Shown one piece after another: positions 1 to 64,000 of a DNA stretch of 64,000 nucleotides (position 1 is the first letter of the stretch; each line of letters begins with the position of its first letter). Below the pieces are notes generated by a model. That model was not told the DNA's origin. It saw only the letters and a program-made list of their open reading frames with translations, and ran no database searches. This DNA comes from Thuidium tamariscinum (taxonomy: Eukaryota; Streptophyta; Bryopsida; Hypnales; Thuidiaceae), in the NCBI GenBank assembly GCA_947034885.2, contig OX344755.2, positions 10,046,501-10,110,500 of the forward strand, in the 5' to 3' direction. Position numbers and translations under genes: made by a program.

Positions 1-387
1 CCTTCCCATGATGCCCTCTTCGTAAATTGTAAGAGGGCAGCATGGACCTGAAAACTATGCGCTTGCATCTACCGATGTGAGTAGCAAACCTAAAAATATA
101 AAAGAAGTTCACGGTGCTATTTTTTGCTTGGTATGACCTCCACAATCGCATTGGAAAAAAAATGGATGAAAAACGGTCTTGAGATAAGCAGCAAATGAAA
201 TTTTTGTCATCCATCGGACGCAGAATGTCCTCCATGTCATTCAAGGGTTAAGAGTTGATTGCCTTTGAAGGGAAGCTGAACTCCTTGAATCAATTTTCAG
301 TAAATTTTCATAGGAAGGAAAATGGAATTGGCATCTAACCCAAGTTGTTTCGCCTTTTTTGGACATGTGTAGAATTACTTATGAATT

Positions 388-1320
388 TTTAACCCCTAAA
401 GGACCAAAGTGCCTTTTTTAGCAACATAGCAATTTTTAGCATGTACGTGTGACTAAAGATTTCCATTTTTTGGAACCAAAATTTAACAGAAGATGTGGAC
501 GAGGAGTATCTTTAAAAGCCTAACAATTTTCGTGACTTTTAACTAAGTGGTTGAAAAGTTATTGCATAATATGTTGTTTGTTTTTCAACTCGGGCAATTT
601 GGGCAGACAAAAAAAATCATTTTTTTTTTAAACCAAAATTCGAAATTGGTATTATAGATTTATATGTACATGGAAAGCTTTGAATCATTCCATTTGGATT
701 AATAAGTCAAAAGTTATGAAGAATTTTAGTTTGCGGGTAGTTATGGATTCTCTACTCTAAAATAAGCTTTGAAGTCCTTTATTTTACTCAATTTTCAATA
801 TTTTTGGAAAAAAATAAAAACATTGGATGTAGGTTGTTTGTTACAACATTTGAACCATTGGGATTGACAATTTTCAATTCAATAAATAAATTGTTAACAA
901 TTTAGTATTTTGAATCATTCTCTATTTCTTTCTACTTACTATTTTTTTTGTACATGTTGTACAATTTCAAATGATTTGAAAATTTTCAAGCATGTAGCTA
1001 ATTTGAATTGAAGAATGAATCCAAAGATTAACAACCATTTTGGACATTTTTCATACAAATGTGGCCTTCTCAAGTGCAGCTACCCGGATTTTCACAATGT
1101 TAAAAAAAGGATTCTTGTAACTTCAAACACTAGTATCTTGCAATCTACATGGCAAAACTTTCTGAAATTTTTTCTACATATTTACAAACAAGTGCACTAG
1201 AAGATCCTACGGTTACATTATTCCAAAAATGTTTTTTTCTAAAATTTGGTAGTTGTCCTAGAAATGACAATTTTAGAGCAGTTTTGGTGAAAACATAGTC
1301 AAAAACCTTTAGGGGTTAAA
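388..1320. mobile_element. Non-coding TIR element, TTAACCCCTAAA family, copy 1
   Basis: The left end (388-402) and right end (1306-1320) are exact inverted copies of TTTAACCCCTAAAGG. The interior has no credible ORF. A diverged inverted copy lies at about 39876-40795, so this is a dispersed repeat and not a chance palindrome. The ends resemble a telomeric CCCTAAA unit with an extra C. No clear target-site duplication was found. Family assignment is unknown; it behaves like a large MITE. Confidence 0.6.
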
Positions 1321-1475
1321 GTTCAAACATAGTGGTCACTAAAAGCGTCCACCTATTGAAATATACACCACTAATAAATTGTAGAAAACAAAATGTATCC
1401 ATGTGTCATGATCGCTTTTAGAACAGCGCTTGCTTTTAGAACATACTACCTTAATTTTCTTTGGAATATCCATAC

Positions 1476-2134
1476 CTTAACCCCTAAATGTCCAAGGCTT
1501 GTTTTGAGCTTCTTGGAATTTGACCTAAGTTGAAAAAAATGTCAACATTTTGATAAGTTGTATCAATTTTTTAAAATTGTAACCGTACAAATTTAAAGTA
1601 GACATATTTGAGATTGCATACAAAAAGGAAAACACAGCAACATCACTTATGGAATGAAAGATTACAATGTTTGACCCTAAGGGTGTTAAAACTGCAAAAA
1701 TGATGTCAAGTCTTTCTATCCACTTTTCACAAGTCAAATCTGAAAAGTTGGTGACCATAAAAATATGTAGTTGAAAGATCTAACATACATAACTCAAATC
1801 AAATTATGGCCTCTCAAAATCTACTTTACAATTTTTGTAAATGAATTTTAAATGTGATTTTTTCTCAAAGATTTAGTGTATTTGAGGCTTATTTCCAAGA
1901 GCTCTCAACACTACGGAAAGTCAAGATTGCAATGGGTATCCTTGCACAAAAAATCTTGAATAGAAAAATCACTATCATTCATTTTCAAGATCATATTTTT
2001 GACATTGAAACTAGACTTCAAAAAGGACATTTCAAAAATATAAACTACTAAAAATAGAAAATTAGTTAGGTTTTATCTAACTTTAAAGTTTTTCAAACAT
2101 TAGATTTTGGTGCCTTGGGCATTTAGGGGTTAAG
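1476..2134. mobile_element. Non-coding TIR element, TTAACCCCTAAA family, second type
   Basis: The termini 1476-1498 and 2112-2134 are inverted copies with one mismatch (CTTAACCCCTAAATG, then a C/T difference, then CCAAGGC). The interior is non-coding. About 600 bp of it recurs in direct orientation at 25320-25922, diverged and with small indels. The first 12 bp of the TIR are shared with the element at 388-1320, so the two probably belong to one superfamily with different interiors. Confidence 0.6.
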
Positions 2135-2139
2135 ATATG

Positions 2140-4214
2140 TTGTTTGTTTGTTTTGTTTTGTTCGTCATGTTGAGATTTCCTCGCCCATGCATCCTTGTTG
2201 CATTCTTGGTACCATTAAAAAGCTCTTGACAAAGAGGGGTGCACAGGCTTTGTTTTGTAACATTTTGACTTATAGTGAGGAAGTTATTGAATTTCAATAA
2301 ATTTATGGATTAAAGAATTATAAAATTTCTTTTACAATATATGGCACACTAGTATAAATGGAATTATCATTTATCCCAAGTCATTTCCTATTTTGAGGAG
2401 CTTTGTGAAATTACTTATGAATTTTTGAAGCTAAAATACAAAGGTCACAAGATTGAGCATCCACCTTTTGAAATGTATATTGTTTGTATATTGTTGCTGC
2501 AATGAAAAAGCAAATTGTACAAGCAATTGTACACTCAAGAGGTCAATGCTTTTGTAGCCCAAGTGTTTTATACACTTCCTACTTTATCTTCACCCAAGAG
2601 ATTTTTACCTCACTTGTGAATTTGTTGACAAAAAACCTCATTGCTTTAAAATAAATGCTCATGGAGGCATATTGTTACATCATTTGTAGACTTGTAGGCA
2701 AAGGGCTTCTCTAGTTTCAATACTCATGGAGGCATTGAATATGTATCAATACTTGAAAACCAACAATGACATTGAATAGGGATATTAAAGGACCCATTCT
2801 AATTAATTGACATTTCACACTATATATATTTTAATTTTTTGTGTACATCATGAAGAATCTGGGAGGCGTAAATCATGTTTTACACATCAATAGTTTTCCA
2901 TGATAAATCCCTTTAATTTTTTTTACTCTTAATCCCCTTATTTAGTGTACATAACTATTACATCAATTTGGAAGATTTGGAACTTAATTAAACCAATCGA
3001 CATCAATTGATTTTAGAATGTGAAGTTGTAAGATTTTTCAAGAAGTACAATTTTCAACCACCACAATTTCCATCCTTGTATCAAAAATCCCAAATTAACA
3101 TCTAAATTGCAAGATGAAAAGTTCCACCAAAAAAACATAATGAAGGCTACATTTACACACAAAAAATTAGGTCCCAATTTATTTTATATAGCCCCTTTAC
3201 AAAATATACTAATATAATATCCTAATGGATTCTACCTTTATTCATCATCTAAATGGTAACACAAAAACAATATCAACCTTGAAGGTGCAATTCTTGAGAA
3301 AAATGAGGATATAGGTGCAAACACTAAGTATTTAGTAAGAGGGTATTATTTTTTGTCTATTGTTGAGTTTGTGTCCTATTATTATATAATTTTCTAATAT
3401 ATTTTATTACTAGAGGGACATACATTAATTTTAATATCCAATTGCAATGAATTATCATATGTTATATTAGTTCAAATTTTTTGCACTATTCAAATTTATA
3501 AAATTTGGTATAAGGTTTAGGGTTTACAATTAAGGGATTTCCTAATCCTTTAACATTCTAACATTTAGAAATTCATATCTAATTCCACAAAGATCTAAAA
3601 ATATGAAACAACTTGAATTAGATGCCAATTCCATTTGTCTTTCAAGAAAAAGTTATTATAAAATATTTTAAAAAGTCCAAACCATATATAAAGAAGAAAA
3701 ACACAAGGAAAACCTAATAGTCTTGAGGTAGAGAAAGTGAATGGAAGCCATCTTCAACAAAAATGTTTTGTTCTAAGATTATATCCTAGATAACAATAAT
3801 ACTTGTAGAAATAGCAAACAGAGGCTAGAAATGTGAATTGTCATTGAAGAGATGGAAGATTCAAGTGTCTATTCAATTCTGAAACTTTGTGATCATACAT
3901 TCTAAAAGCATTATCAATTCTTTAGGAGATTCAAATCTCTTTGAAAGGCAATCAATATGTAAAGTAGCAAGTATATACAATACTTGTGGGCCCTGTGCCG
4001 ATACCACAGTCAGAGTTAAAATAAAAATAATTTCCTAATTTTTTTAATTAATTAAAGTTTTGAAATTCAATAACTTTCTTGTTGTACGTCGGAATGCTAT
4101 GAAACCAAGCCCATGCACCCCTCCTCCCTGAGAGGTTTCCAACGGTACTAAGCATGCAACCGAGGGATGCATGGGCCGGGAGATCTCAACGTGACAAACA
4201 AAACAAAACAAACT
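2140..4214. mobile_element. About 2.1 kb non-autonomous element with long (~160 bp) imperfect TIRs
   Basis: Sequence from about 2140 to 2297 recurs, reverse complemented, at about 4055 to 4214. Shared blocks include TTTGTTTTGTTTTGTT at the outer edge, a GAGATYTC block followed by a GCATGCATCC-like block, GTGCACCCCTC, and ATTGAAATTCAATAACTT at the inner edge. The interior (2300-4050) is AT-rich with no ORF of note. Long TIRs without coding capacity fit a Mutator-like non-autonomous element, but no target-site duplication was established, so the superfamily is inference. Confidence 0.45.
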
Positions 4215-5880
4215 ACCTATTTTAAGGTATAGATATGTGGTCCAAACACTTAAACCAGTCCAACATACTATAATGTGAGCAGTTGGTTAATTGTACAAAA
4301 ATTAAGACAAATAACTCATATGGCCCTCAAGCCCTCCAAACATATAATGACTAGATCAAAAATCCTTATTACTAATTTATATGTGATGTGGTTATGAACC
4401 TAAGCCTTATCAAAAATTAACTAAAGGCCAATTAAAATGTTTAGTAAGATAGTCTACAAATACATAGTTGTTGGTAAATATAGCACATATTTAGCTATGC
4501 TTATTAAAAATTCAAGCTAAATACAACACAAAATATAGGTAATCGGTTGATAACCTTCATATAATTTTCAAACTAAGACTTACATGTAAATTAGATCATC
4601 AAAGCTTAAAGAATCTAGAATAAAAATATAGTGTAATATAAATGTGGGAATAAATGCCAATTCTAAACCTATAAATAAGAATTTTGTCCCATTGAATTAA
4701 TAAAAAAGGGGATTATCCTAATTCTAATTCTTTTTAAGGCATCCCATTATTCTCCACCCTATATATACTATTTACAATTCACCTAATAAAATTTTTTGTA
4801 CTCTATAGTATATATAATTATCAATCAAATTATAATTTTTAGCTCCAATGTTTTCTTGGCCCCCTACATTTGTTCATACCTATATGGCTATTTGTACCAC
4901 TTACTACATCCCTTGAGGTATCAACTACAAAATAAAGTCACCTCAAAAACAACAATATTACAATAAGTAATAACAAAATATAGACTAAATTAAAAGATAA
5001 ATAACTAATGAAATTGATATCATAGATAAGAAAAGATAGAACAATGTAGTAAGACTATGAAATCATTCAAAAATTACACTTTTTAATGACTTAGTACTCA
5101 AATTGCATCAAATTTTGTTGCATTTAAATGGTTATGAAGGATAATACCCTAAAGGTTAATTCCCACCTTGCCCTAGATAACACATATTATAGTTACTTAA
5201 GCCCCTTCATGAAATGTTGCAAATTTCTTTTCACTCATAAAATGGAACTAGAATGAGTGACCGTAGATAGTAATTGTTGTAATTAGTTAAGCCCTCTCTT
5301 GAAATGTTGCAAATTTTTTTTCACACATAAATGGAATTGGACCATGCTGCATTATGAAGTAGATTAGTTAACAAGTAGGTTACTTATTGGGAGTTTTTAC
5401 AATGAAGGGGTGTTACAAGACATGTCTACTATTTCAACAAATAGCTTGTGCATTTATACTTAATATGTCAACATTAGTGGTGGAGATACAAAGTATAGAC
5501 GTGATGACTTGAAATACACGGAAAATCACATACTTTACCGAAGTCAATGTTCAATTCTCTTTTCCAACCACATGTCTCATCTCACATGTCATGTTAATTT
5601 TAAGCTCTAGAAGCATTGTTCTTATGTCAATGGATCATTAAAAGTTTAAGTTGATAAGAATGTCCAAAATTATGCTACAAGTTTATTACTCATTTTGAAA
5701 CCAATAAGCCCAAGTAGGAATACACTTCAATCTTATAATATTGTTGCAAACACAAAGTGTCCAATAGACAAAAATAGTCCAAGATTTCTTGTATATAGGA
5801 CAGAATTGCAATTGTTCATCTTTGAAGTTTTGGGAGGTCATATATATATAAACTCCGGCCTACTTGCAAAAAGCAGTCCG
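4215..5880. other. Gene-free AT-rich stretch with one diverged tandem duplication
   Basis: No gene recognised. At 5191-5250 and 5281-5340 a block of about 60 bp is repeated 90 bp apart (shared core TGAAATGTTGCAAATTT). A short hairpin-like pair of CCGG-containing blocks lies near 5855-5882, just beyond the probable 3' side of the LINE. Confidence 0.4.
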
Positions 5881-6130
5881 GCATGAATAAAGTGTCTGTT
5901 CATCATGACAATGAGCCAATGTCCACAGGATCAAGGGCTATTGATGCAAGACTACTCTTTCCTTTCGGAAATAGACACTAAAGTAACAAGTAACTAGTTT
6001 AAAGTGTCCAAAATTTAAATTTTATTGTGCTAGATTTAATTAGTTTTAATTGGATTGATTTGATTTTAATTTAGTTATTTATTTATTAGCATTAGATGAG
6101 TATGCAATGTACTGTGCATTGTTGGATTTC

Positions 6131-7606
6131 TTATTCTATTGGAAGTGGTTGGTTGTTTTCAATTCTTCTTTTATGTAAAATAATTGATCTGGCGTACTGT
6201 ATAGCTATGGTATTGATTGCTTTGAAAATATGTGTTAGAGTAGTTTCTGTTAATTTAAGTTTGGTTTCAAGGATTTTCATTGAAGGAGTGTGTGTTGTTC
6301 CTCGAGCTCCTGCTGTAATGACAATAAGTGGATCTATTTTCCATCCTTGGGCCGAGATACTATTTATTAATGGTTGGTATTTTTGAATTTTATTATCTAT
6401 GGTGGTTTGCGCGAATCTATCATTAGTGTATGTAAATTCAATGAATTGTATTGTGAGATTATTATCTGGGATATTTGGTGGGTTACTTTGGTAGGAGAGT
6501 CCTTTTATCCAAAGGATATCTGGTTTAAATCTAGCGTTACAATGACATCTTTGTCTTTGACAAGAGCAAGGTAATAACCATGGGGGGACTGTATTTTCTT
6601 GTGGATTGTTATTGAATGTTCCTACATTCATGAGAGTATAATATCTACTATTTTTGGTAGATAGGATTAGTTTTTTCAGTTCCCATACTGCTTTGTTATG
6701 TCTTTTGACCCGAAGGGCATGAATATGATGTTTGCATTTTAAGAGTACATGGAGCCATGTGTCTACGTCGTGAGAGTTACAAATGGAGCATGTGATGGAT
6801 GGAAATCTCTCAATCCCAAAAAATAATTGTTTTCTAGCATTTCCCATGTATTGGCCAGTGCGGAATTTTAGTAGGCTTGTTTTTTGTGAGTCGGTTATTT
6901 CGGGGTTTGACCAAAATTCATTAGAGAGGTCCTTATGTATATCGGGGTTAAGGGTCCATTTACTAATGTTAGGGAATCGTTGTGCCATTACTTCAAGATT
7001 ATTATCATGATCATGTTTGATGATGTATGTTCTTAAACATCTAACCGGACCTTTGTCAGGACGATGGGCCTGACCTGGCCATTCATCTTTTTGGAAATAG
7101 AATGGAGTAGTATCTGCAAATTCATAGTTTTTTGAGGCAAATTTATATTCTTTTGTTGTGCCATTTTTTGCAAGTTTGTCTGCTTGTTCATTGCCTACAA
7201 TATTAGTGTGTCCTTTAATTTTGGAAATTGTTGTAGGTTGTGTACGGCTTTGGAGCATATCTACTATAGATTCTAATATAGTTTTGTCTGCATGGTTTCG
7301 ATGTAGGGTGGGGTGTTTTAGTTGTGTATTAATGACATATAGGCAATTGAGGCAGTTCGTGAATATGTAGGCAGGTTCATGTGGGTATTGGGTAGTAATT
7401 ATGCGTAAAGTTTTGTGTATGGCCATGAGCTCAGCTCTAAAAATGGTTTGTAAACCAGGTAGCCGTTTAGAAATTTGAATTTCTTCTTTGAGAGAGTTGT
7501 ATATGTCATATCCTGCTTTTTCGCGTATCCAATGTCCATTTGCATGTTGTTGTGGTGGTATAAATGAAACATCTGTGTAGTAGCTATATTGCGGTGGAAA
7601 TTATAA
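6131..7606 (-). pseudogene. LINE ORF2, 3' part: RNase H, CCHC zinc knuckle and restriction-like endonuclease
   Basis: The frame opens after a stop at about 7606 with YYTDVSF (first RNase H Asp), then RAELMAIH (catalytic Glu, about 7426), then FTNC where FTDS is expected (the catalytic Asp is AAC, Asn, at 7355-7357), and finally GHTNIVGNEQAD, the last RNase H motif. Counting from the Met at 7426, residues 213-231 form a C-x2-C-x9-H-x4-C knuckle. It is followed by RVKRHN at 239-244, the R-HN/HD motif that accompanies this knuckle in R2-type LINEs. KPDIL at 301-305 and FIEFTY at 328-333 form a PD...E pair typical of PD-(D/E)xK nucleases, with basic residues (K346, K349) after it. This C-terminal arrangement is known from RLE-type LINEs and is unusual together with an upstream APE domain. 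The RNase H is probably inactive; the C-terminal nuclease has no visible lesion. Confidence 0.8.
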
Positions 7607-8880
7607 TTGAGGGATAGATGTATACGTTGGTAACGGGGGCATATATAAATTTATTGAGTTACAATTGATTTTGTAAGTGAGTTTTTTCCAGTTTGAATTC
7701 TTTTTCACTATTACATTACTAGGTGTTGGTGCAACAATTTGTATGTGATATTATGGTATTTGCATATCTTGGAGGATCTTTGTGAGGGAGTCTAGTTGGT
7801 TGGATGGGCCAATATTGTGGTTTTGGTGATGTATGTATAGAATATGTATTGCAAGAGGTTCAGTGTGTTTTTGTTTGTTTAGTTCAATTGGAATTGTTGG
7901 GTTTTCGTATGTAATAGTGTCTGCCGCAAAATGTGCAATAACGTGTGTATCTTCAAATGGTCCAATATATGGAGAGAAGTTATGGTACCAATTTATATCC
8001 GGTATGACTAATATAGTTATGGTGTTTAGATCATGTTTGGCTGCTAGTCTTGCCTAATGTAGTGCTTGTTGGGTTGTTTCTTCATTTTGGGGATGTGCAA
8101 AACCTCTGCCTTTCCATTTGTATTGAAATGCTTTGCCAAGTGATCCAAATACTTTATCTCTTTCAAAGAAAGAGTAAAATTGTGTGATTAGTGTGGAGCA
8201 GGTGATTGGTGATGAGAAATATGAATGAGAAATGTCAAATGTTTTTGTTAAGGAGTCTAAGATATTTTTTGGAAGGGAGTTTGCAATGTTCTTAGTGTGT
8301 TTTTATTAGATTTCTTATATTTGTAACGTTGATATAGCCACGTGATCTCGGTTTCAAATGATTGTGTAGGTGGTGTCAAGCCATGTGTATTATGAATAGC
8401 ATCTTGGTATTGTTTCCATAGCCATTTTAATCTAGTGGTTGGAATAGTTATGAGGTAGTTACCGGTGTCAAGGTATATGTGTATTAGTTCATTTTGTGTT
8501 ATTATGGTAGGTGTGTTTGTTATTATGTCTTTTTCTGGATTGCATTCATTAGTTGAGATTTGCATAAGTGGAATTATTGTTGGAGGTGGGATAAATCTAG
8601 TATCTCTAGATTGTTCATGGTTAAAGTTGATCATGATGAGGTTTTTGTAGTATTTGTGTTGTTGTTTTGTATAATATTGTGTTAGTAGATTGATGTTGTG
8701 TGCAATTACCATTGGTTGGTTAAACGGGAAAAGATTTCTTTGTGGTAGCCATTTATTATAAGTGGTGTCATCTTCAAGTGTCCATTGGCATAGGTATATA
8801 TTAACTTTTTTAGGAATTTTGTATTTGTCTTTGATTTCTTTGATTTGGTGATCTGTTATACTGTTTATGGGGAAGGTAAG
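7606..8880 (-). pseudogene. LINE ORF2, unidentified region between reverse transcriptase and RNase H
   Basis: Reading frames are open on the minus strand through this region once frameshifts near 8880 and 8272 are allowed for, with in-frame stops at 8054-8056 (TAG), 7751-7753 (TAA) and about 7606. The better part reads KWKGRGFAHPQNEE followed by a helical stretch (ARLAAKH), a hydrophobic strand (TITILVIPD), and a second strand (HVIAHFAADTITY). The glycine-rich turn, then xxPx, then helix and strand pattern recalls a degenerate methyltransferase-like fold in which NPPF would have become AHPQ. That is speculation; I recognise no family with certainty. About 400 residues here are not accounted for by standard LINE domains. 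Confidence 0.4.
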
Positions 8881-11100
8881 TGGATTGTTTTGAATATGTA
8901 GAGGTGGATTTTGTTGTTGTGGTATTTGTACTGGTGGTGGATGTGGAGGGTTATATGGAGTCCTGGGATTAAATCTTGGTTATCTGAAATGTATTGTGCT
9001 CTTAGAGTTCTTGGTAGTGGGTGTCTTGGACAAGGTTGTAAACATTCAGGTGTACAGTGTGGATAACAGAAAATTTGTTCAGCTATATTTAAAGCAACTT
9101 TTTCAATTTTGGTTGGAGTTTTGTAGTATATTTTGAAGTCTTCGGGTGACATTAAATTTGTACCATTTAGAAGTGTAATGTGTTTAATTTTATGTATGTT
9201 ATGTAGAAGAAGTTTATGTAGCATTTTAAAGGAAAGTTTGGGATTTATATGTGGTAGAGTAAGAGTGGTTTGTGACATCCATTCTTTTTCAAGCTCGGTT
9301 GGATGTAGTTGAAAGTTTTCTATAACACTCATGAGGTGGATGTTTGCTTCATGTTTTAGCATAAAGAGGGTCCTTGTTGTAGGTGATCTGACACAGTCTT
9401 GTTGTTTGATTCTTGGAATGTTTTCTGCCCCTCCATACTTGGCCAAGATATGGTGGACGAGTCCTCTATATATTATTCCTAGTCTTCCTGAATCATTTAG
9501 AGCATTTCTAAGTTGTTCACTAATGCAACGTAAGTATGCATTTTTAAGAGAGAAGGCTTCAAGTCCAAAAAATTCATGTGGAAGTTGTGCTATTACGTTG
9601 GTAGTGCATTTTGGTAATCCACATATAGTTTTCTGAATTCCAATGATTTTTTTATCAAGTTTTTTAATTGTTGGTAGAGAATATGGCACTGCATAGAAAC
9701 TATAGGCTATGCCTACTCTAATTACAGTGTCAACCATATTGATTTTTTGATTTATTGTAGCTGGGCACTTAATAAGTTGTGCACATTGATCTATTACCTT
9801 TTCAGTGGTGATATGAGTTTGTAGTTTCCATTTTAGAGAAGGCACTAGTTGTATTCCTAAATATGGGTAGGGTTCGTGTTGGTGTAAAACTGGTATTTGT
9901 TGGTTTCTGTAGTTAATGTTCATGGTGAGTATTTGGGTTTTAAAGATGTCCGGTTTTGTTTTTGATTTATTTGGGCAGCCAGTGATTGCACATTTTGGTA
10001 CTCCTAGATCCATTCTTGCCCATTCACAATATTTATCTAGTTTGTTTAGTTGAGATTGGAGTGATTGGGGATTATTTGATGTAGCTGCTAAGTCGTTTGC
10101 ATATGCTGAGGAATTTATAGTTATTTGGGATGTACCAAAGTTATAGCCATTATTACCTTTTTGGAGCCATCTGAGTAGCGGTTCTAGAAAAATGAGGAAG
10201 AGATATGGACTGAGTGTGTCACCTTGGATGGTTCCTCTTTGTATTTGTATTGGTTTAGTTTTACCAAAATGTTCTCTTGTAAAAATTGTAGTGGAGTTTG
10301 AGTAAATATTTCCTATTAATGCTACTGCGTCTTTTGGGTATCCAAAGTCTAACATTATAGCCAAGAGCCTTGCGTGGTCTATGGAACCAAAGGCATTTTT
10401 GAAGTCTATATATAATATGTAGATGTCTTGATTAGTGAAGCGTGCATCTTCTAGAGCTACTATAAGAAGTTGTAATTGTCGTGATGTGCTACGTTCTGGT
10501 CTAAATCCTTCTTGGCTGTCATGAAGGATTTGGTATTTTTCGCCATAGTTTGAGAGTGTTAAAGTGAGAGTACTAGTGAAAAATTTGTAGATGGTGTTTG
10601 CAAGTGCAATTGGTCTATAATTTGATAATTGCGAAGAATCTCCTTTTTTATAAAGTAGTATAGTCAGACTAGTTTTCCAAGATGATGGGATTTGTTTGTA
10701 TTTGTAACAATGTTTGAAGAATAGAAAAAGGAGGTTTTGGAAACATTGAGGCATATTTTTAAGGATTATGTTTGGAATTAAATCTGGGCCAGGGGTTTTA
10801 TTATTGGATAAGTGTTTTAAACATATGTCGTATGTTTCTTTGGTGAAGTAAGTGTGTAAGGGGGTATCCGGGGTTCCACGTTTGTCTATGACAAAACCAT
10901 CTAGGTCATGCCATGGATATTGTCTCACTACGCATGTACAATGTGGTGGGTGTTCTGGTAGATAATAGCATGTTGGAACTGTAGGGCTATTATTAATTGA
11001 TTGTTGAGTGTGTATTTCATTGGCAATGTCTACTGGGTTGGTTAATAAGTTGTTTTGTCTATCCAAAATGCAATCTAGTGAGGGGGTATTTTGATTTTTG
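8865..11100 (-). pseudogene. LINE ORF2, reverse transcriptase domain with YAND active site
   Basis: An uninterrupted frame of more than 730 codons carries the RT blocks in order: TPGPDLIPNIILK, SNYRPIALANTIYK, SQEGFRPERSTSRQL, YIDFKNAFGSIDH (first catalytic Asp present), RGTIQGDTLSPYLF, and then SAYANDLAATS at 10080-10106. The last block is the YxDD active site, but the first Asp is AAC (Asn) at 10095-10097, so catalysis should be lost. WARMDLGVPKCAITG and PYLGIQL complete the palm/thumb blocks. The frame joins the upstream endonuclease frame by a small shift in an AAATAAATAAAT tract near 11100, so RT and endonuclease were one ORF. The apparent start at 11066 is not an ATG and is not a real start. 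Confidence 0.9.
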
Positions 11101-11113
11101 AATATTTATTTAT

Positions 11114-13432
11114 TTATTTGGGGCTTTTTTCATATAGCTGTCTACATTTTGAGATTGCCTTTTTGATGCATTTTTGCGTATATTGTGTAGTTATTTTACG
11201 AGCTTGTATGTTTGCAGTTTTGGCTAGGTTTGTTATGGTGTTAATCCATTCTTGTTGGTTTATACCATTTGATTCAGGTGGTGGAATGTGGGCATTGTTG
11301 TGGTTACATATTTCTTCTATTATTGGATGGGTTGTCCAATTTGTTGTGTGTTTGGATATGTAAATTGCCTTCCTAATAAGGTGGTAAGTAGAGAGGTGAG
11401 CTTTCCATTTTTTTTGTATTTTTTTTGGTAAAAAACCACCTTGTTGAGCTGTACGATTTGTTAGGTGGGGTAATGGTGGTGCACTACAGTTTTCAAGTAT
11501 TTTATTGGATATACTTTGTATGAGGTGGTCTAAGGTATTACATGCTTCATGCCATTGGTGGTTTGTTATATTTTCATTTATAAGAGTAGTGGTTAGTTCA
11601 GCTATTTGAATTGCGTGTTCCTCAAAAAAATTTGTTTTAAATCTTTCTATAATTTCTTGGGGAATAGGGTTTAATATACGTGGTAGTTTATTTATTATTG
11701 GTGTTTTAGGTCTTGCTAGTAATGTATTTGGTGGTATATTTAATGTTACTAGTGAGTGGTCTGAATTGAGGTTGTGGTTATGATTTGTGGTTGCTGTGTA
11801 TAAAGCTGAATTAGGTGTATTTATATAGTAACCATCTATTAGACTAGTTTGAGTATAGTTGTGACCACCTTGTCTAGAAAAAGGGCTGTCAGTAGGTATA
11901 TATGTGAGTTGCTGGCTGTCTGTAAATCTATGCCATTCTATGTCTTTTGTTTGTGGCAAGGTTATATTAAATTCATTTTGTCTACCAATGAGGGCAATGT
12001 CTCTATTGAAGTCTCCACATAGAATATAAGTGTGTTGTGAATGTAGGGAAATTTGTTGCCTTATACATTGTTGAATTTTGGGTATCAGTTGTAAATCATC
12101 TGTGTGTGATGGCATGTGCATGTGGAGTAGTAGCCATGGTTGTAAGGGGTGATTGTTGATTTTTATAATTTGTAAATAGGGTGAGAATTTAGCTGGGGTC
12201 GGAATTTTGGTAATGTTTCCTGGGTATGCATATTTTTTATTTATTAATGTAAGGAGTCCACCATGTCCTGGTGTATAAGGTCGTCTTTGTTGTATACATC
12301 TAGTTAATGCATGCGTATTATTGAATATTAATTTATATTGTGGAAATAAGTTTTTGATATATTTTGTGGATTTTGTTGCAGTTATTTTGGTTTCTTGTAT
12401 TGTTATTATTGCAGGGGTAGTTGGTGTGTGTGATGTTAGTTGTTGGAGGCTTGGTAAGGCTGTGTTGATCGATGCGGCGTTCCATGTGGTCATGTATGTA
12501 TTGGAGTTAGTAGTTTGTGTGTTTGTAGTGTCTGTGTTTGGTAAATTGGATAGAGGGGTAGGGTGGGAGTATTCTATTAAGGTGTCTTTGCATTTTAATG
12601 CTTCTAGAAGTAGTTTCTCAGGTAGATATGGAAATTTGTTAAGCATAAGTTGTAAGGTTGGTGGTGTAGGTGTTTGTTTAATAAAATTATATAATTCTTT
12701 GTGAATGGAATTAGAAGGTTCAATGATGTCTTGGTGTAGATTTTTAAATTGAATGTATGGGTGTGGTGTTGTGATATGCCTTTCTGGTGGGTTTTGTAAG
12801 AGGGCCATTTTTTCTAGTAATAGTGTGGTCCAGTCTGGGATTGGTATTTGTCTTAATAGATGGTTACATGTCTCTAATTGTGGGCTAATTGTGGTAATAA
12901 GTGCAAATAAAAGTCTTGGTGGTGGGTGATGTTGGTTTTGATGAATGTATTGTGATATGTAGGGGTAATTTATGGTAGTGTCGTTGTGGTGTGGGTGTGT
13001 GATGTTAATTATATGTGAAAATTGTTTTGCTAAATGTTGGTATTCGGGTTGTAGTTTTATTGTGCATGTTATAAAGTACATTTTATATCTATTTTTATGT
13101 GGAAGTGGATGGGTGGTAAATATATCGGGCATGGATCCCGGGTTGGTTTCTATATCTCCACATAAAAGAATTGTAATGTACAGAGGAAATTTTTGGTGTT
13201 TTGAGATAAGAGATTTAGTTTTCCATTGTTCTTAAATATGTTGGCAGATTTTACTAAATATTTGAATATGGTTGCTAACAAATACAATGTGTTTATGTGT
13301 ATATAAGTGTGATTTATCAGTATTTAATTGTTGTGTAAGAGATCGAATGTCAACAAAAAAATGGGAATTTGATGGGGGCATGAAGAGAAGAAAAGTATAT
13401 ACATAATATTGCCACCAAGTGGCAGTGTACAA
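11114..13432 (-). pseudogene. LINE ORF2, N-terminus with 2A-like motif and APE-type endonuclease
   Basis: From an ATG at 13432 the frame runs through a single TAA (13232-13234). It then reads ILLCGDIETNPGS at 13133-13171, a 2A-like motif whose final Pro is Ser, directly before an ATG at 13132. Counting from that Met, about 210 low-complexity Thr/Pro/Asn/His-rich residues precede an endonuclease/exonuclease/phosphatase domain. Its motifs are TWNAASIN (N218), TIQETK (E247), CGDFNRD (373-378) and NSDHSLV (456-462), so the metal-binding and catalytic residues are all present. Residues 463-672 are a linker leading to the reverse transcriptase. The domain nicks target DNA to prime reverse transcription in related elements. 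Only the stop at 13232 interrupts it, so this part is the best preserved of the element. Confidence 0.85.
13133..13171 (-). other. 2A-like (ribosome-skipping) peptide motif at the start of LINE ORF2
   Basis: The minus-strand frame reads ILLCGDIETNPGS. The 2A consensus is D-x-E-x-N-P-G followed by P; here the last residue is Ser (TCC). 2A-like motifs preceded by a hydrophobic stretch occur at the N-terminus of several non-LTR retrotransposon ORFs. With Ser at the last position skipping would probably fail; CCC to TCC is a single transition. Confidence 0.6.
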
Positions 13433-13518
13433 TAGTGTAATACAGATAATGAATGATGTAATACTAAGGTATATGACTATGGCACTCTGTTTTTGGGTGA
13501 TGGCGTTGTAAAACTGAA

Positions 13519-15198
13519 CTAGTTTGGCGGTGAGGAGGGTTCGGGGGCTTTAATGGCTAAACGAGTCAAACCTTTAATCATTTGCATGCTCTGAGCTAGG
13601 ATGGATTCTAGGTTTGTCAAGTTGCCTCTGAGCTCCTGATCTACCTTGTCTGCATAACTTTGTGCCTCTGTTGTCAGTTCTTCTTTCATTTGACTCATAT
13701 CGAATTTAAATTCCATCCGCAACTTCAAATTTTCTTTGGAAACTACCTCTCCTATCAACGCTGATAGTTCTTCTTTCTGTAATGATTGTTTGGGGGTAGA
13801 GGATGATGCTGTGTTCTGCATTGCTTCAACTGTACCAGCTAGAGCAGTGTTGATGTCCAGGAAACCCCATTTCTGAAGGGTTTCATCATTGGGTTTGGCA
13901 GTGCCCTCTAGAGAGTTGGGATGGGGCTGAAATTCCACCCATTTGTGCTGAAGGCGTGTTGATTTCTTCACACGTTGCTTATAGACTGCGGCGTTGAGAC
14001 ATTCGATGTTGGCTACACCACTATGAGCATCTCCTTTATACCGTGGGAAGAAGATGGATTTGACATTTTTGACTCCAAAGTGATCGTGAAATCCTGGGTT
14101 ACTTCAGCAATGGATTTGGTGAGGTTGATGCCTTTGACAATGAGTACTAAGCAGTTTCTCTTGTTCACCTCCTCACGAGTCAGTTGATTCAAGTCTCGGT
14201 TGATTGGTTGTAGAAGTTCTCCCAATACTGCAATTCGTTGTTGCTTGATTTTTGCCAGTTGCTCCGATGATGTTGTTGTCAGCCAGCCATAAGGTTCAGT
14301 GGTAGGTTTTTGAACTTGTGTTAGTTCAAATTCAAAGCCCCTATAGAAACTCTCTTCGAGTGTCTGTTTGAAGAGGTGGTGGGGTTCCATGTTCCAGATG
14401 GTCTCACTATTAATCTTGATAGAGAGAAGGGTATTAGAGGTAATAGGATCAAATGATTTGGCAACTTTGGCTATTGTGAGTATGTCATCATCTAGAGGAA
14501 TGGCAAACACTCTAGTACCACGGAGTAGAGCTTTACCATCAATTTCTGGGTTTTGAAGGTGAATTCTAGCCATGCCTGACCAGACTTTGGAGTTTTTGGC
14601 TCCATGACATAGGATTGCTATGGGGTCAGCAATGCTATCACCTAACTATATGTTCATCTCTTGAAAACGCCCCAAGATCTTTACCATGGCTTGTTTTTGG
14701 GTCAATGGAGACAAAGGCTTTTTGAAATGTAAGAGAATGTGGTAATCAAGAGCGAGTTGGGTGTGCATGTTTACCTCAACATCAAAGGGAATTTTGAGTC
14801 AGGTTGAAGTATTGGCCTGCAATATTGTCAGGTCTTGATGTAGGCCACAGCTTTTGTTGCACGCGAGGAAATGACATACGAGCTTTTGTGAGGTCATCTG
14901 CTTCTTGTGGATTGTATCCCTAAGTAATGAGTTCTGCAACTGATGCTTTATTGATGAATGGCGGCATGCTGGCTTCGTAGGCAAGGGTTTCCATAGTAGG
15001 AAACCCGTACCAAAATTCGTACGGTACTGGTTCACTAAGGAGGGCCATAGTTGTGACGGTGCCTTTCGATTTCTTTTATGTGGATTCTTCAACTTCTAGT
15101 GTAGTGCGCTTTTGTGAATCAAACGCATCTTCCATCTCAATTTCATTTGAGTAAGCCATATGTCTCCGAACTTTGTTGCTTTGTGGAGGGTCTGACAT
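13519..15198 (-). pseudogene. LINE ORF1-like gene, broken by three stops and two frameshifts
   Basis: Starting from MSDPPQSNKV at 15198, the reading passes a TAA (15076-15078) and a TAG (14930-14932). It shifts frame near 14800 into a stretch beginning IPFDVEVNMHTQLALDY, passes a TAG (14645-14647) and continues through the segment 14573-14040. It then shifts frame again near 14045 into IFFPRYKGDAHSGVANIE and reaches the stop at 13519. The last 100 residues are rich in Lys, Glu and Gln with heptad-like spacing, so a coiled coil is likely. The position upstream of ORF2 and the coiled coil fit an ORF1 nucleic-acid chaperone, but I recognise no named domain. GC content is higher than in surrounding DNA. 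Confidence 0.6.
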
Positions 15199-15203
15199 TG
15201 TAC

Positions 15204-15611
15204 CTGCGTAACATTGAGTGTGATTTTTAGGCCAGAAATACAGAACTAGTATGTTTTGAGAGATGTTAAGGTGTGTATGTATGCATTTTTGTTTTGGAAG
15301 AGATATAATGTTTGGAGACTTTTTAGAGTAGAGAGGATCCATATTTTGAAGAAAGCTTGGAGTTTTAAGAGTTTGGTCAATGTTTGAACGAGTATGTTGT
15401 AAAGTGTATGTATTGCAAGGAAAGTTTCTATGTATTGCAATGGGTTTGATATGGATTGCGATTTGTTTGAAGTATAATGTAAAAACCCTCCTGGTAGCAG
15501 TAGGCTGTCGGGCGTAAGTGGGATTACAATATACGTATAGAGAAGAAGTATCCAAATAGATATTTTTATACAAAAAAATACCATAAAAGAGGTAGAGGTA
15601 TAGAAGCATAC
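15204..15611 (-). other. Possible 408-bp spliceosomal intron in the LINE 5' region
   Basis: On the minus strand a donor AG|GTATGC lies at 15611 and an acceptor TTACGCAG|G ends at 15204. The interval is distinctly AT-richer than both flanks, and splicing would join ...KSR and GTMSDPPQ in the same frame. The interval is a multiple of three and free of stops, so an unspliced ORF is equally possible. No transcript evidence is available. Confidence 0.35.
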
Positions 15612-16051
15612 CTCTGGACTTGGGTTGTATTGTGTGTGAATCTGGAGGTGGTGGTGTAGACGTGGTATGGCGCCTTTGGATTCGAAATTCTTCTTCTATA
15701 GATGCACTTGGGCGAATGGCGTGTTGTGTTTTACTTGAAGAGCCTGTGTTCTTTGTGCTTCGGGATGACTGTCGGTTTGAAGTAGTTGTGGCCTTGGGCG
15801 TTGGGCGTAACCTAGTGTCTTTCGCACTTCGTCTGGAATCCACCAACTTGTCTTGAGGCTTGGTCTTCATTCAGGTTCGTTTGAGCTGGGCTAGTTTCGC
15901 TAGAATTTGAATGAATCTTGATGCTGCAGGAGCTTGGGCGCGCTTCGTTGGAGCTGGATCTGCTTGGGCGGGTTTCGGTGGAGCTTGGTCCGCTTGAGTG
16001 GGTTTCGGTGGGGCTTGATTAGCTTGGGCGAGTTTTGTTGGAGCGTGATCC
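15612..16051 (-). pseudogene. Basic, Pro/Ser/Thr-rich ORF with a 10-residue tandem repeat
   Basis: Minus-strand frame from 16089: an N-terminal stretch with four copies of a 10-residue unit (consensus QADQAPPKPA; DNA repeat 30 bp, 15932-16051) ends in ...AQLKRT, a TGA at about 15871-15873, and then continues in the same frame with MKTKPQDKLVDSRRSA, a basic Ser/Thr-rich segment up to the possible intron. It may be the N-terminus of the LINE ORF1 or an extra 5' ORF of the element. No domain recognised. Confidence 0.4.
15932..16051 (-). repeat. Four tandem 30-bp units, in frame
   Basis: On the plus strand the unit reads GCTTGGGCGGGTTTCGGTGG plus ten more bases, repeated four times with scattered substitutions. 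Because 30 is a multiple of three, the array encodes a Pro/Ala/Gln-rich decapeptide repeat on the minus strand. Confidence 0.75.
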
Positions 16052-16143
16052 TTGCGATGTGGTGGAGTTTGACCGTCGCAGGTGGGCAATGAAGCTGAAG
16101 TGGCGAAATGCGGGAGACCAAACTTGATGTCCCTCTGAAGCTA

Positions 16144-16239
16144 CGGCGTGCTGGCTAGGACGAGATTCGGCGGTCTGGCTGGAGGGAGATGCGGCGAGCT
16201 GGCTAGGGGGAGATGCGGCGTGCTGGCTGGGAGGAGGTG
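16144..16239 (-). repeat. Four tandem 24-bp units
   Basis: Plus-strand unit CGGCGTGCTGGCTAGGACGA plus four bases, four diverged copies. Also a multiple of three. It sits at the C-terminal end of the ORF at 16203-16844 and shows the GC-rich character of this 1.7 kb block. Confidence 0.7.
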
Positions 16240-16844
16240 CGGCTCGGTGCGGGATCTAGCCTGTGGTACAACGCGTGGTGAGACGGCGCGGTGTGTTGAT
16301 GCGGCGTGGGGTCTAGCCCGTGGTTCGACGCGGGGTCCGGGTGACGTTGTGCGGGGTCTGGTTGCAATTGTGTCGCAGGGCCCGTGAGTTGCGTATGGGC
16401 CAACTTGTTCTCGAGGGTGTGCTCGGTCTGACCTGCGTAGGTTGCCTCAAGATCTAGTATGTTGACGAAGTCTCGCTGCAGCGTTTCGGCGCGTACGTCT
16501 ACTAGTATGGTTCCGGGTGTGGTTTCGGGTGGTACTGAGCTGCGGCAAGGTGAAAATCGATTACAGTGTGCACGAATGAGGAGGCTCCCTTGTGCATTGT
16601 GTTGTAACTTGGTTTTGTGGGGATGAACTGGGTTGTTCTCCATGATTACTACGAGTAGCATTCGGTGTTCATCGGTGTTGTAGTTTGCATGTTGGGCAAC
16701 TACTGAGTCTGGTATGGGGTGGTGTGTTTGCACTGTGTGTGGTAATGGAATGTTTGTGTCTACGTGGGGTGGAGCTGGGGAGGAGTGATAAAGGTAGCTA
16801 TTGATCTCAGTAACTGAGAGAACCACAATGTTATCGCAATCCAT
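16203..16844 (-). CDS. 213-residue Pro/His-rich ORF in the 5' region of the LINE
   Basis: An ATG-initiated ORF (MDCDNIVVLSVTEINSYLYH...) on the same strand as the LINE. The N-terminal half has mixed composition (LLVVIMENNPVHP, AETLQRDFVNILDLEATY), and the C-terminal half is dominated by Pro, His, Thr and Asp. No recognised domain, signal peptide or membrane segment. It could be the true N-terminus of ORF1, a separate ORF0, or chance coding in GC-rich DNA. The first two are favoured by strand and position only. Confidence 0.35.
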   Translation of the reverse strand: MDCDNIVVLSVTEINSYLYHSSPAPPHVDTNIPLPHTVQTHHPIPDSVVAQHANYNTDEHRMLLVVIMENNPVHPHKTKLQHNAQGSLLIRAHCNRFSPCRSSVPPETTPGTILVDVRAETLQRDFVNILDLEATYAGQTEHTLENKLAHTQLTGPATQLQPDPAQRHPDPASNHGLDPTPHQHTAPSHHALYHRLDPAPSRTSSQPARRISP

Positions 16845-16860
16845 GTATAACTCACTTTAC

Positions 16861-17351
16861 TCGATCTGCATGCTTGGTGTGGGCAGACGGGGCAACTTAG
16901 TGATGGAGAGGCGGGATTCACTCCTGTGAACTCCAGTCTTGTGGATGGCCAATATGGAAGTTTGTTGCAAGTATCTCAGCCTGCATGCTTCCTTGTCCTC
17001 CCCAACCGCTCAGTACGAGGTAGGGATCCAACACGCGCAGATTGGATTCGAGATCCATAATTTCCGGATCTGAGTTTTTTTTCGACTGGAGCTAGCTGCG
17101 GTCTCTCACTGAACCTCCGTGTTTGCATTTGAGTAGGTTCAGCAAGATTGCCTGAGCTACTTCAGTTTGCAAGATCCTGCCTCTCCATCACGTTGCACCC
17201 CTGGCGCGGTGCAGTTTACTCCCTGTGCGCCATCTCGCAGCGCTCCCCACCGTTGTTCCTCTAAAAACCAGGAGGTCATACTTAATAGTTTGGCCTTCAG
17301 TGAATACTTTTAAATTTTTTTGAAATAAATAGTTTGCCCAGTTTAAAAAAG
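16861..17351. other. Transition from GC-rich LINE 5' region to AT-rich DNA
   Basis: GC-rich sequence continues to about 17270, then base composition drops sharply. If the LINE is full length its 5' end, and any internal promoter, should lie here. No TATA-like or initiator element could be identified with confidence. Confidence 0.35.
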
Positions 17352-17403
17352 CATGATTTCTAGAGAGACCAGTCCATCATGATTTCTAGAGAGACTAGTC
17401 CAT
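17352..17403. repeat. 26-bp tandem duplication (two copies)
   Basis: CATGATTTCTAGAGAGACC plus seven bases is immediately repeated with one mismatch (17352-17377, 17378-17403). Probably a replication slippage or repair product. Confidence 0.9.
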
Positions 17404-17754
17404 CTTTACAGGGTTAAGCCGTGACTCCTAACTGCCACAAGAAGTAAGGTAGACCAACCTAATTCCATCTGCAACCCATTTCCGTCACCCTATATTTGGC
17501 CCCATTTCCACCCATTCCTCTATCCAAATCTGTCCAGAAATGAGTCAATTTTGTCTCAAAATCTGACAAAATCAGTGCATTTATGTCATTCAAGGTAACA
17601 TGGCTATAGCTGATTGATCAATACCTAAATGCTTATAGGGACATAAGGTGGTTATGGGTTGTTATCAGGGTGTTCATGACCCTAGTCATGGGCACTTTTG
17701 TGATTTAGGGCTGAACACTTCACAAAATCACAGAAATTACAGTTTTGATCAGAA

Positions 17755-18080
17755 AATTATAATTCCACTTGGGTTGGATTCGTGAAACATGCGCACACCT
17801 CTGAAAAATATGTGTCCCTCCTGGAATTGGCCCCAAGATGGTCAGATTGCAAATCAGGGTGGTAATAGGCTGGTCTGCCTTAAACGATGGTCACCTTGCT
17901 CACCGAAAATGGCAACATTCAACTACCATACCCCCCGAAAGACCAAAATTCTAGGTCCGAACATGGCAAAATTTCATCTTATGCCCCCCAATACACATGA
18001 CACAATTCCCAGCACTACGAAACTCATAAGTCATTACTTGCACCCCCAAAAGTGCACAGGTCCAAATAGTGCCCAGTGAC
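17755..18080 (+). repeat. Dispersed repeat, copy at 17.8 kb
   Basis: About 150 bp starting CTTGGGTTGGATTCGTGAAA recurs in the same orientation at 40805-41000, with roughly one difference in four or five bases. A nominal 96-residue ORF across it is not conserved in the second copy, so the repeat is treated as non-coding. Confidence 0.55.
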
Positions 18081-18717
18081 GCGACAACCCACTGCGCCGA
18101 ACTCCACCTACTCACAGAAGTTCATAAGCAGAAAGCCATTGCACAGTTGATCACCACACACGTAGAGCATAATACTTCCAAAATATCACAAGCCACATAA
18201 CACTGGATAACCGGATTACCAGACAATGGCCCTCCCGATGCTGGGAGGGGAAGGTAATACACTTTGCTAGATGCCTCGGAAGAACATAATTGAACATACC
18301 GTACTTCAAGGATTAGGGTTGGCTGAGGAGTCACGTAAGACAATTTTAATCATTGTGGGGATTCCCTTTTCAAGGCTGCCAAGTGGAACCCTGCAACATT
18401 GGTAAACGATGTTATGTACCAACCAATATATACCGTTAACGCTGCTTCCGACTATATGAAACCTAAAGAAGCCAAAAAAAGAGAGGAATAAAACGGAAAG
18501 AAGTAATCCATAAAAACAAAAGCCAGAGAGTATATACCTCAGTCAATGACACAAGAACTAGTTCACATCGACGAAAGAACCCGCATGTTAAGCTCCGACT
18601 CGAGCAAACAAGGAAACTACACTATACTACTTCAACGCAAATGCAACAAACGCTACTGACCTTCCAAAACCAGAAGCAGGGACCTGCATCCCAAGAAGTC
18701 TCAACATAAAGGAAGCT
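18081..18717. other. Stretch without recognisable gene
   Basis: Intermediate base composition, no ORF with codon bias, no repeat pair seen. It abuts the left end of inverted arm A. Confidence 0.4.
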
Positions 18718-18949
18718 AAAGCCCAACCCCTACAACGAAAGCACGAGCGGTGCATATACCGTCCACAACAAAACCCAAAGGAACACCCTCAACCACACTA
18801 AACCGACTCAGCCCTCCGAATAATAACCCAGACCTCACACCACAACCTCACTCAAAACATACACACACAATGCAAATCAAACACAAAAAATACCCGAAAA
18901 CTCCACCTACTCCACCAACACAATGACCCACGACAGCAACAAAACACAC

Positions 18950-19258
18950 TCAAGTCGGTTTCAACAAGAGCCCATGCACATCCATCCCCCCAAACCACTC
19001 GACCACAAAGCACAAGATAGGCACCACAAAACCCAACCCATGATGAACAACTAAACCTGCTTTATCAACACACGGATGGATGAATACATTATCATAGCTC
19101 CGTCCCGTCGGGAGAAGACCAAAGCGAATGGAATCCCCAACAATGGGACAGCCTCGCCGCTGTACGCCAGACACAATCTGAACTTTATCAACGCCTGCGG
19201 CCTTGTGGCCGTTTCCGGACGGGAAGTGGCGAACGAAGAGAGGCCAAGATCCTAACAC
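18950..19258 (-). other. 3' flank of EXO70 copy A (probable 3' UTR)
   Basis: A 102-codon ORF here is kept in arm B only because the arms are nearly identical. It shows a 3-bp indel and no recognisable domain, and lies 83 bp downstream of the EXO70 stop in the same orientation. I read it as 3' UTR or downstream flank, not as a gene. Confidence 0.5.
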
Positions 19259-19341
19259 GACCCAATAACTACAGCAATAAACATACCTAACGGAGAACCT
19301 CCCAAACGAAACGCCGGGAGACGGAAACTACTCTCCGAACC

Positions 19342-21309
19342 TCAGCTGCCGTGGCTGGAACCGTGCCCGGCACTGTGGTGAGAAGAACCGTGAGAACCGT
19401 GGCTCGAAACCCTCCGACGCAGATCCTTCGAGGAATGAGACAGCATGTAACCCTCGAAAAGGTTGTTCAGGTACTCCTCGATGTCGTCCGAAGTGTACTT
19501 GATGTACCGCTCGGGATGTCTCTGAGACTCCAGGTACTGACCGTAGCGACCCAGGAAAGAACGGTAAGCGGGAAGGATCTTGTCCGAGATCGAGATACGA
19601 AGCTCGTCACGAAGCTGCTCGTCGAATACCACCCAACTCATCTGAGCCTTGTGAACCTCGTCGAACGCGATGTTGAAGCTCTTGAAACGCTCCTTCAATA
19701 CCTGCTTGGAAACGCCGCTCGAAAAACTACCGCTCGTGTGGATGCCCTCGTCGCGCAAGCAAGCCAGCACCTTGCCCCAAGCGGCGCGCTGGTAGCTGCT
19801 CGCGTACTGACGCACCTGGCTTGTGTTCTTACGGACCCAGTCGTCGCCCACCAAAGCACGAACCTCCGTCGTCTTCACCTTCTGCACGATGTAATGGATG
19901 TTGTTCATCAGGAACAAGTAAGTCAGAGAAAGGTCCTTGTACAGCTTCGACTTCTCCTCCAAATTAGAAAGCAGAACCTTCGTGATCCAGATCGTCTGAA
20001 CCGCCAGAGGAGAAAGCTCCGCGCTGTTCCCGTCGCGATCGCGGTCGTCCGACAGACGCGAAGAGTACCGAGGAGAGTCGCGCAGGGAATCCTCACCCTC
20101 ACCCTCCGATTCCTTCTTCTTCTCGCCGAACAAAAGCTTCAGAGTGTCCGAATAATCGCACATGAACTTGATGTAATTCATCACGTAACGAGTCAGGGGA
20201 TGCACGCCGCCGCCGGGAACGGGAGTCTTCGAACCGTCGCGCTGGATCGCGCTCTCGAAGTCCGCGAAAGTGCCACGAGCGCACTCACCGAGACGCATCA
20301 AAATGCCAGACGCCTCCGCGCGCACCGCACTGCTCGCCTCCCCGCTGAATACCTCCTCCAGCTCCGGAAGAAGGTCGCGCAACGTCTCGTACATGTCCAA
20401 AATCTTGAACAGCTTCTCCGGAGAACGACGGCTGATCGCCACGGCCTCGCCGAAGCTCAGAAGCTGCATCATCGGACCCTTCGCCAGCTCCGCGAAGCAA
20501 CTCTCCGACACGGAACCCGAACCGTCCGCGAAAATGTCGTCGCACAGACGACGCTCGCTCGGAAAAAGAGCACGCAGGGACAATTTCATGTTCTGGTTCC
20601 ATTTCTTGATCGTCACCTCCTGGTCCTCCCAACGCATCCTCCCCACCTCCTCGATGCTCTGACGCTCCACGCCCAGACGCTTCAGCGTCTCCTCCAGCGC
20701 ATTCTTGCGGATGCTCGCGTAAACCTGCACGCACTCGCGCTTGTAACCCGCACGAAGCATCCGCTGCGCAATGTCGGCCAGGTCGGGCACGATCCCCGGA
20801 GGAATCAGGTCCAGAAGCGGCTTCAGCTCCACGGGACGCGCCACGGGAATCTCCTCCTCCGCACCATCCTCCTCGCCCGAGCTCCGAGAGTCCGCCACCT
20901 CATCCGCTCCCATGTCGTCCAAACGACGGCTGCTGAACGAACCCGCACGAGAACAGTTCTCCATCAACCAATCCGGATCCACCGTGTCGCTGAACGCAAG
21001 CAAAATGTGACGAAACTCTTCCTCCAGACGAGCCATCGCCAGCTGACGCAAATTCTGCGCGCGGCTCAACTCACGCGTATTGCCCTGACTCACCAACAAC
21101 GATTCCAACGCACTCTGAATCTCGTCCACCGCCTCCAGGTACGCCACGGCCTCGTCCTGCGGACAGTCCCAGATCATCGACTGACGCGCGTGGTCCGAAG
21201 ACGCAGAATCCCACTGCAAAACCACATCCTCCGCGGCGTTCAGACCGCGAACGGGTTTCAAATCCGCCGGACCACCGTCCGACTCGTTCTCCTTACCGCT
21301 GTCCGCCAT
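19342..21309 (-). CDS. EXO70: Exocyst complex subunit EXO70, copy A
   Basis: A complete intronless 655-residue ORF. EXO70 is a subunit of the exocyst, which tethers secretory vesicles to the plasma membrane. Plants carry many EXO70 paralogues, most without introns. The N-terminal part (residues 35-110) is helical (AVAYLEAVDEIQSALESLL). An acidic Ser/Glu linker covers about 135-152. LIPPGIVPDLADIAQRMLRAGYKRECVQVYASIRK at 168-203 is a conserved plant block, followed by LFPSERRLCDDIF near 248-260. The C-terminal Exo70 domain runs to about 630 (LAVQTIWITKVLLSNLEEK, YLFLMNNIHYIVQKVK, HPERYIKYTSDDIEEYLNNL). The block wording is closest to the EXO70 B-F/H group as I recall it; subfamily is uncertain. 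The last 20 residues are Ser/His/Gly only, which is unusual. The start has a good context (GAG ATG GCG). It differs from copy B by Asp instead of Glu near residue 107. Confidence 0.95.
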   Translation of the reverse strand: MADSGKENESDGGPADLKPVRGLNAAEDVVLQWDSASSDHARQSMIWDCPQDEAVAYLEAVDEIQSALESLLVSQGNTRELSRAQNLRQLAMARLEEEFRHILLAFSDTVDPDWLMENCSRAGSFSSRRLDDMGADEVADSRSSGEEDGAEEEIPVARPVELKPLLDLIPPGIVPDLADIAQRMLRAGYKRECVQVYASIRKNALEETLKRLGVERQSIEEVGRMRWEDQEVTIKKWNQNMKLSLRALFPSERRLCDDIFADGSGSVSESCFAELAKGPMMQLLSFGEAVAISRRSPEKLFKILDMYETLRDLLPELEEVFSGEASSAVRAEASGILMRLGECARGTFADFESAIQRDGSKTPVPGGGVHPLTRYVMNYIKFMCDYSDTLKLLFGEKKKESEGEGEDSLRDSPRYSSRLSDDRDRDGNSAELSPLAVQTIWITKVLLSNLEEKSKLYKDLSLTYLFLMNNIHYIVQKVKTTEVRALVGDDWVRKNTSQVRQYASSYQRAAWGKVLACLRDEGIHTSGSFSSGVSKQVLKERFKSFNIAFDEVHKAQMSWVVFDEQLRDELRISISDKILPAYRSFLGRYGQYLESQRHPERYIKYTSDDIEEYLNNLFEGYMLSHSSKDLRRRVSSHGSHGSSHHSAGHGSSHGS

Positions 21310-22166
21310 CTCAGATACCCTAGAATGCTCCCTCCCACCCTCGACTCTCCCAACCCTATCACGTCCGTCGCCTCCACCCTAAACCGAAAGAGACGCGCAC
21401 TCTCCGGGCGCAACAACCAAATCGACGCCCTCGAGTCCGACCTAGGGCCTCCCCGTCGCGACCATGCGTCCACCGCCCCAATGGCGAACTCGATCAAAAC
21501 CAAAACCAAATGGCAACGCCTCTCTCCCACCACGACACAGATTCCGACGATTCGCGCAATCCGCACGGGACGCTTCGCATTCCAGCGTCCACGGACGAAA
21601 GAATCCCCAACCCACGCCCTGATCTAACCTACCACGGCGTGCGGGACGCCACACATGACAGCCCTGACCGGCACATGAGACGCGAAGTCTACTCTAACAC
21701 CGTGGTGCAGCAGAAGTCCAGGGAGAGGGGTGTGCGAGGGGAGCAGGGCAGGTAAACGGGCACTCGGAGAGAGCAGCGCGAGCGGCATAGCATCATTCCA
21801 AGGCCGATGCCCCCGCTGCTGCTGCCCCGTGCGTCCGTGCCTGCGGGCACCCCGGACTTGAAACGAACCCGAGTGAGAGGGACGGAGCAATTGGCTTCAC
21901 AACGCCATCACCAGCCATTCTGCGGAGAGTCCACCGCGGCATTCGCGTGGCAGCAGCGTCGTCGTCGTCCCGCAAGAGTGCGATCCGCCATGGTCGTGAT
22001 GGATCCCGTCGCGTCGCAATTCCTTGAAGCTCCCGCGACGCACGGCGCTCAAACCCCAGTTCGTTGGGGGGGAGGTCCTGGTCTGTTATTACTCGCGTGA
22101 TCACGACTGTCGGTCTTCAAACCCTCCAGCCCTTCGAGCACTACAGTAGATTGAAGTTGGGTCTTC

Positions 22167-22174
22167 AAACCCTA
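22167..22174 (-). promoter_or_regulatory. Telo-box (AAACCCTA) upstream of EXO70 copy A
   Basis: AAACCCTA on the plus strand, TAGGGTTT on the sense strand, 858 bp before the ATG and just outside the duplicated arm. Telo-boxes are common in promoters and leaders of plant housekeeping genes. Two further TTTGAAGACC blocks flank it, near 22111-22120 and 22160-22168. Confidence 0.35.
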
Positions 22175-23296
22175 GCTCCTCAGTTCGCACGTACTTCCCT
22201 GGCATTGCCGAGCCCTTTCCGATGAGGTCCATGGTAGCTGCGGCTGATCTCGAATCGTGCCGATCTTTACGCATTGTAGTGTCATTTGGCAGGCAAGCAA
22301 TGTAGAAGGAAATATGGGGGTTGGCGAAATATGGGGGTTGGCGGAAAGGGCACTTTACACTATGGTCCAAAGTGGAGTTTCCACTAATTACATTTAAAAA
22401 AACTTAGAATTCAGCCTCTCAACTCTTCACACAAAAAGTCACAAGTCTGATGGCCATCACCCTTTAACTACCTACATGACAACAAATTGCCTAAAGTAGG
22501 TACACCTGAAAGCGCCACTTTTAGGGCTATGGGTTATTTGGAGGCTAAATATTGAGTAGGGTTTAGAGAAAACAAAAGACTTGTATTGGAAAGGAATAGA
22601 TGAGCAATGATTATTCTAAAATCAGTAAATCCTAAAGCACAATAGGGGTGTGAAGTTCTGAAAGTAGGGTGACTAAATCAGCTCATAGGTCATAGGTCAC
22701 ACTGTAAAAGACCAATTTTGAACTTGTTGCCTCCCTCTCAAAGTATCAGAAGAGAAATAAAAGTGGCTATCATCACATTCTCCAAGTCAGAAAAGTAATT
22801 GATGACTAAAATTCTAAAAACACTTTAATACAACTAACCTCTTTTTGGAAACCGTAATTAAGTACCCATAAGTAGTTTTTATTTTTTGTTTTAATATTTT
22901 CTTTTCTTTTCTTTCGAATAGTCCAGCTGTCACCTAATCTTTCTTCATGAAGTACCTTTCTAAGACCTTAATTGCAATATAAGTACGACAATACCACTTG
23001 AAACTACCATTGTCACTCACTCTCCACTTGGAATACATTCACAAGCCATTTTAGGGCTGATTTTAGAGTGCGCTTTAAGGCATTGTGCGATTTTGGGTGT
23101 ACCTACCTCATGTGGTAGTGGACTCTTGAAGGAAGATTGTGTTGGCTATAAACAAAAACTTAAATTTTGGTCAAGAAGTCATTGGAGTATTTTCATTTAA
23201 AATCTAAATTTAATAAGATCCCAATCATTGAATTAGAATAGGTTTGGATTTGGGGCTTGGCCATGGGAGGCTTCATGCTATGGCCATCCCAAACAA
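22175..23296. other. AT-rich stretch without recognisable gene
   Basis: GC-rich promoter-proximal sequence ends at about 22370. Beyond it there is no ORF with codon bias and no repeat partner within the window. Confidence 0.4.
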
Positions 23297-24482
23297 CAAC
23301 GATGCTAGAGTATGAGCGGGGAGCAATGAGCGTTGAGCAACGAGCAACGAGCAATGAAACTTGAATGCTCATTGCAAGAATGTTTTCTAAAAATAGACAT
23401 GTTAGAGAAATAAATAGTATTATCAAATCTAAAAATAATAATGTCAAAGAATTTTAAATTTTAAATTTTAAAAAAATCTACCAAAAAAATCTATAAAATA
23501 GTTGATATTATAATGAAAGGTTGCATGAATGAACACCCATTCATTCATGTGTGAATGAAATTCATCCATGTCATCCATCCATCATCCATCATTCAATTTT
23601 CAAATTGCTAAAATTTTTGCAACTCATTATAAGCTTCTTTGAACCAAAGAGGCTTTGAACCATCTGTGCTCTTTAATATCATCTCCCTAAAAGCCTCTTT
23701 GGAATCCAAAAAAGGCTTTTTAATTCAAAAAGCCCTTCTTTGGAGCCAAAGGGCTCTCCTAGTATAGGCTTTTTTAGGACTTGGAGAATGCTCTTCGGAT
23801 TTGAGGAGCTTTTCCTTAGTGCCAAAAGACTTTTTTTAATAAGGCTTTTTGAATTCATAAAAGGCTCTTTGAATCCAATAAGCATTTTTTGGTGCCAAAA
23901 AGGTCTTTCATTGAAACCACTTTGGAACTAAAATAAGAGTACTTCAAATCAATGAGCCCTTCATTTGTGCCAAAAAGCTCATTTAGAGCATCCTTGAATT
24001 GAAGAGGCCTTAAAACCATCATTGCTTTTTAATATTGTCTCCCTATAAGCCTCCTCGGAATTCCTAAGAGCCTCCTCGGAACCCAAGGAAGGCTCCTTGG
24101 ATCCAAGGAGCCTTTTTTGGTGAGCAAAACTTCTTGCAACGAAGGCTCTTCTAAACCCAAGGAAGAGTCTTCGGATCCAAAGAGCCTTTTATTGATGCCA
24201 AAAAGTTCTTTCAATGAAGGCTCTTTACAGCCCAAAGAATAATCTACATCCATAGTTCTTAATTTTTTCATCTACATTTTTCATTTACATTCATCTAGTA
24301 TTATTTTCATCCATCTAAAGTAATGAATGAAATAAGGCATTTACATCTAAAGATTTATTTTTTATAAAATTAATTTTTAAATGTTCATTCTTAAATTTTT
24401 TTCTTAAAATTCTTAACGCTCAAATCTTCCCACTCAATATTCAATGCTCAACGCTCATTGCTCATACTTTAGCAACCCTGTT
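23297..24482. mobile_element. hAT-like non-autonomous element with 8-bp target duplication
   Basis: The left end CAACGATGCTAGAGTATGAGC and the right end (reverse complement AACAGGGTTGCTAAAGTATG) match over about 20 bp, and similarity continues through GAGCAATGAGCGTTGAGC. CCAAACAA occurs immediately on both sides (23289-23296 and 24483-24490), an 8-bp duplication as made by hAT transposases; CAGGGTTGC is a common hAT terminus. The interior (23620-24250) is a mosaic of short imperfect palindromes built on AAGCCTCTTTGGAATCC and related motifs. There is no transposase. Confidence 0.55.
23620..24250. repeat. Cluster of degenerate palindromic short repeats inside the hAT-like element
   Basis: Blocks such as CTTGGATCCAAGGAGCC, CTTTGGATCCAAAGAGCC and their variants recur on both strands every 35-60 bp. 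Each can fold into a small hairpin. ORFs here (for example 23679-23885) are by-products of the repeat and are rich in Leu/Lys/Ser. Confidence 0.6.
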
Positions 24483-25319
24483 CCAAACAAGAGGCCTTAG
24501 AAGTTCATTACCAAGGCTTTGAACTATTTTGACTTGGCCTATGGAGATTTCACACTATAGTAGAAGTACCCATAATCAATAAAATAAGCACATTTGGGTA
24601 TAATCCAAGGTAATGCAAGGCAAAGCAAATATTTTCAAAGATGCATTGACAAAAATAATGTGGATTGCAAAAAATTTGGTAATTTTATCTCTTGAATTGA
24701 AATTACTATAAATTTTGGAAGGTAAAAGTTGGGCTTGACCTATAACCAACATCTAAAGTCATCCAATTTCAATCATTCAAGAATGCTTTCACACTAATCA
24801 CTTCCTACGTTTATGCTCATTTATGTGTCATTAACTTATTAGTCCAAAACTTGGAAAGGTAGAAAGATACACATTCCAACGTGAAAACGGAAATCCATTC
24901 CAATCTTCTTTGGAATAGGATACCCTATGTGTTGTTAATAGAGGGGGGGTCAATAACAAGTACCTCTACTATATAGCCATCCAAGTTGAGAGACCATGGG
25001 AGTTCATTGCCAAGGAATTGAACTTTAGGTTTGACTTTAGGAAGCTTCACACTATTGCTAATTGGAGGCTCCAAATCCTGTTTTTATTACTTTTTAGTAG
25101 CCCAATGTTTTTGAACTCTCAACAACGTTTGGTCATTCAATTCACTCCCAAGGCCTTTCAACTTGGACAATCACAATATAAAGTGGTCATAAGATAGAAG
25201 CATCCAAAGCCAACTCGATAAATGGTCTACATCTTGATCTTTATCCTGATCTTTTTTTAACTCATAAATGCCTAAGGCCTTTCTCATGCTTCTAAGAATC
25301 CATTCTAAATTGAACAAAA
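24483..25319. other. AT-rich stretch without recognisable gene
   Basis: No ORF, no repeat partner seen in the window. Confidence 0.35.
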
Positions 25320-25922
25320 AGACAACATTTTGCTAAATTTTATCAAGTTTTTCAGAATAGTATCCGTACAAACTTAAACTAATAATATTAGAAACCACAT
25401 AGGAAAATAAAAGACAATAATATTACTTATAGAATGAACCATTTTATTATTTGACCTCAAGGATTTTAAAATTACAAAAGTAATTTGAAGTCTTTCAATC
25501 CTCTTTTTTCATGTTAAATTTGAAAAGTTAGTCACCAAAATAATATGAGGTTGAAGGGCATATTATGTATAATCCTAATCAATTTAAGGCTTCTCAAAAT
25601 CTATTTTACCATTTTTTAACTGAATTTCTAATCTAATTTTTTCTTGAAGATTTGGTGTATTTGATGCTCATTTTCAAGAACCCTAATTATTATTGAAAGT
25701 CAAGATTGCAAAGGACACCTTTACACAAAATCTTGAATATTGAAATCAAAACCAATTATTTTCAAAATTGGATTATTAATGCTAAAACAAGACTTGAAAA
25801 AGGATTCTTCAAGAATATAAACTATTACTAAAGCTAGAAATTTAATTATTTTTTGTTTAATTTCAAAGTATTGTCAACACTAAAACTTGGTGCTTCAATC
25901 ATTTAAAGGTTGATGAATGTCA
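25320..25922 (+). repeat. Diverged partial copy of the element at 1476-2134
   Basis: Aligns colinearly with about 1525-2134 through blocks such as CTCAAAATCTA, GTCAAGATTGCAA and AATATAAACTA, with an estimated identity near 75%. The left TIR is missing; the right terminus is decayed (ATTTAAAGGTT). Confidence 0.6.
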
Positions 25923-26261
25923 ATCCCCTAAAGAAAAAACCAACCAAAGTTGTTTCAAAATTTTCTTTCACTTTGAATGCAATATGCTATGATTTTCAAA
26001 GTTGAAAACATTAAGGATATACTCATGTTAATTGAGTCTTTTTTAAACATCCCCAATAGTCTACACTATACTCCTCCATTAGAGAGTGGGGCACCACAAT
26101 AAGAGGTTTTGGCAACTTAGGAGAATGTGGTGTCCCACTACTTGCAACTTCTTTCATCTTCTAGCACTCACCACACCTCTTCTTATGTCCCATGTTTGAA
26201 CCTTATAATTCTTGGGCTACTTGACTTGAGCCATGTTAGCTCATTGAGGAAAGCATCAGAT
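25923..26261. other. Short gene-free stretch
   Basis: No ORF or repeat recognised. Confidence 0.3.
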
Positions 26262-26504
26262 GAAATTTGAGGGCATTAGAAGACTACGGGTTCTCGCATT
26301 GTAGGAACGCAATTTCTGTCGCAAGAACAGGAATCCTACATAGTCGAAAGACTGCCACGTCATTAAAAGAATTTGGAATTTTTTTCATATTTCAAGGTCC
26401 AAATTTTGTTTTTTTTGGATTAATGTTGGCGTGACAACAACCAACAACATTAGGAATTGTTTCGGAAACAAATCCAAAACAACCCTCCATTGCCCTCAAA
26501 TTTC
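26262..26504. mobile_element. MITE, GAAATTTGAGGGCA family, copy 1
   Basis: Bounded by GAAATTTGAGGGCA and its exact inverse TGCCCTCAAATTTC. A related copy in opposite orientation lies at 35526-35842. The interior is non-coding and contains TGCCACGTCATTAA and CAACAACCAACAACATT, both recognisable in the second copy. Confidence 0.6.
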
Positions 26505-27677
26505 TTCTAATGATCTATTCTTGCCTAGTCAAATAGTATGTCTAAGGTGAATGTGGCTTATTAAATTGTGCTCAATTATCAATACTTTATTTTTATTACT
26601 TGAAACTATGAATTGTATATAACTCCAAAAAATTTCATTATGTTTCATGAAAAATTGTAATTGTTATCGTTTTTAATTAAAAAAAGAAAAGAAAAAGTTA
26701 AAATAGCAAAAGCATTCCAAATTATTTGAAATTTTCACAAAAGGTATAAGTAGCAATGGAAATGAGTGTGAAAATTTCTCAATTGGTTACTTAATTTTTT
26801 TGATCCCAAGCATTAACAACAAATGTCTTGAAATGAAATTAGGTTATTAAACCAAATTTATTTATTTATTTGATTGATGTACAAAATTTTGATATTTTTT
26901 GCTAGTGAAAAATTGTGATTTTTAAATTGAGGGTTGCTAATATGTGAGCTTAGAGGTGTTAGCCCATTAGCCTAAAAGACTATATATCTCTTATATAAGT
27001 ATCTATACTATGGTAACCTTCTATGCTAATAGTATATATATAAAACAAATACCTATATTATAAGTGTTTATCTTATACACACCTTCAGTGGTAGCATGTT
27101 TTATCCATTTACATATATGCCCAAGGCTCACATGCTTATATATTAGTATTGTTGGTTTTCTATTTATCATGTATATCAATTCTAATATATATTAGAATAA
27201 TCTAGAACTTTTACTATAAATGAAGGATAGAGTAAGAATTTCCATTTTTTAATTTAAACTTAAAATCCATTTTTTTAAATGAATGGAAAATAGAGCATAG
27301 TTTATTTGTTTTGGAACTTTAGCACGAGGAGCTTGTAATTGCCATAAATCTTTTAATTTTTAGATTTTTATAAATTCAAGATGAAGTAGAACAAGAGCTT
27401 GTTAAGTTTCATATTCATAGTCCAAATGCCAAAATTAGTTATATTTAAAGTTACAATGAGGGCACATCCAAGGCACATCCATTGGTTGGATGCATAGAAT
27501 TTTAGGGGTTAAAGCAAGCATGACATGTATTTCCATAGTACCTCAAGAGTGTAGCCAAATGAGCAAAAATAGCAAGCAATGTATTGGGGCAATAGAATTT
27601 TCTGATGCTATAGTGTAGTTTATGTTGAAATTTGAAGAAAGGTTGCAATTTGCCTAGAGTTATAAACATGCTTAGTA
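26505..27677. other. AT-rich stretch without recognisable gene
   Basis: No gene. TTTTAGGGGTTAAAG at 27502-27516 resembles the terminus of the TTAACCCCTAAA family and may be a solo end. Confidence 0.35.
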
Positions 27678-29077
27678 CAGTGGGGTACCAATCAAAATGT
27701 CGTTTTTGAATTCGCAATGAGAAAATTTTTAGTACTGCCAACTTTGAAAGCCTCCTAAGAGCTCAAAAATTGATATTTTACCACGAACTTTTTACCACAG
27801 CATTATCTTTAAGTAAATTATATGTGTGCCAAATTTCAAGTCCAAAAGACTCACCAAAAAAAAGTTATTCAAAATCTAACAACATGGGTAGTGGTGAGAA
27901 ACATTTCACTACTTTCAACTTTGACACCTTCCTAAGGATTGAGTTGTTTTTCTTTTGCCATGAAATTTTTGTCATGAAACAATCTCTATGTTTTTAATAT
28001 GCATAAAAAATTTCAAGATAAAACAAATTTTTAATGAAGATATATGAAATCTCCCAACAGGTGTTTTTTTTGAGAAAATTTTGACAATTTCCAGCTTTGA
28101 CACCCTCCTAAGGGTTGAAAATTTGGTTTCTTACCATGAATTTTTTTTTTGTGAAGTCATCTCTATGTTTGTAATATGTTCTCCAAATTTCGAGTTCAAT
28201 TGAATTACCAAAAAAAAGATATACAAAATCTCCCAACATCTGTAGTTGTGAGGAGGAATTTTTGAGCCCTTAGTATAGTATTATTTTGTGGAGCAAAGTT
28301 TGACATGAATGTAAAAACTCAACCTTACAATTACACATGTTGAGAGATTTTGAATATCTTTTTTTGGATAAGTGTTTTGAACTTGAAATTCAGAACATAT
28401 ATTATCAACATAAAGCTGATCTTATTCAAAAAAATTCATGTTCAATAGACAAATTTTCAGCCCTTGGGAGGGTGTCAAAGTCGGCAATAGTGAAACTTTT
28501 CTCACAACTACACATGTTGGGAGATTTTTGTATATCTTTCTTTTGGTAATTCAATTGAACTTTAAATTTAAAGAACATATTATCAACGTAAAGACGACTT
28601 CACACAAAAAAATTCATAGTAAGAAACCAATTTTTCAGCCCTTGGGAGGGTGTCAAAGCTGGAAATTGTGAAAATTTTCTCAAAAAGAACACCTGTTGGG
28701 AGATTTCAAATATCTTCTTAAAATTTTTTTGTTTTACCTTGAAAATTTTTATGCATATTAAAAACATAGAGATTGTTTCATGACAAAAATTTCATGGCAA
28801 AAGAAAAAAATCTCAATCCTTAGGAAGGTGTCAAAGTTGAAAGAAGTGAAATGTTTCTCACCACTATCCATGCTGTTAGATTTTAAATAACTTTTTTTCG
28901 GTGAGTCTTTTGGACTTGAAATTTGGCATACATCTAATTAACTTAAAGATGATGCTGTGGTAAAAGTTTCGTGGTAAAATACCAATTTTTGAGCTCTCGA
29001 GAAGCTTTCAAAGTTGGCAGTACTAAAAATTTTCTCACTGCGAATTCAAAAACGACATTTTGATTGGTACCCCACTG
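27678..29077. mobile_element. 1.4 kb foldback element with Tc1/mariner-like ends
   Basis: The element is one long inverted repeat: position x pairs with 56755 - x, giving two arms of about 700 bp that meet near 28377. Termini are CAGTGGGGTACCAATCAAAA and its inverse, flanked by TA on both sides (27676-27677, 29078-29079), as made by Tc1/mariner transposases. The arms contain a repeat of about 178 bp: a CTTGGGAGGGTGTCAAAG-like block recurs at about 28460, 28637, 28814 and 28990 in the right arm, with inverted counterparts in the left. There is no ORF. The arms differ by scattered substitutions, so they have diverged since formation. Confidence 0.75.
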
Positions 29078-29079
29078 TA

Positions 29080-31218
29080 CAATAGAATGGTATCACAATC
29101 AACAAGAGTGGGAGATGACTTACAAATTGCCCAAGTTCAAGTGCGAGAGTAGGCAAGGTCTACAATTTAAAGCCATAGATAAAGAAAGAAAGCTCAAGGG
29201 CATATTGTGGTTGTAGTAGGAGAACATTCAAACTCCAAATCCATAGGATAAGAATTTTTGCATTACAAAGAGAAGTAGATGACAAAAAGTGTCTTCAAAA
29301 TCAACAAAGTTTCAATTAGTAGCAATCAATAGAAAAAACGTATATGTTAGTAGCATATTTATGAACATTTCAATGAGAGATGGAGAAAAGGTTAGAGACC
29401 TATTATGTTATTGGAGAGTGAATATAATATAATAAAGTACAATGTCATTCAAATTTGTGTTGTGTACTAGCAAGTTCTTTCATTGAAAAAAAATAGAAGT
29501 TCACAAACTCATTTCCCAAGTATGGCCAAAGAGCTACACCAAATAAAAATTGCAAAACATATTTATCATTGTTTTGAACATTGTTGGTCGTTGGTGAAAG
29601 GATTTTTGTAGTCAACTAAAAGGAATGAGATGAAGTCCATCTTGCTAAGCAAGACCAAATTCCATTGCTTTAATTAAGAATCCCAAGATTACAATACTGA
29701 TATCATTTTAGAATTAGAAGAGGATGTTCCATGAATTTAAGTCTTTAGAAATCACTCACTCAACACTTAGATTGTAAAGCAAGTCATGTAGTCTTTGATA
29801 GAGAAGTAGGGATTGGGGTATGTCTAAATGAAGGCAATGGGAGAATTTATAGCAACTACAATGCAAAATAACAAAATTCTTGAAGAACATAATTTATTTT
29901 TTTAAATAGCAACCCAAGCTAGTTTATATATTATTACTCTTATGGCTTAAGAGTACTTGTGATTGAAATAAGAAGAAGAACTCATAAATCTCCAATTGTG
30001 ACTTGAAGCTAATAAACTTACTATTGCAAAATTGAAAGCAACAATTTTATCTATTGAGAGTGTTGAATTCAACAAAAAGAGAGGTAGGATTGAATGTTAG
30101 AATTAGGCAAATGAAAAGATTGACTCACCACCAATTACAAGAGCAACGACATAGTATAGGTTTACAAAACTTAGAAGGTCAAAAAGACAATAGTGTGAAG
30201 GATCAATTCTTTGTAACTAATTAGGAAAATTGGAGGAGTTGATCTAAATTGCAAATTTTGTCCTTACATTAAATTGTAGCCTACAATCATGGTAGAGTGA
30301 GAAGCTTTGTGGCATTCAACGTTAAATGATTTATACAAGGGAAGACAACACAAAAAACTCCCTAGTGGTAGAACAAAGTATGATTTTTTTTTCATAGTCT
30401 TCTTTAACAATTTTTAATTTTGATGGTCATTTCTTCTTAGATGTTGTTTTATGCAAAAAATTAAATTAAATTTTAAGAAAAATGTCTACATGTAGGGTCT
30501 TGATTGTCAATTAAGTTTTCATATTCATTTTTATGGTGGTCTAGTCACTACAATATAATTGCTTGATTATGAATTTGGACTATTTTTGTGCAATAAAGTG
30601 ATTGTATCCTTACTTGTGGGATGAGCCTATGCTATTATCATAGTTCTATGTAAAGCTCATTGCTTTCATGGATCAATGTTTGGCCTTCATTTTACATAAT
30701 TAGGGTTGTCTTCCCTTCATTGTCAATTTTGTTTCCCAAGAAATTAACATTGAGGCGAGGAGAAATTTGTTGTCTTCTTTCTTATTCTTCATTTTTTTGG
30801 TTGGATTCAACTTTTGATGTAGTCATAGTAAGGCTCACTAATCACTATAGATTGGCTAGCTTGGTTATGAGTTCAAGGTGTAAAAAGTTATAAACCTAAT
30901 ACTATGGTTTAATTGTAAATTTGTGTTTGTCATTTCTATTCTTTATTTTTTTTGTTGAATTTAATATTTGTTGTGGTAACAGTAGATCTTATAATTGATG
31001 GACTAGCTTTCTTGGGCAATCATAAATTTTGTTTTTCAAAATCCTAATGCTATGGCTTTGATAAGTTAATGGTGTATGATTTTGTTCTTAATTTTTTTGT
31101 TTCAATTGCAATCTTTAAATGGTCTTGTGATTGTGGATGTTATTTCTTGAAAAGCTATTGCTATGGTTTAGTGAAATTTGGATCTTTTTTAGTATTTCTT
31201 TCATGAATTCAATTCTTA
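29080..31218. other. AT-rich stretch without recognisable gene
   Basis: Only short ORFs with no domain. The texture between 29100 and 30350 is slightly richer in purines on the plus strand, as in decayed LTR retrotransposon interiors, but no protein motif could be read. Confidence 0.35.
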
Positions 31219-31947
31219 GGTCGTTGCAAGAAACACCGTCCATTTTCCGTAGCGTTTTGGAAATGGATGCTTTTTTCTTTGGGAGTACTATTTAATTAGA
31301 AAATCAATTTTTAAAAAAATGAAAAATATGTCCAATGTATAAACCTTAAAGAAGAAGGTATCCTATGAAGGAAAAGCTTAGGAAAATTCTCCAAGTAGGA
31401 GAACTAGAAAAGTGAGAAATCTCATGATAATGGGTGTATTTACATTTTAATTTGTAAAAAATAGGAAAAGTTATTTTTCTTGAATCTAAAAATTGTCCAT
31501 TTGGGAAGAGTTGATGGTGATGACATTTCACCAAAAATAATCTCATCTCTATTATCAATGGTCAAAAATTGCATGCAATGGGAGTGTTGTTTGCACGCAT
31601 GTGGAGGACATAAAATAATGTATTTTTAGATTCCCTTCAATAGAAATATTCTTTCCTACTATGCAAATGCACCATGAAAATTTCAATTTTAGATAATTAA
31701 ATTTGGGTACTCCTAACCTAGTAAAAACCCCTAAACCTTAGTTTGTGACAAATTAACAAAAAATAATTTTAAATATAAAATGATTTTTTTTTATTTTTGA
31801 AAAATAAAGGATGTAAAAATCATCAAGTTAGAGAGGTCCAATAATTATTTCATACTCTCAAATATTTTAATTCAAAAGTTATAGCAGAAAAGAACAACGT
31901 CACTCCAATTGTGACGGGAAATAGGACCAGTGTTTCTTGCAATCACC
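31219..31947. mobile_element. TIR element, TTGCAAGAAACAC family, copy 1
   Basis: Left end GGTCGTTGCAAGAAACACCG (31219) and right end ...AGTGTTTCTTGCAATCACC (to 31947) are inverted copies with two mismatches. The interior is non-coding. A second member with the same ends is at 48071-49054, and a collapsed hairpin of the ends lies at 34801-34838. Confidence 0.55.
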
Positions 31948-33533
31948 GTCTTATTATACATGGTCATAGTAGAGTTGACAATGAATTGAATTTCTTGACC
32001 TTGAATTGAGCTTCATAAAAGAGTTAATTGTAAATGATCATGAATTTGAGCTTATTTTTTTAATTCTTCATTTTTTGGTTTAATTCATTTTAATCTAGCT
32101 ATACTCACAAGAGAGCTAATGGTGGATTAGATCAACAAGCCATAAATTATATTTTAATTCATCAAAGAAGTCATGGTGAAGCTTTATGAAATCTAATCTT
32201 TCTTTCTTTTATATTATTTTATTTTGGTTGAATCCATTTCAATTTGTAATCGTAGTAGAGTTGCAATGGCATAAATGAGTAGATTGTAATATGCATTTTA
32301 TCAAGAAGGTGATAGTTCAAAGGGCTTCAAAAAAATTGATCTCTCTTTTTAAATTATATATTTTCTCTGTTGAATTTGATTCTTTTTTTGCTCATGGTGA
32401 AGCTAATGGTGGATTAGATTGTTTCATTGCTTCTTGTTGTTTACAAAAAAAACTAAAAGTGAGTAATTGTAAATTCAAGCTTTTCTTTTCAAATTTGTAT
32501 TGTTTAAGTGCAATTCAAATCTTGCTATGCTCATGCAAAAGTTGACAATGGATTGGATTCCTTGATCATAAATTCTATTTTATGAAAAAGCTAACAATGA
32601 GGCTTGGAGAATTTGGGCTTTCCTTATGTTCTTTATTTTTTCATTGAATTTAGACCTTGTCATCTTCAATATTCATATATTTGATTTCACTATTTTATTG
32701 TTACTATAAATTACAAAGCTATTATTGTGTTGAGGTACATAGTTTTAAAGTTGAAGTGAATTTGAACCTATGGGAGATCAATCTTGTAATTTAAGGTATA
32801 CTCTTGAGTTAAGAGGGTATTTGATATGGAGCTATTAACCTTAATTTTAGTATTTAAGATGATTGTATTTTTACAATAGAAGCTATGAAGGACATATTTC
32901 CAATATCCTATAGGTTTTGTAAATTCATTCTTGTAGGTTTGGATAAATGTAAGAAACACTTGTACTATTTTGCGTTGCATGACATGTGCTAATCTATTTT
33001 TTGGCCATAAATTTTGTGTTTTGACTCTAAATGATTCAAGGTCTCTAAAAAATACTCATTACTATTATACACCTTGCCTAATTTTTTTGTAATTTAAAAA
33101 AATAGTTAACCATTTAAAAATAGACCCCAATTGAATGTCACACTTGCCAATTTAGAGTTTTTTTAATTACTAAATAGCACCCCAAAAAATAAATTTTGAG
33201 CTCAAATTTAGAGGAAATGGTCTTCTAGTAGACTTGTAGCTCATCACCAAAGGAATTTTTAAAATAATTATTTTTATGAGGTGTAAAAGTCTACAAAGTG
33301 AGCCCCTTTTGAGTGCATTTTAAAACATTCAAAAAATGATTTTTGGTGAGTTTTTTGGTGAATGACCATCTTCATAATTTTTTTGCAAATGGTCAATTTT
33401 TTTAAATTTAAAAAAATTCCTATTTTTTACTAATTAAAACATCAAAGTATATATTTTCTTGAGGTTTGGTACTTTTCAAGTTCTTCTACTTAGAGATTTT
33501 TTTAACAGATTTCCTTTGGTAGTTTTCTTCATC
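31948..33533. other. AT-rich stretch without recognisable gene
   Basis: No ORF with codon bias. Three short segments containing ATGGTGGATTAGAT-like or AATGGATTGGATT-like sequence recur loosely between 31980 and 32560, suggesting an old diverged tandem repeat. Confidence 0.3.
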
Positions 33534-33620
33534 CACTATAAGAAAACAACAAATTTTGGGACATCCGGAAAAACACAAATTTATGTCAAACACAATGTCA
33601 CCTAAAATCTGTTATAATGG
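33534..33620 (+). repeat. Unpaired end of a CACTA-type MITE
   Basis: CACTATAAGAAAA at 33534-33546 is identical to the terminus of the MITE at 50787, and ATGTCACCTAAAATC at 33595-33609 matches its sub-terminal part. No opposite end was found nearby. Confidence 0.4.
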
Positions 33621-33800
33621 ACAAGCTAAAAATATGGGGAAAAAAACGAAAAACATGGCCAATTATTTCAGATATCCTTTAAGACGGGGACATTCAAGGG
33701 CCACATATTCTACTATTTGGAAAATACAAAAGGTCCATATTTTTGGCGGGCAATGCCACCTATGATTTTTTTTCATCCATTGCTTCATTCATGTTTTTTG

Positions 33801-33881
33801 TGACGTGGACTTCCAAATTATACTGACATGGACTTCCAAATTATGCTGACGTGGACCCCAAATTATATTGACGTAGCATGC
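33801..33881. repeat. Three to four tandem 23-bp units
   Basis: TGACGTGGACTTCCAAATTA plus three bases at 33801-33823, with variants at 33824-33846 and 33847-33868 and a truncated fourth unit. Each unit begins TGACGTGG, which is also the core of ACGT-type plant transcription factor sites, but there is no gene nearby to regulate. Confidence 0.75.
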
Positions 33882-35525
33882 TTTCTTAGCACACTTTTGG
33901 GTTACTTGAAAATTTTAATGGTGTTTTCTAAGATGTCAATTTAGACATTTTTTTGAGACATCAAATTAAACATCAATTAGTATATACTATATCTACAAGG
34001 CTAAGTCAAAAAACAAATAATATTAAATTAAAAAATAAAACTACAAAAAATAATCAAAAAATTAAATTAAAAAAATTAAAAAATTAACCATTTACCTTCT
34101 TGAGAATTTTTGATGGCAAAATGAAAAGATTACTTCATTTAAAGTTAATGAAAATAAAAGAGGGAAAGAGTATACTTATATCCTTTCTCAACCCTAGGTG
34201 AGATAAAAGATATGGGATTTGAGAAAATGGCAACTTGACAATTGAATATGTTGATGTCATTTTAGACATTGTGATGCTTTTTTAAACATCTCAATGTTGT
34301 TCTTGCATATCCCATATGGATTGTCTCTCTTCCTACCACTAGATCGACTAGTATAAAAACCATTTGTTTTCATCCATATTATGCATCCAAATCATCCATC
34401 CATTCCCTTTTTTTTGCAAAACATGCCACGTAGCTGTCCTTTCTCTAAATTTTTCACTTGTAGTCAATTTTTTACTACAAACCATAAATTTTTTTATTAA
34501 TTTTTTCAAAATTAGAATGAATTCTTTGTTGACATGGCAATCTATGTTTTTTTGTATGTCACAAAAACATGAGTTTGTTTTTTCAAACATCATTAGAAAC
34601 ATGATTGTCTACAATGACATCTACTTGTTTTCCAATTCAGCCACATATGTTTTTTGTGACATCACAAAAAAATTTCGTTTTTATAGACGTGTTTTGCAAA
34701 ATGTGTGATGTAGTGATTTTAAAGGTGTATACATTAGTTGTATTTTTTAAATAAAAAAAATTATTTCTCTAATTTTAGAATACTCCTGAAAAAATCATAT
34801 AGATGCAAGAAACAGTACAAGAGTTTCTTGCATTCACCTATTTCCAAGAGGGGCTATCTTATATTCAAAATTCAAGTGTCTAATTTTTTCCTACCTCTAA
34901 CTTTCTTTACAAAATTTTCTTTCCTTCTAGTACATACATATAGGTACAGAATATACACCATGAAACTAACAACAAACAATTCAATTTAAGTGCCATTGAT
35001 GAAGTAGTAGTTTTTAACCTCTCAAGGCCAATCATTCATTGAATAAACAATTGAAAATCTAGGTAGGTTCCTATAAAGTGAATTTTGATTGGATGTTCAT
35101 AAAATTTGACACAAAATGTGAACATTTATCTCTTCAATTGAAAATATAATTTTTTTCAACTAGGGATTCAAATCAAAGTTATACTCCCCTAAAGAAGTCA
35201 AACTTTGTTACTTGTTAGCTATATTGTAATAACTTTAAAAAAACCCATTTTCTTCTAACTTCAAGTTCTATTATATTTTGCAACCTATGAAGTGAAAGTT
35301 CTTGAAATTTTTCCCATATATTTCAAATGCTTTTTGTAATTTTATTAAATTTGAATTTCAAATAGAAAATTTCTTCATTGCACAAGAAAACATCAAAAAA
35401 TGACTAATATATTGCCAATGCATTTAACCTCCTTTCATTGTAGATTGATTTCGAATAGGCTAAATTCCATACTTGCTTTTGAATTTTTTCATGAATGACC
35501 CTAACATCATATACTCACATTATAT
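33882..35525. other. AT-rich stretch; contains a 34801-34838 hairpin
   Basis: No gene. At 34803-34835, TGCAAGAAACA and its inverse TGTTTCTTGCA-like sequence are separated by only a few bases, as if an element of the TTGCAAGAAACAC family had lost its interior. Confidence 0.4.
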
Positions 35526-35842
35526 GAAATTTGAGGTCTTGGGAGGGCCGTTTTAGGTTTGTTCCTGAAACAGTTCTTGAAACAATTTCCAAATTGTTGG
35601 CTGTTGTTAGGTCGACAATTACAAAAATTAAAAATTAAATTAAAAAAAATTGGGGGGTCTTGAAATGTGAAAAAGTCCCAAAAAAATTCTTTAAAAAAAA
35701 AAGGAAATTGATGACATAGAACAGTCTCGACTACGTCACATTCCAGTAATTCTCAGTTCTCACAGCATTTTATATGTTCCTGCAACAATTTCTATATTCC
35801 CACAGTTTGGGAACCCGCGGCTCTTCCAAGGCCTCAAATGTC
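35526..35842. mobile_element. MITE, GAAATTTGAGG family, copy 2
   Basis: Ends GAAATTTGAGGTCTTGGGAG and the inverse CTTCCAAGGCCTCAAATGTC pair with a few mismatches. The interior aligns in reverse to 26262-26504 and contains an extra 70 bp or so. Confidence 0.55.
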
Positions 35843-38800
35843 ATCTAATGTGAATGGTTACAAAATTTCACTCTAAAAAGGCTTAAAGTTCATTGCCTTT
35901 TGTTTCGTAGGAATAAAATAAAATTTTCACCTCAAGCATTGTAATCTTTCAATGCAAAAGGACAAATGGGTTGAATGTTTTCCTAAACATTGCCTTACTT
36001 GTTCAAAAAAAATTTGTCTGGTTGGATTTAAAAAAAATTAGACAATGCATCTAAAATTGGCTACTTGGCCTTTTTTTCTTCCAAAACGCCCTCTGTGCTT
36101 TAGAAAACAAGAAGAAGTTCAACACTAAATACTTCTACAATCTCCATTGAAACTATCTTGAAAACATTCTATTCAATATGATTGTGTACAATATATATAG
36201 CTTCAAAGATAGAAGTTAAATGAACCATAAATTTTGTTCTTATATTGTAAAATTTTTAATTTGTTGAATCTAGTAAAATTAACTCCCTATTCATGCAGAA
36301 TGAGGTAATTTTTGTCACTTACAATCAATGTCTTAGACTTGCACTTAAGTTTTAATTATGTATACTATTGGTACCATGGCAAAAAATTTAGTAAACTACC
36401 CTTCATTTCAGATTTTTTAACCTTGATTGTATTCATTTTTGTTATCTATATGAAATTATCTATCTATGTCTATAATCATTGTACAATGAAAAATTTGTAC
36501 AACTTCTATTTCTTAAGGGCTAACTTATTAACAAAAATTTCTACTACATGATGTTTTTACACAACCTAATTTATATATGATAGAGTATGTAGCATTTCAT
36601 AGACCTTATAGTGGTCCTACATATTATATAAATTTTTTTCCTTTTGAACTAAATAAACCCTATCTTTAAACTCACGTAGTTTTCTAAAAAACCAAGAGTG
36701 GTTCCCCCGGGATTTGAACAAGGAATGGGTTGTTCAATTTGCTACCAATATATAGGGGCTTATATTTTCATTTTGCTTTACATGTTTGTCAACAATGGAA
36801 TCCAACTTGTTTGGAATGTAGTCCACATTGTATAAATGAGGATGGTACTAAAAGAGATGACAATTCTATAAGATTTCATTTAACATTGGATGGAGGGAAG
36901 GGGTTGGATTTAACATTTTTAGGTTAAAGAGGTGCCTAATAGAGGAAAGTTGTATACCTACAAGTGTGACATTGCAATTTCTTCAACACAATAATAGTGC
37001 ATCACCACATTGGCAAGGAAGCAATTTAGACTTGAATTGCATGAGCTTCAATACAGATACACTAGTTGAAGACACAAAAGTATAGGGTGAATTTTATGTA
37101 GGCTACAATATTATACTTAATATTATTGACTTGTATTGTAATAAATATATTAATTGAAGCAACATTTAGCAAGTAGATGCACATACTAGCTACTTGGCGT
37201 TTACTACAAGTATAAGGGGAAGATAGTGAGGATGTTAAAGGAAATAATAGTATAGACATAGATTTGACCTTGAATGGTCCTCATTACTATCATTGATAGT
37301 TGTAAGAAATTTAACATCTAATTTATATTCATTTTGATCTATATTTCTATAATATTAGGGTACCATATGATATAACATTATATGCACTTGCTAATGCAAA
37401 AATCATATTATTGATTTTTGAATTGTAGAATATCATTAGTATTGTGATGAAAAAGACGTTACATTGAAAAGAATTATACATTGACAATGAATTTTGATTA
37501 GGCTATTGCTTAAAGAATAAGATAATAATACCTGTACCAAAGCTTCTTGTTAAGGGAATTGACTATAATCCAATTGAAAATTTTAAAACCTCAAAAGATT
37601 TGAATTCAAGAAGTAGATACATCCAAACTTTATTGTTACTTTAAAAAATGATTTTTAGTTTTTAAATTTTAAATGTGATGCCAAAAGTTATTATTCTATT
37701 CTTTTAAAAAACTCTTTAGAAATTTAAAATAGTATTTATTGCAAAAAAAAGTTCTATATTTTAAATTCAAATAACATGATATTGTATTTATTTCATTATC
37801 ATTCCTTTTCAAATTTAAAAAATAAAATTATAGACCTAAATATTATTACTTTCACTTTTTTGGTCCTAATTCTTATTTACATATATGAATGTATAAAGAA
37901 ATTCATATGATTCTATGAACACAATGCACTTCTAAGATCATACATAATTTATTATTTTAACAATACTACTTGAAAAAATCACTTAGCATCTACAAAACAT
38001 GTACTTTCTTACAAATAAGAATTATCAAATATTATTGATCATGTAAGGTTTAGATTTGTGGTGGGGCTTTTATCATGAAGTCATCATTGAGGATCAAGAT
38101 TTTTTGAATAAACAAGAAAATATTGCTTGGAATTTTTTTTATAAATCTTCACATTCAATTAAAAATCTTACAAAATGTACTAATACAAAACCTCACATTG
38201 AATTTGTTGTGTCACTTTACATCATCAACAGTAACTGTCGTAAACTGCTAGTATTAAAACACATATATATGTCTATATGCAAATCAACACTATAGTAAGG
38301 CATGGATTAACAACCATCCAATAATAAGCATCAAACACTCAACAAATGCTTCCACTTTGTCTCAATAGGACTAGTCTTGCACAAAATATCAAATATTCAA
38401 GGAGAAACCTTAGATTCAATAGATTGGCAACTCTACCATCACCTACAAACCATCCACAAGGTTAACATCTTCAAAACATTCACCCAAACAAGACTTGAAG
38501 AGAATGGAAGGGGAAGGAGGTCAGCTTAAGGTTTCAAACTACCTTTCCAACCTCCAAAAGTCCCTGTTTGCACCTTCCAAAGTCCTTGTGCATACCTCCA
38601 AACAATCTTAAAACACTAATCTAACCCCCCAATGATCAATACATAGCCATTTGGGCTAAACTAAGTCTACAAGCACTTCCTAACATGACTTATAGAGTCT
38701 AAAACACAATTATCATCAAATAACATGACAACCTCCTTACTTTAGGTGCCAATACTATCCAAAAAATCATTCAAATCTATTTAAATAATTTTTATAAATT

Positions 38801-39875
38801 TATTGCTTTATTTAATGCCAACAAGGCATACTATATCAATCCTTTAATGATAATTAATAATTAATAAGGTATCATTGGATATATAAAAAAATTGATTATC
38901 AATTATTTACAAGATGTTTATGACTACATTCTATGAATGATTTTGTGATTTTAGAGGGGACCACTTTAAAAATTTATAGAGACTACTCCCTCTGTTTTAC
39001 TAAAACCCTCAAAATCAAGGATATTTCTTGTTTCACTAAAAACTTCTGTTTACTGATCTTAAGCATCTAGTAAGCATTTGTCTTGTTGAATGACCTCTTG
39101 GAGGCAAATCAAACAATTAGAGAGCATTTAACACTATACTCCTAGATCAATGTGCTTACTTGAGACTGTAATATTGATAACCTCGAACTCTACTCTTAAG
39201 TGTAAACAACCTTATCTTCAACTGCAAAAAGTGACAATGAGACCAATTGTGCTCCACAACTTCAATGCTATACTCCCACATCGAGAATCCATCATTGTAA
39301 TTTCATCTCCTACTCGTATGATCCTATCGATTAGCATCTTGAGCTCAAGAATTCTTAATTTATTCTAATAAAAAATGGCAAAATATGCCTTTTGATAGTA
39401 GATCAATCATTTGGTTGTGGATCAAGCTTCTCCTTCCAACATTCCAAAGTAGAAAATGACAAATTAAGAAGTTGGATTTTCACAGTGGGTGTAGGCCATG
39501 TTTCTTCATCGTTCAATATTCTCATTCATGAGGCAATTTCGAGATTCCCATTCTTCTCACTACCTTGGAAATTTTCTGGTAGTCAAGTGGGCCAGGTTTC
39601 TTAATGCATCTAATTTAGTTGGGTGTACTCACCAACTTCTAAATCATCAATAATGATGGAGCCGGCGCTTCCACAAATTCTGTTGTAATATGGTAAAAAT
39701 GGTTGGGATTTTCGGTGCTTGAATGATGGCACCTTAGCTACAAATTTTGTATACATCTTACCAATTAGATACAAATTCTTGAATGTATGCATGGGTGACA
39801 CAAACACTAAAAGTATAGTTAATCCCTTGTGGGAATGAAATTTGGAGGTTTTTAGTGGAATACAAGGAGTACGAT
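35843..39875. other. AT-rich stretch without recognisable gene
   Basis: Four kilobases with no ORF above about 80 codons and no domain. A TTCAAATCCCGGGGGAACC block (minus strand, 36702-36720) resembles a tRNA T-arm/B-box, but no A-box at proper spacing accompanies it convincingly. Confidence 0.35.
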
Positions 39876-40795
39876 TTTAACCCTTAGAGTTTTTTGACAA
39901 TGTTTTCACTAAAAACATTCCAAGATTGCCATTTCTAGTACAAGTACCAAATTTTTGAAAAAAAACATTTTTGGACACATATAACTACTAGATTTTGTAG
40001 TAAACTAGTTTGAGAGGATATAGAACAAGATTCTAGAAATTTCCATCATGTAGATTGCAAGATATTAACATTTGAATTGACAAAAATCCTTTTTTCGATT
40101 GTGCAAAGATGTGGGTAGTTTTACTCTAGAAGGTTACATTTGTATAAAAAATGTTTGAAATGGTAAATTCTCTTTGGATTCATTCTCAAGTCAAGTTGGC
40201 TACATGCTTGAATTTCAAATCACTTGGAATTGTATAATATATAGGAAAAAACAATATGATTCAAAACTATAAACACTAAATTGTAAAGAGTTTTGTTATG
40301 GACTTGAAAAATGCCAATTCTAATGTTTATAGTGTTTTAATAAATAATCTACTCCCAATATTTTAATTTCAATTTTTTAAATATTGAAAATTGAGTTGAA
40401 TAAAAAAACTTCAAAGTTTATTTTAGTGTAGAGATTTCATAACTGCCCACAAACTAAAACCCTCACAATCTTTATCTCATTCATCAAAATGCAATGATTT
40501 AAAGCTTTCCAAGTACATATAAATCTAAAGATGTGATTTCAAATTTTCATTTCTTAAAAAAGAGATTTTTTTTCAAAAGAAATTGGCATACCCATAGATT
40601 AATGACATTACATATCATGCAATAAATTTTATACATGTAGTCAAAATTTATGAAAATTTTTGGGCCTAAATGCTAATTCTCATGTACATATAGTGCGAAA
40701 ATTTCGAAGGAGAGAAAAAAAATCTCAATTCAGAGCAAATTGTCCAAAATTCTTGTGTTGCCCCCCAAAATGTAGTTTTGTCTTCTAGAGGTTGA
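39876..40795 (-). repeat. Diverged inverted copy of the element at 388-1320
   Basis: Reverse-complement alignment to 388-1320 through blocks such as TTTTTGACTATGTTTTCAC, ATGTAGATTGCAAGATA and TTTGGATTCATTCT. The TIRs are decayed. Confidence 0.6.
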
Positions 40796-40799
40796 TTAA

Positions 40800-41045
40800 T
40801 AATTTATGATTCCCCTTGGGTTAGATTCTTGAGAAATATACACACCTTTGCAAAACATATTTTCTTCTTAAAGTTGGCCCAAAGGTATTTAGATTGCTAG
40901 TTTATAAGGTAATAGGCTTATCTACTTTAAGGCTTCACCAATACTGTATATACATCATTACCACCTTACCACTCTTTCATGAAGTTAAAAAAATTGGGTT
41001 GCTAGAAATTCTAAGTTACAAGTAAGGGAGAAACACCCATTCCCA
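40800..41045 (+). repeat. Dispersed repeat, second copy of the 17.8 kb repeat
   Basis: CTTGGGTTAGATTCTTGAGA onward aligns to 17768 onward in the same orientation (shared GGTAATAGGCT and CTACTTTAAGGC/CTGCCTTAAACG region). Non-coding. Confidence 0.55.
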
Positions 41046-41676
41046 TCCCTGCACCTATTCCAGGTCCCTAGAGTGTCACTAAATCTGTCCATAAGCGTTC
41101 ATTAAAGTGTCTGACAAGTGTTTAACTCTAATTTGCTGACGCAGTTGTAAGACACATGTATAACTTTCATTCACTTACAACTCATTTTAGCAGAGTTCAG
41201 TTTAGGGTACACCTATAGGACGGTTCCAGTGGTCTAGGGAGCCAACTCTTTGAAAATTTGTAGAAATTACATACTGATTCCGAAAAATTTAAATATTTTT
41301 TTGAATATTCATTGTTTTCTCTTGCTAATACTCGAAAATTATCAGTTTTAGAAAAAGATGCCTCCAACCATGCTGAATTCCTTATTCGGACGGTTTTGGG
41401 TGTTTCCACTGCAATATTTTTTCATGCACTTTTTTTTGCCAAGTCGCTACAACTAAAAGATGTTGGCAATTTCTTGTGGAGAAAATCTTCATTTGTAAAG
41501 TCGAATGAGCATGATTACTACTGTATTTGATGACCAATAGCCAAAATTTACCTAAGTATCACCTTAGTATTGAAGAAACCACTCCCTAAATGAACAAAAG
41601 ATGAAAAAAAGTTATACTGGTCACGCGCAGTCAAAACTACGGGCCGTGAGAACGAACATGGAGGGGGACGAGGGCT
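41046..41676. other. Stretch between repeats and the EXO70 copy B promoter
   Basis: No gene recognised. Base composition rises toward the promoter after about 41620. Confidence 0.35.
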
Positions 41677-41684
41677 AGGGTTTG
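41677..41684 (+). promoter_or_regulatory. Telo-box (TAGGGTTT) upstream of EXO70 copy B
   Basis: TAGGGTTT on the sense strand, 855 bp before the ATG and about 100 bp outside the duplicated arm, so its presence is independent of the telo-box near copy A. Confidence 0.35.
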
Positions 41685-41784
41685 GCAAAGTCTGTCCAGT
41701 ACTCTCAGTACCAAGCGGAATCCAGAGAGAGGGCGAGAGAGCAGACCCAGAGAGCTTGCGGTCTCTCCGTACGAGAGCACCAGA

Positions 41785-44700
41785 GGGTTTGAGCGCCGTG
41801 CGTCGCGGGAGCTTCAAGGAATTGCGACGCGACGGGATCCATCACGACCATGGCGGATCGCACTCTTGCGGGACGACGACGACGCTGCTGCCACGCGAAT
41901 GCCGCGGTGGACTCTCCGCAGAATGGCTGGTGATGGCGTTGTGAAGCCAATTGCTCCGTCCCTCTCACTCGGGTTCGTTTCAAGTCCGGGGTGCCCGCAG
42001 GCACGGACGCACGGGGCAGCAGCAGCGGGGGCATCGGCCTTGGAATGATGCTATGCCGCTCGCGCTGCTCTCTCCGAGTGCCCGTTTACCTGCCCTGCTC
42101 CCCTCGCACACCCCTCTCCCTGGACTTCTGCTGCACCACGGTGTTAGAGTAGACTTCGCGTCTCATGTGCCGGTCAGGGCTGTCATGTGTGGCGTCCCGC
42201 ACGCCGTGGTAGGTTAGATCAGGGCGTGGGTTGGGGATTCTTTCGTCCGTGGGCGCTGGAATGCGAAGCGTCTCGTGCGGATTGCGCGAATCGTCGGAAT
42301 CTGTGTCGTGGTGGGAGAGAGGCGTTGCCATTTGGTTTTGGTTTTGATCGAGTTCGCCATTGGGGTGGAGGACGCATGGTCGCGACGGGGAGGCCCTAGG
42401 TCGGACTCGAGGGCGTCGATTTGGTTGTTGCGCCCGGAGAGTGTGCGTCTCTTTCGGTTTAGGGTGGAGGCGACGCACGTGATAGGGTTGGGAGAGTCGA
42501 GGGTGGGAGGGAGCATTCTAGGGTATCTGAGATGGCGGACAGCGGTAAGGAGAACGAGTCGGACGGTGGTCCGGCGGATTTGAAACCCGTTCGCGGTCTG
42601 AACGCCGCGGAGGATGTGGTTTTGCAGTGGGATTCTGCGTCTTCGGACCACGCGCGTCAGTCGATGATCTGGGACTGTCCGCAGGACGAGGCCGTGGCGT
42701 ACCTGGAGGCGGTGGACGAGATTCAGAGTGCGTTGGAATCGTTGTTGGTGAGTCAGGGCAATACGCGTGAGTTGAGCCGCGCGCAGAATTTGCGTCAGCT
42801 GGCGATGGCTCGTCTGGAGGAGGAGTTTCGTCACATTTTGCTTGCGTTCAGCGAGACGGTGGATCCGGATTGGTTGATGGAGAACTGTTCTCGTGCGGGT
42901 TCGTTCAGCAGCCGTCGTTTGGACGACATGGGCGCGGATGAGGTGGCGGACTCTCGGAGCTCGGGCGAGGAGGATGGTGCGGAGGAGGAGATTCCCGTGG
43001 CGCGTCCCGTGGAGCTGAAGCCGCTTCTGGACCTGATTCCTCCGGGGATCGTGCCCGACCTGGCCGACATTGCGCAGCGGATGCTTCGTGCGGGTTACAA
43101 GCGCGAGTGCGTGCAGGTTTACGCGAGCATCCGCAAGAATGCGCTGGAGGAGACGCTGAAGCGTCTGGGCGTGGAGCGTCAGAGCATCGAGGAGGTGGGG
43201 AGGATGCGTTGGGAGGACCAGGAGGTGACGATCAAGAAATGGAACCAGAACATGAAATTGTCCCTGCGTGCTCTTTTTCCGAGCGAGCGTCGTCTGTGCG
43301 ACGACATTTTCGCGGACGGTTCGGGTTCCGTGTCGGAGAGTTGCTTCGCGGAGCTGGCGAAGGGTCCGATGATGCAGCTTCTGAGCTTCGGCGAGGCCGT
43401 GGCGATCAGCCGTCGTTCTCCGGAGAAGCTGTTCAAGATTTTGGACATGTACGAGACGTTGCGCGACCTTCTTCCGGAGCTGGAGGAGGTATTCAGCGGG
43501 GAGGCGAGCAGTGCGGTGCGCGCGGAGGCGTCTGGCATTTTGATGCGTCTCGGTGAGTGCGCTCGTGGCACTTTCGCGGACTTCGAGAGCGCGATCCAGC
43601 GCGACGGTTCGAAGACTCCCGTTCCCGGCGGCGGCGTGCATCCCCTGACTCGTTACGTGATGAATTACATCAAGTTCATGTGCGATTATTCGGACACTCT
43701 GAAGCTTTTGTTCGGCGAGAAGAAGAAGGAATCGGAGGGTGAGGGTGAGGATTCCCTGCGCGACTCTCCTCGGTACTCTTCGCGTCTGTCGGACGACCGC
43801 GATCGCGACGGGAACAGCGCGGAGCTTTCTCCTCTGGCGGTTCAGACGATCTGGATCACGAAGGTTCTGCTTTCTAATTTGGAGGAGAAGTCGAAGCTGT
43901 ACAAGGACCTTTCTCTGACTTACTTGTTCCTGATGAACAACATCCATTACATCGTGCAGAAGGTGAAGACGACGGAGGTTCGTGCTTTGGTGGGCGACGA
44001 CTGGGTCCGTAAGAACACAAGCCAGGTGCGTCAGTACGCGAGCAGCTACCAGCGCGCCGCTTGGGGCAAGGTGCTGGCTTGCTTGCGCGACGAGGGCATC
44101 CACACGAGCGGTAGTTTTTCGAGCGGCGTTTCCAAGCAGGTATTGAAGGAGCGTTTCAAGAGCTTCAACATCGCGTTCGACGAGGTTCACAAGGCTCAGA
44201 TGAGTTGGGTGGTATTCGACGAGCAGCTTCGTGACGAGCTTCGTATCTCGATCTCGGACAAGATCCTTCCCGCTTACCGTTCTTTCCTGGGTCGCTACGG
44301 TCAGTACCTGGAGTCTCAGAGACATCCCGAGCGGTACATCAAGTACACTTCGGACGACATCGAGGAGTACCTGAACAACCTTTTCGAGGGTTACATGCTG
44401 TCTCATTCCTCGAAGGATCTGCGTCGGAGGGTTTCGAGCCACGGTTCTCACGGTTCTTCTCACCACAGTGCCGGGCACGGTTCCAGCCACGGCAGCTGAG
44501 GTTCGGAGAGTAGTTTCCGTCTCCCGGCGTTTCGTTTGGGAGGTTCTCCGTTAGGTATGTTTATTGCTGTAGTTATTGGGTCGTGTTAGGATCTTGGCCT
44601 CTCTTCGTTCGCCACTTCCCGTCCGGAAACGGCCACAAGGCCGCAGGCGTTGATAAAGTTCAGATTGTGTCTGGCGTACAGCGGCGAGGCTGTCCCATTG

Positions 44701-45123
44701 TTGGGGATTCCATTCGCTTTGGTCTTCTCCCGACGGGACGGAGCTATGATAATGTATTCATCCATCCGTGTGTTGATAAAGCAGGTTTAGTTCATCATGG
44801 GTTGGGTTTTGTGGTGCCTATCTTGTGCTTTGTGGTCGAGTGGTTTGGGGGGATGGATGTGCATGGGCTCTTGTTGAAACCGACTTGAGTGTGTTTTGTT
44901 GCTGTCGTGGGTCATTGTGTTGGTGGAGGAGTAGGTGGAGTTTTCGGGTATTTTTTGTGTTTAAATTGCATTGTGTGTGTATGTTTTGAGTGAGGTTGTG
45001 GTGTGAGGTCTAGGTTATTATTCGGAGGGCTGAGTCGGTTTAGTGTGGTCGAGGGTGTTCCTTTGGGTTTTGTTGTGGACTGCATGTGCACCGCCCGTGC
45101 TGTCGTTGGAGGAGTTGGGCTTT
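41785..45123. repeat. Arm B of the 3.3 kb inverted duplication
   Basis: Reverse complement of 18718-22056. It contains the EXO70 gene, about 750 bp of 5' flank with several upstream ATGs, and about 620 bp of 3' flank. Arm B begins at GGGTTTGAGCGCC and ends at GTTGGGCTTT; beyond both points similarity to arm A vanishes. Confidence 0.95.
42532..44499 (+). CDS. EXO70: Exocyst complex subunit EXO70, copy B
   Basis: A complete intronless 655-residue ORF identical to copy A except for Glu in place of Asp near residue 107 (GAG versus GAC). Two other third-position differences are silent, so the CDSs are about 99.8% identical. Domain layout: N-terminal helical region, acidic linker with a run of Glu (about 145-152), conserved core from LLDLIPPGIVPDLADIAQ (about 164) and the C-terminal Exo70 domain ending near LFEGYML. 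It then has a KDLRRR basic patch and a Ser/His/Gly tail. In yeast and animals, C-terminal basic residues of Exo70 bind phosphoinositides. The gene is transcribed away from the spacer, as is copy A, so each copy has its own distal promoter sequence beyond the shared 750 bp. Confidence 0.95.
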   Translation: MADSGKENESDGGPADLKPVRGLNAAEDVVLQWDSASSDHARQSMIWDCPQDEAVAYLEAVDEIQSALESLLVSQGNTRELSRAQNLRQLAMARLEEEFRHILLAFSETVDPDWLMENCSRAGSFSSRRLDDMGADEVADSRSSGEEDGAEEEIPVARPVELKPLLDLIPPGIVPDLADIAQRMLRAGYKRECVQVYASIRKNALEETLKRLGVERQSIEEVGRMRWEDQEVTIKKWNQNMKLSLRALFPSERRLCDDIFADGSGSVSESCFAELAKGPMMQLLSFGEAVAISRRSPEKLFKILDMYETLRDLLPELEEVFSGEASSAVRAEASGILMRLGECARGTFADFESAIQRDGSKTPVPGGGVHPLTRYVMNYIKFMCDYSDTLKLLFGEKKKESEGEGEDSLRDSPRYSSRLSDDRDRDGNSAELSPLAVQTIWITKVLLSNLEEKSKLYKDLSLTYLFLMNNIHYIVQKVKTTEVRALVGDDWVRKNTSQVRQYASSYQRAAWGKVLACLRDEGIHTSGSFSSGVSKQVLKERFKSFNIAFDEVHKAQMSWVVFDEQLRDELRISISDKILPAYRSFLGRYGQYLESQRHPERYIKYTSDDIEEYLNNLFEGYMLSHSSKDLRRRVSSHGSHGSSHHSAGHGSSHGS

Positions 45124-45500
45124 CGGCAAGTTGTTGTGGCTTATTTTGCTTTATGACTGAGTGACTTTTGAGGCATTATAACTCATGAAGGATTTTCTGG
45201 CTGTTTCTCTTGATCTATTGACTCGATAGTCGCTTTGTTCATATGATACCACAGAACGTACATTTGAGTCGATTCCTTGAGAGAAGCCTTTGCGATCGAG
45301 AGTCCGTGCTTCTTTTTGTAGTCCTTGTAAGCAGAGTACATCAATGCGGTTCCCCACTTGTGAGAAAAGGAGGATCTCTGCTGTTGAAAGTTGCTGTGCC
45401 GACAGAGTACTAAAAATGCTGTGGTATCGCAGCGCAACAATGAATGTGTGAGTCTACTGATCATTTGTTTATGAATGATCTATTTAATACCTAACTACCC
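45124..45500 (-). other. Exon-like fragment next to arm B
   Basis: On the minus strand a 93-codon ORF (45464-45183) ends in ...KWGTALMYSAYKDYKKKHGL...QEKQPENPS. Local GC content is higher than in the flanks and the composition looks protein-like, but no family is recognised and no other exon was found. It may be the last exon of a gene fragment or chance. Confidence 0.3.
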
Positions 45501-48070
45501 AACCGCCATGTATGGTCAATCTGAGATTTCAGGCTCGTGTCTGGCTAGGCAGTTAAATTTCTTTGACCATTTTCAAAATTTTTTCTGGGCAGCGTTGAAG
45601 GTTAATTGTTGGAAACAGTCATTTTTCATCAGAAAAGTTAAATCATTTGATTTTTGAGAAGTCTTGAAAGGTACATATGTATCATTATGGGAGGACTAAA
45701 GCTTGTCATTTCACTTGGTTAGAAATTGTTGTTTTCCATTTGCTCTAAAACGGTCCCAATGTAAACTGTAAAGTGGTTTTGTGATTCTCACCACGGAAAA
45801 TTGAAACATAAAGTGTTGATTTGGAGTTATTTGCAATTTTTACATATTAAAAAAAATTGCATTTCAACAATTGCAAGATGGATTGTGTAATGAGTTGATA
45901 GCTCTTTGTTTGTCCTTAAGGTTTTTGGATTTGTCCTTAAGGTTTTTGGATGTACATCTTAATGAGCTAATACAATTTCTAGTTGTTCATTTCACCTTCA
46001 ATCCTAAAAAAGTCTTGTATGTAGATTTTTCAAACATTGTAGGTATAGGCAAGATATTGAATGAATAATGCTTACACTTCTCTTATTATAATTTCACATC
46101 TACTTTGTAATTTTCTTCAAAAAATTAGTTTGCATGTTAATAAGCAAGCTCCTTAAATATCTATAGAATAAGATTTTGAATGAAGAACAATTTGCTTCAT
46201 TGGTGAAAAATGTCAATTTGTTTTTTTTTCCCCTAGGAATAATACACTTGGAAAGGCTTAGGCATTTTGGATTTAAGGTACTTGTGTAGACTCCAAATTG
46301 ATTAAGTCTAATTGCGTCCCCTTCTTTGGGGCTTATTTGTCCTTTCTTGCATCTTGATGGAGTGAAAATTGCAAAGGATTGGCATTTTGACAACTTTAGT
46401 GTAGACAACTATAGTGTGGAGTTGGGGTTAGAAGGTTTGGTGTTGGTTATAACCTTACAATGTCAAGGAAAAGCACTATGTCATTTAGATATATGCTAAA
46501 AGGTTCATTATTTATTCTATAATTTGAAGGGAGACTTTGAGCAATGCTCTAGGGAGCTCTAATAGCCAATCTAATTATATTATCTTTGTATGTGATTTTA
46601 TAAATTAGTCTTCATAGAGAGAATTGTGGGAATTAATATGTCTTTACTTTGAACACCTATAATGTTACTTGACATACCTTATTGTGATGTTTGAATGTGG
46701 ACTTTGATGGTCTTTAGGATTTTTCATTCAATCCACCTCATATTTGGTCAATGATTTTGTAATTTATGTATTAAAAATTGCTTTTTGAGTATACATGTGA
46801 AGTAAATCTACTCTCATAAATCAATATTAAATGCCAATTTTTGGTATATATGGTATATAATACTTTTTAATGTAGATTTGATAAATATTAGATTAACTTG
46901 GGTTAGGGCATCTTCAATTGGATTGACTCCTTGAATAAAATTTTAAGTCTTTACTAATTTGCAATTAGAATCTGAAACACTATTAATGAAAGTACAAGTT
47001 AAAATTATTTTGAATAGGGACCTAATACTCACACATAGACATTTGAACATCAATTCAAACCTCTTCAAAAGCAAGCTAAGATATAGAAGGTGAATTCTTG
47101 GCAAATTATGCCCAAGAAAAGAAAATCGTGCAAATGGTATAGTAATTTTTCTATGCTATTTGCATGAATTTTACTTTAAACATGACTTGTCAAGATTTCT
47201 ATACATTTTGCCTTATTGTGTACCTTCAATTAAGTCTATTTTGATTTTTCAAAGTCTAATTGGAAATTTTTTTATATCCAACTAAAGTTATTTGCAATGG
47301 ATTTTCAATGATAATATTCTTATGTTGCAATAGTATGTTAGTCAAAAGTTAGTAATGCTTTTACTAGTCCATATTGTCAAGTGCATTGAGCATAATCTTA
47401 GCTTTAAACCTCCTATAACATCACTTCATAGATCTATATCTAATTTGTTGAAATTTTGTCAATTTTAAGTCAAAAATAACTAGAAGATCATACAAAAAGT
47501 AAAGTCCATATCATCTCTACAAAGTTTGGTTTCAACATGTTATGGATTGGAAGCCATTATATATAACATAGAAGTAAAAGGTATTGCTTAGAAATTGATA
47601 TTTTGGTAGAGTTGAAATAAAGCTTTGATTGGTTCTTTTGGAAGCATAATATTTTAAGAGTTGGCATCCTATATTCATTTTCAAGGTAACCAAGTTCCAC
47701 ATGCACAAATACAAGTCTTGTATTTTCCAAGACCAAAAATGAGTGAGAAATGGTCTTGCAATAGTAACTAGTTTATAGTTGAATTTGTCACCAATTTAGG
47801 CGGCCTAAATTCAAAAGTAGGCATGGTAGAGTGAAATAATACAAAAGAGACACAATATAAGAGAAATAATTGAAAAATGGCTCAAAGCTCAATGCAAGAT
47901 GTATATGCCAATGGTTGTATTTAAAGAATGTGCATAATTAAAAAGAGGGGAAAACAATGCCACTTTAGGACTAGTCTACTAATAGGCAACTCATTGGAAA
48001 AGGCCCATGAATGGTCAAGGCTAGGAACCCAATAGAATTTCAAGCATTATTATTGTTTAACATCATTATT
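45501..48070. other. AT-rich stretch without recognisable gene
   Basis: No domain-bearing ORF. TTTGTCCTTAAGGTTTTTGGA is directly duplicated at about 45908-45950. Confidence 0.4.
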
Positions 48071-48286
48071 GGGTGATTGCAAGAAACACTTGTCCTTTTT
48101 TTTGGTCCCCTTGACCTCTACTAGGTATTTTTTTGCTCATAAGTTTTTCATCTTCCGCTTTATCAGCTTGAAATTTGGAATGAAGATGCACACAAAAGTT
48201 TTATATGTTGTGTAATTTTTTCAATTTTAAAAAATTAGTTTATTATTTTTAAACTACCCCCTATTGCTTGTTTACCTTGGCCACTT

Positions 48287-48306
48287 GGGGGGGGGGGGGG
48301 GGGGGG
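48287..48306 (+). repeat. G20 homopolymer
   Basis: Twenty consecutive G in an otherwise AT-rich context. Length may be inexact because sequencers slip on such runs. Confidence 0.9.
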
Positions 48307-48803
48307 AGGAGTCCTATTTTTGACTCAAAAATACGAATTTTAAGCCACAAATTGAACAAGTTGGAGGTTTACTAACATTTCAAGGATTGACGTTGAGTTT
48401 TTATGAAAATAGTAAAATGTCTATTATATATCCACATGGGGGCAAATTACCTTCTTTTGTACAAACACTACGAAGAGGGAATTTTTTTTTATAAGAATCT
48501 CTTGTTGAAATGTAAGTACAATTTTGTTTAGGAAAACAGTTTTTTTTTAAAATAATTTTTTGATCTTTTTTTGAATTATCAAATATAAAAAGGTCCACAA
48601 ACCCTTTTTTTGCTATTTTTTGCTCCTTGTGGCCTATGAAGTACTTTGCAATAGTCTATAGTACCGTATAATACTGAATTGACGGCCTAGATCTGCAGGC
48701 AATCGAAATTGACGGTTGAGATTTGTAGGCACACATCAAACACACTGTACTGTCAAGATCGCATAATACTACCAATATTATGTCAGAAAATAGCGTTTTT
48801 GAA

Positions 48804-49019
48804 TACTAGTAGAAACCCTTGTTTAATGTGATAAGGCCTAATTTTTCTTGATGGATTTTGCTAGGTATCAAAAATAACAACTCGTGTTTTTATGTCAACA
48901 AAAACTTTCAACACAACATCAATGCTGACATAAAAACACGGGTTGTTACTTTTGATGCCTAGCAAAATCCGTCAAGAAAAAATAGGCCTTGCCACATTAA
49001 ACGGGGGGTTCTACTAGTG
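48804..49019. mobile_element. CACTA-type foldback MITE with GAA target duplication
   Basis: Right end (inverse) CACTAGTAGAACC and left end TACTAGTAGAAACC pair, and near-complete arms of about 90 bp follow (AGGCCTA, GATGGATTTTGCTAGG, CGTGTTTTTATGTCA), leaving a loop of about 30 bp. GAA flanks both sides (48801-48803, 49020-49022): a 3-bp duplication, as expected for CACTA elements. The first base of the left end has changed from C to T. Confidence 0.75.
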
Positions 49020-49054
49020 GAACCAAAAATGTGAAGTGATTCTTGCAATTACCC

Positions 49055-49400
49055 TACTCTTCTATTTAAGATGGTGTTCAATATTTCTCTCTTATGATGT
49101 TTTTTAAATAGCTTATCACACATTGCCCTTAAATCACCCAAAAAGTGTCCAACCATCTCTTTCCCATTCCAAAAGTTGGGCCTAGCCATACTAATTAATA
49201 CTAGGTGGCATAGTTATGACCTTGCTTGTCCCTAAATTTGTGCTTCCACTTCCTTGATTACAATTATTTTAACGAATGACTTTGTACAACAACTCCTAAA
49301 CTTTCTATATTTTGAATTTTTCTGTGAATTCAATACTAAATCTTCTTCTAAATTTCAATACAAAACTTTATAGCTACCTTAATTTTCTTGTGAATGAGGC
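49055..49400. other. Short AT-rich stretch without gene
   Basis: Nothing recognised. Confidence 0.3.
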
Positions 49401-49410
49401 CAAGTTCAAG

Positions 49411-49901
49411 CGTGATGCTCAAGCAATGGTGCTCCTTCAAGGGTGATGCTCGAGGGATGGTCATCTTGTTGTAAGTTGGGCGTGTTGAATTCAACACTCG
49501 AGAGGTTACGTTTGAGGGATGTTTTGAGGGTTTGAATGATGACCAATACTATTGTATGGTCAGACCTATTAAAGGCAGTCATGGTCATTAACGATGGCTA
49601 CAAAGACCTGTAAATCCATTAGCAAAGGTGGATTGTGCCGAATACATTGCCACTACTATAAAGTGTATCATTAATTTTTTGCAGATGGAATGAAGTTTCA
49701 TTAGACTCTTTGGTTTTTGCTTTCTTAAGCTTGTATTTAGTCTTGGCTTTTTGTTATTTGTGTCTGAAAATAGTTTTGAGCCTTGTTCGTGTATTTGAAG
49801 TTCAAGAAGAAAAAAATAAGAATCAGATTGTCCTTTCATTGATAGAAAATATACCCTTTTATTTACAAAGGGTACTGAAGCAAGGACTAATATAGCCTAT
49901 A
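49411..49901 (+). repeat. 470-bp segment shared with 56589-57056, left copy
   Basis: Direct-repeat partner of 56589-57056, with an estimated identity of about 93%. The plus strand of the right copy has a short open frame (QVRRVELNTQEVTFEGCFEG...FLWME). This left copy has an extra ~30 bp near 49430, and the frame is broken by a TAA (at the position of WW in the right copy). It may be a gene fragment captured by the Helentron or part of its 3' end. Confidence 0.6.
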
Positions 49902-49903
49902 AA

Positions 49904-50674
49904 TTTCAATTGGCTCAAAATGATTACTTCCAAAAGCTATGTGCAACGTTTCATTATTAAATTCTCTACCAAAAGTACACAATATTGTTTCATTTTCTTT
50001 ATTCCAAACATTAATTCGTTTTTTCAAATAATCAGATATTCACTTAATTGCAGTGAAATCACCCCATAGTCTACCAACACTTGCACTTATTAACATTTTT
50101 TCTACATATTGATCTTCATTTAAAACAATTCCATTATGTAAGTCATGTAGAAAAGATCATGGTTGTCATATCAGACGGAATATCACTGTTCACGGACACA
50201 ATCGGACGAGTTAGGGTTGACCGGCTGCGAACTTCAAACGGCTGTAACTTTTGCAAAAAGTCTTCAAATTGGGTAAATAATATGTTTTTTGGCATCTACA
50301 TTTTATTTAGATGCCAAAAAACATATTATTTACCCAATTTGAAGACTTTATGCAAAAGTTACAGCCGTTTGAAGTTCGCAGCCGGTCAACCCTAACTCGT
50401 CCGATTCTGTCCGTGAACAGTGATATTCCGTCCGATATGACAACCATAGAAAAGATTCATTTAATTCCATTGATCAAGTTTCACATGCTTTTGGAGTGTT
50501 CATTGATAAACATTGTTTTAAATGATGCATTATATTTATTCGCAAATCTGTTGATGATTCAGTGTATTGCAATAGGTATGCAATAGAATTAAATAAACAG
50601 TCTCCTACATTATATTTATAATGAATTTTGCATTGGAGATTATAAAATTTCAATTTCTCATCTAACTTTGCCAT
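49904..50674 (-). pseudogene. OTU-type cysteine protease domain of the deleted Helentron
   Basis: Starts MAKLDEKLKFYNLQCKIHY at 50674, then NVGDCLFNSIAYLL with the presumed catalytic Cys. After removal of the MITE at 50158-50446 it continues with VGRLWGDFTAIK, a TGA, ISDYLKK, VWNKENETI and SNHFEPI with the catalytic His. Unlike copy 1, the T-tract near 50096 keeps the frame here (six T instead of seven). Decayed, not functional. Confidence 0.65.
50158..50446. mobile_element. Foldback MITE with 10-bp target duplication (Mutator-like)
   Basis: Near-perfect palindrome: ATGGTTGTCATATC at the left pairs with GATATGACAACCAT at the right, and the arms stay complementary for about 135 bp each (TCACTGTTCACGGACA, GGTTGACCGGCTGCGAA, AAATAATATGTTTTTTGGCA). 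TAGAAAAGAT flanks both sides (50148-50157, 50447-50456). Copy 1 of the host element carries the empty site with a single TAGAAAAGAT at 63796-63805, proving insertion. A 9-10 bp duplication is typical of Mutator-like elements. Confidence 0.85.
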
Positions 50675-50786
50675 ATCAAGGTATCATATATAAAATTTCC
50701 ACAAATTGTACAAACCTATACAAAGTTGTTACAATACAAATATACAAATGTACGAATATACAAATGTATCTGCAAAAAATATATAA

Positions 50787-50982
50787 CACTATAAGAAAAT
50801 TATGTTTTAGATGACGGATTTTAGGTGACATCTAATGTAGCATTTCGTGTTTTTGTGTAAAAAATGATGTCCGCCATAACATCAAGATGTTATGGCGGAC
50901 ATCATTGGTAACATAAAAACATGTGTTGTTACATTGAATGTCACCTAAAATCCGTCACCTAAACCATGAGTTTCTTATAGTG
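50787..50982. mobile_element. CACTA-type foldback MITE
   Basis: CACTATAAGAAA at 50787 and TTTCTTATAGTG to 50982 are exact inverted ends. Arms are complementary almost to the centre (ATGATGTCCGCCATAACATC at the apex). The flanking triplets TAA and AAT do not match cleanly. A fragment of the apex (TGTCCGCCATAACATC) recurs at 51930-51945, and another terminus at 33534. Confidence 0.75.
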
Positions 50983-51205
50983 AATAAGAAAATTAGTTTT
51001 ATTAAGATGAAATACAAATAAAATACAATATATATACAATCATTTTTTTTCTACTTGTGTCATCCAATTTTCGTTGCTTTGTCTCTTGCTTCATTGCGTG
51101 AGTTTTAGGATTTTGTTGTTATGGCATTTGTTCTACCTTCTTTTATCCTATAGGGAGGGTTCTCATGTTTAGGCAATTTATGTTATTGTGGAGGGGCTCA
51201 TGGGA

Positions 51206-51848
51206 GACATGAGGAAGTTCTAGTTCCTAACGTCGTTCCTAAGCTCATTCCTGTCGAGGTGCTAGCAGCACAGGTGAAGGCGCAGCTCAAGGCAGAGCTG
51301 CATGAGGAATTGGCCACAAAGCTGGATGAGAAGTTGGCAAAAGTTGCTAAAGTGCATGATGGGGACATTGCTGCCTTTGCAGTACTATATGTTAACATAT
51401 TAGCAGGTGATCCTTGTTTTTAATGCTAATTTGTTTTGATTTTTTTTACTTGAAATGAATTTGACAATGAAGTTATACTAGGTGGTTTTACCATATTGTG
51501 CAGGAGAGATATTGGCATGGGTGGCAGGTTTTTCAATTGGAGATTGATGAAGGGGACATTAATGTGCCACTTAACCTATGCCCATTTCCCCTGGATTAAT
51601 TAGCCAGTACATCAGATTCATTAGGTCCAAAGAATTTAGAGCCATTACATGTGGAGAGTAGAATCCACGACATTTCCCATGCAGGTTATAAGAGGTGGAT
51701 AGTTTTGGAACTAGAAGCCTTGGTTGAAGGAGTCAGGCAGCATTTCTCCTCCATGATATTTTTAAAACTTGCATCAGGACAACTTGGCAAAAACCTTGAT
51801 GTAAGGAAGACAAAAGTCTTCAAACGTTACGAAGCCTCCACTGGATGA
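51206..51848 (+). pseudogene. Gene fragment of unknown family, two exon-like blocks
   Basis: Block 1 (51206-51405): frame EEVLVPNVVPKLIPVEVLAA, then QVKAQLKAELHEELATKL, a likely helix, then DEKLAKVAKVHDGDIAAFAV, ending at LAG|GTGATC with a plausible donor site. Block 2 (51504-51848): after TTGTGCAG, frame YWHGWQVFQLEIDEGDINVP, a TAA, then NLEPLHVESRIHDISHAGYK and on to YEASTG stop. GC content exceeds that of the flanks. The two frames do not join cleanly. I do not recognise the protein; probably a captured or dying gene piece. Confidence 0.4.
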
Positions 51849-52256
51849 GAATTAGTTAACAAAATAGTAGGTATTATTTTTTTAACAAATAGGACACTAT
51901 CAGACATTTTAATAATTTTATGTTTAAGCTAATGTCCGCCATAACATCCGCTATAATTTTTATTTTTTTAATATTTAATATTTTTAATTTCAATTATTAT
52001 TTTTACATTAATCTTTATTATCTATTTTTTGAATGCTTTACATTTCTTTTTTCTTTTCTTTTAAAATCTTCTCTATATTTTTGTATAAATAGAACTACTT
52101 TCAAATATATATTTTATTTTTGGTTTGAAGATCATTCTCATATTTTTGTAATATATTGCATTATTAAAATAGTTTAAATTAATTAATTTTAACATTCTCA
52201 TTGATTATTGCATATTTTGAGTCCATTATTTCAATATCAATTTTTTTGTAATCATG

Positions 52257-54888
52257 GCATCTATACCAAAAATTGAATTGCAAAAAGAAGATTATGAAAA
52301 ACTTGAAGAACATTGCGAGATCAATTTAAAACTTCAACTTAATCGAAATTATCACTATAAAATTGGAGATTGTTTGTTTGATACTGTCAGTTATTAATGC
52401 TTTACAACACCAAGTTTACTAAACAAGAACAATATGACTATTCTGATTATCTTCGAGTTCAAGCAACAAATCTTTAAAAAAAATATATTTCAGATGGTCA
52501 TCAACAACAAAAAAAGGGATTGGAGCTATTAAAACTTCTTATACTGTGCTAATTTAAACAAACACACTTCCATTGAAAAATATCTTGAATTGATGTTAAA
52601 GTCTTCTCACAATCATAATGGTGTGGGTAGATGGACCTATGGTGCAATTCATTTTTTTGCATTTACAACGGCCTTTGCATCTTTTTAACATTAAAAGTTT
52701 CAAAAGAGATGGAGTAGGAAATCCAACTTGGAAGTATACTAATGGTGTGCCACAAGCCAATAATTCAATTAACATTGCATTTGTAGAAAGGCATTATATT
52801 CCTATGATTAAATTACAAACTATAAAATCTTCAAAAGGTAAAGATCTTGCTATTCAAGTACCTTCAAAAAAGCCCAAGATTGATCATAGTGTAAGTTACG
52901 ATGACACTATTGAATTTTATACATATGAAGAACTTGAAAATGGTTTTATATTTGGCCGAGATTACAAGTTTGATCTCTCTATTGATCATATTTTAGAACC
53001 ATCTATTCTCACCAATCAGCATGAATGCAATACAAATAATGTCAACAACATTTATGAATTATTAAAAAATGGTACAAATACAATGTCACCACTTGTATTG
53101 AAACCCATTGGCATTCAAAATGAAGTATCAAAGCAAATTAAGAACTTCTCATCAACTAGTACATTTCAAAATGCGCTTAGAATGCCTAACTGTTTAATAG
53201 GTACTAAACCAACAACTTTATTTTTGTCTACAATAAGATGGATGGACAACACGTAGTGAAAGCTTGTAAATATGTAAGGATTCAATATGAACTAGGTGAA
53301 ATGTCTACACAAGAATATGAAAAAAAATTCAAAAATAGAGAAGCCACTATAGTTGTATATAAAGAAACCGCTAAATATTTGGCTATGTCTTCTCACCTTA
53401 ATGAGGAATATTTTAAAAGGCAAAAATATACGACTATTTCTCAAGATTTATTAAAAATGAGAAAAATCTATGAATATTATAATTGTCCTAATTTAGACAA
53501 TCGTCAAGAAGATTCCAATCGTATGAATGTAATGAAGGCTATGATCTACATTCTTCATTGACAATGTGACAAAACAAAAGACCAAACACTAAGCACCCTA
53601 TGGAAATCTCTAGATCATTATACGTGTGATGTATTTTTGTCAAACAAGTCAGCTTTTGATGAACTATTGAAAATGTGTGAGGCATATGATAAAAAAAAGA
53701 TATTTTTTAATGAAAATAAAAAAAGAAATATGAAGGAAACAATGATTTTTTTGCAAGACCGTTTTCAATAAAATGGTTGAAGCCTTGGAGGAACTTAAAT
53801 ATGGAACAACACATGGAATCAAGCCGTTTATGCAATACACCTCAAGGTTGTTTTTTCAATGGAGTAGATGCACAAATTTTGCAACACAATACTGTTGCGT
53901 CTGTAGCCAATAAAATGAAATCATTTTCAATAGTACAAAATGCTTTGAAATGGATAATAAATGAAGACCAAAGTTTACTTGCAGAAGCAATGTTTTCTTA
54001 TGATACATCTATATACGGTTCAAAGGAGGAGCTTGTATCTATTATTAGCAACATTGAATGCAAAGACTTCAAAACAAATTGGTCTAATCTATCTTCCAAA
54101 CAAGATCTCTCCAAATTGAAAAGTTTGAAAAAGTTCATTCCAAGGATAATTTATGATATATATGAAATGAACAAAAAAAAATCATTGAAGTCACCTACAC
54201 AATCGACTTGGAAATACTTAAAGGTCATCAAAAGCACTAAAGGTTTCAAAACATTGAAACCCATTGAAATAATAAGTAAATTAGGTTCATTTCAAGAAAA
54301 TCCAATAGTGATATCCAAGATGCTTTATTTATTTTTGATACTAGATTTGGAGGAACTTCAAAGGAAAACGCTAATAGGACTATAAAGGATTATGAATCTT
54401 TTGGTTATAATATGACCAAGTGGACTCAAACAAACAAGAGATGGAACGCAATTTTGTTATTACTTCTTGAAGTCTTTGAGCCTAATTTAAAATCTAAATT
54501 AAATATTCAAACTCCTAATATTACATTTAGAGGAGTATATCGTTTTCCACAACATATTAAGCAAGAGATAATAGTGAATACTCACACTAATTCAAATAAT
54601 TTCATTGAATCAATTGGTCAAATCATTTTTATAATTTCCTCTCCTACTAGAAATTCTAATTTTAAACCAAATTTTCCAAATGATGTGGATCAAAAACTTC
54701 AATTTGTTTTGGATAATGAAGACACAAACATTTTACAACGTGGTAAAGCAGCTATTGTATCCTCCATTAAGAGTTATATGCCCACCAATTGGTCATTCGT
54801 CTTAATAGGAGCTACTAATCAAGTGCCTAACATAGTGTCAAAACTACCAATGAGAGCATCCAAAATTTATGTCTTAGAATCTTCATAG
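52257..54888 (+). pseudogene. Broken OTU-domain multi-domain ORF of unknown family
   Basis: From MASIPKIELQKEDYEKLEEH at 52255 the frame reads YHYKIGDCLFDTVSY (OTU Cys motif), meets a TAA, and shifts. RWTYGAIHFFAFTTAFAS follows near 52628 and SINIAFVERHYIPM (OTU His motif) near 52768-52810. Beyond the OTU domain, frames stay open with frameshifts near 53250, 53570, 53770 and 54330: an Asn/Lys-rich linker, a region around VKACKYVRIQYELGEM, a helical region (IVQNALKWIINEDQSLLAEA) and a last part (WTQTNKRWNAILLLLLEVFE to SSIKSYMPTNWSFVLIGA) ending in a stop at 54888. The C-terminal 650 or so residues match nothing I can name. Its OTU resembles that of the neighbouring Helentrons, but no Rep, helicase or RT follows. 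Probably an ORF of another transposable element. Confidence 0.45.
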
Positions 54889-55150
54889 AATAGATTAGAG
54901 AAACTTAAGCAAATAATTACTCCAAAATCCAAACAAATTTCAAATTAGTTTGGTTTAATGTAATATAAATTTTTAATGTATTATTATTGAAATAAATATA
55001 TTTTCTATTTTGTTTTGAGTTCATTTTCTTGCATTATTAATCTTTATTCTAATAAACCATCAATTTGTCAATTTCTTAACACTCCTCCATGCTGAACATA
55101 TTAAAAATACAATAATAAAACTAATACAGACTCGTTGATGAAAAAGGATA
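54889..55150. other. AT-rich flank of the OTU ORF
   Basis: No feature beyond a TAATATAAATTTTTAATG-like AT tract after the stop. Confidence 0.3.
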
Positions 55151-55164
55151 AAATTAATTGAAAG

Positions 55165-55345
55165 CCAAATGTAGTCGTCAAGTCGTGGACTTGGTCGACT
55201 GGTTTCATATGTCGGTGGTTAATCAACTGGTCCGCAGTTCGATGCTCATCGAGTCATCGACCACGTTGACTAGTTGGATGACTCACGGCTTGGCATGCTA
55301 GTAAAGCAGGATTAACAACCGACCCGCTATCCTACCCCTGAACTA
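55165..55345. repeat. Possible tRNA-derived (SINE-like) sequence
   Basis: On the minus strand, TAGTTCAGGGGTAGGATAGC (about 55345-55320) resembles a tRNA D-arm/A-box. On the plus strand, CTTGGTCGACTGGTTTC (from about 55190) and CCGCAGTTCGATGCTC (about 55231) are spaced like A- and B-boxes. Neither strand gives a full cloverleaf by eye. GC content is high relative to neighbours. Confidence 0.25.
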
Positions 55346-55905
55346 AAATGTGACAAGATGTAGTGTACACCAAGAAGCTCCAGCATTGATTATTAAATTG
55401 TGGTTCTCACCACGATCCCACCTTTTTCAATTTGAAAATTTTCATTTATTTTATTTATTCATCTTCCATAATATTACATTAGCTTACACTAGGTTTTTTA
55501 ATCTCAACCTTTACAAAAGGCATAGCAGCACGGTTATACCGTTCTTCTATATCTATCCAGTCAATCCTTCAAAAGAGTTGAGAATAATTGCAAATTACAT
55601 TAGATCATGGGAACCTACCAACTGCTACACTTCTCAAAGAGAATACACATGTAGCTCTCACAACTAAAGCAAGAAGTATTAGCAGAAGGACATGACCCAT
55701 CCAAATTAGAGCTAGCTTGGAGAGCGAGTCCTTGAGACAAGAAAAAAACTTGATCGAATCTTAAAACTGCCGAGTTCTACACACGACAGTCATACACGTT
55801 AAGCATTAACCTCGTTACACACATCGCTAAAGGAAGAGCAAGGCCATAGCTCTTTTGGACAGACTCTAGAGTATGAAAAACACAATTTTGACTTTCTACA
55901 TTACT
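55346..55905. other. Stretch of moderate GC without assignable gene
   Basis: Composition is less AT-rich than elsewhere, as in a gene fragment or UTR, but no extended frame or domain could be read on either strand. Confidence 0.3.
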
Positions 55906-56139
55906 TTAAAATTCTCTCAGACCCTCAAAATTTTGCACAACCATAACTTGGTCTTCCCTAAACAACCCTAAAAACCTAGCAATGAGGCTCCTTGCTGATG
56001 CCACAGCAGCTTCCACACTAGCTTTGGTCTTCCAATGAGCCGATGTCTTTCGAGCCTCAAGCACATTGTAGATTATATCCACATAGTCCCCATAGGACTT
56101 CTTGAAGACACCACTTTGAAAGAAGTGACATATTCTAAT
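55906..56139 (-). pseudogene. 77-codon exon-like fragment of unknown family
   Basis: A clean minus-strand frame without ATG: RICHFFQSGVFKKSYGDYVD leads into a long amphipathic helix (YNVLEARKTSAHWKTKASVE, AAVASARSLIARFLGLFR) and ends EGLREF stop at 55906. Codon use and composition look genuinely protein-coding. The frame breaks exactly where the 38-bp tandem array begins (56139). I do not recognise the family; it could be the last exon of a captured or truncated gene. Confidence 0.45.
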
Positions 56140-56328
56140 GTAGCTTCATAGTGACGCTCCTTTTTATATTTAAAGAATGTAGCTTCAGGGTGACACTTTC
56201 TTTAATATTAAAGGATGTAGCTTCAAGATGACGCTTTCTTTGATATCAAAGAGTGTAGCTTCATAGTGACACTTTCTTGATATCAAAGAATGTGGCTTCT
56301 TAGTGACGTTTTCTTTGATATAAAAGAA
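56139..56328. repeat. Five tandem 38-bp units with an internal palindrome
   Basis: Units of 37-39 bp start TGTAGCTTC, continue with a variable three bases and TGACRCTTTCTT, and contain CTTTGATATCAAAG or a variant, a perfect 14-bp palindrome in unit 3. Starts lie at about 56139, 56178, 56216, 56254 and 56291. The units have diverged by several bases each. Confidence 0.85.
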
Positions 56329-56409
56329 AGATGAATAAGTTGAAAGCCTCATTACTTTGATATAGTTTCATTGTTGGTTTGGTTGAGATTTTAATATGTC
56401 GAATTAGAG

Positions 56410-56842
56410 GATTTTTTCAGAGTCTCAAGATGATGAGCCTCAAATCGAGCGTGAACTTGAGTATTCATTTTTACAGTTACCGGATCTACTTCTTCTATCG
56501 TTATCGCAAATGCATTTGCGAGAAGAAGCTGGACCTTCACAACCACTAAAGCAATTGCGTATGGAACAGTAATGGTACGGCAACCTTCAGCGTGATGCTC
56601 AAGCGATGGTCATCTTGTTGCAAGTTAGGCGTGTTGAACTCAACACTCAAGAAGTTACATTTGAGGGATGTTTTGAGGGTTTGAATGATGACCAATACTA
56701 TTGTATGGTCAGACCTATTAAAGGGAGTCGTGGTCATCAATGGTGGCTACAAAGACTTGTAAATCCATTAGCAAAGGTGGATCATGCCAAATACATTGCC
56801 ACTACTGTAAAACGTATCATTAAGTTTTTGTGGATGGAATGA
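56410..56842 (+). pseudogene. Unidentified coding fragment shared by both Helentron copies
   Basis: A plus-strand frame SESQDDEPQIERELEYSFLQ with a Leu-rich helix (PDLLLLSLSQMHL) runs to a TAA at about 56570. It then continues in the same frame as QVRRVELNTQEVTFEGCFEG, LNDDQYYCMVRPIKGSRGHQ and on to FLWME stop at 56842. The second part lies inside the 470-bp segment repeated at 49411-49901. It is antisense to the Helentron. No family recognised. Confidence 0.4.
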
Positions 56843-57056
56843 AGTTTCATTAGAAACTTTGGTTTTTACTTTCTTAAGCTTGTATTTAATCTTGGCTCTT
56901 TGTTATTTGTGTTTAAAAGTAGTTTTGAGCCTTATTCGTGTATTTGAAGTTCAAGAGGAAAAAAATAGGAATCAGATTGTCCTTTCATTGATAGAAAATA
57001 TACCCTTTTATTTACGAAAGGTATTAAAGCAAGGACTGATATAGCCTATAAGTTGC
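56589..57056 (+). repeat. 470-bp segment shared with 49411-49901, right copy
   Basis: Starts near CAGCGTGATGCTCAAGC and ends at GATATAGCCTATAA; similarity to the left copy stops exactly there. In both copies this segment is on the 3' side of minus-strand Helentron sequence. Confidence 0.7.
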
Positions 57057-57520
57057 ATAGGTAGGCTATTATTCTTCTCTTCATCTTGATACTTAGTTTG
57101 GATTGAATAGTTTTTTTTTGAAGACACGTAGCATATTGTAAAAAAAAATTTGGTAATAAAATATTGCAAGGTTGTTTAACTTATTTTTGTGATTTCAAAA
57201 CTCTGTTACTGACTTGATTTAGTTTTGTTATGAAAAGCTATGTTTGAACGAGTGAGAATATTTTGTTGTCATCAACTCATCAAGTATCACATCACAATAT
57301 GTTTCAATATTCATTTCAGCCTATTACTTTATTGACTTATCTTTCATCTTATGTTAATAAGCATTCACACTATATTTTGTAACACTTTGAAAAGGCAGAG
57401 TTTGACGGTTATACCAAAAAAATTTATATCAATTTTAAATATATATTCAATCATATATTTAAAAACAAAATTAAATTTTTTGTTGCAAAAGCATTCAACA
57501 TAAAAATTTTCATGTAAATG
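57057..57520. other. AT-rich sequence between the shared segment and the Helentron endonuclease
   Basis: No coding potential seen. Likely 3' untranslated or terminal sequence of Helentron copy 1. Confidence 0.35.
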
Positions 57521-57529
57521 ATAAACTTT

Positions 57530-58260
57530 GTTTTATACATGTATAATTAGGCATTGTATTTAGAAGTTTGAATGCACAATATATTGGCTTGTGATAATTA
57601 GGCTAATATGCATCTGTAACACCAAACTTTGTATCTTGACCCGGAATATCTGTCCAAATATGATCTATTAATGAATTTGATTTAGTAGTAGGTACTAATA
57701 TTTATTGTTTCAAGTGGTGTTGAGACATGGATTGAATGAGTTGCTTAGAATTATTGTTTTTGTTTGTATCTAACTATCAATGCATAAATCTATATTAAAA
57801 TCTCCCAAAATAAGAATAGGACATGTCAATGGTGCTTTATTAATCAATTTTTTTATAATTTCAACAAATAATGATATAGAAGTAAGATGAGATTGATAAA
57901 TAGTTATTATATGAATAGCTTTTTGTGTATTTCATTAAATGATGCTGCTATAAATTCAGATCCATTATGATTTTTAATTGTAGTTGTCGAACATGTTATG
58001 TTTTTATTATATAGTACAAGCAATCCATAATTGTCAAATGTATGTATATAGTTGTATTTGAATGTATCTATAAATTGTGATACATCTTATGCAAGTGTTA
58101 CCCTTGTTTTTTGAAAACATAGTATATGAGATGACTGAAGATCATAATCACTTTGTATGTCATATTGATGTTTAGATAAAGAATTCACATTGATACTTTG
58201 AATTATTATATGTGAATGGCGCATGGTTCTTAATATTGGTACAAATAAGTTCGATTTTGC
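57530..58260 (-). pseudogene. Helentron apurinic-type endonuclease domain
   Basis: Minus strand: IIIQSINVNSLSKHQYDIQS opens the domain, followed by ILCFQKTRV where QET is expected (GAA to AAA, Glu to Lys). NYGLLVLYNKNITCS and NGSEFIAASFNEIHKK precede a frameshift near 57930. PILILGDFNIDLCID (GDFN motif intact, about 57780-57825), SLIDHIWTD and NYHKPIYCAF (DH changed to NYH) complete it. Two or more stops interrupt it. This domain follows the helicase in Helentrons and is absent from canonical Helitrons. Confidence 0.7.
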
Positions 58261-58321
58261 TATTGACCTAATCTTTCCATTTCCAAAGAAACTGAATGAT
58301 CTATATGAAAGTTTGACATAG

Positions 58322-59763
58322 TTAATGAATGCAATAGATACAATTTTTTTTTGTTCTAATACGTGATAGAGCAATATATGAAAGTCCATGTTTATTGACC
58401 CTTTTTGGATTAAATGCCATTTCATCTAAAGATAAACCTTGAGAATGATGAATGGTTCGAGTTGCTGCTAATTGTATTGGAAATTGAATGCGAGTGAGGA
58501 GATGCATTTGACTTTGTCCAAACATTATTTTTTTTGTTAATGCTTCAATAGGTGTCCATGTAGATGCTATGCTTTTATTTTTGTATAAATAAGCATTTTT
58601 AAAACGTGTGAAAGTTCTAACCTTTGTATTTAAAAATTCTATGAAAATATATTTCTTTGAGTTTGTGATGATTGATGTTTTAAAAAGTCCGTTAGCTTCA
58701 TTAATTAAACCATCATGAGTAGCATAATTGCCTGCACAAAGTTCTACTAGCATGTCTTTTTTTACTTTTATTAATGTATGTAATTCAGCAGTTTTGCTAG
58801 GATCATTGGGAATCTTAAATGATGCTGACAATGAAGGGTGTCGAATATTAGTTGCTTGTAAATGATATGTGGGTCCGTTAGCTTGATAAAAAACTTTCAT
58901 GTTATGTGCTATTGTGTCTTTATTCATATAAAACAAGTGTGGAATTATAGAATCATTTGGAGGTGTTTGTAAGCATAGTAAATTGATCATGTCAATATCT
59001 GCAATGGTTTGAGTTGCTTTTCGGAACCTATTTAATATGTCTACAAACATTAAATCATTTTGTCGCATCACAATAGTTAGTTCATAACATTGTATACATT
59101 CATGCCAAAAACTAGGTGCCAAAGAGTTTAATCTATGGTTTAATTTTTGAAAGACCCATTTGTTTATTACTAGAGGTGCTTGATAAAAATCGCCACAAAC
59201 TATAACATCTAGTCCACCAAAAAACTTGTTTTGAACATGTTTAATAGAACAAAGTCTTTGGTCAATTGCATCTAACATTCTTGCTCCAACAAGTGATATT
59301 TTATCTATCACTATTAATTTTATTTGTTCATACTGATCTGTTAATTTATTTAATAATTCTGATGACAATTTTCCAATATTTGATAATGATTGATTTATTG
59401 GAATGTGTAAAGCTGATTGTATAGTACATCCATCTATATAAAATGCAACTTTTCTAGTATATGCCATCAATAGTATGTTTGGCTTTAAAGGATTTGATTT
59501 AACATCACTATGGTAAAAGTGAATTAATACTTGTACAATAAGTTGTAGTGTAAATGTTTTTCCATTACTAGCACCACCGGTTAAAAATAAATGTATAGGA
59601 ATATTTGTCTTTATACGCTTTCTATACATGATATCATCGTAAATTGCTCTTTGTTCTTCATTTAAATTTCCAAGTAACTTGAGAAATTCTAGTTCATTCA
59701 TTAAATTAACATTTCGAAAAGTATGGTGTTCTAAATTTTGATTGGTGTAATGTCTTGGTTGTG

Positions 59764-59816
<53 letters not shown>

Positions 59817-59938
59817 GAAGCAAGATCATATTTTTCAATGTTCTCTGTACTAGTGCACAAATCCGTTGTATCTACTTCTACATCATCCCATATATTGTCA
59901 TTTTTGTCAGTTTGTAATTTATTTGCAGACGATCCCAT
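58322..59938 (-). pseudogene. Helentron Pif1-family helicase domain
   Basis: A 538-codon uninterrupted frame. Counting from Met at 59938: residues 43-57 are an Ile-Tyr repeat encoded by an (AT)n microsatellite. LGNLNEEQRAIYDDI (90-104) and LTGGASNGKT (119-128, Walker A) follow. Then come YTRKVAF (degenerate GKAA motif), LIVIDKISL (208-216; Walker B with Lys213 where Glu is expected, codon AAA at 59300-59302), VCGDFYQAP (247-255), IVMRQ, and finally QFPIQLAATRTIHHSQGLSL and YIALSRIR (motifs V and VI). Loss of the Walker B Glu should abolish ATP hydrolysis. In a working element the frame is fused to Rep upstream; here stops separate them, so the Met is not a natural start. Confidence 0.9.
59769..59814. 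repeat. (AT)n microsatellite, about 23 repeats
   Basis: Uninterrupted AT dinucleotides inside the helicase frame, read as Ile-Tyr. It is in frame, so it does not break the ORF. Confidence 0.95.
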
Positions 59939-60169
59939 TCCTCCTCACAATCTTCTTGTGTTGTATTAGCAATTTAAAAATTGAATTTCCTACTTACATT
60001 AAGAACATCATTCATTTTGTCATCATAAGCTTCTTTCTAAGTCTCTTTATTATTCTTTTGAGAAGCTTCTGTGTTAAAAAATGGTACATATAATAGTAAT
60101 TGTTCTTTTGCACAATTTTCTACATTTCTATGTTTGTTGTAATGTACAAACCTTATAATTTTGGGTGAT

Positions 60170-60480
60170 TTATATTTTATTATTTCTTAAACAATAATAA
60201 TTTGATGTAAATTCAGCTAAACATATATTATTCATTGAATGAGGTCTTTCAATATATCTATCTATGATGGATTTATTCATTACATCAGAAGATTCAGGGG
60301 CCAATTTTGATAGTGCTTCTAATGGTTTTAAAAAGAAAGCACGTTCTTCAAGTGGTGATGTATTTATAAATTTAAATGTTCGTGAACTATGATATAAAGG
60401 TAAAGAAAGAATGAGATAAACAGCAAGTTGTGCTGACATTTGTTGTGCATTTAGAAATGCATTACCAAGTTTTAAAATTT
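60170..60480 (-). pseudogene. Helentron Rep-helicase linker block
   Basis: MSAQLAVYLILSLPLYHSSR, then FINTSPLEERAFFLKPLEAL and RYIERPHSMNNICLAEFTSN. This is a block that lies between Rep and helicase in Helitrons (a Ser-Arg ... Ile-Asn-Thr ... Arg-Pro ... Leu-Ala-Glu-Phe pattern). It supports a single Rep-helicase protein before decay. Confidence 0.7.
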
Positions 60481-60559
60481 GTTTATCAACATTTGTTTTT
60501 TCTTCAATACATTTTTGAATTATAGATTTTAATTATGGGGTTATACTTTTGTCAACTTT

Positions 60560-61556
60560 TGTCAACTTTTGTCATGTATGAAGTACAATAAGTAGTTGCA
60601 ACATATGGATCTAGTATAAATTGAATATCTGTATTGGCATACCATGTACTTGCTATACTTTTATTGAAGCATTGGTACGTATATTACAAAATTTACGTTT
60701 TAAAAATATTTGTGGTCTTTTTAGTTGGGTACGTTAACACATTATATAAGTCGACTTGTCTATATTAAAATGCAAAAAAAATTCATAAAAATTCATTTAT
60801 GATCCAGTGCCTAACTCTTTTAAAAAATCAAATATATCTTTATATTTATTTTTGAAGTAATTTGGATTTTTCACATCTTTACTATGAATTGGTTCTAAAA
60901 TCATTGTGTTTTCCATTGGTGGAAGGGGATAATGAAATCTACATATTGGTTGTCATTTTTTCCTACATGTTCGTGAATGCTTATGAATTTGAACTTCTTG
61001 CAAAGGAAGAAGAAGAAATGATTTGTCTAATGTAATATATTTGTCTACAAAAGCAATAATTTCATCATTAGAATTCTTTTTTATACTTTGGTGCATTTTT
61101 AATCCAAATTACTGCATGTTCATGTGCACTACCTCTATGTTGAAATTCAATAATAAATAAAAAGTCTATGATTTCACCTATAAGTGAAGCTTCTCTTTTA
61201 ATTAATTTTTGAAATGCTTTAGTGCGATTATTATAATACAATGCACATGTTACTGGATCGCACCTTATTAGTTCAGCTATATGAATAGATTCAAGAGAAT
61301 TACAATCAAGTAAGTTTAATTGTTTTGCATTTAATTTGTACAAAGCATGTATTAGAGGTGTCCATAAACGTTCTGCACTTGTCAAGGTAATGAAAAAAGT
61401 TGGAGGACCCAATTGTCTTATCATTGCAAACAAATTTTTACAAAGTCCTTCAATATAATCAAGTGATGTATGTAACCTTTCTAAACCACGGAATCCAATG
61501 TATGATTGTAAAATTTTATCTAAATTAGGCTCTTTAGAAACATCAGCAGTAGTCAA
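60560..61556 (-). pseudogene. Helentron Rep (rolling-circle nuclease) domain
   Basis: Counting from Met at 61556: GPPTFFITLTSAERLW (50-65, motif 1) and EFQHRGSAHEH (137-147, the HUH metal-binding motif as HEH). After a frameshift near 61065 it reads VDKYITLDKSFLLLPLQEVQ, IHKHSRTCRKK and FHYPLPPMENTMILEPI. At 60659-60576 in a third frame comes TDIQFILDPYVATTYCTSYM with tyrosines at 60603-60605 and 60588-60590, the positions of catalytic tyrosines in this family. A triplicated GTCAACTTTT just after it (60554-60583) introduces a stop. Motif residues look intact although the frame is broken. Confidence 0.8.
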
Positions 61557-61567
61557 AGTTCTTCCAC

Positions 61568-62600
61568 TTAACTTTCCTTTTCATATTCGAATCCAACTAG
61601 AATTTTTAACTTTTTCAATACAAATCTTGGTTTCTTTGAAAAAAATATTTGAATATTTGTAGCAAATTCATGACTTTCATGCAAAAGTTCTAATTTTGCT
61701 ATTTTATGATAAGAAAAATTATTATATACTTTTTCATTTTGAAGATGACTAAAAAACAATGTTAGAAAATTAAGTTCTTCACTATGTTTATCTTTAAAGA
61801 TTCCTATTGGATGATATCCTTCACTAGGTGCAATGCATAAACCATTTTTACTATGTGTAATTGATGGTGTTTTCTCATAATCTTATATTACTTCAGAATC
61901 CAAAAAATTATGAACCATTGTTTCTGTATAAACGTCTTCTACTTCTTCTTCAAAATTGTCTTAGTTTCCAATGTCATCTTCGAAAATATCATTTTCATTT
62001 TTTGTTTGGACATGCATGGCAAACAAACTAGTCCAAAAAAGAGTGAATTTGAACATTTAATTCTTTATACAATGGACTACTTAATAAATCTTTTAATGCT
62101 AGCATAACCATATTAGGGCGTACATTTTCAGACATAAAGGGAGATTTATATACTAGACGACGTTTTAGAAGAATTCCTATAGTACTACTATTGTCAGATA
62201 AATGAGGAAGAATTGATTGAGTTTTTTCAATATTTGCTGGAACATTTATAACACTTCTATGCATTTTATGTTAACCATAGTTATGTAATTTATAAATTTG
62301 TGCAAAAGCTTGTCATGGTGAAATCAATCTTTCTTCTAAGACACTTAGTTGCTTAACAAATGGTATAATCAAATTTCTATTTCTATTTTTTGGTGCAAAA
62401 TATTGTGGAATTTTATTTTTCTTAATTGCATTCAAACATTGATTGCAAATATATAATGTCTCATTTGAAAATAAAGTAAAATCACATAACAATGAAGATT
62501 TTATTGTTTCTTGCAATATATGATCTATTACATTGCAAAGTCTTAAGAAATTTAATCTTTGACATATACAACATATGTAAACTGGAACATCATTTATTTC
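61568..62600 (-). pseudogene. Helentron N-terminal zinc-binding and central region
   Basis: Starting at about 62600: DVPVYICCICQRLNFL with paired Cys, then LYICNQCLNAIKKNKIPQYF and IIPFVKQLSVLEERLISP (62516-62313). This is the Cys-rich block that precedes Rep in Helitron proteins. After a stop at about 62312 comes RSVINVPANIEKTQSILPHL and RRLVYKSPFMSENVRPNMVM (62264-62028), another conserved block. Stops and frameshifts occur near 62312, 62028 and 61760. Confidence 0.65.
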
Positions 62601-63101
62601 TTCATTAAAATTAGTATAATGCTTTTGTGATTTAGTAATTTTGTTGCATTTTTTATTAATTTTTTAGTTTTTAGTTTTTAAGTGTTTCAAAATTTGAATG
62701 ATTTTGTTTTTTATTCTTTATTTCTAACATTTGAATCATTATTTTGTTTTAATCCCTCTAGTGATTTGAAGATTAGCTTCATCAACTATTTTAATTTGTT
62801 CTTCATTTTGTTCAACCTCTCGAATGAAAGGTGTTTCTATATTATTTATAATATTTTTTTTTTAAAATTGTTTTTGTTTTTCTATATATCTCAAGCGTTT
62901 TATAACTTGGTCACATGTTAATTTACAATTTGGAAAAAGTTCAAGAAAATGATTAGCTTTATTTTCAAAACTATTGTAATTTATATCATTTAAAAGAGTT
63001 TCAATACTAGAATCATATATTTTTCAACTTGTATAAGATAATTTTCTATTTAATATATTATTTTTGTTATCAATATATGCATCATTGTTTTCATTATTGA
63101 G

Positions 63102-64000
63102 TTATGTTTTGTTTTTTCTTTTTAATACGTTGATATGATTAATTACTTGTTGAATAGTTATATTGAAATTGTTATATGAAGACATAAAATGTTTTGCTAT
63201 TTCTATATTACTTAAACATGAATCTTTCATTAAATTTTTTATTTTGTCATTCATTTCAATTGACCAATGTATCCTTTTAGTTTTTTTTATTTCATGATTT
63301 ATGCTAAAACAATTAAATTTTGTAATAGGATTTTCAAAGTAAACATTGGGTATACATTGCAAATTAGATTGAGTATTTATATCATTTTCTATTGATGTTA
63401 AGTTTGTTTTTAGCTTCATATTCCATTGAATTTGGATTTGTTCTTGTATCGATTCTTTAATAGGAGATTTTTCGTATTCTGAATCCAAATCTATAATATC
63501 ATTTTTTATTGTTTCAATTGGTGTACAAATAGATCTTGAAGCATCTAAAATTTCAATTGGTTCAAAATGATTACTTCCAAAAGCTATGTGCAACGTTTCA
63601 TTATTAAATTTTCTACCAAAAGTATATGGTATTGTTCCATTTTCTTTATTCCAAACACTAATTTGTTTTTTCAAATAATCAAATATCCTCTTAATTGCAG
63701 TGAAATCACCCCATAGACCACCAATACTTGCACTTATTGACATTTTTTTCTACATATTGATCTTCATTTAAAACAATTCCATTATGTAAGTCATGTAGAA
63801 AAGATTCATTTAATTCCATTGATCGAGTTTCACATGCTTTTGGAGTGTTCATTGATAAATATTGTTTTAAATGATGCATTGCACTTATTCGCAAATCTGT
63901 TGATCATTCTGTGTATTGCAATAAGTATGCAATAGAATCAAATAAACAGTCTCCTACATTATATTTATAATGAATTTTGCATTGGAAATTATAACATTTC
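63102..64000 (-). pseudogene. Helentron OTU protease and Myb-like region
   Basis: At the window end the frame reads YNVGDCLFDSIAYLLQYTE (OTU Cys motif), a stop, then LRISAMHHLKQYLSMNTPKA. A seven-T tract near 63745 causes a frameshift, absent from copy 2. The second frame (63743-63102) has IGGLWGDFTAIKRIFDYLKK, then ISVWNKENGTIPYTF and FGSNHFEPI with the catalytic His. About 110 linker residues precede IHWSIEMNDKIKNLMKDSCL and a further helix, resembling a Myb/SANT-type DNA-binding unit. OTU domains are a hallmark of Helentrons. The stop and the frameshift make this copy non-functional. Confidence 0.7.

Follow-up and report, generated by a model that had tools for sequence, protein, structure and literature searches.

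A dead LINE, probably of the Dualen/RandI type, with two endonucleases and a PCIF1/CAPAM-like domain on a contig of the moss Thuidium tamariscinum

Introduction

The non-LTR retrotransposon Dualen, found in Chlamydomonas, encodes both an APE-type endonuclease and a restriction-like endonuclease (RLE), and it has been used to argue that the RLE was replaced by the APE-type enzyme (PMC4640811). Elements of this Dualen/RandI type also carry an RNase H; Dualen is reported from relatives of Chlamydomonas (PMC8226300) and RandI is given for green algae (PMC3747384). R2-group elements are described as having a single ORF with a reverse transcriptase (RT) and an RLE (PMC3636483).

Accessory domains in retroelements have been treated elsewhere (PMC6338049), and SymbioLINE-Dnmt and DIRS-Dam elements carry nucleic-acid methyltransferases, described as cytosine DNMTs (in a LINE ORF1 and in DIRS) or Dam-like DNA enzymes (PMC5890265). 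The cap-specific adenosine N6-methyltransferase PCIF1/CAPAM has relatives outside cellular PCIF1, namely the PCIF1-like adenine methylases of jumbo phages (PMC7824862) and the CAPAM-like domains fused to eTudor-DCD in choanoflagellates (PMC7641849), neither of which is described there as a retroelement protein. Here we compare these systems with a moss locus whose conceptual ORF2 combines two endonucleases with a domain related to PCIF1/CAPAM. To our knowledge, no retroelement-encoded RNA-cap methyltransferase has been reported before, and we know of no PCIF-like domain in R2 elements. Among the matches listed in open-licence PMC articles, there was no LINE protein with a PCIF1-like domain or with such a composition.

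Organization and decay of the moss element

The element occupies positions 6131-13432 of the window, by which we mean the whole 64-kb stretch of DNA analysed, and its coding strand is the minus strand. Followed 5′ to 3′ on that strand, the conceptual ORF2 opens near 13.19 kb with a 2A-like motif and closes with a stop at 6.13 kb; along the way it crosses three frame changes and three in-frame stops, and one more stop lies upstream of the 2A-like motif. In addition, the catalytic YADD of the RT is YAND, in a family where a simple pattern match finds an ADD or xDD motif kept in 112 of the 120 relatives listed. Given the frame changes, the stops and YAND for YADD, the window copy is a dead element; it is the single copy from which the moss element is known here. 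An earlier sequence-only reading had placed both nucleases in one ORF, and their order does hold in the conceptual reading, whereas an intact ORF does not exist.

From its N-terminal end, ORF2 begins with an APE-type (EEP) endonuclease (EN; 11780..12676, minus strand), in which the TWN, QET, GDFN and SDH motifs noticed by that reading are all present ahead of the RT. Its Pfam matches (8e-5 and 4.5e-5) score under the curated cut-offs, at 23.7 against 27.4 and 22.9 against 24.5 bits. The RT follows at 9204..10886 (minus strand), with an RVT_1 core at 9849-10646 (Pfam 5.7e-28), then a PCIF1/CAPAM-like methyltransferase core at 7895..8565 (minus strand; Pfam PF12237) containing one frame change and one stop, and an RNase H at 7121..7522 (minus strand; Pfam 5.3e-12, and 1.4e-6 to RNase H1 in the PDB). 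The C-terminal part (6146..7072, minus strand) comprises a C-x2-C-x9-H-x4-C (CCHC) zinc knuckle at 6734..6790 (minus strand), an RVKRHN motif and the KPD...E of an RLE, as the sequence-only reading had described them. It matches the RLE of R2 both by profile (4.4e-12) and by fold, which is the agreement with RLE profiles that the reading had called for.

The 2A-like motif, of the ribosome-skipping type, lies at 13133..13189 on the minus strand and reads FPLYITILLCGDIETNPGS, its last Pro being replaced by Ser. A motif of this kind stands upstream of the EN in 20 of the 120 relatives listed, several of them from Haematococcus. Farther upstream, at 13522..14645 (minus strand), open frames form ORF1-like coding pieces in two frames ahead of ORF2, which probably belong to the element and which match no Pfam family above its cut-off.

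Profiles built from the relatives, with the window never included, match the window at 3.9e-30 (EN), 1.6e-40 (PCIF), 1.9e-28 (RNase H) and 5.1e-49 (RLE), and none of the 220 control sequences (200 shuffles and 20 copies of one reversed sequence) was matched by any of these four, so that chance is excluded.

Among 20 of at least 60 families of direct repeats flanking the element, there was no convincing target-site duplication. Dualen/RandI elements are described as having a 3′ tail of (ATT)n or (CTATTT)n (PMC3747384); the 3′ flank of the moss copy is AT-rich, without a clear array of either kind, and does not fix the end of the element.

Relatives and placement of the reverse transcriptase

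A search with the RT yielded 170 proteins, the top match at 2.5e-106 and the top rows at about 40% identity. The best 120 of these were analysed; they are about 1300 to 4130 residues long and, having been found by their RT, contain it in 120 of 120 cases. Among the named sources, Haematococcus lacustris accounts for 40 rows, the others being Parachlorella kessleri and one transcriptome contig. EN, RT, PCIF-like domain, RNase H and RLE occur in one predicted protein in 80 of the 120 relatives listed (28 of the 40 Haematococcus rows and 52 of the other 80), in the same order in all 80. Thus the dual arrangement of APE-type endonuclease and RLE proposed by the sequence-only reading is real and common to the family, and the same order in single proteins contradicts the possibility, which that reading had allowed for, that the C-terminal segment belongs to a separate insert.

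With iterated profiles, 107 of the 120 relatives listed show the PCIF-like domain and 96 the C-terminal nuclease. The window was part of these iterated profiles and of those behind the EN, PCIF-like and RNase H coordinates, unlike the relatives-only profiles above. Where the proteins extend far enough, the domains are nearly constant: the PCIF-like domain was found in 105 of 105 relatives reaching 600 residues beyond the RT, the RLE in all 28 reaching 1450 residues beyond it, and the EN in 88 of 89 with 600 residues ahead of it. Single-sequence phmmer comparison with the window recovered the EN in 5, the PCIF-like part in 54 and the C-terminus in 28 of the 120, the rest being matched by profile. 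The alignments A1 and A2 consist of 16 and 14 relatives hand-picked from diverse sets, and the rows listed for the C-terminal nuclease profile number 70, with Haematococcus thinned. A protein search with the C-terminal half gave none of 3450 candidates at E values up to 0.001, and viral contigs searched with the RT and C-terminal pieces contained no relatives.

For the RT tree, 118 of the 120 rows (more than 380 residues, the window counted) were thinned to below 75% identity, leaving 70 in addition to the window and three references. All 71 RTs, the window included, form one clade with a support of 100/99, apart from two R2 sequences and one L1; as the L1 reference is one human L1 on a long branch, the tree does not settle how R2, L1 and this clade branched from one another. 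Within the clade, the window RT groups with P0001, P0002, P0007 and P0019 (98/78) and then with P0037, P0058 and P0116 (99/94); the green-algal P0069 (Haematococcus) and P0027 (Parachlorella) also fall inside it. By single-sequence comparison the window RT is closer to R2 (5.2e-29) than to L1 (9.8e-16). An RT grouping within L1 would have counted against the sequence-only reading; the window RT lies outside both L1 and R2, with green-algal elements.

The features by which Dualen/RandI is recognized are present: an APE-type endonuclease N-terminal to the RT (below the Pfam cut-off), an RLE C-terminal to the RT, and an RNase H in ORF2. The combination differs from that of the R2 group (a single ORF with RT and RLE, without APE), as an APE-type endonuclease is present and the RT falls outside both R2 references, and from L1, whose RT would lie within L1 and be accompanied by no RLE. 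Membership in Dualen/RandI is therefore supported as a sequence-based assignment, resting on the architecture and on the named Haematococcus and Parachlorella relatives rather than on labelled Dualen/RandI sequences. Haematococcus belongs to the same order as Chlamydomonas, the host of Dualen.

The Haematococcus lacustris elements (e.g. P0106) and P0027 of Parachlorella kessleri share the RT clade of the moss element but have an RT identity to it of 34-37%. Many of the Haematococcus rows, unlike the moss element, have a precomputed match to the Josephin domain, PF02099. The P0027 protein ends 62 residues beyond the RT, so it shows the N-terminal half only.

The PCIF1/CAPAM-like domain

The domain between RT and RNase H (8565-7895) and the 2A-like motif (13189-13133) had both escaped the sequence-only reading. 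Pfam PCIF1_WW (PF12237) matches a single piece at 3.2e-11, and the match reaches 3e-14 once the neighbouring piece is rejoined. Human PCIF1 (PDB) matches the domain at 0.0032 by single sequence; with a profile built from 14 relatives the match is 4.6e-10. A model of the relative P0008 shows the core methyltransferase fold and a sequence match to PCIF1 residues 417-623, to which its alignment is confined, the N-terminal parts of PCIF1 being unaligned; for the window copy the support comes from profiles. PCIF1 has an N-terminal WW domain. Among the Pfam matches of the window pieces there was no separate WW family, and the methyltransferase core is the only part that aligns. The Pfam family PCIF1_WW has been reported to represent a methyltransferase of the CAPAM-like kind rather than a WW domain (PMC7641849).

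The catalytic slot is degenerate in the window (HP-Q), and an exact NPPF was found in none of the 108 relative rows, which is evidence against a plain cap methyltransferase. NPEY takes its place in 19 of the 108 rows, or 15 of 65 non-redundant rows, the remainder being very varied. Haematococcus has NVPA or NIPA in the slot, and all 35 rows with NVPA (of 108) are from this alga. When changes of the motif were counted on a midpoint-rooted tree with 63 of the 65 rows (two gapped rows were left out), NPEY proved to be common to deep branches, with P0044/P0060, the outermost pair, among them. Parts of the FASPLN and FGA motifs are preserved widely among the relatives. On account of the altered motif, catalysis by the PCIF1-like domain appears uncertain.

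Host setting

The same window contains an EXO70 gene (Pfam 3.9e-140). Among the best 120 of 1755 matches, its top named match is Physcomitrium patens with 80% identity, five matches being higher at 82-93%, while identity is 60-64% with liverworts and 60% with Sphagnum. The GC content of the element is 35-37%, compared with 24-34% for most of the window outside GC-rich blocks. The sequence-only reading had supposed that a land-plant host would extend or link the Dualen/RandI lineage, and this is borne out by a host that is a moss, as the EXO70 on the contig indicates, and by clade-mates that are green-algal. Judged by the EXO70 identities, the moss is probably a member of Bryopsida.

Discussion

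Given which domains are present, how they are ordered and folded, and how well the relatives conserve them, we consider it very probable that the locus holds a now dead copy of a non-LTR retrotransposon of the Dualen/RandI type that resides in the moss genome, with the ORF2 roles proposed here. In unbroken relatives, ORF2 is one large protein composed of an APE-type endonuclease, an RT, a PCIF1/CAPAM-related domain, an RNase H and an R2-type RLE, placed in some of them behind a 2A-like leader. Judging from the families of its domains, the element would have copied itself by target-primed reverse transcription: one nuclease may have made the priming nick, the other, beside the zinc knuckle, may have served in target binding or in the second-strand cut, and the RNase H would have cleared the RNA template. 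By homology, the PCIF1-like domain most likely dealt with the element's own RNA at its capped 5′ end. There it could methylate the first adenosine, possibly in an ancestral form with NPEY in the NPPF slot, or, in proteins that have lost the slot, it could keep RNA recognition only.

Could the locus be an ordinary plant L1-type LINE that carries an RNase H and in which the Cys/His and PD..E motifs at the C-terminus arose by chance? L1 and RTE are the LINE clades given for flowering plants (PMC3747384) and for land plants (PMC9033089), and RNase H is known from plant L1 (PMC4640811). Such an origin is nevertheless extremely improbable and is ruled out by the RLE fold together with the RT placement: the RT is closer to R2 than to L1 and sits in a separate clade, and the RLE is backed by profile and fold, with no match among the controls. 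Equally improbable is a mosaic of an APE-type LINE with an inserted R2-like fragment and a PCIF1 pseudogene. The splitting of the window copy over several frames would fit a mosaic, but most of the PCIF-like domain, the RNase H and the RLE lie in one frame after the last frame change, and nested insertion is ruled out by those relatives in which a single reading frame contains the domains in the same order. An algal LINE on a chimeric or contaminated contig seems improbable, if somewhat less so. The named relatives among the best 120 are green algae, with no named moss among those listed; however, the moss EXO70 is on the same 64-kb contig, the GC content of the element is near that of most of the window, and the element has decayed in place.

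Within the Dualen/RandI-type reading, opinion on the PCIF1-like domain is evenly balanced as to whether it is a pseudoenzyme in these LINEs, an RNA- or protein-binding module and not a catalyst. The varied slot, the absence of NPPF from the rows, HP-Q in the window and a model aligning to residues 417-623 only are all consistent with this, whereas the presence of NPEY in the deep branches and the partly kept FASPLN and FGA motifs argue for a catalytic role. In human cells, PCIF1 knockdown is reported to leave L1 RNA levels unchanged (PMC8324889), so whether the cap adenosine is methylated need be of no consequence to a LINE. It is a tentative and rather unlikely proposal that dual-endonuclease LINEs, as a whole group with green algae and mosses among its hosts, took over the core of the mRNA-cap adenosine methyltransferase. 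In its NPEY form this would be an active enzyme with changed specificity, serving to mark or check the element's own RNA at the capped 5′ end, and it would have been lost piecemeal in many lineages.

Compared with the systems described so far, the moss element resembles Dualen/RandI in its two endonucleases, its RNase H and its place in the green lineage, and differs in its moss host and in the PCIF1-like domain, which is unmentioned in the Dualen descriptions compared. With R2 it shares the CCHC knuckle, the RHN motif and the PD..E RLE fold. Its methyltransferase-like domain has the core fold and sequence of PCIF1/CAPAM, but is embedded in ORF2, with NPPF changed to NPEY or lost. Unlike the enzymes of SymbioLINE-Dnmt and DIRS-Dam, it is a relative of an RNA-cap methyltransferase and lies inside the RT-bearing ORF.

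The finding adds a moss to the green-algal hosts of the dual-endonuclease type of LINE and bears on the argument that APE-type LINEs replaced RLE-type ones (PMC4640811). The large ORF2 of the group proves to contain a conserved domain akin to an enzyme that modifies RNA caps. Should this domain be catalytic, the elements would be modifying the ends of their own RNA; if it is not, an RNA enzyme would have been turned into a retroelement binding module.

Surrounding elements

The LINE shares the window with a broken Helitron on the minus strand (58325-61882), in which Pfam recovered Helitron_like_N (5.1e-18) and a PIF1 helicase (1.4e-24). When we compared repeats, we found a 289-base near-palindrome (96%) at 50159-50447, flanked by dispersed direct repeats (49434-50651 with 56584-57051 and 63545-64000, at 91-95% identity), and together these probably represent a non-autonomous element. 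At 27675-29080 lies a further inverted repeat, whose two arms, each roughly 580 bases long, share 92% identity. The same repeat comparison revealed two copies of a 3.34 kb segment in opposite orientations (18718-22056 and 41785-45123), 99.2% identical and about 20 kb apart. Both harbor a 678-residue EXO70 frame (one copy was run against Pfam), and the pair either arose by an inverted duplication not long ago or is an artefact of the assembly.

Coding organization of the LINE

The ORF1-like frames (13522-14645, minus strand) matched no Pfam family above cut-off; judged by eye, they have a putative RRM-like character. Upstream of the endonuclease, a 2A-like motif of the DxExNPGP type (13133-13189, minus strand) suggests that the ORF2 product is released by ribosome skipping. 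This motif precedes the endonuclease in 20 of the best 120 of 170 relatives matched by RT search, mostly following a hydrophobic stretch. Accessory domains differ among clade members: the precomputed Pfam accessions for relatives P0013, P0092, P0028, P0022, P0025, P0045, P0058, P0116 and the Haematococcus proteins include PF02902, PF02338, PF00628, PF00145 and PF02099, which we take to be Ulp1, OTU, PHD, C5 cytosine methyltransferase and Josephin, respectively.
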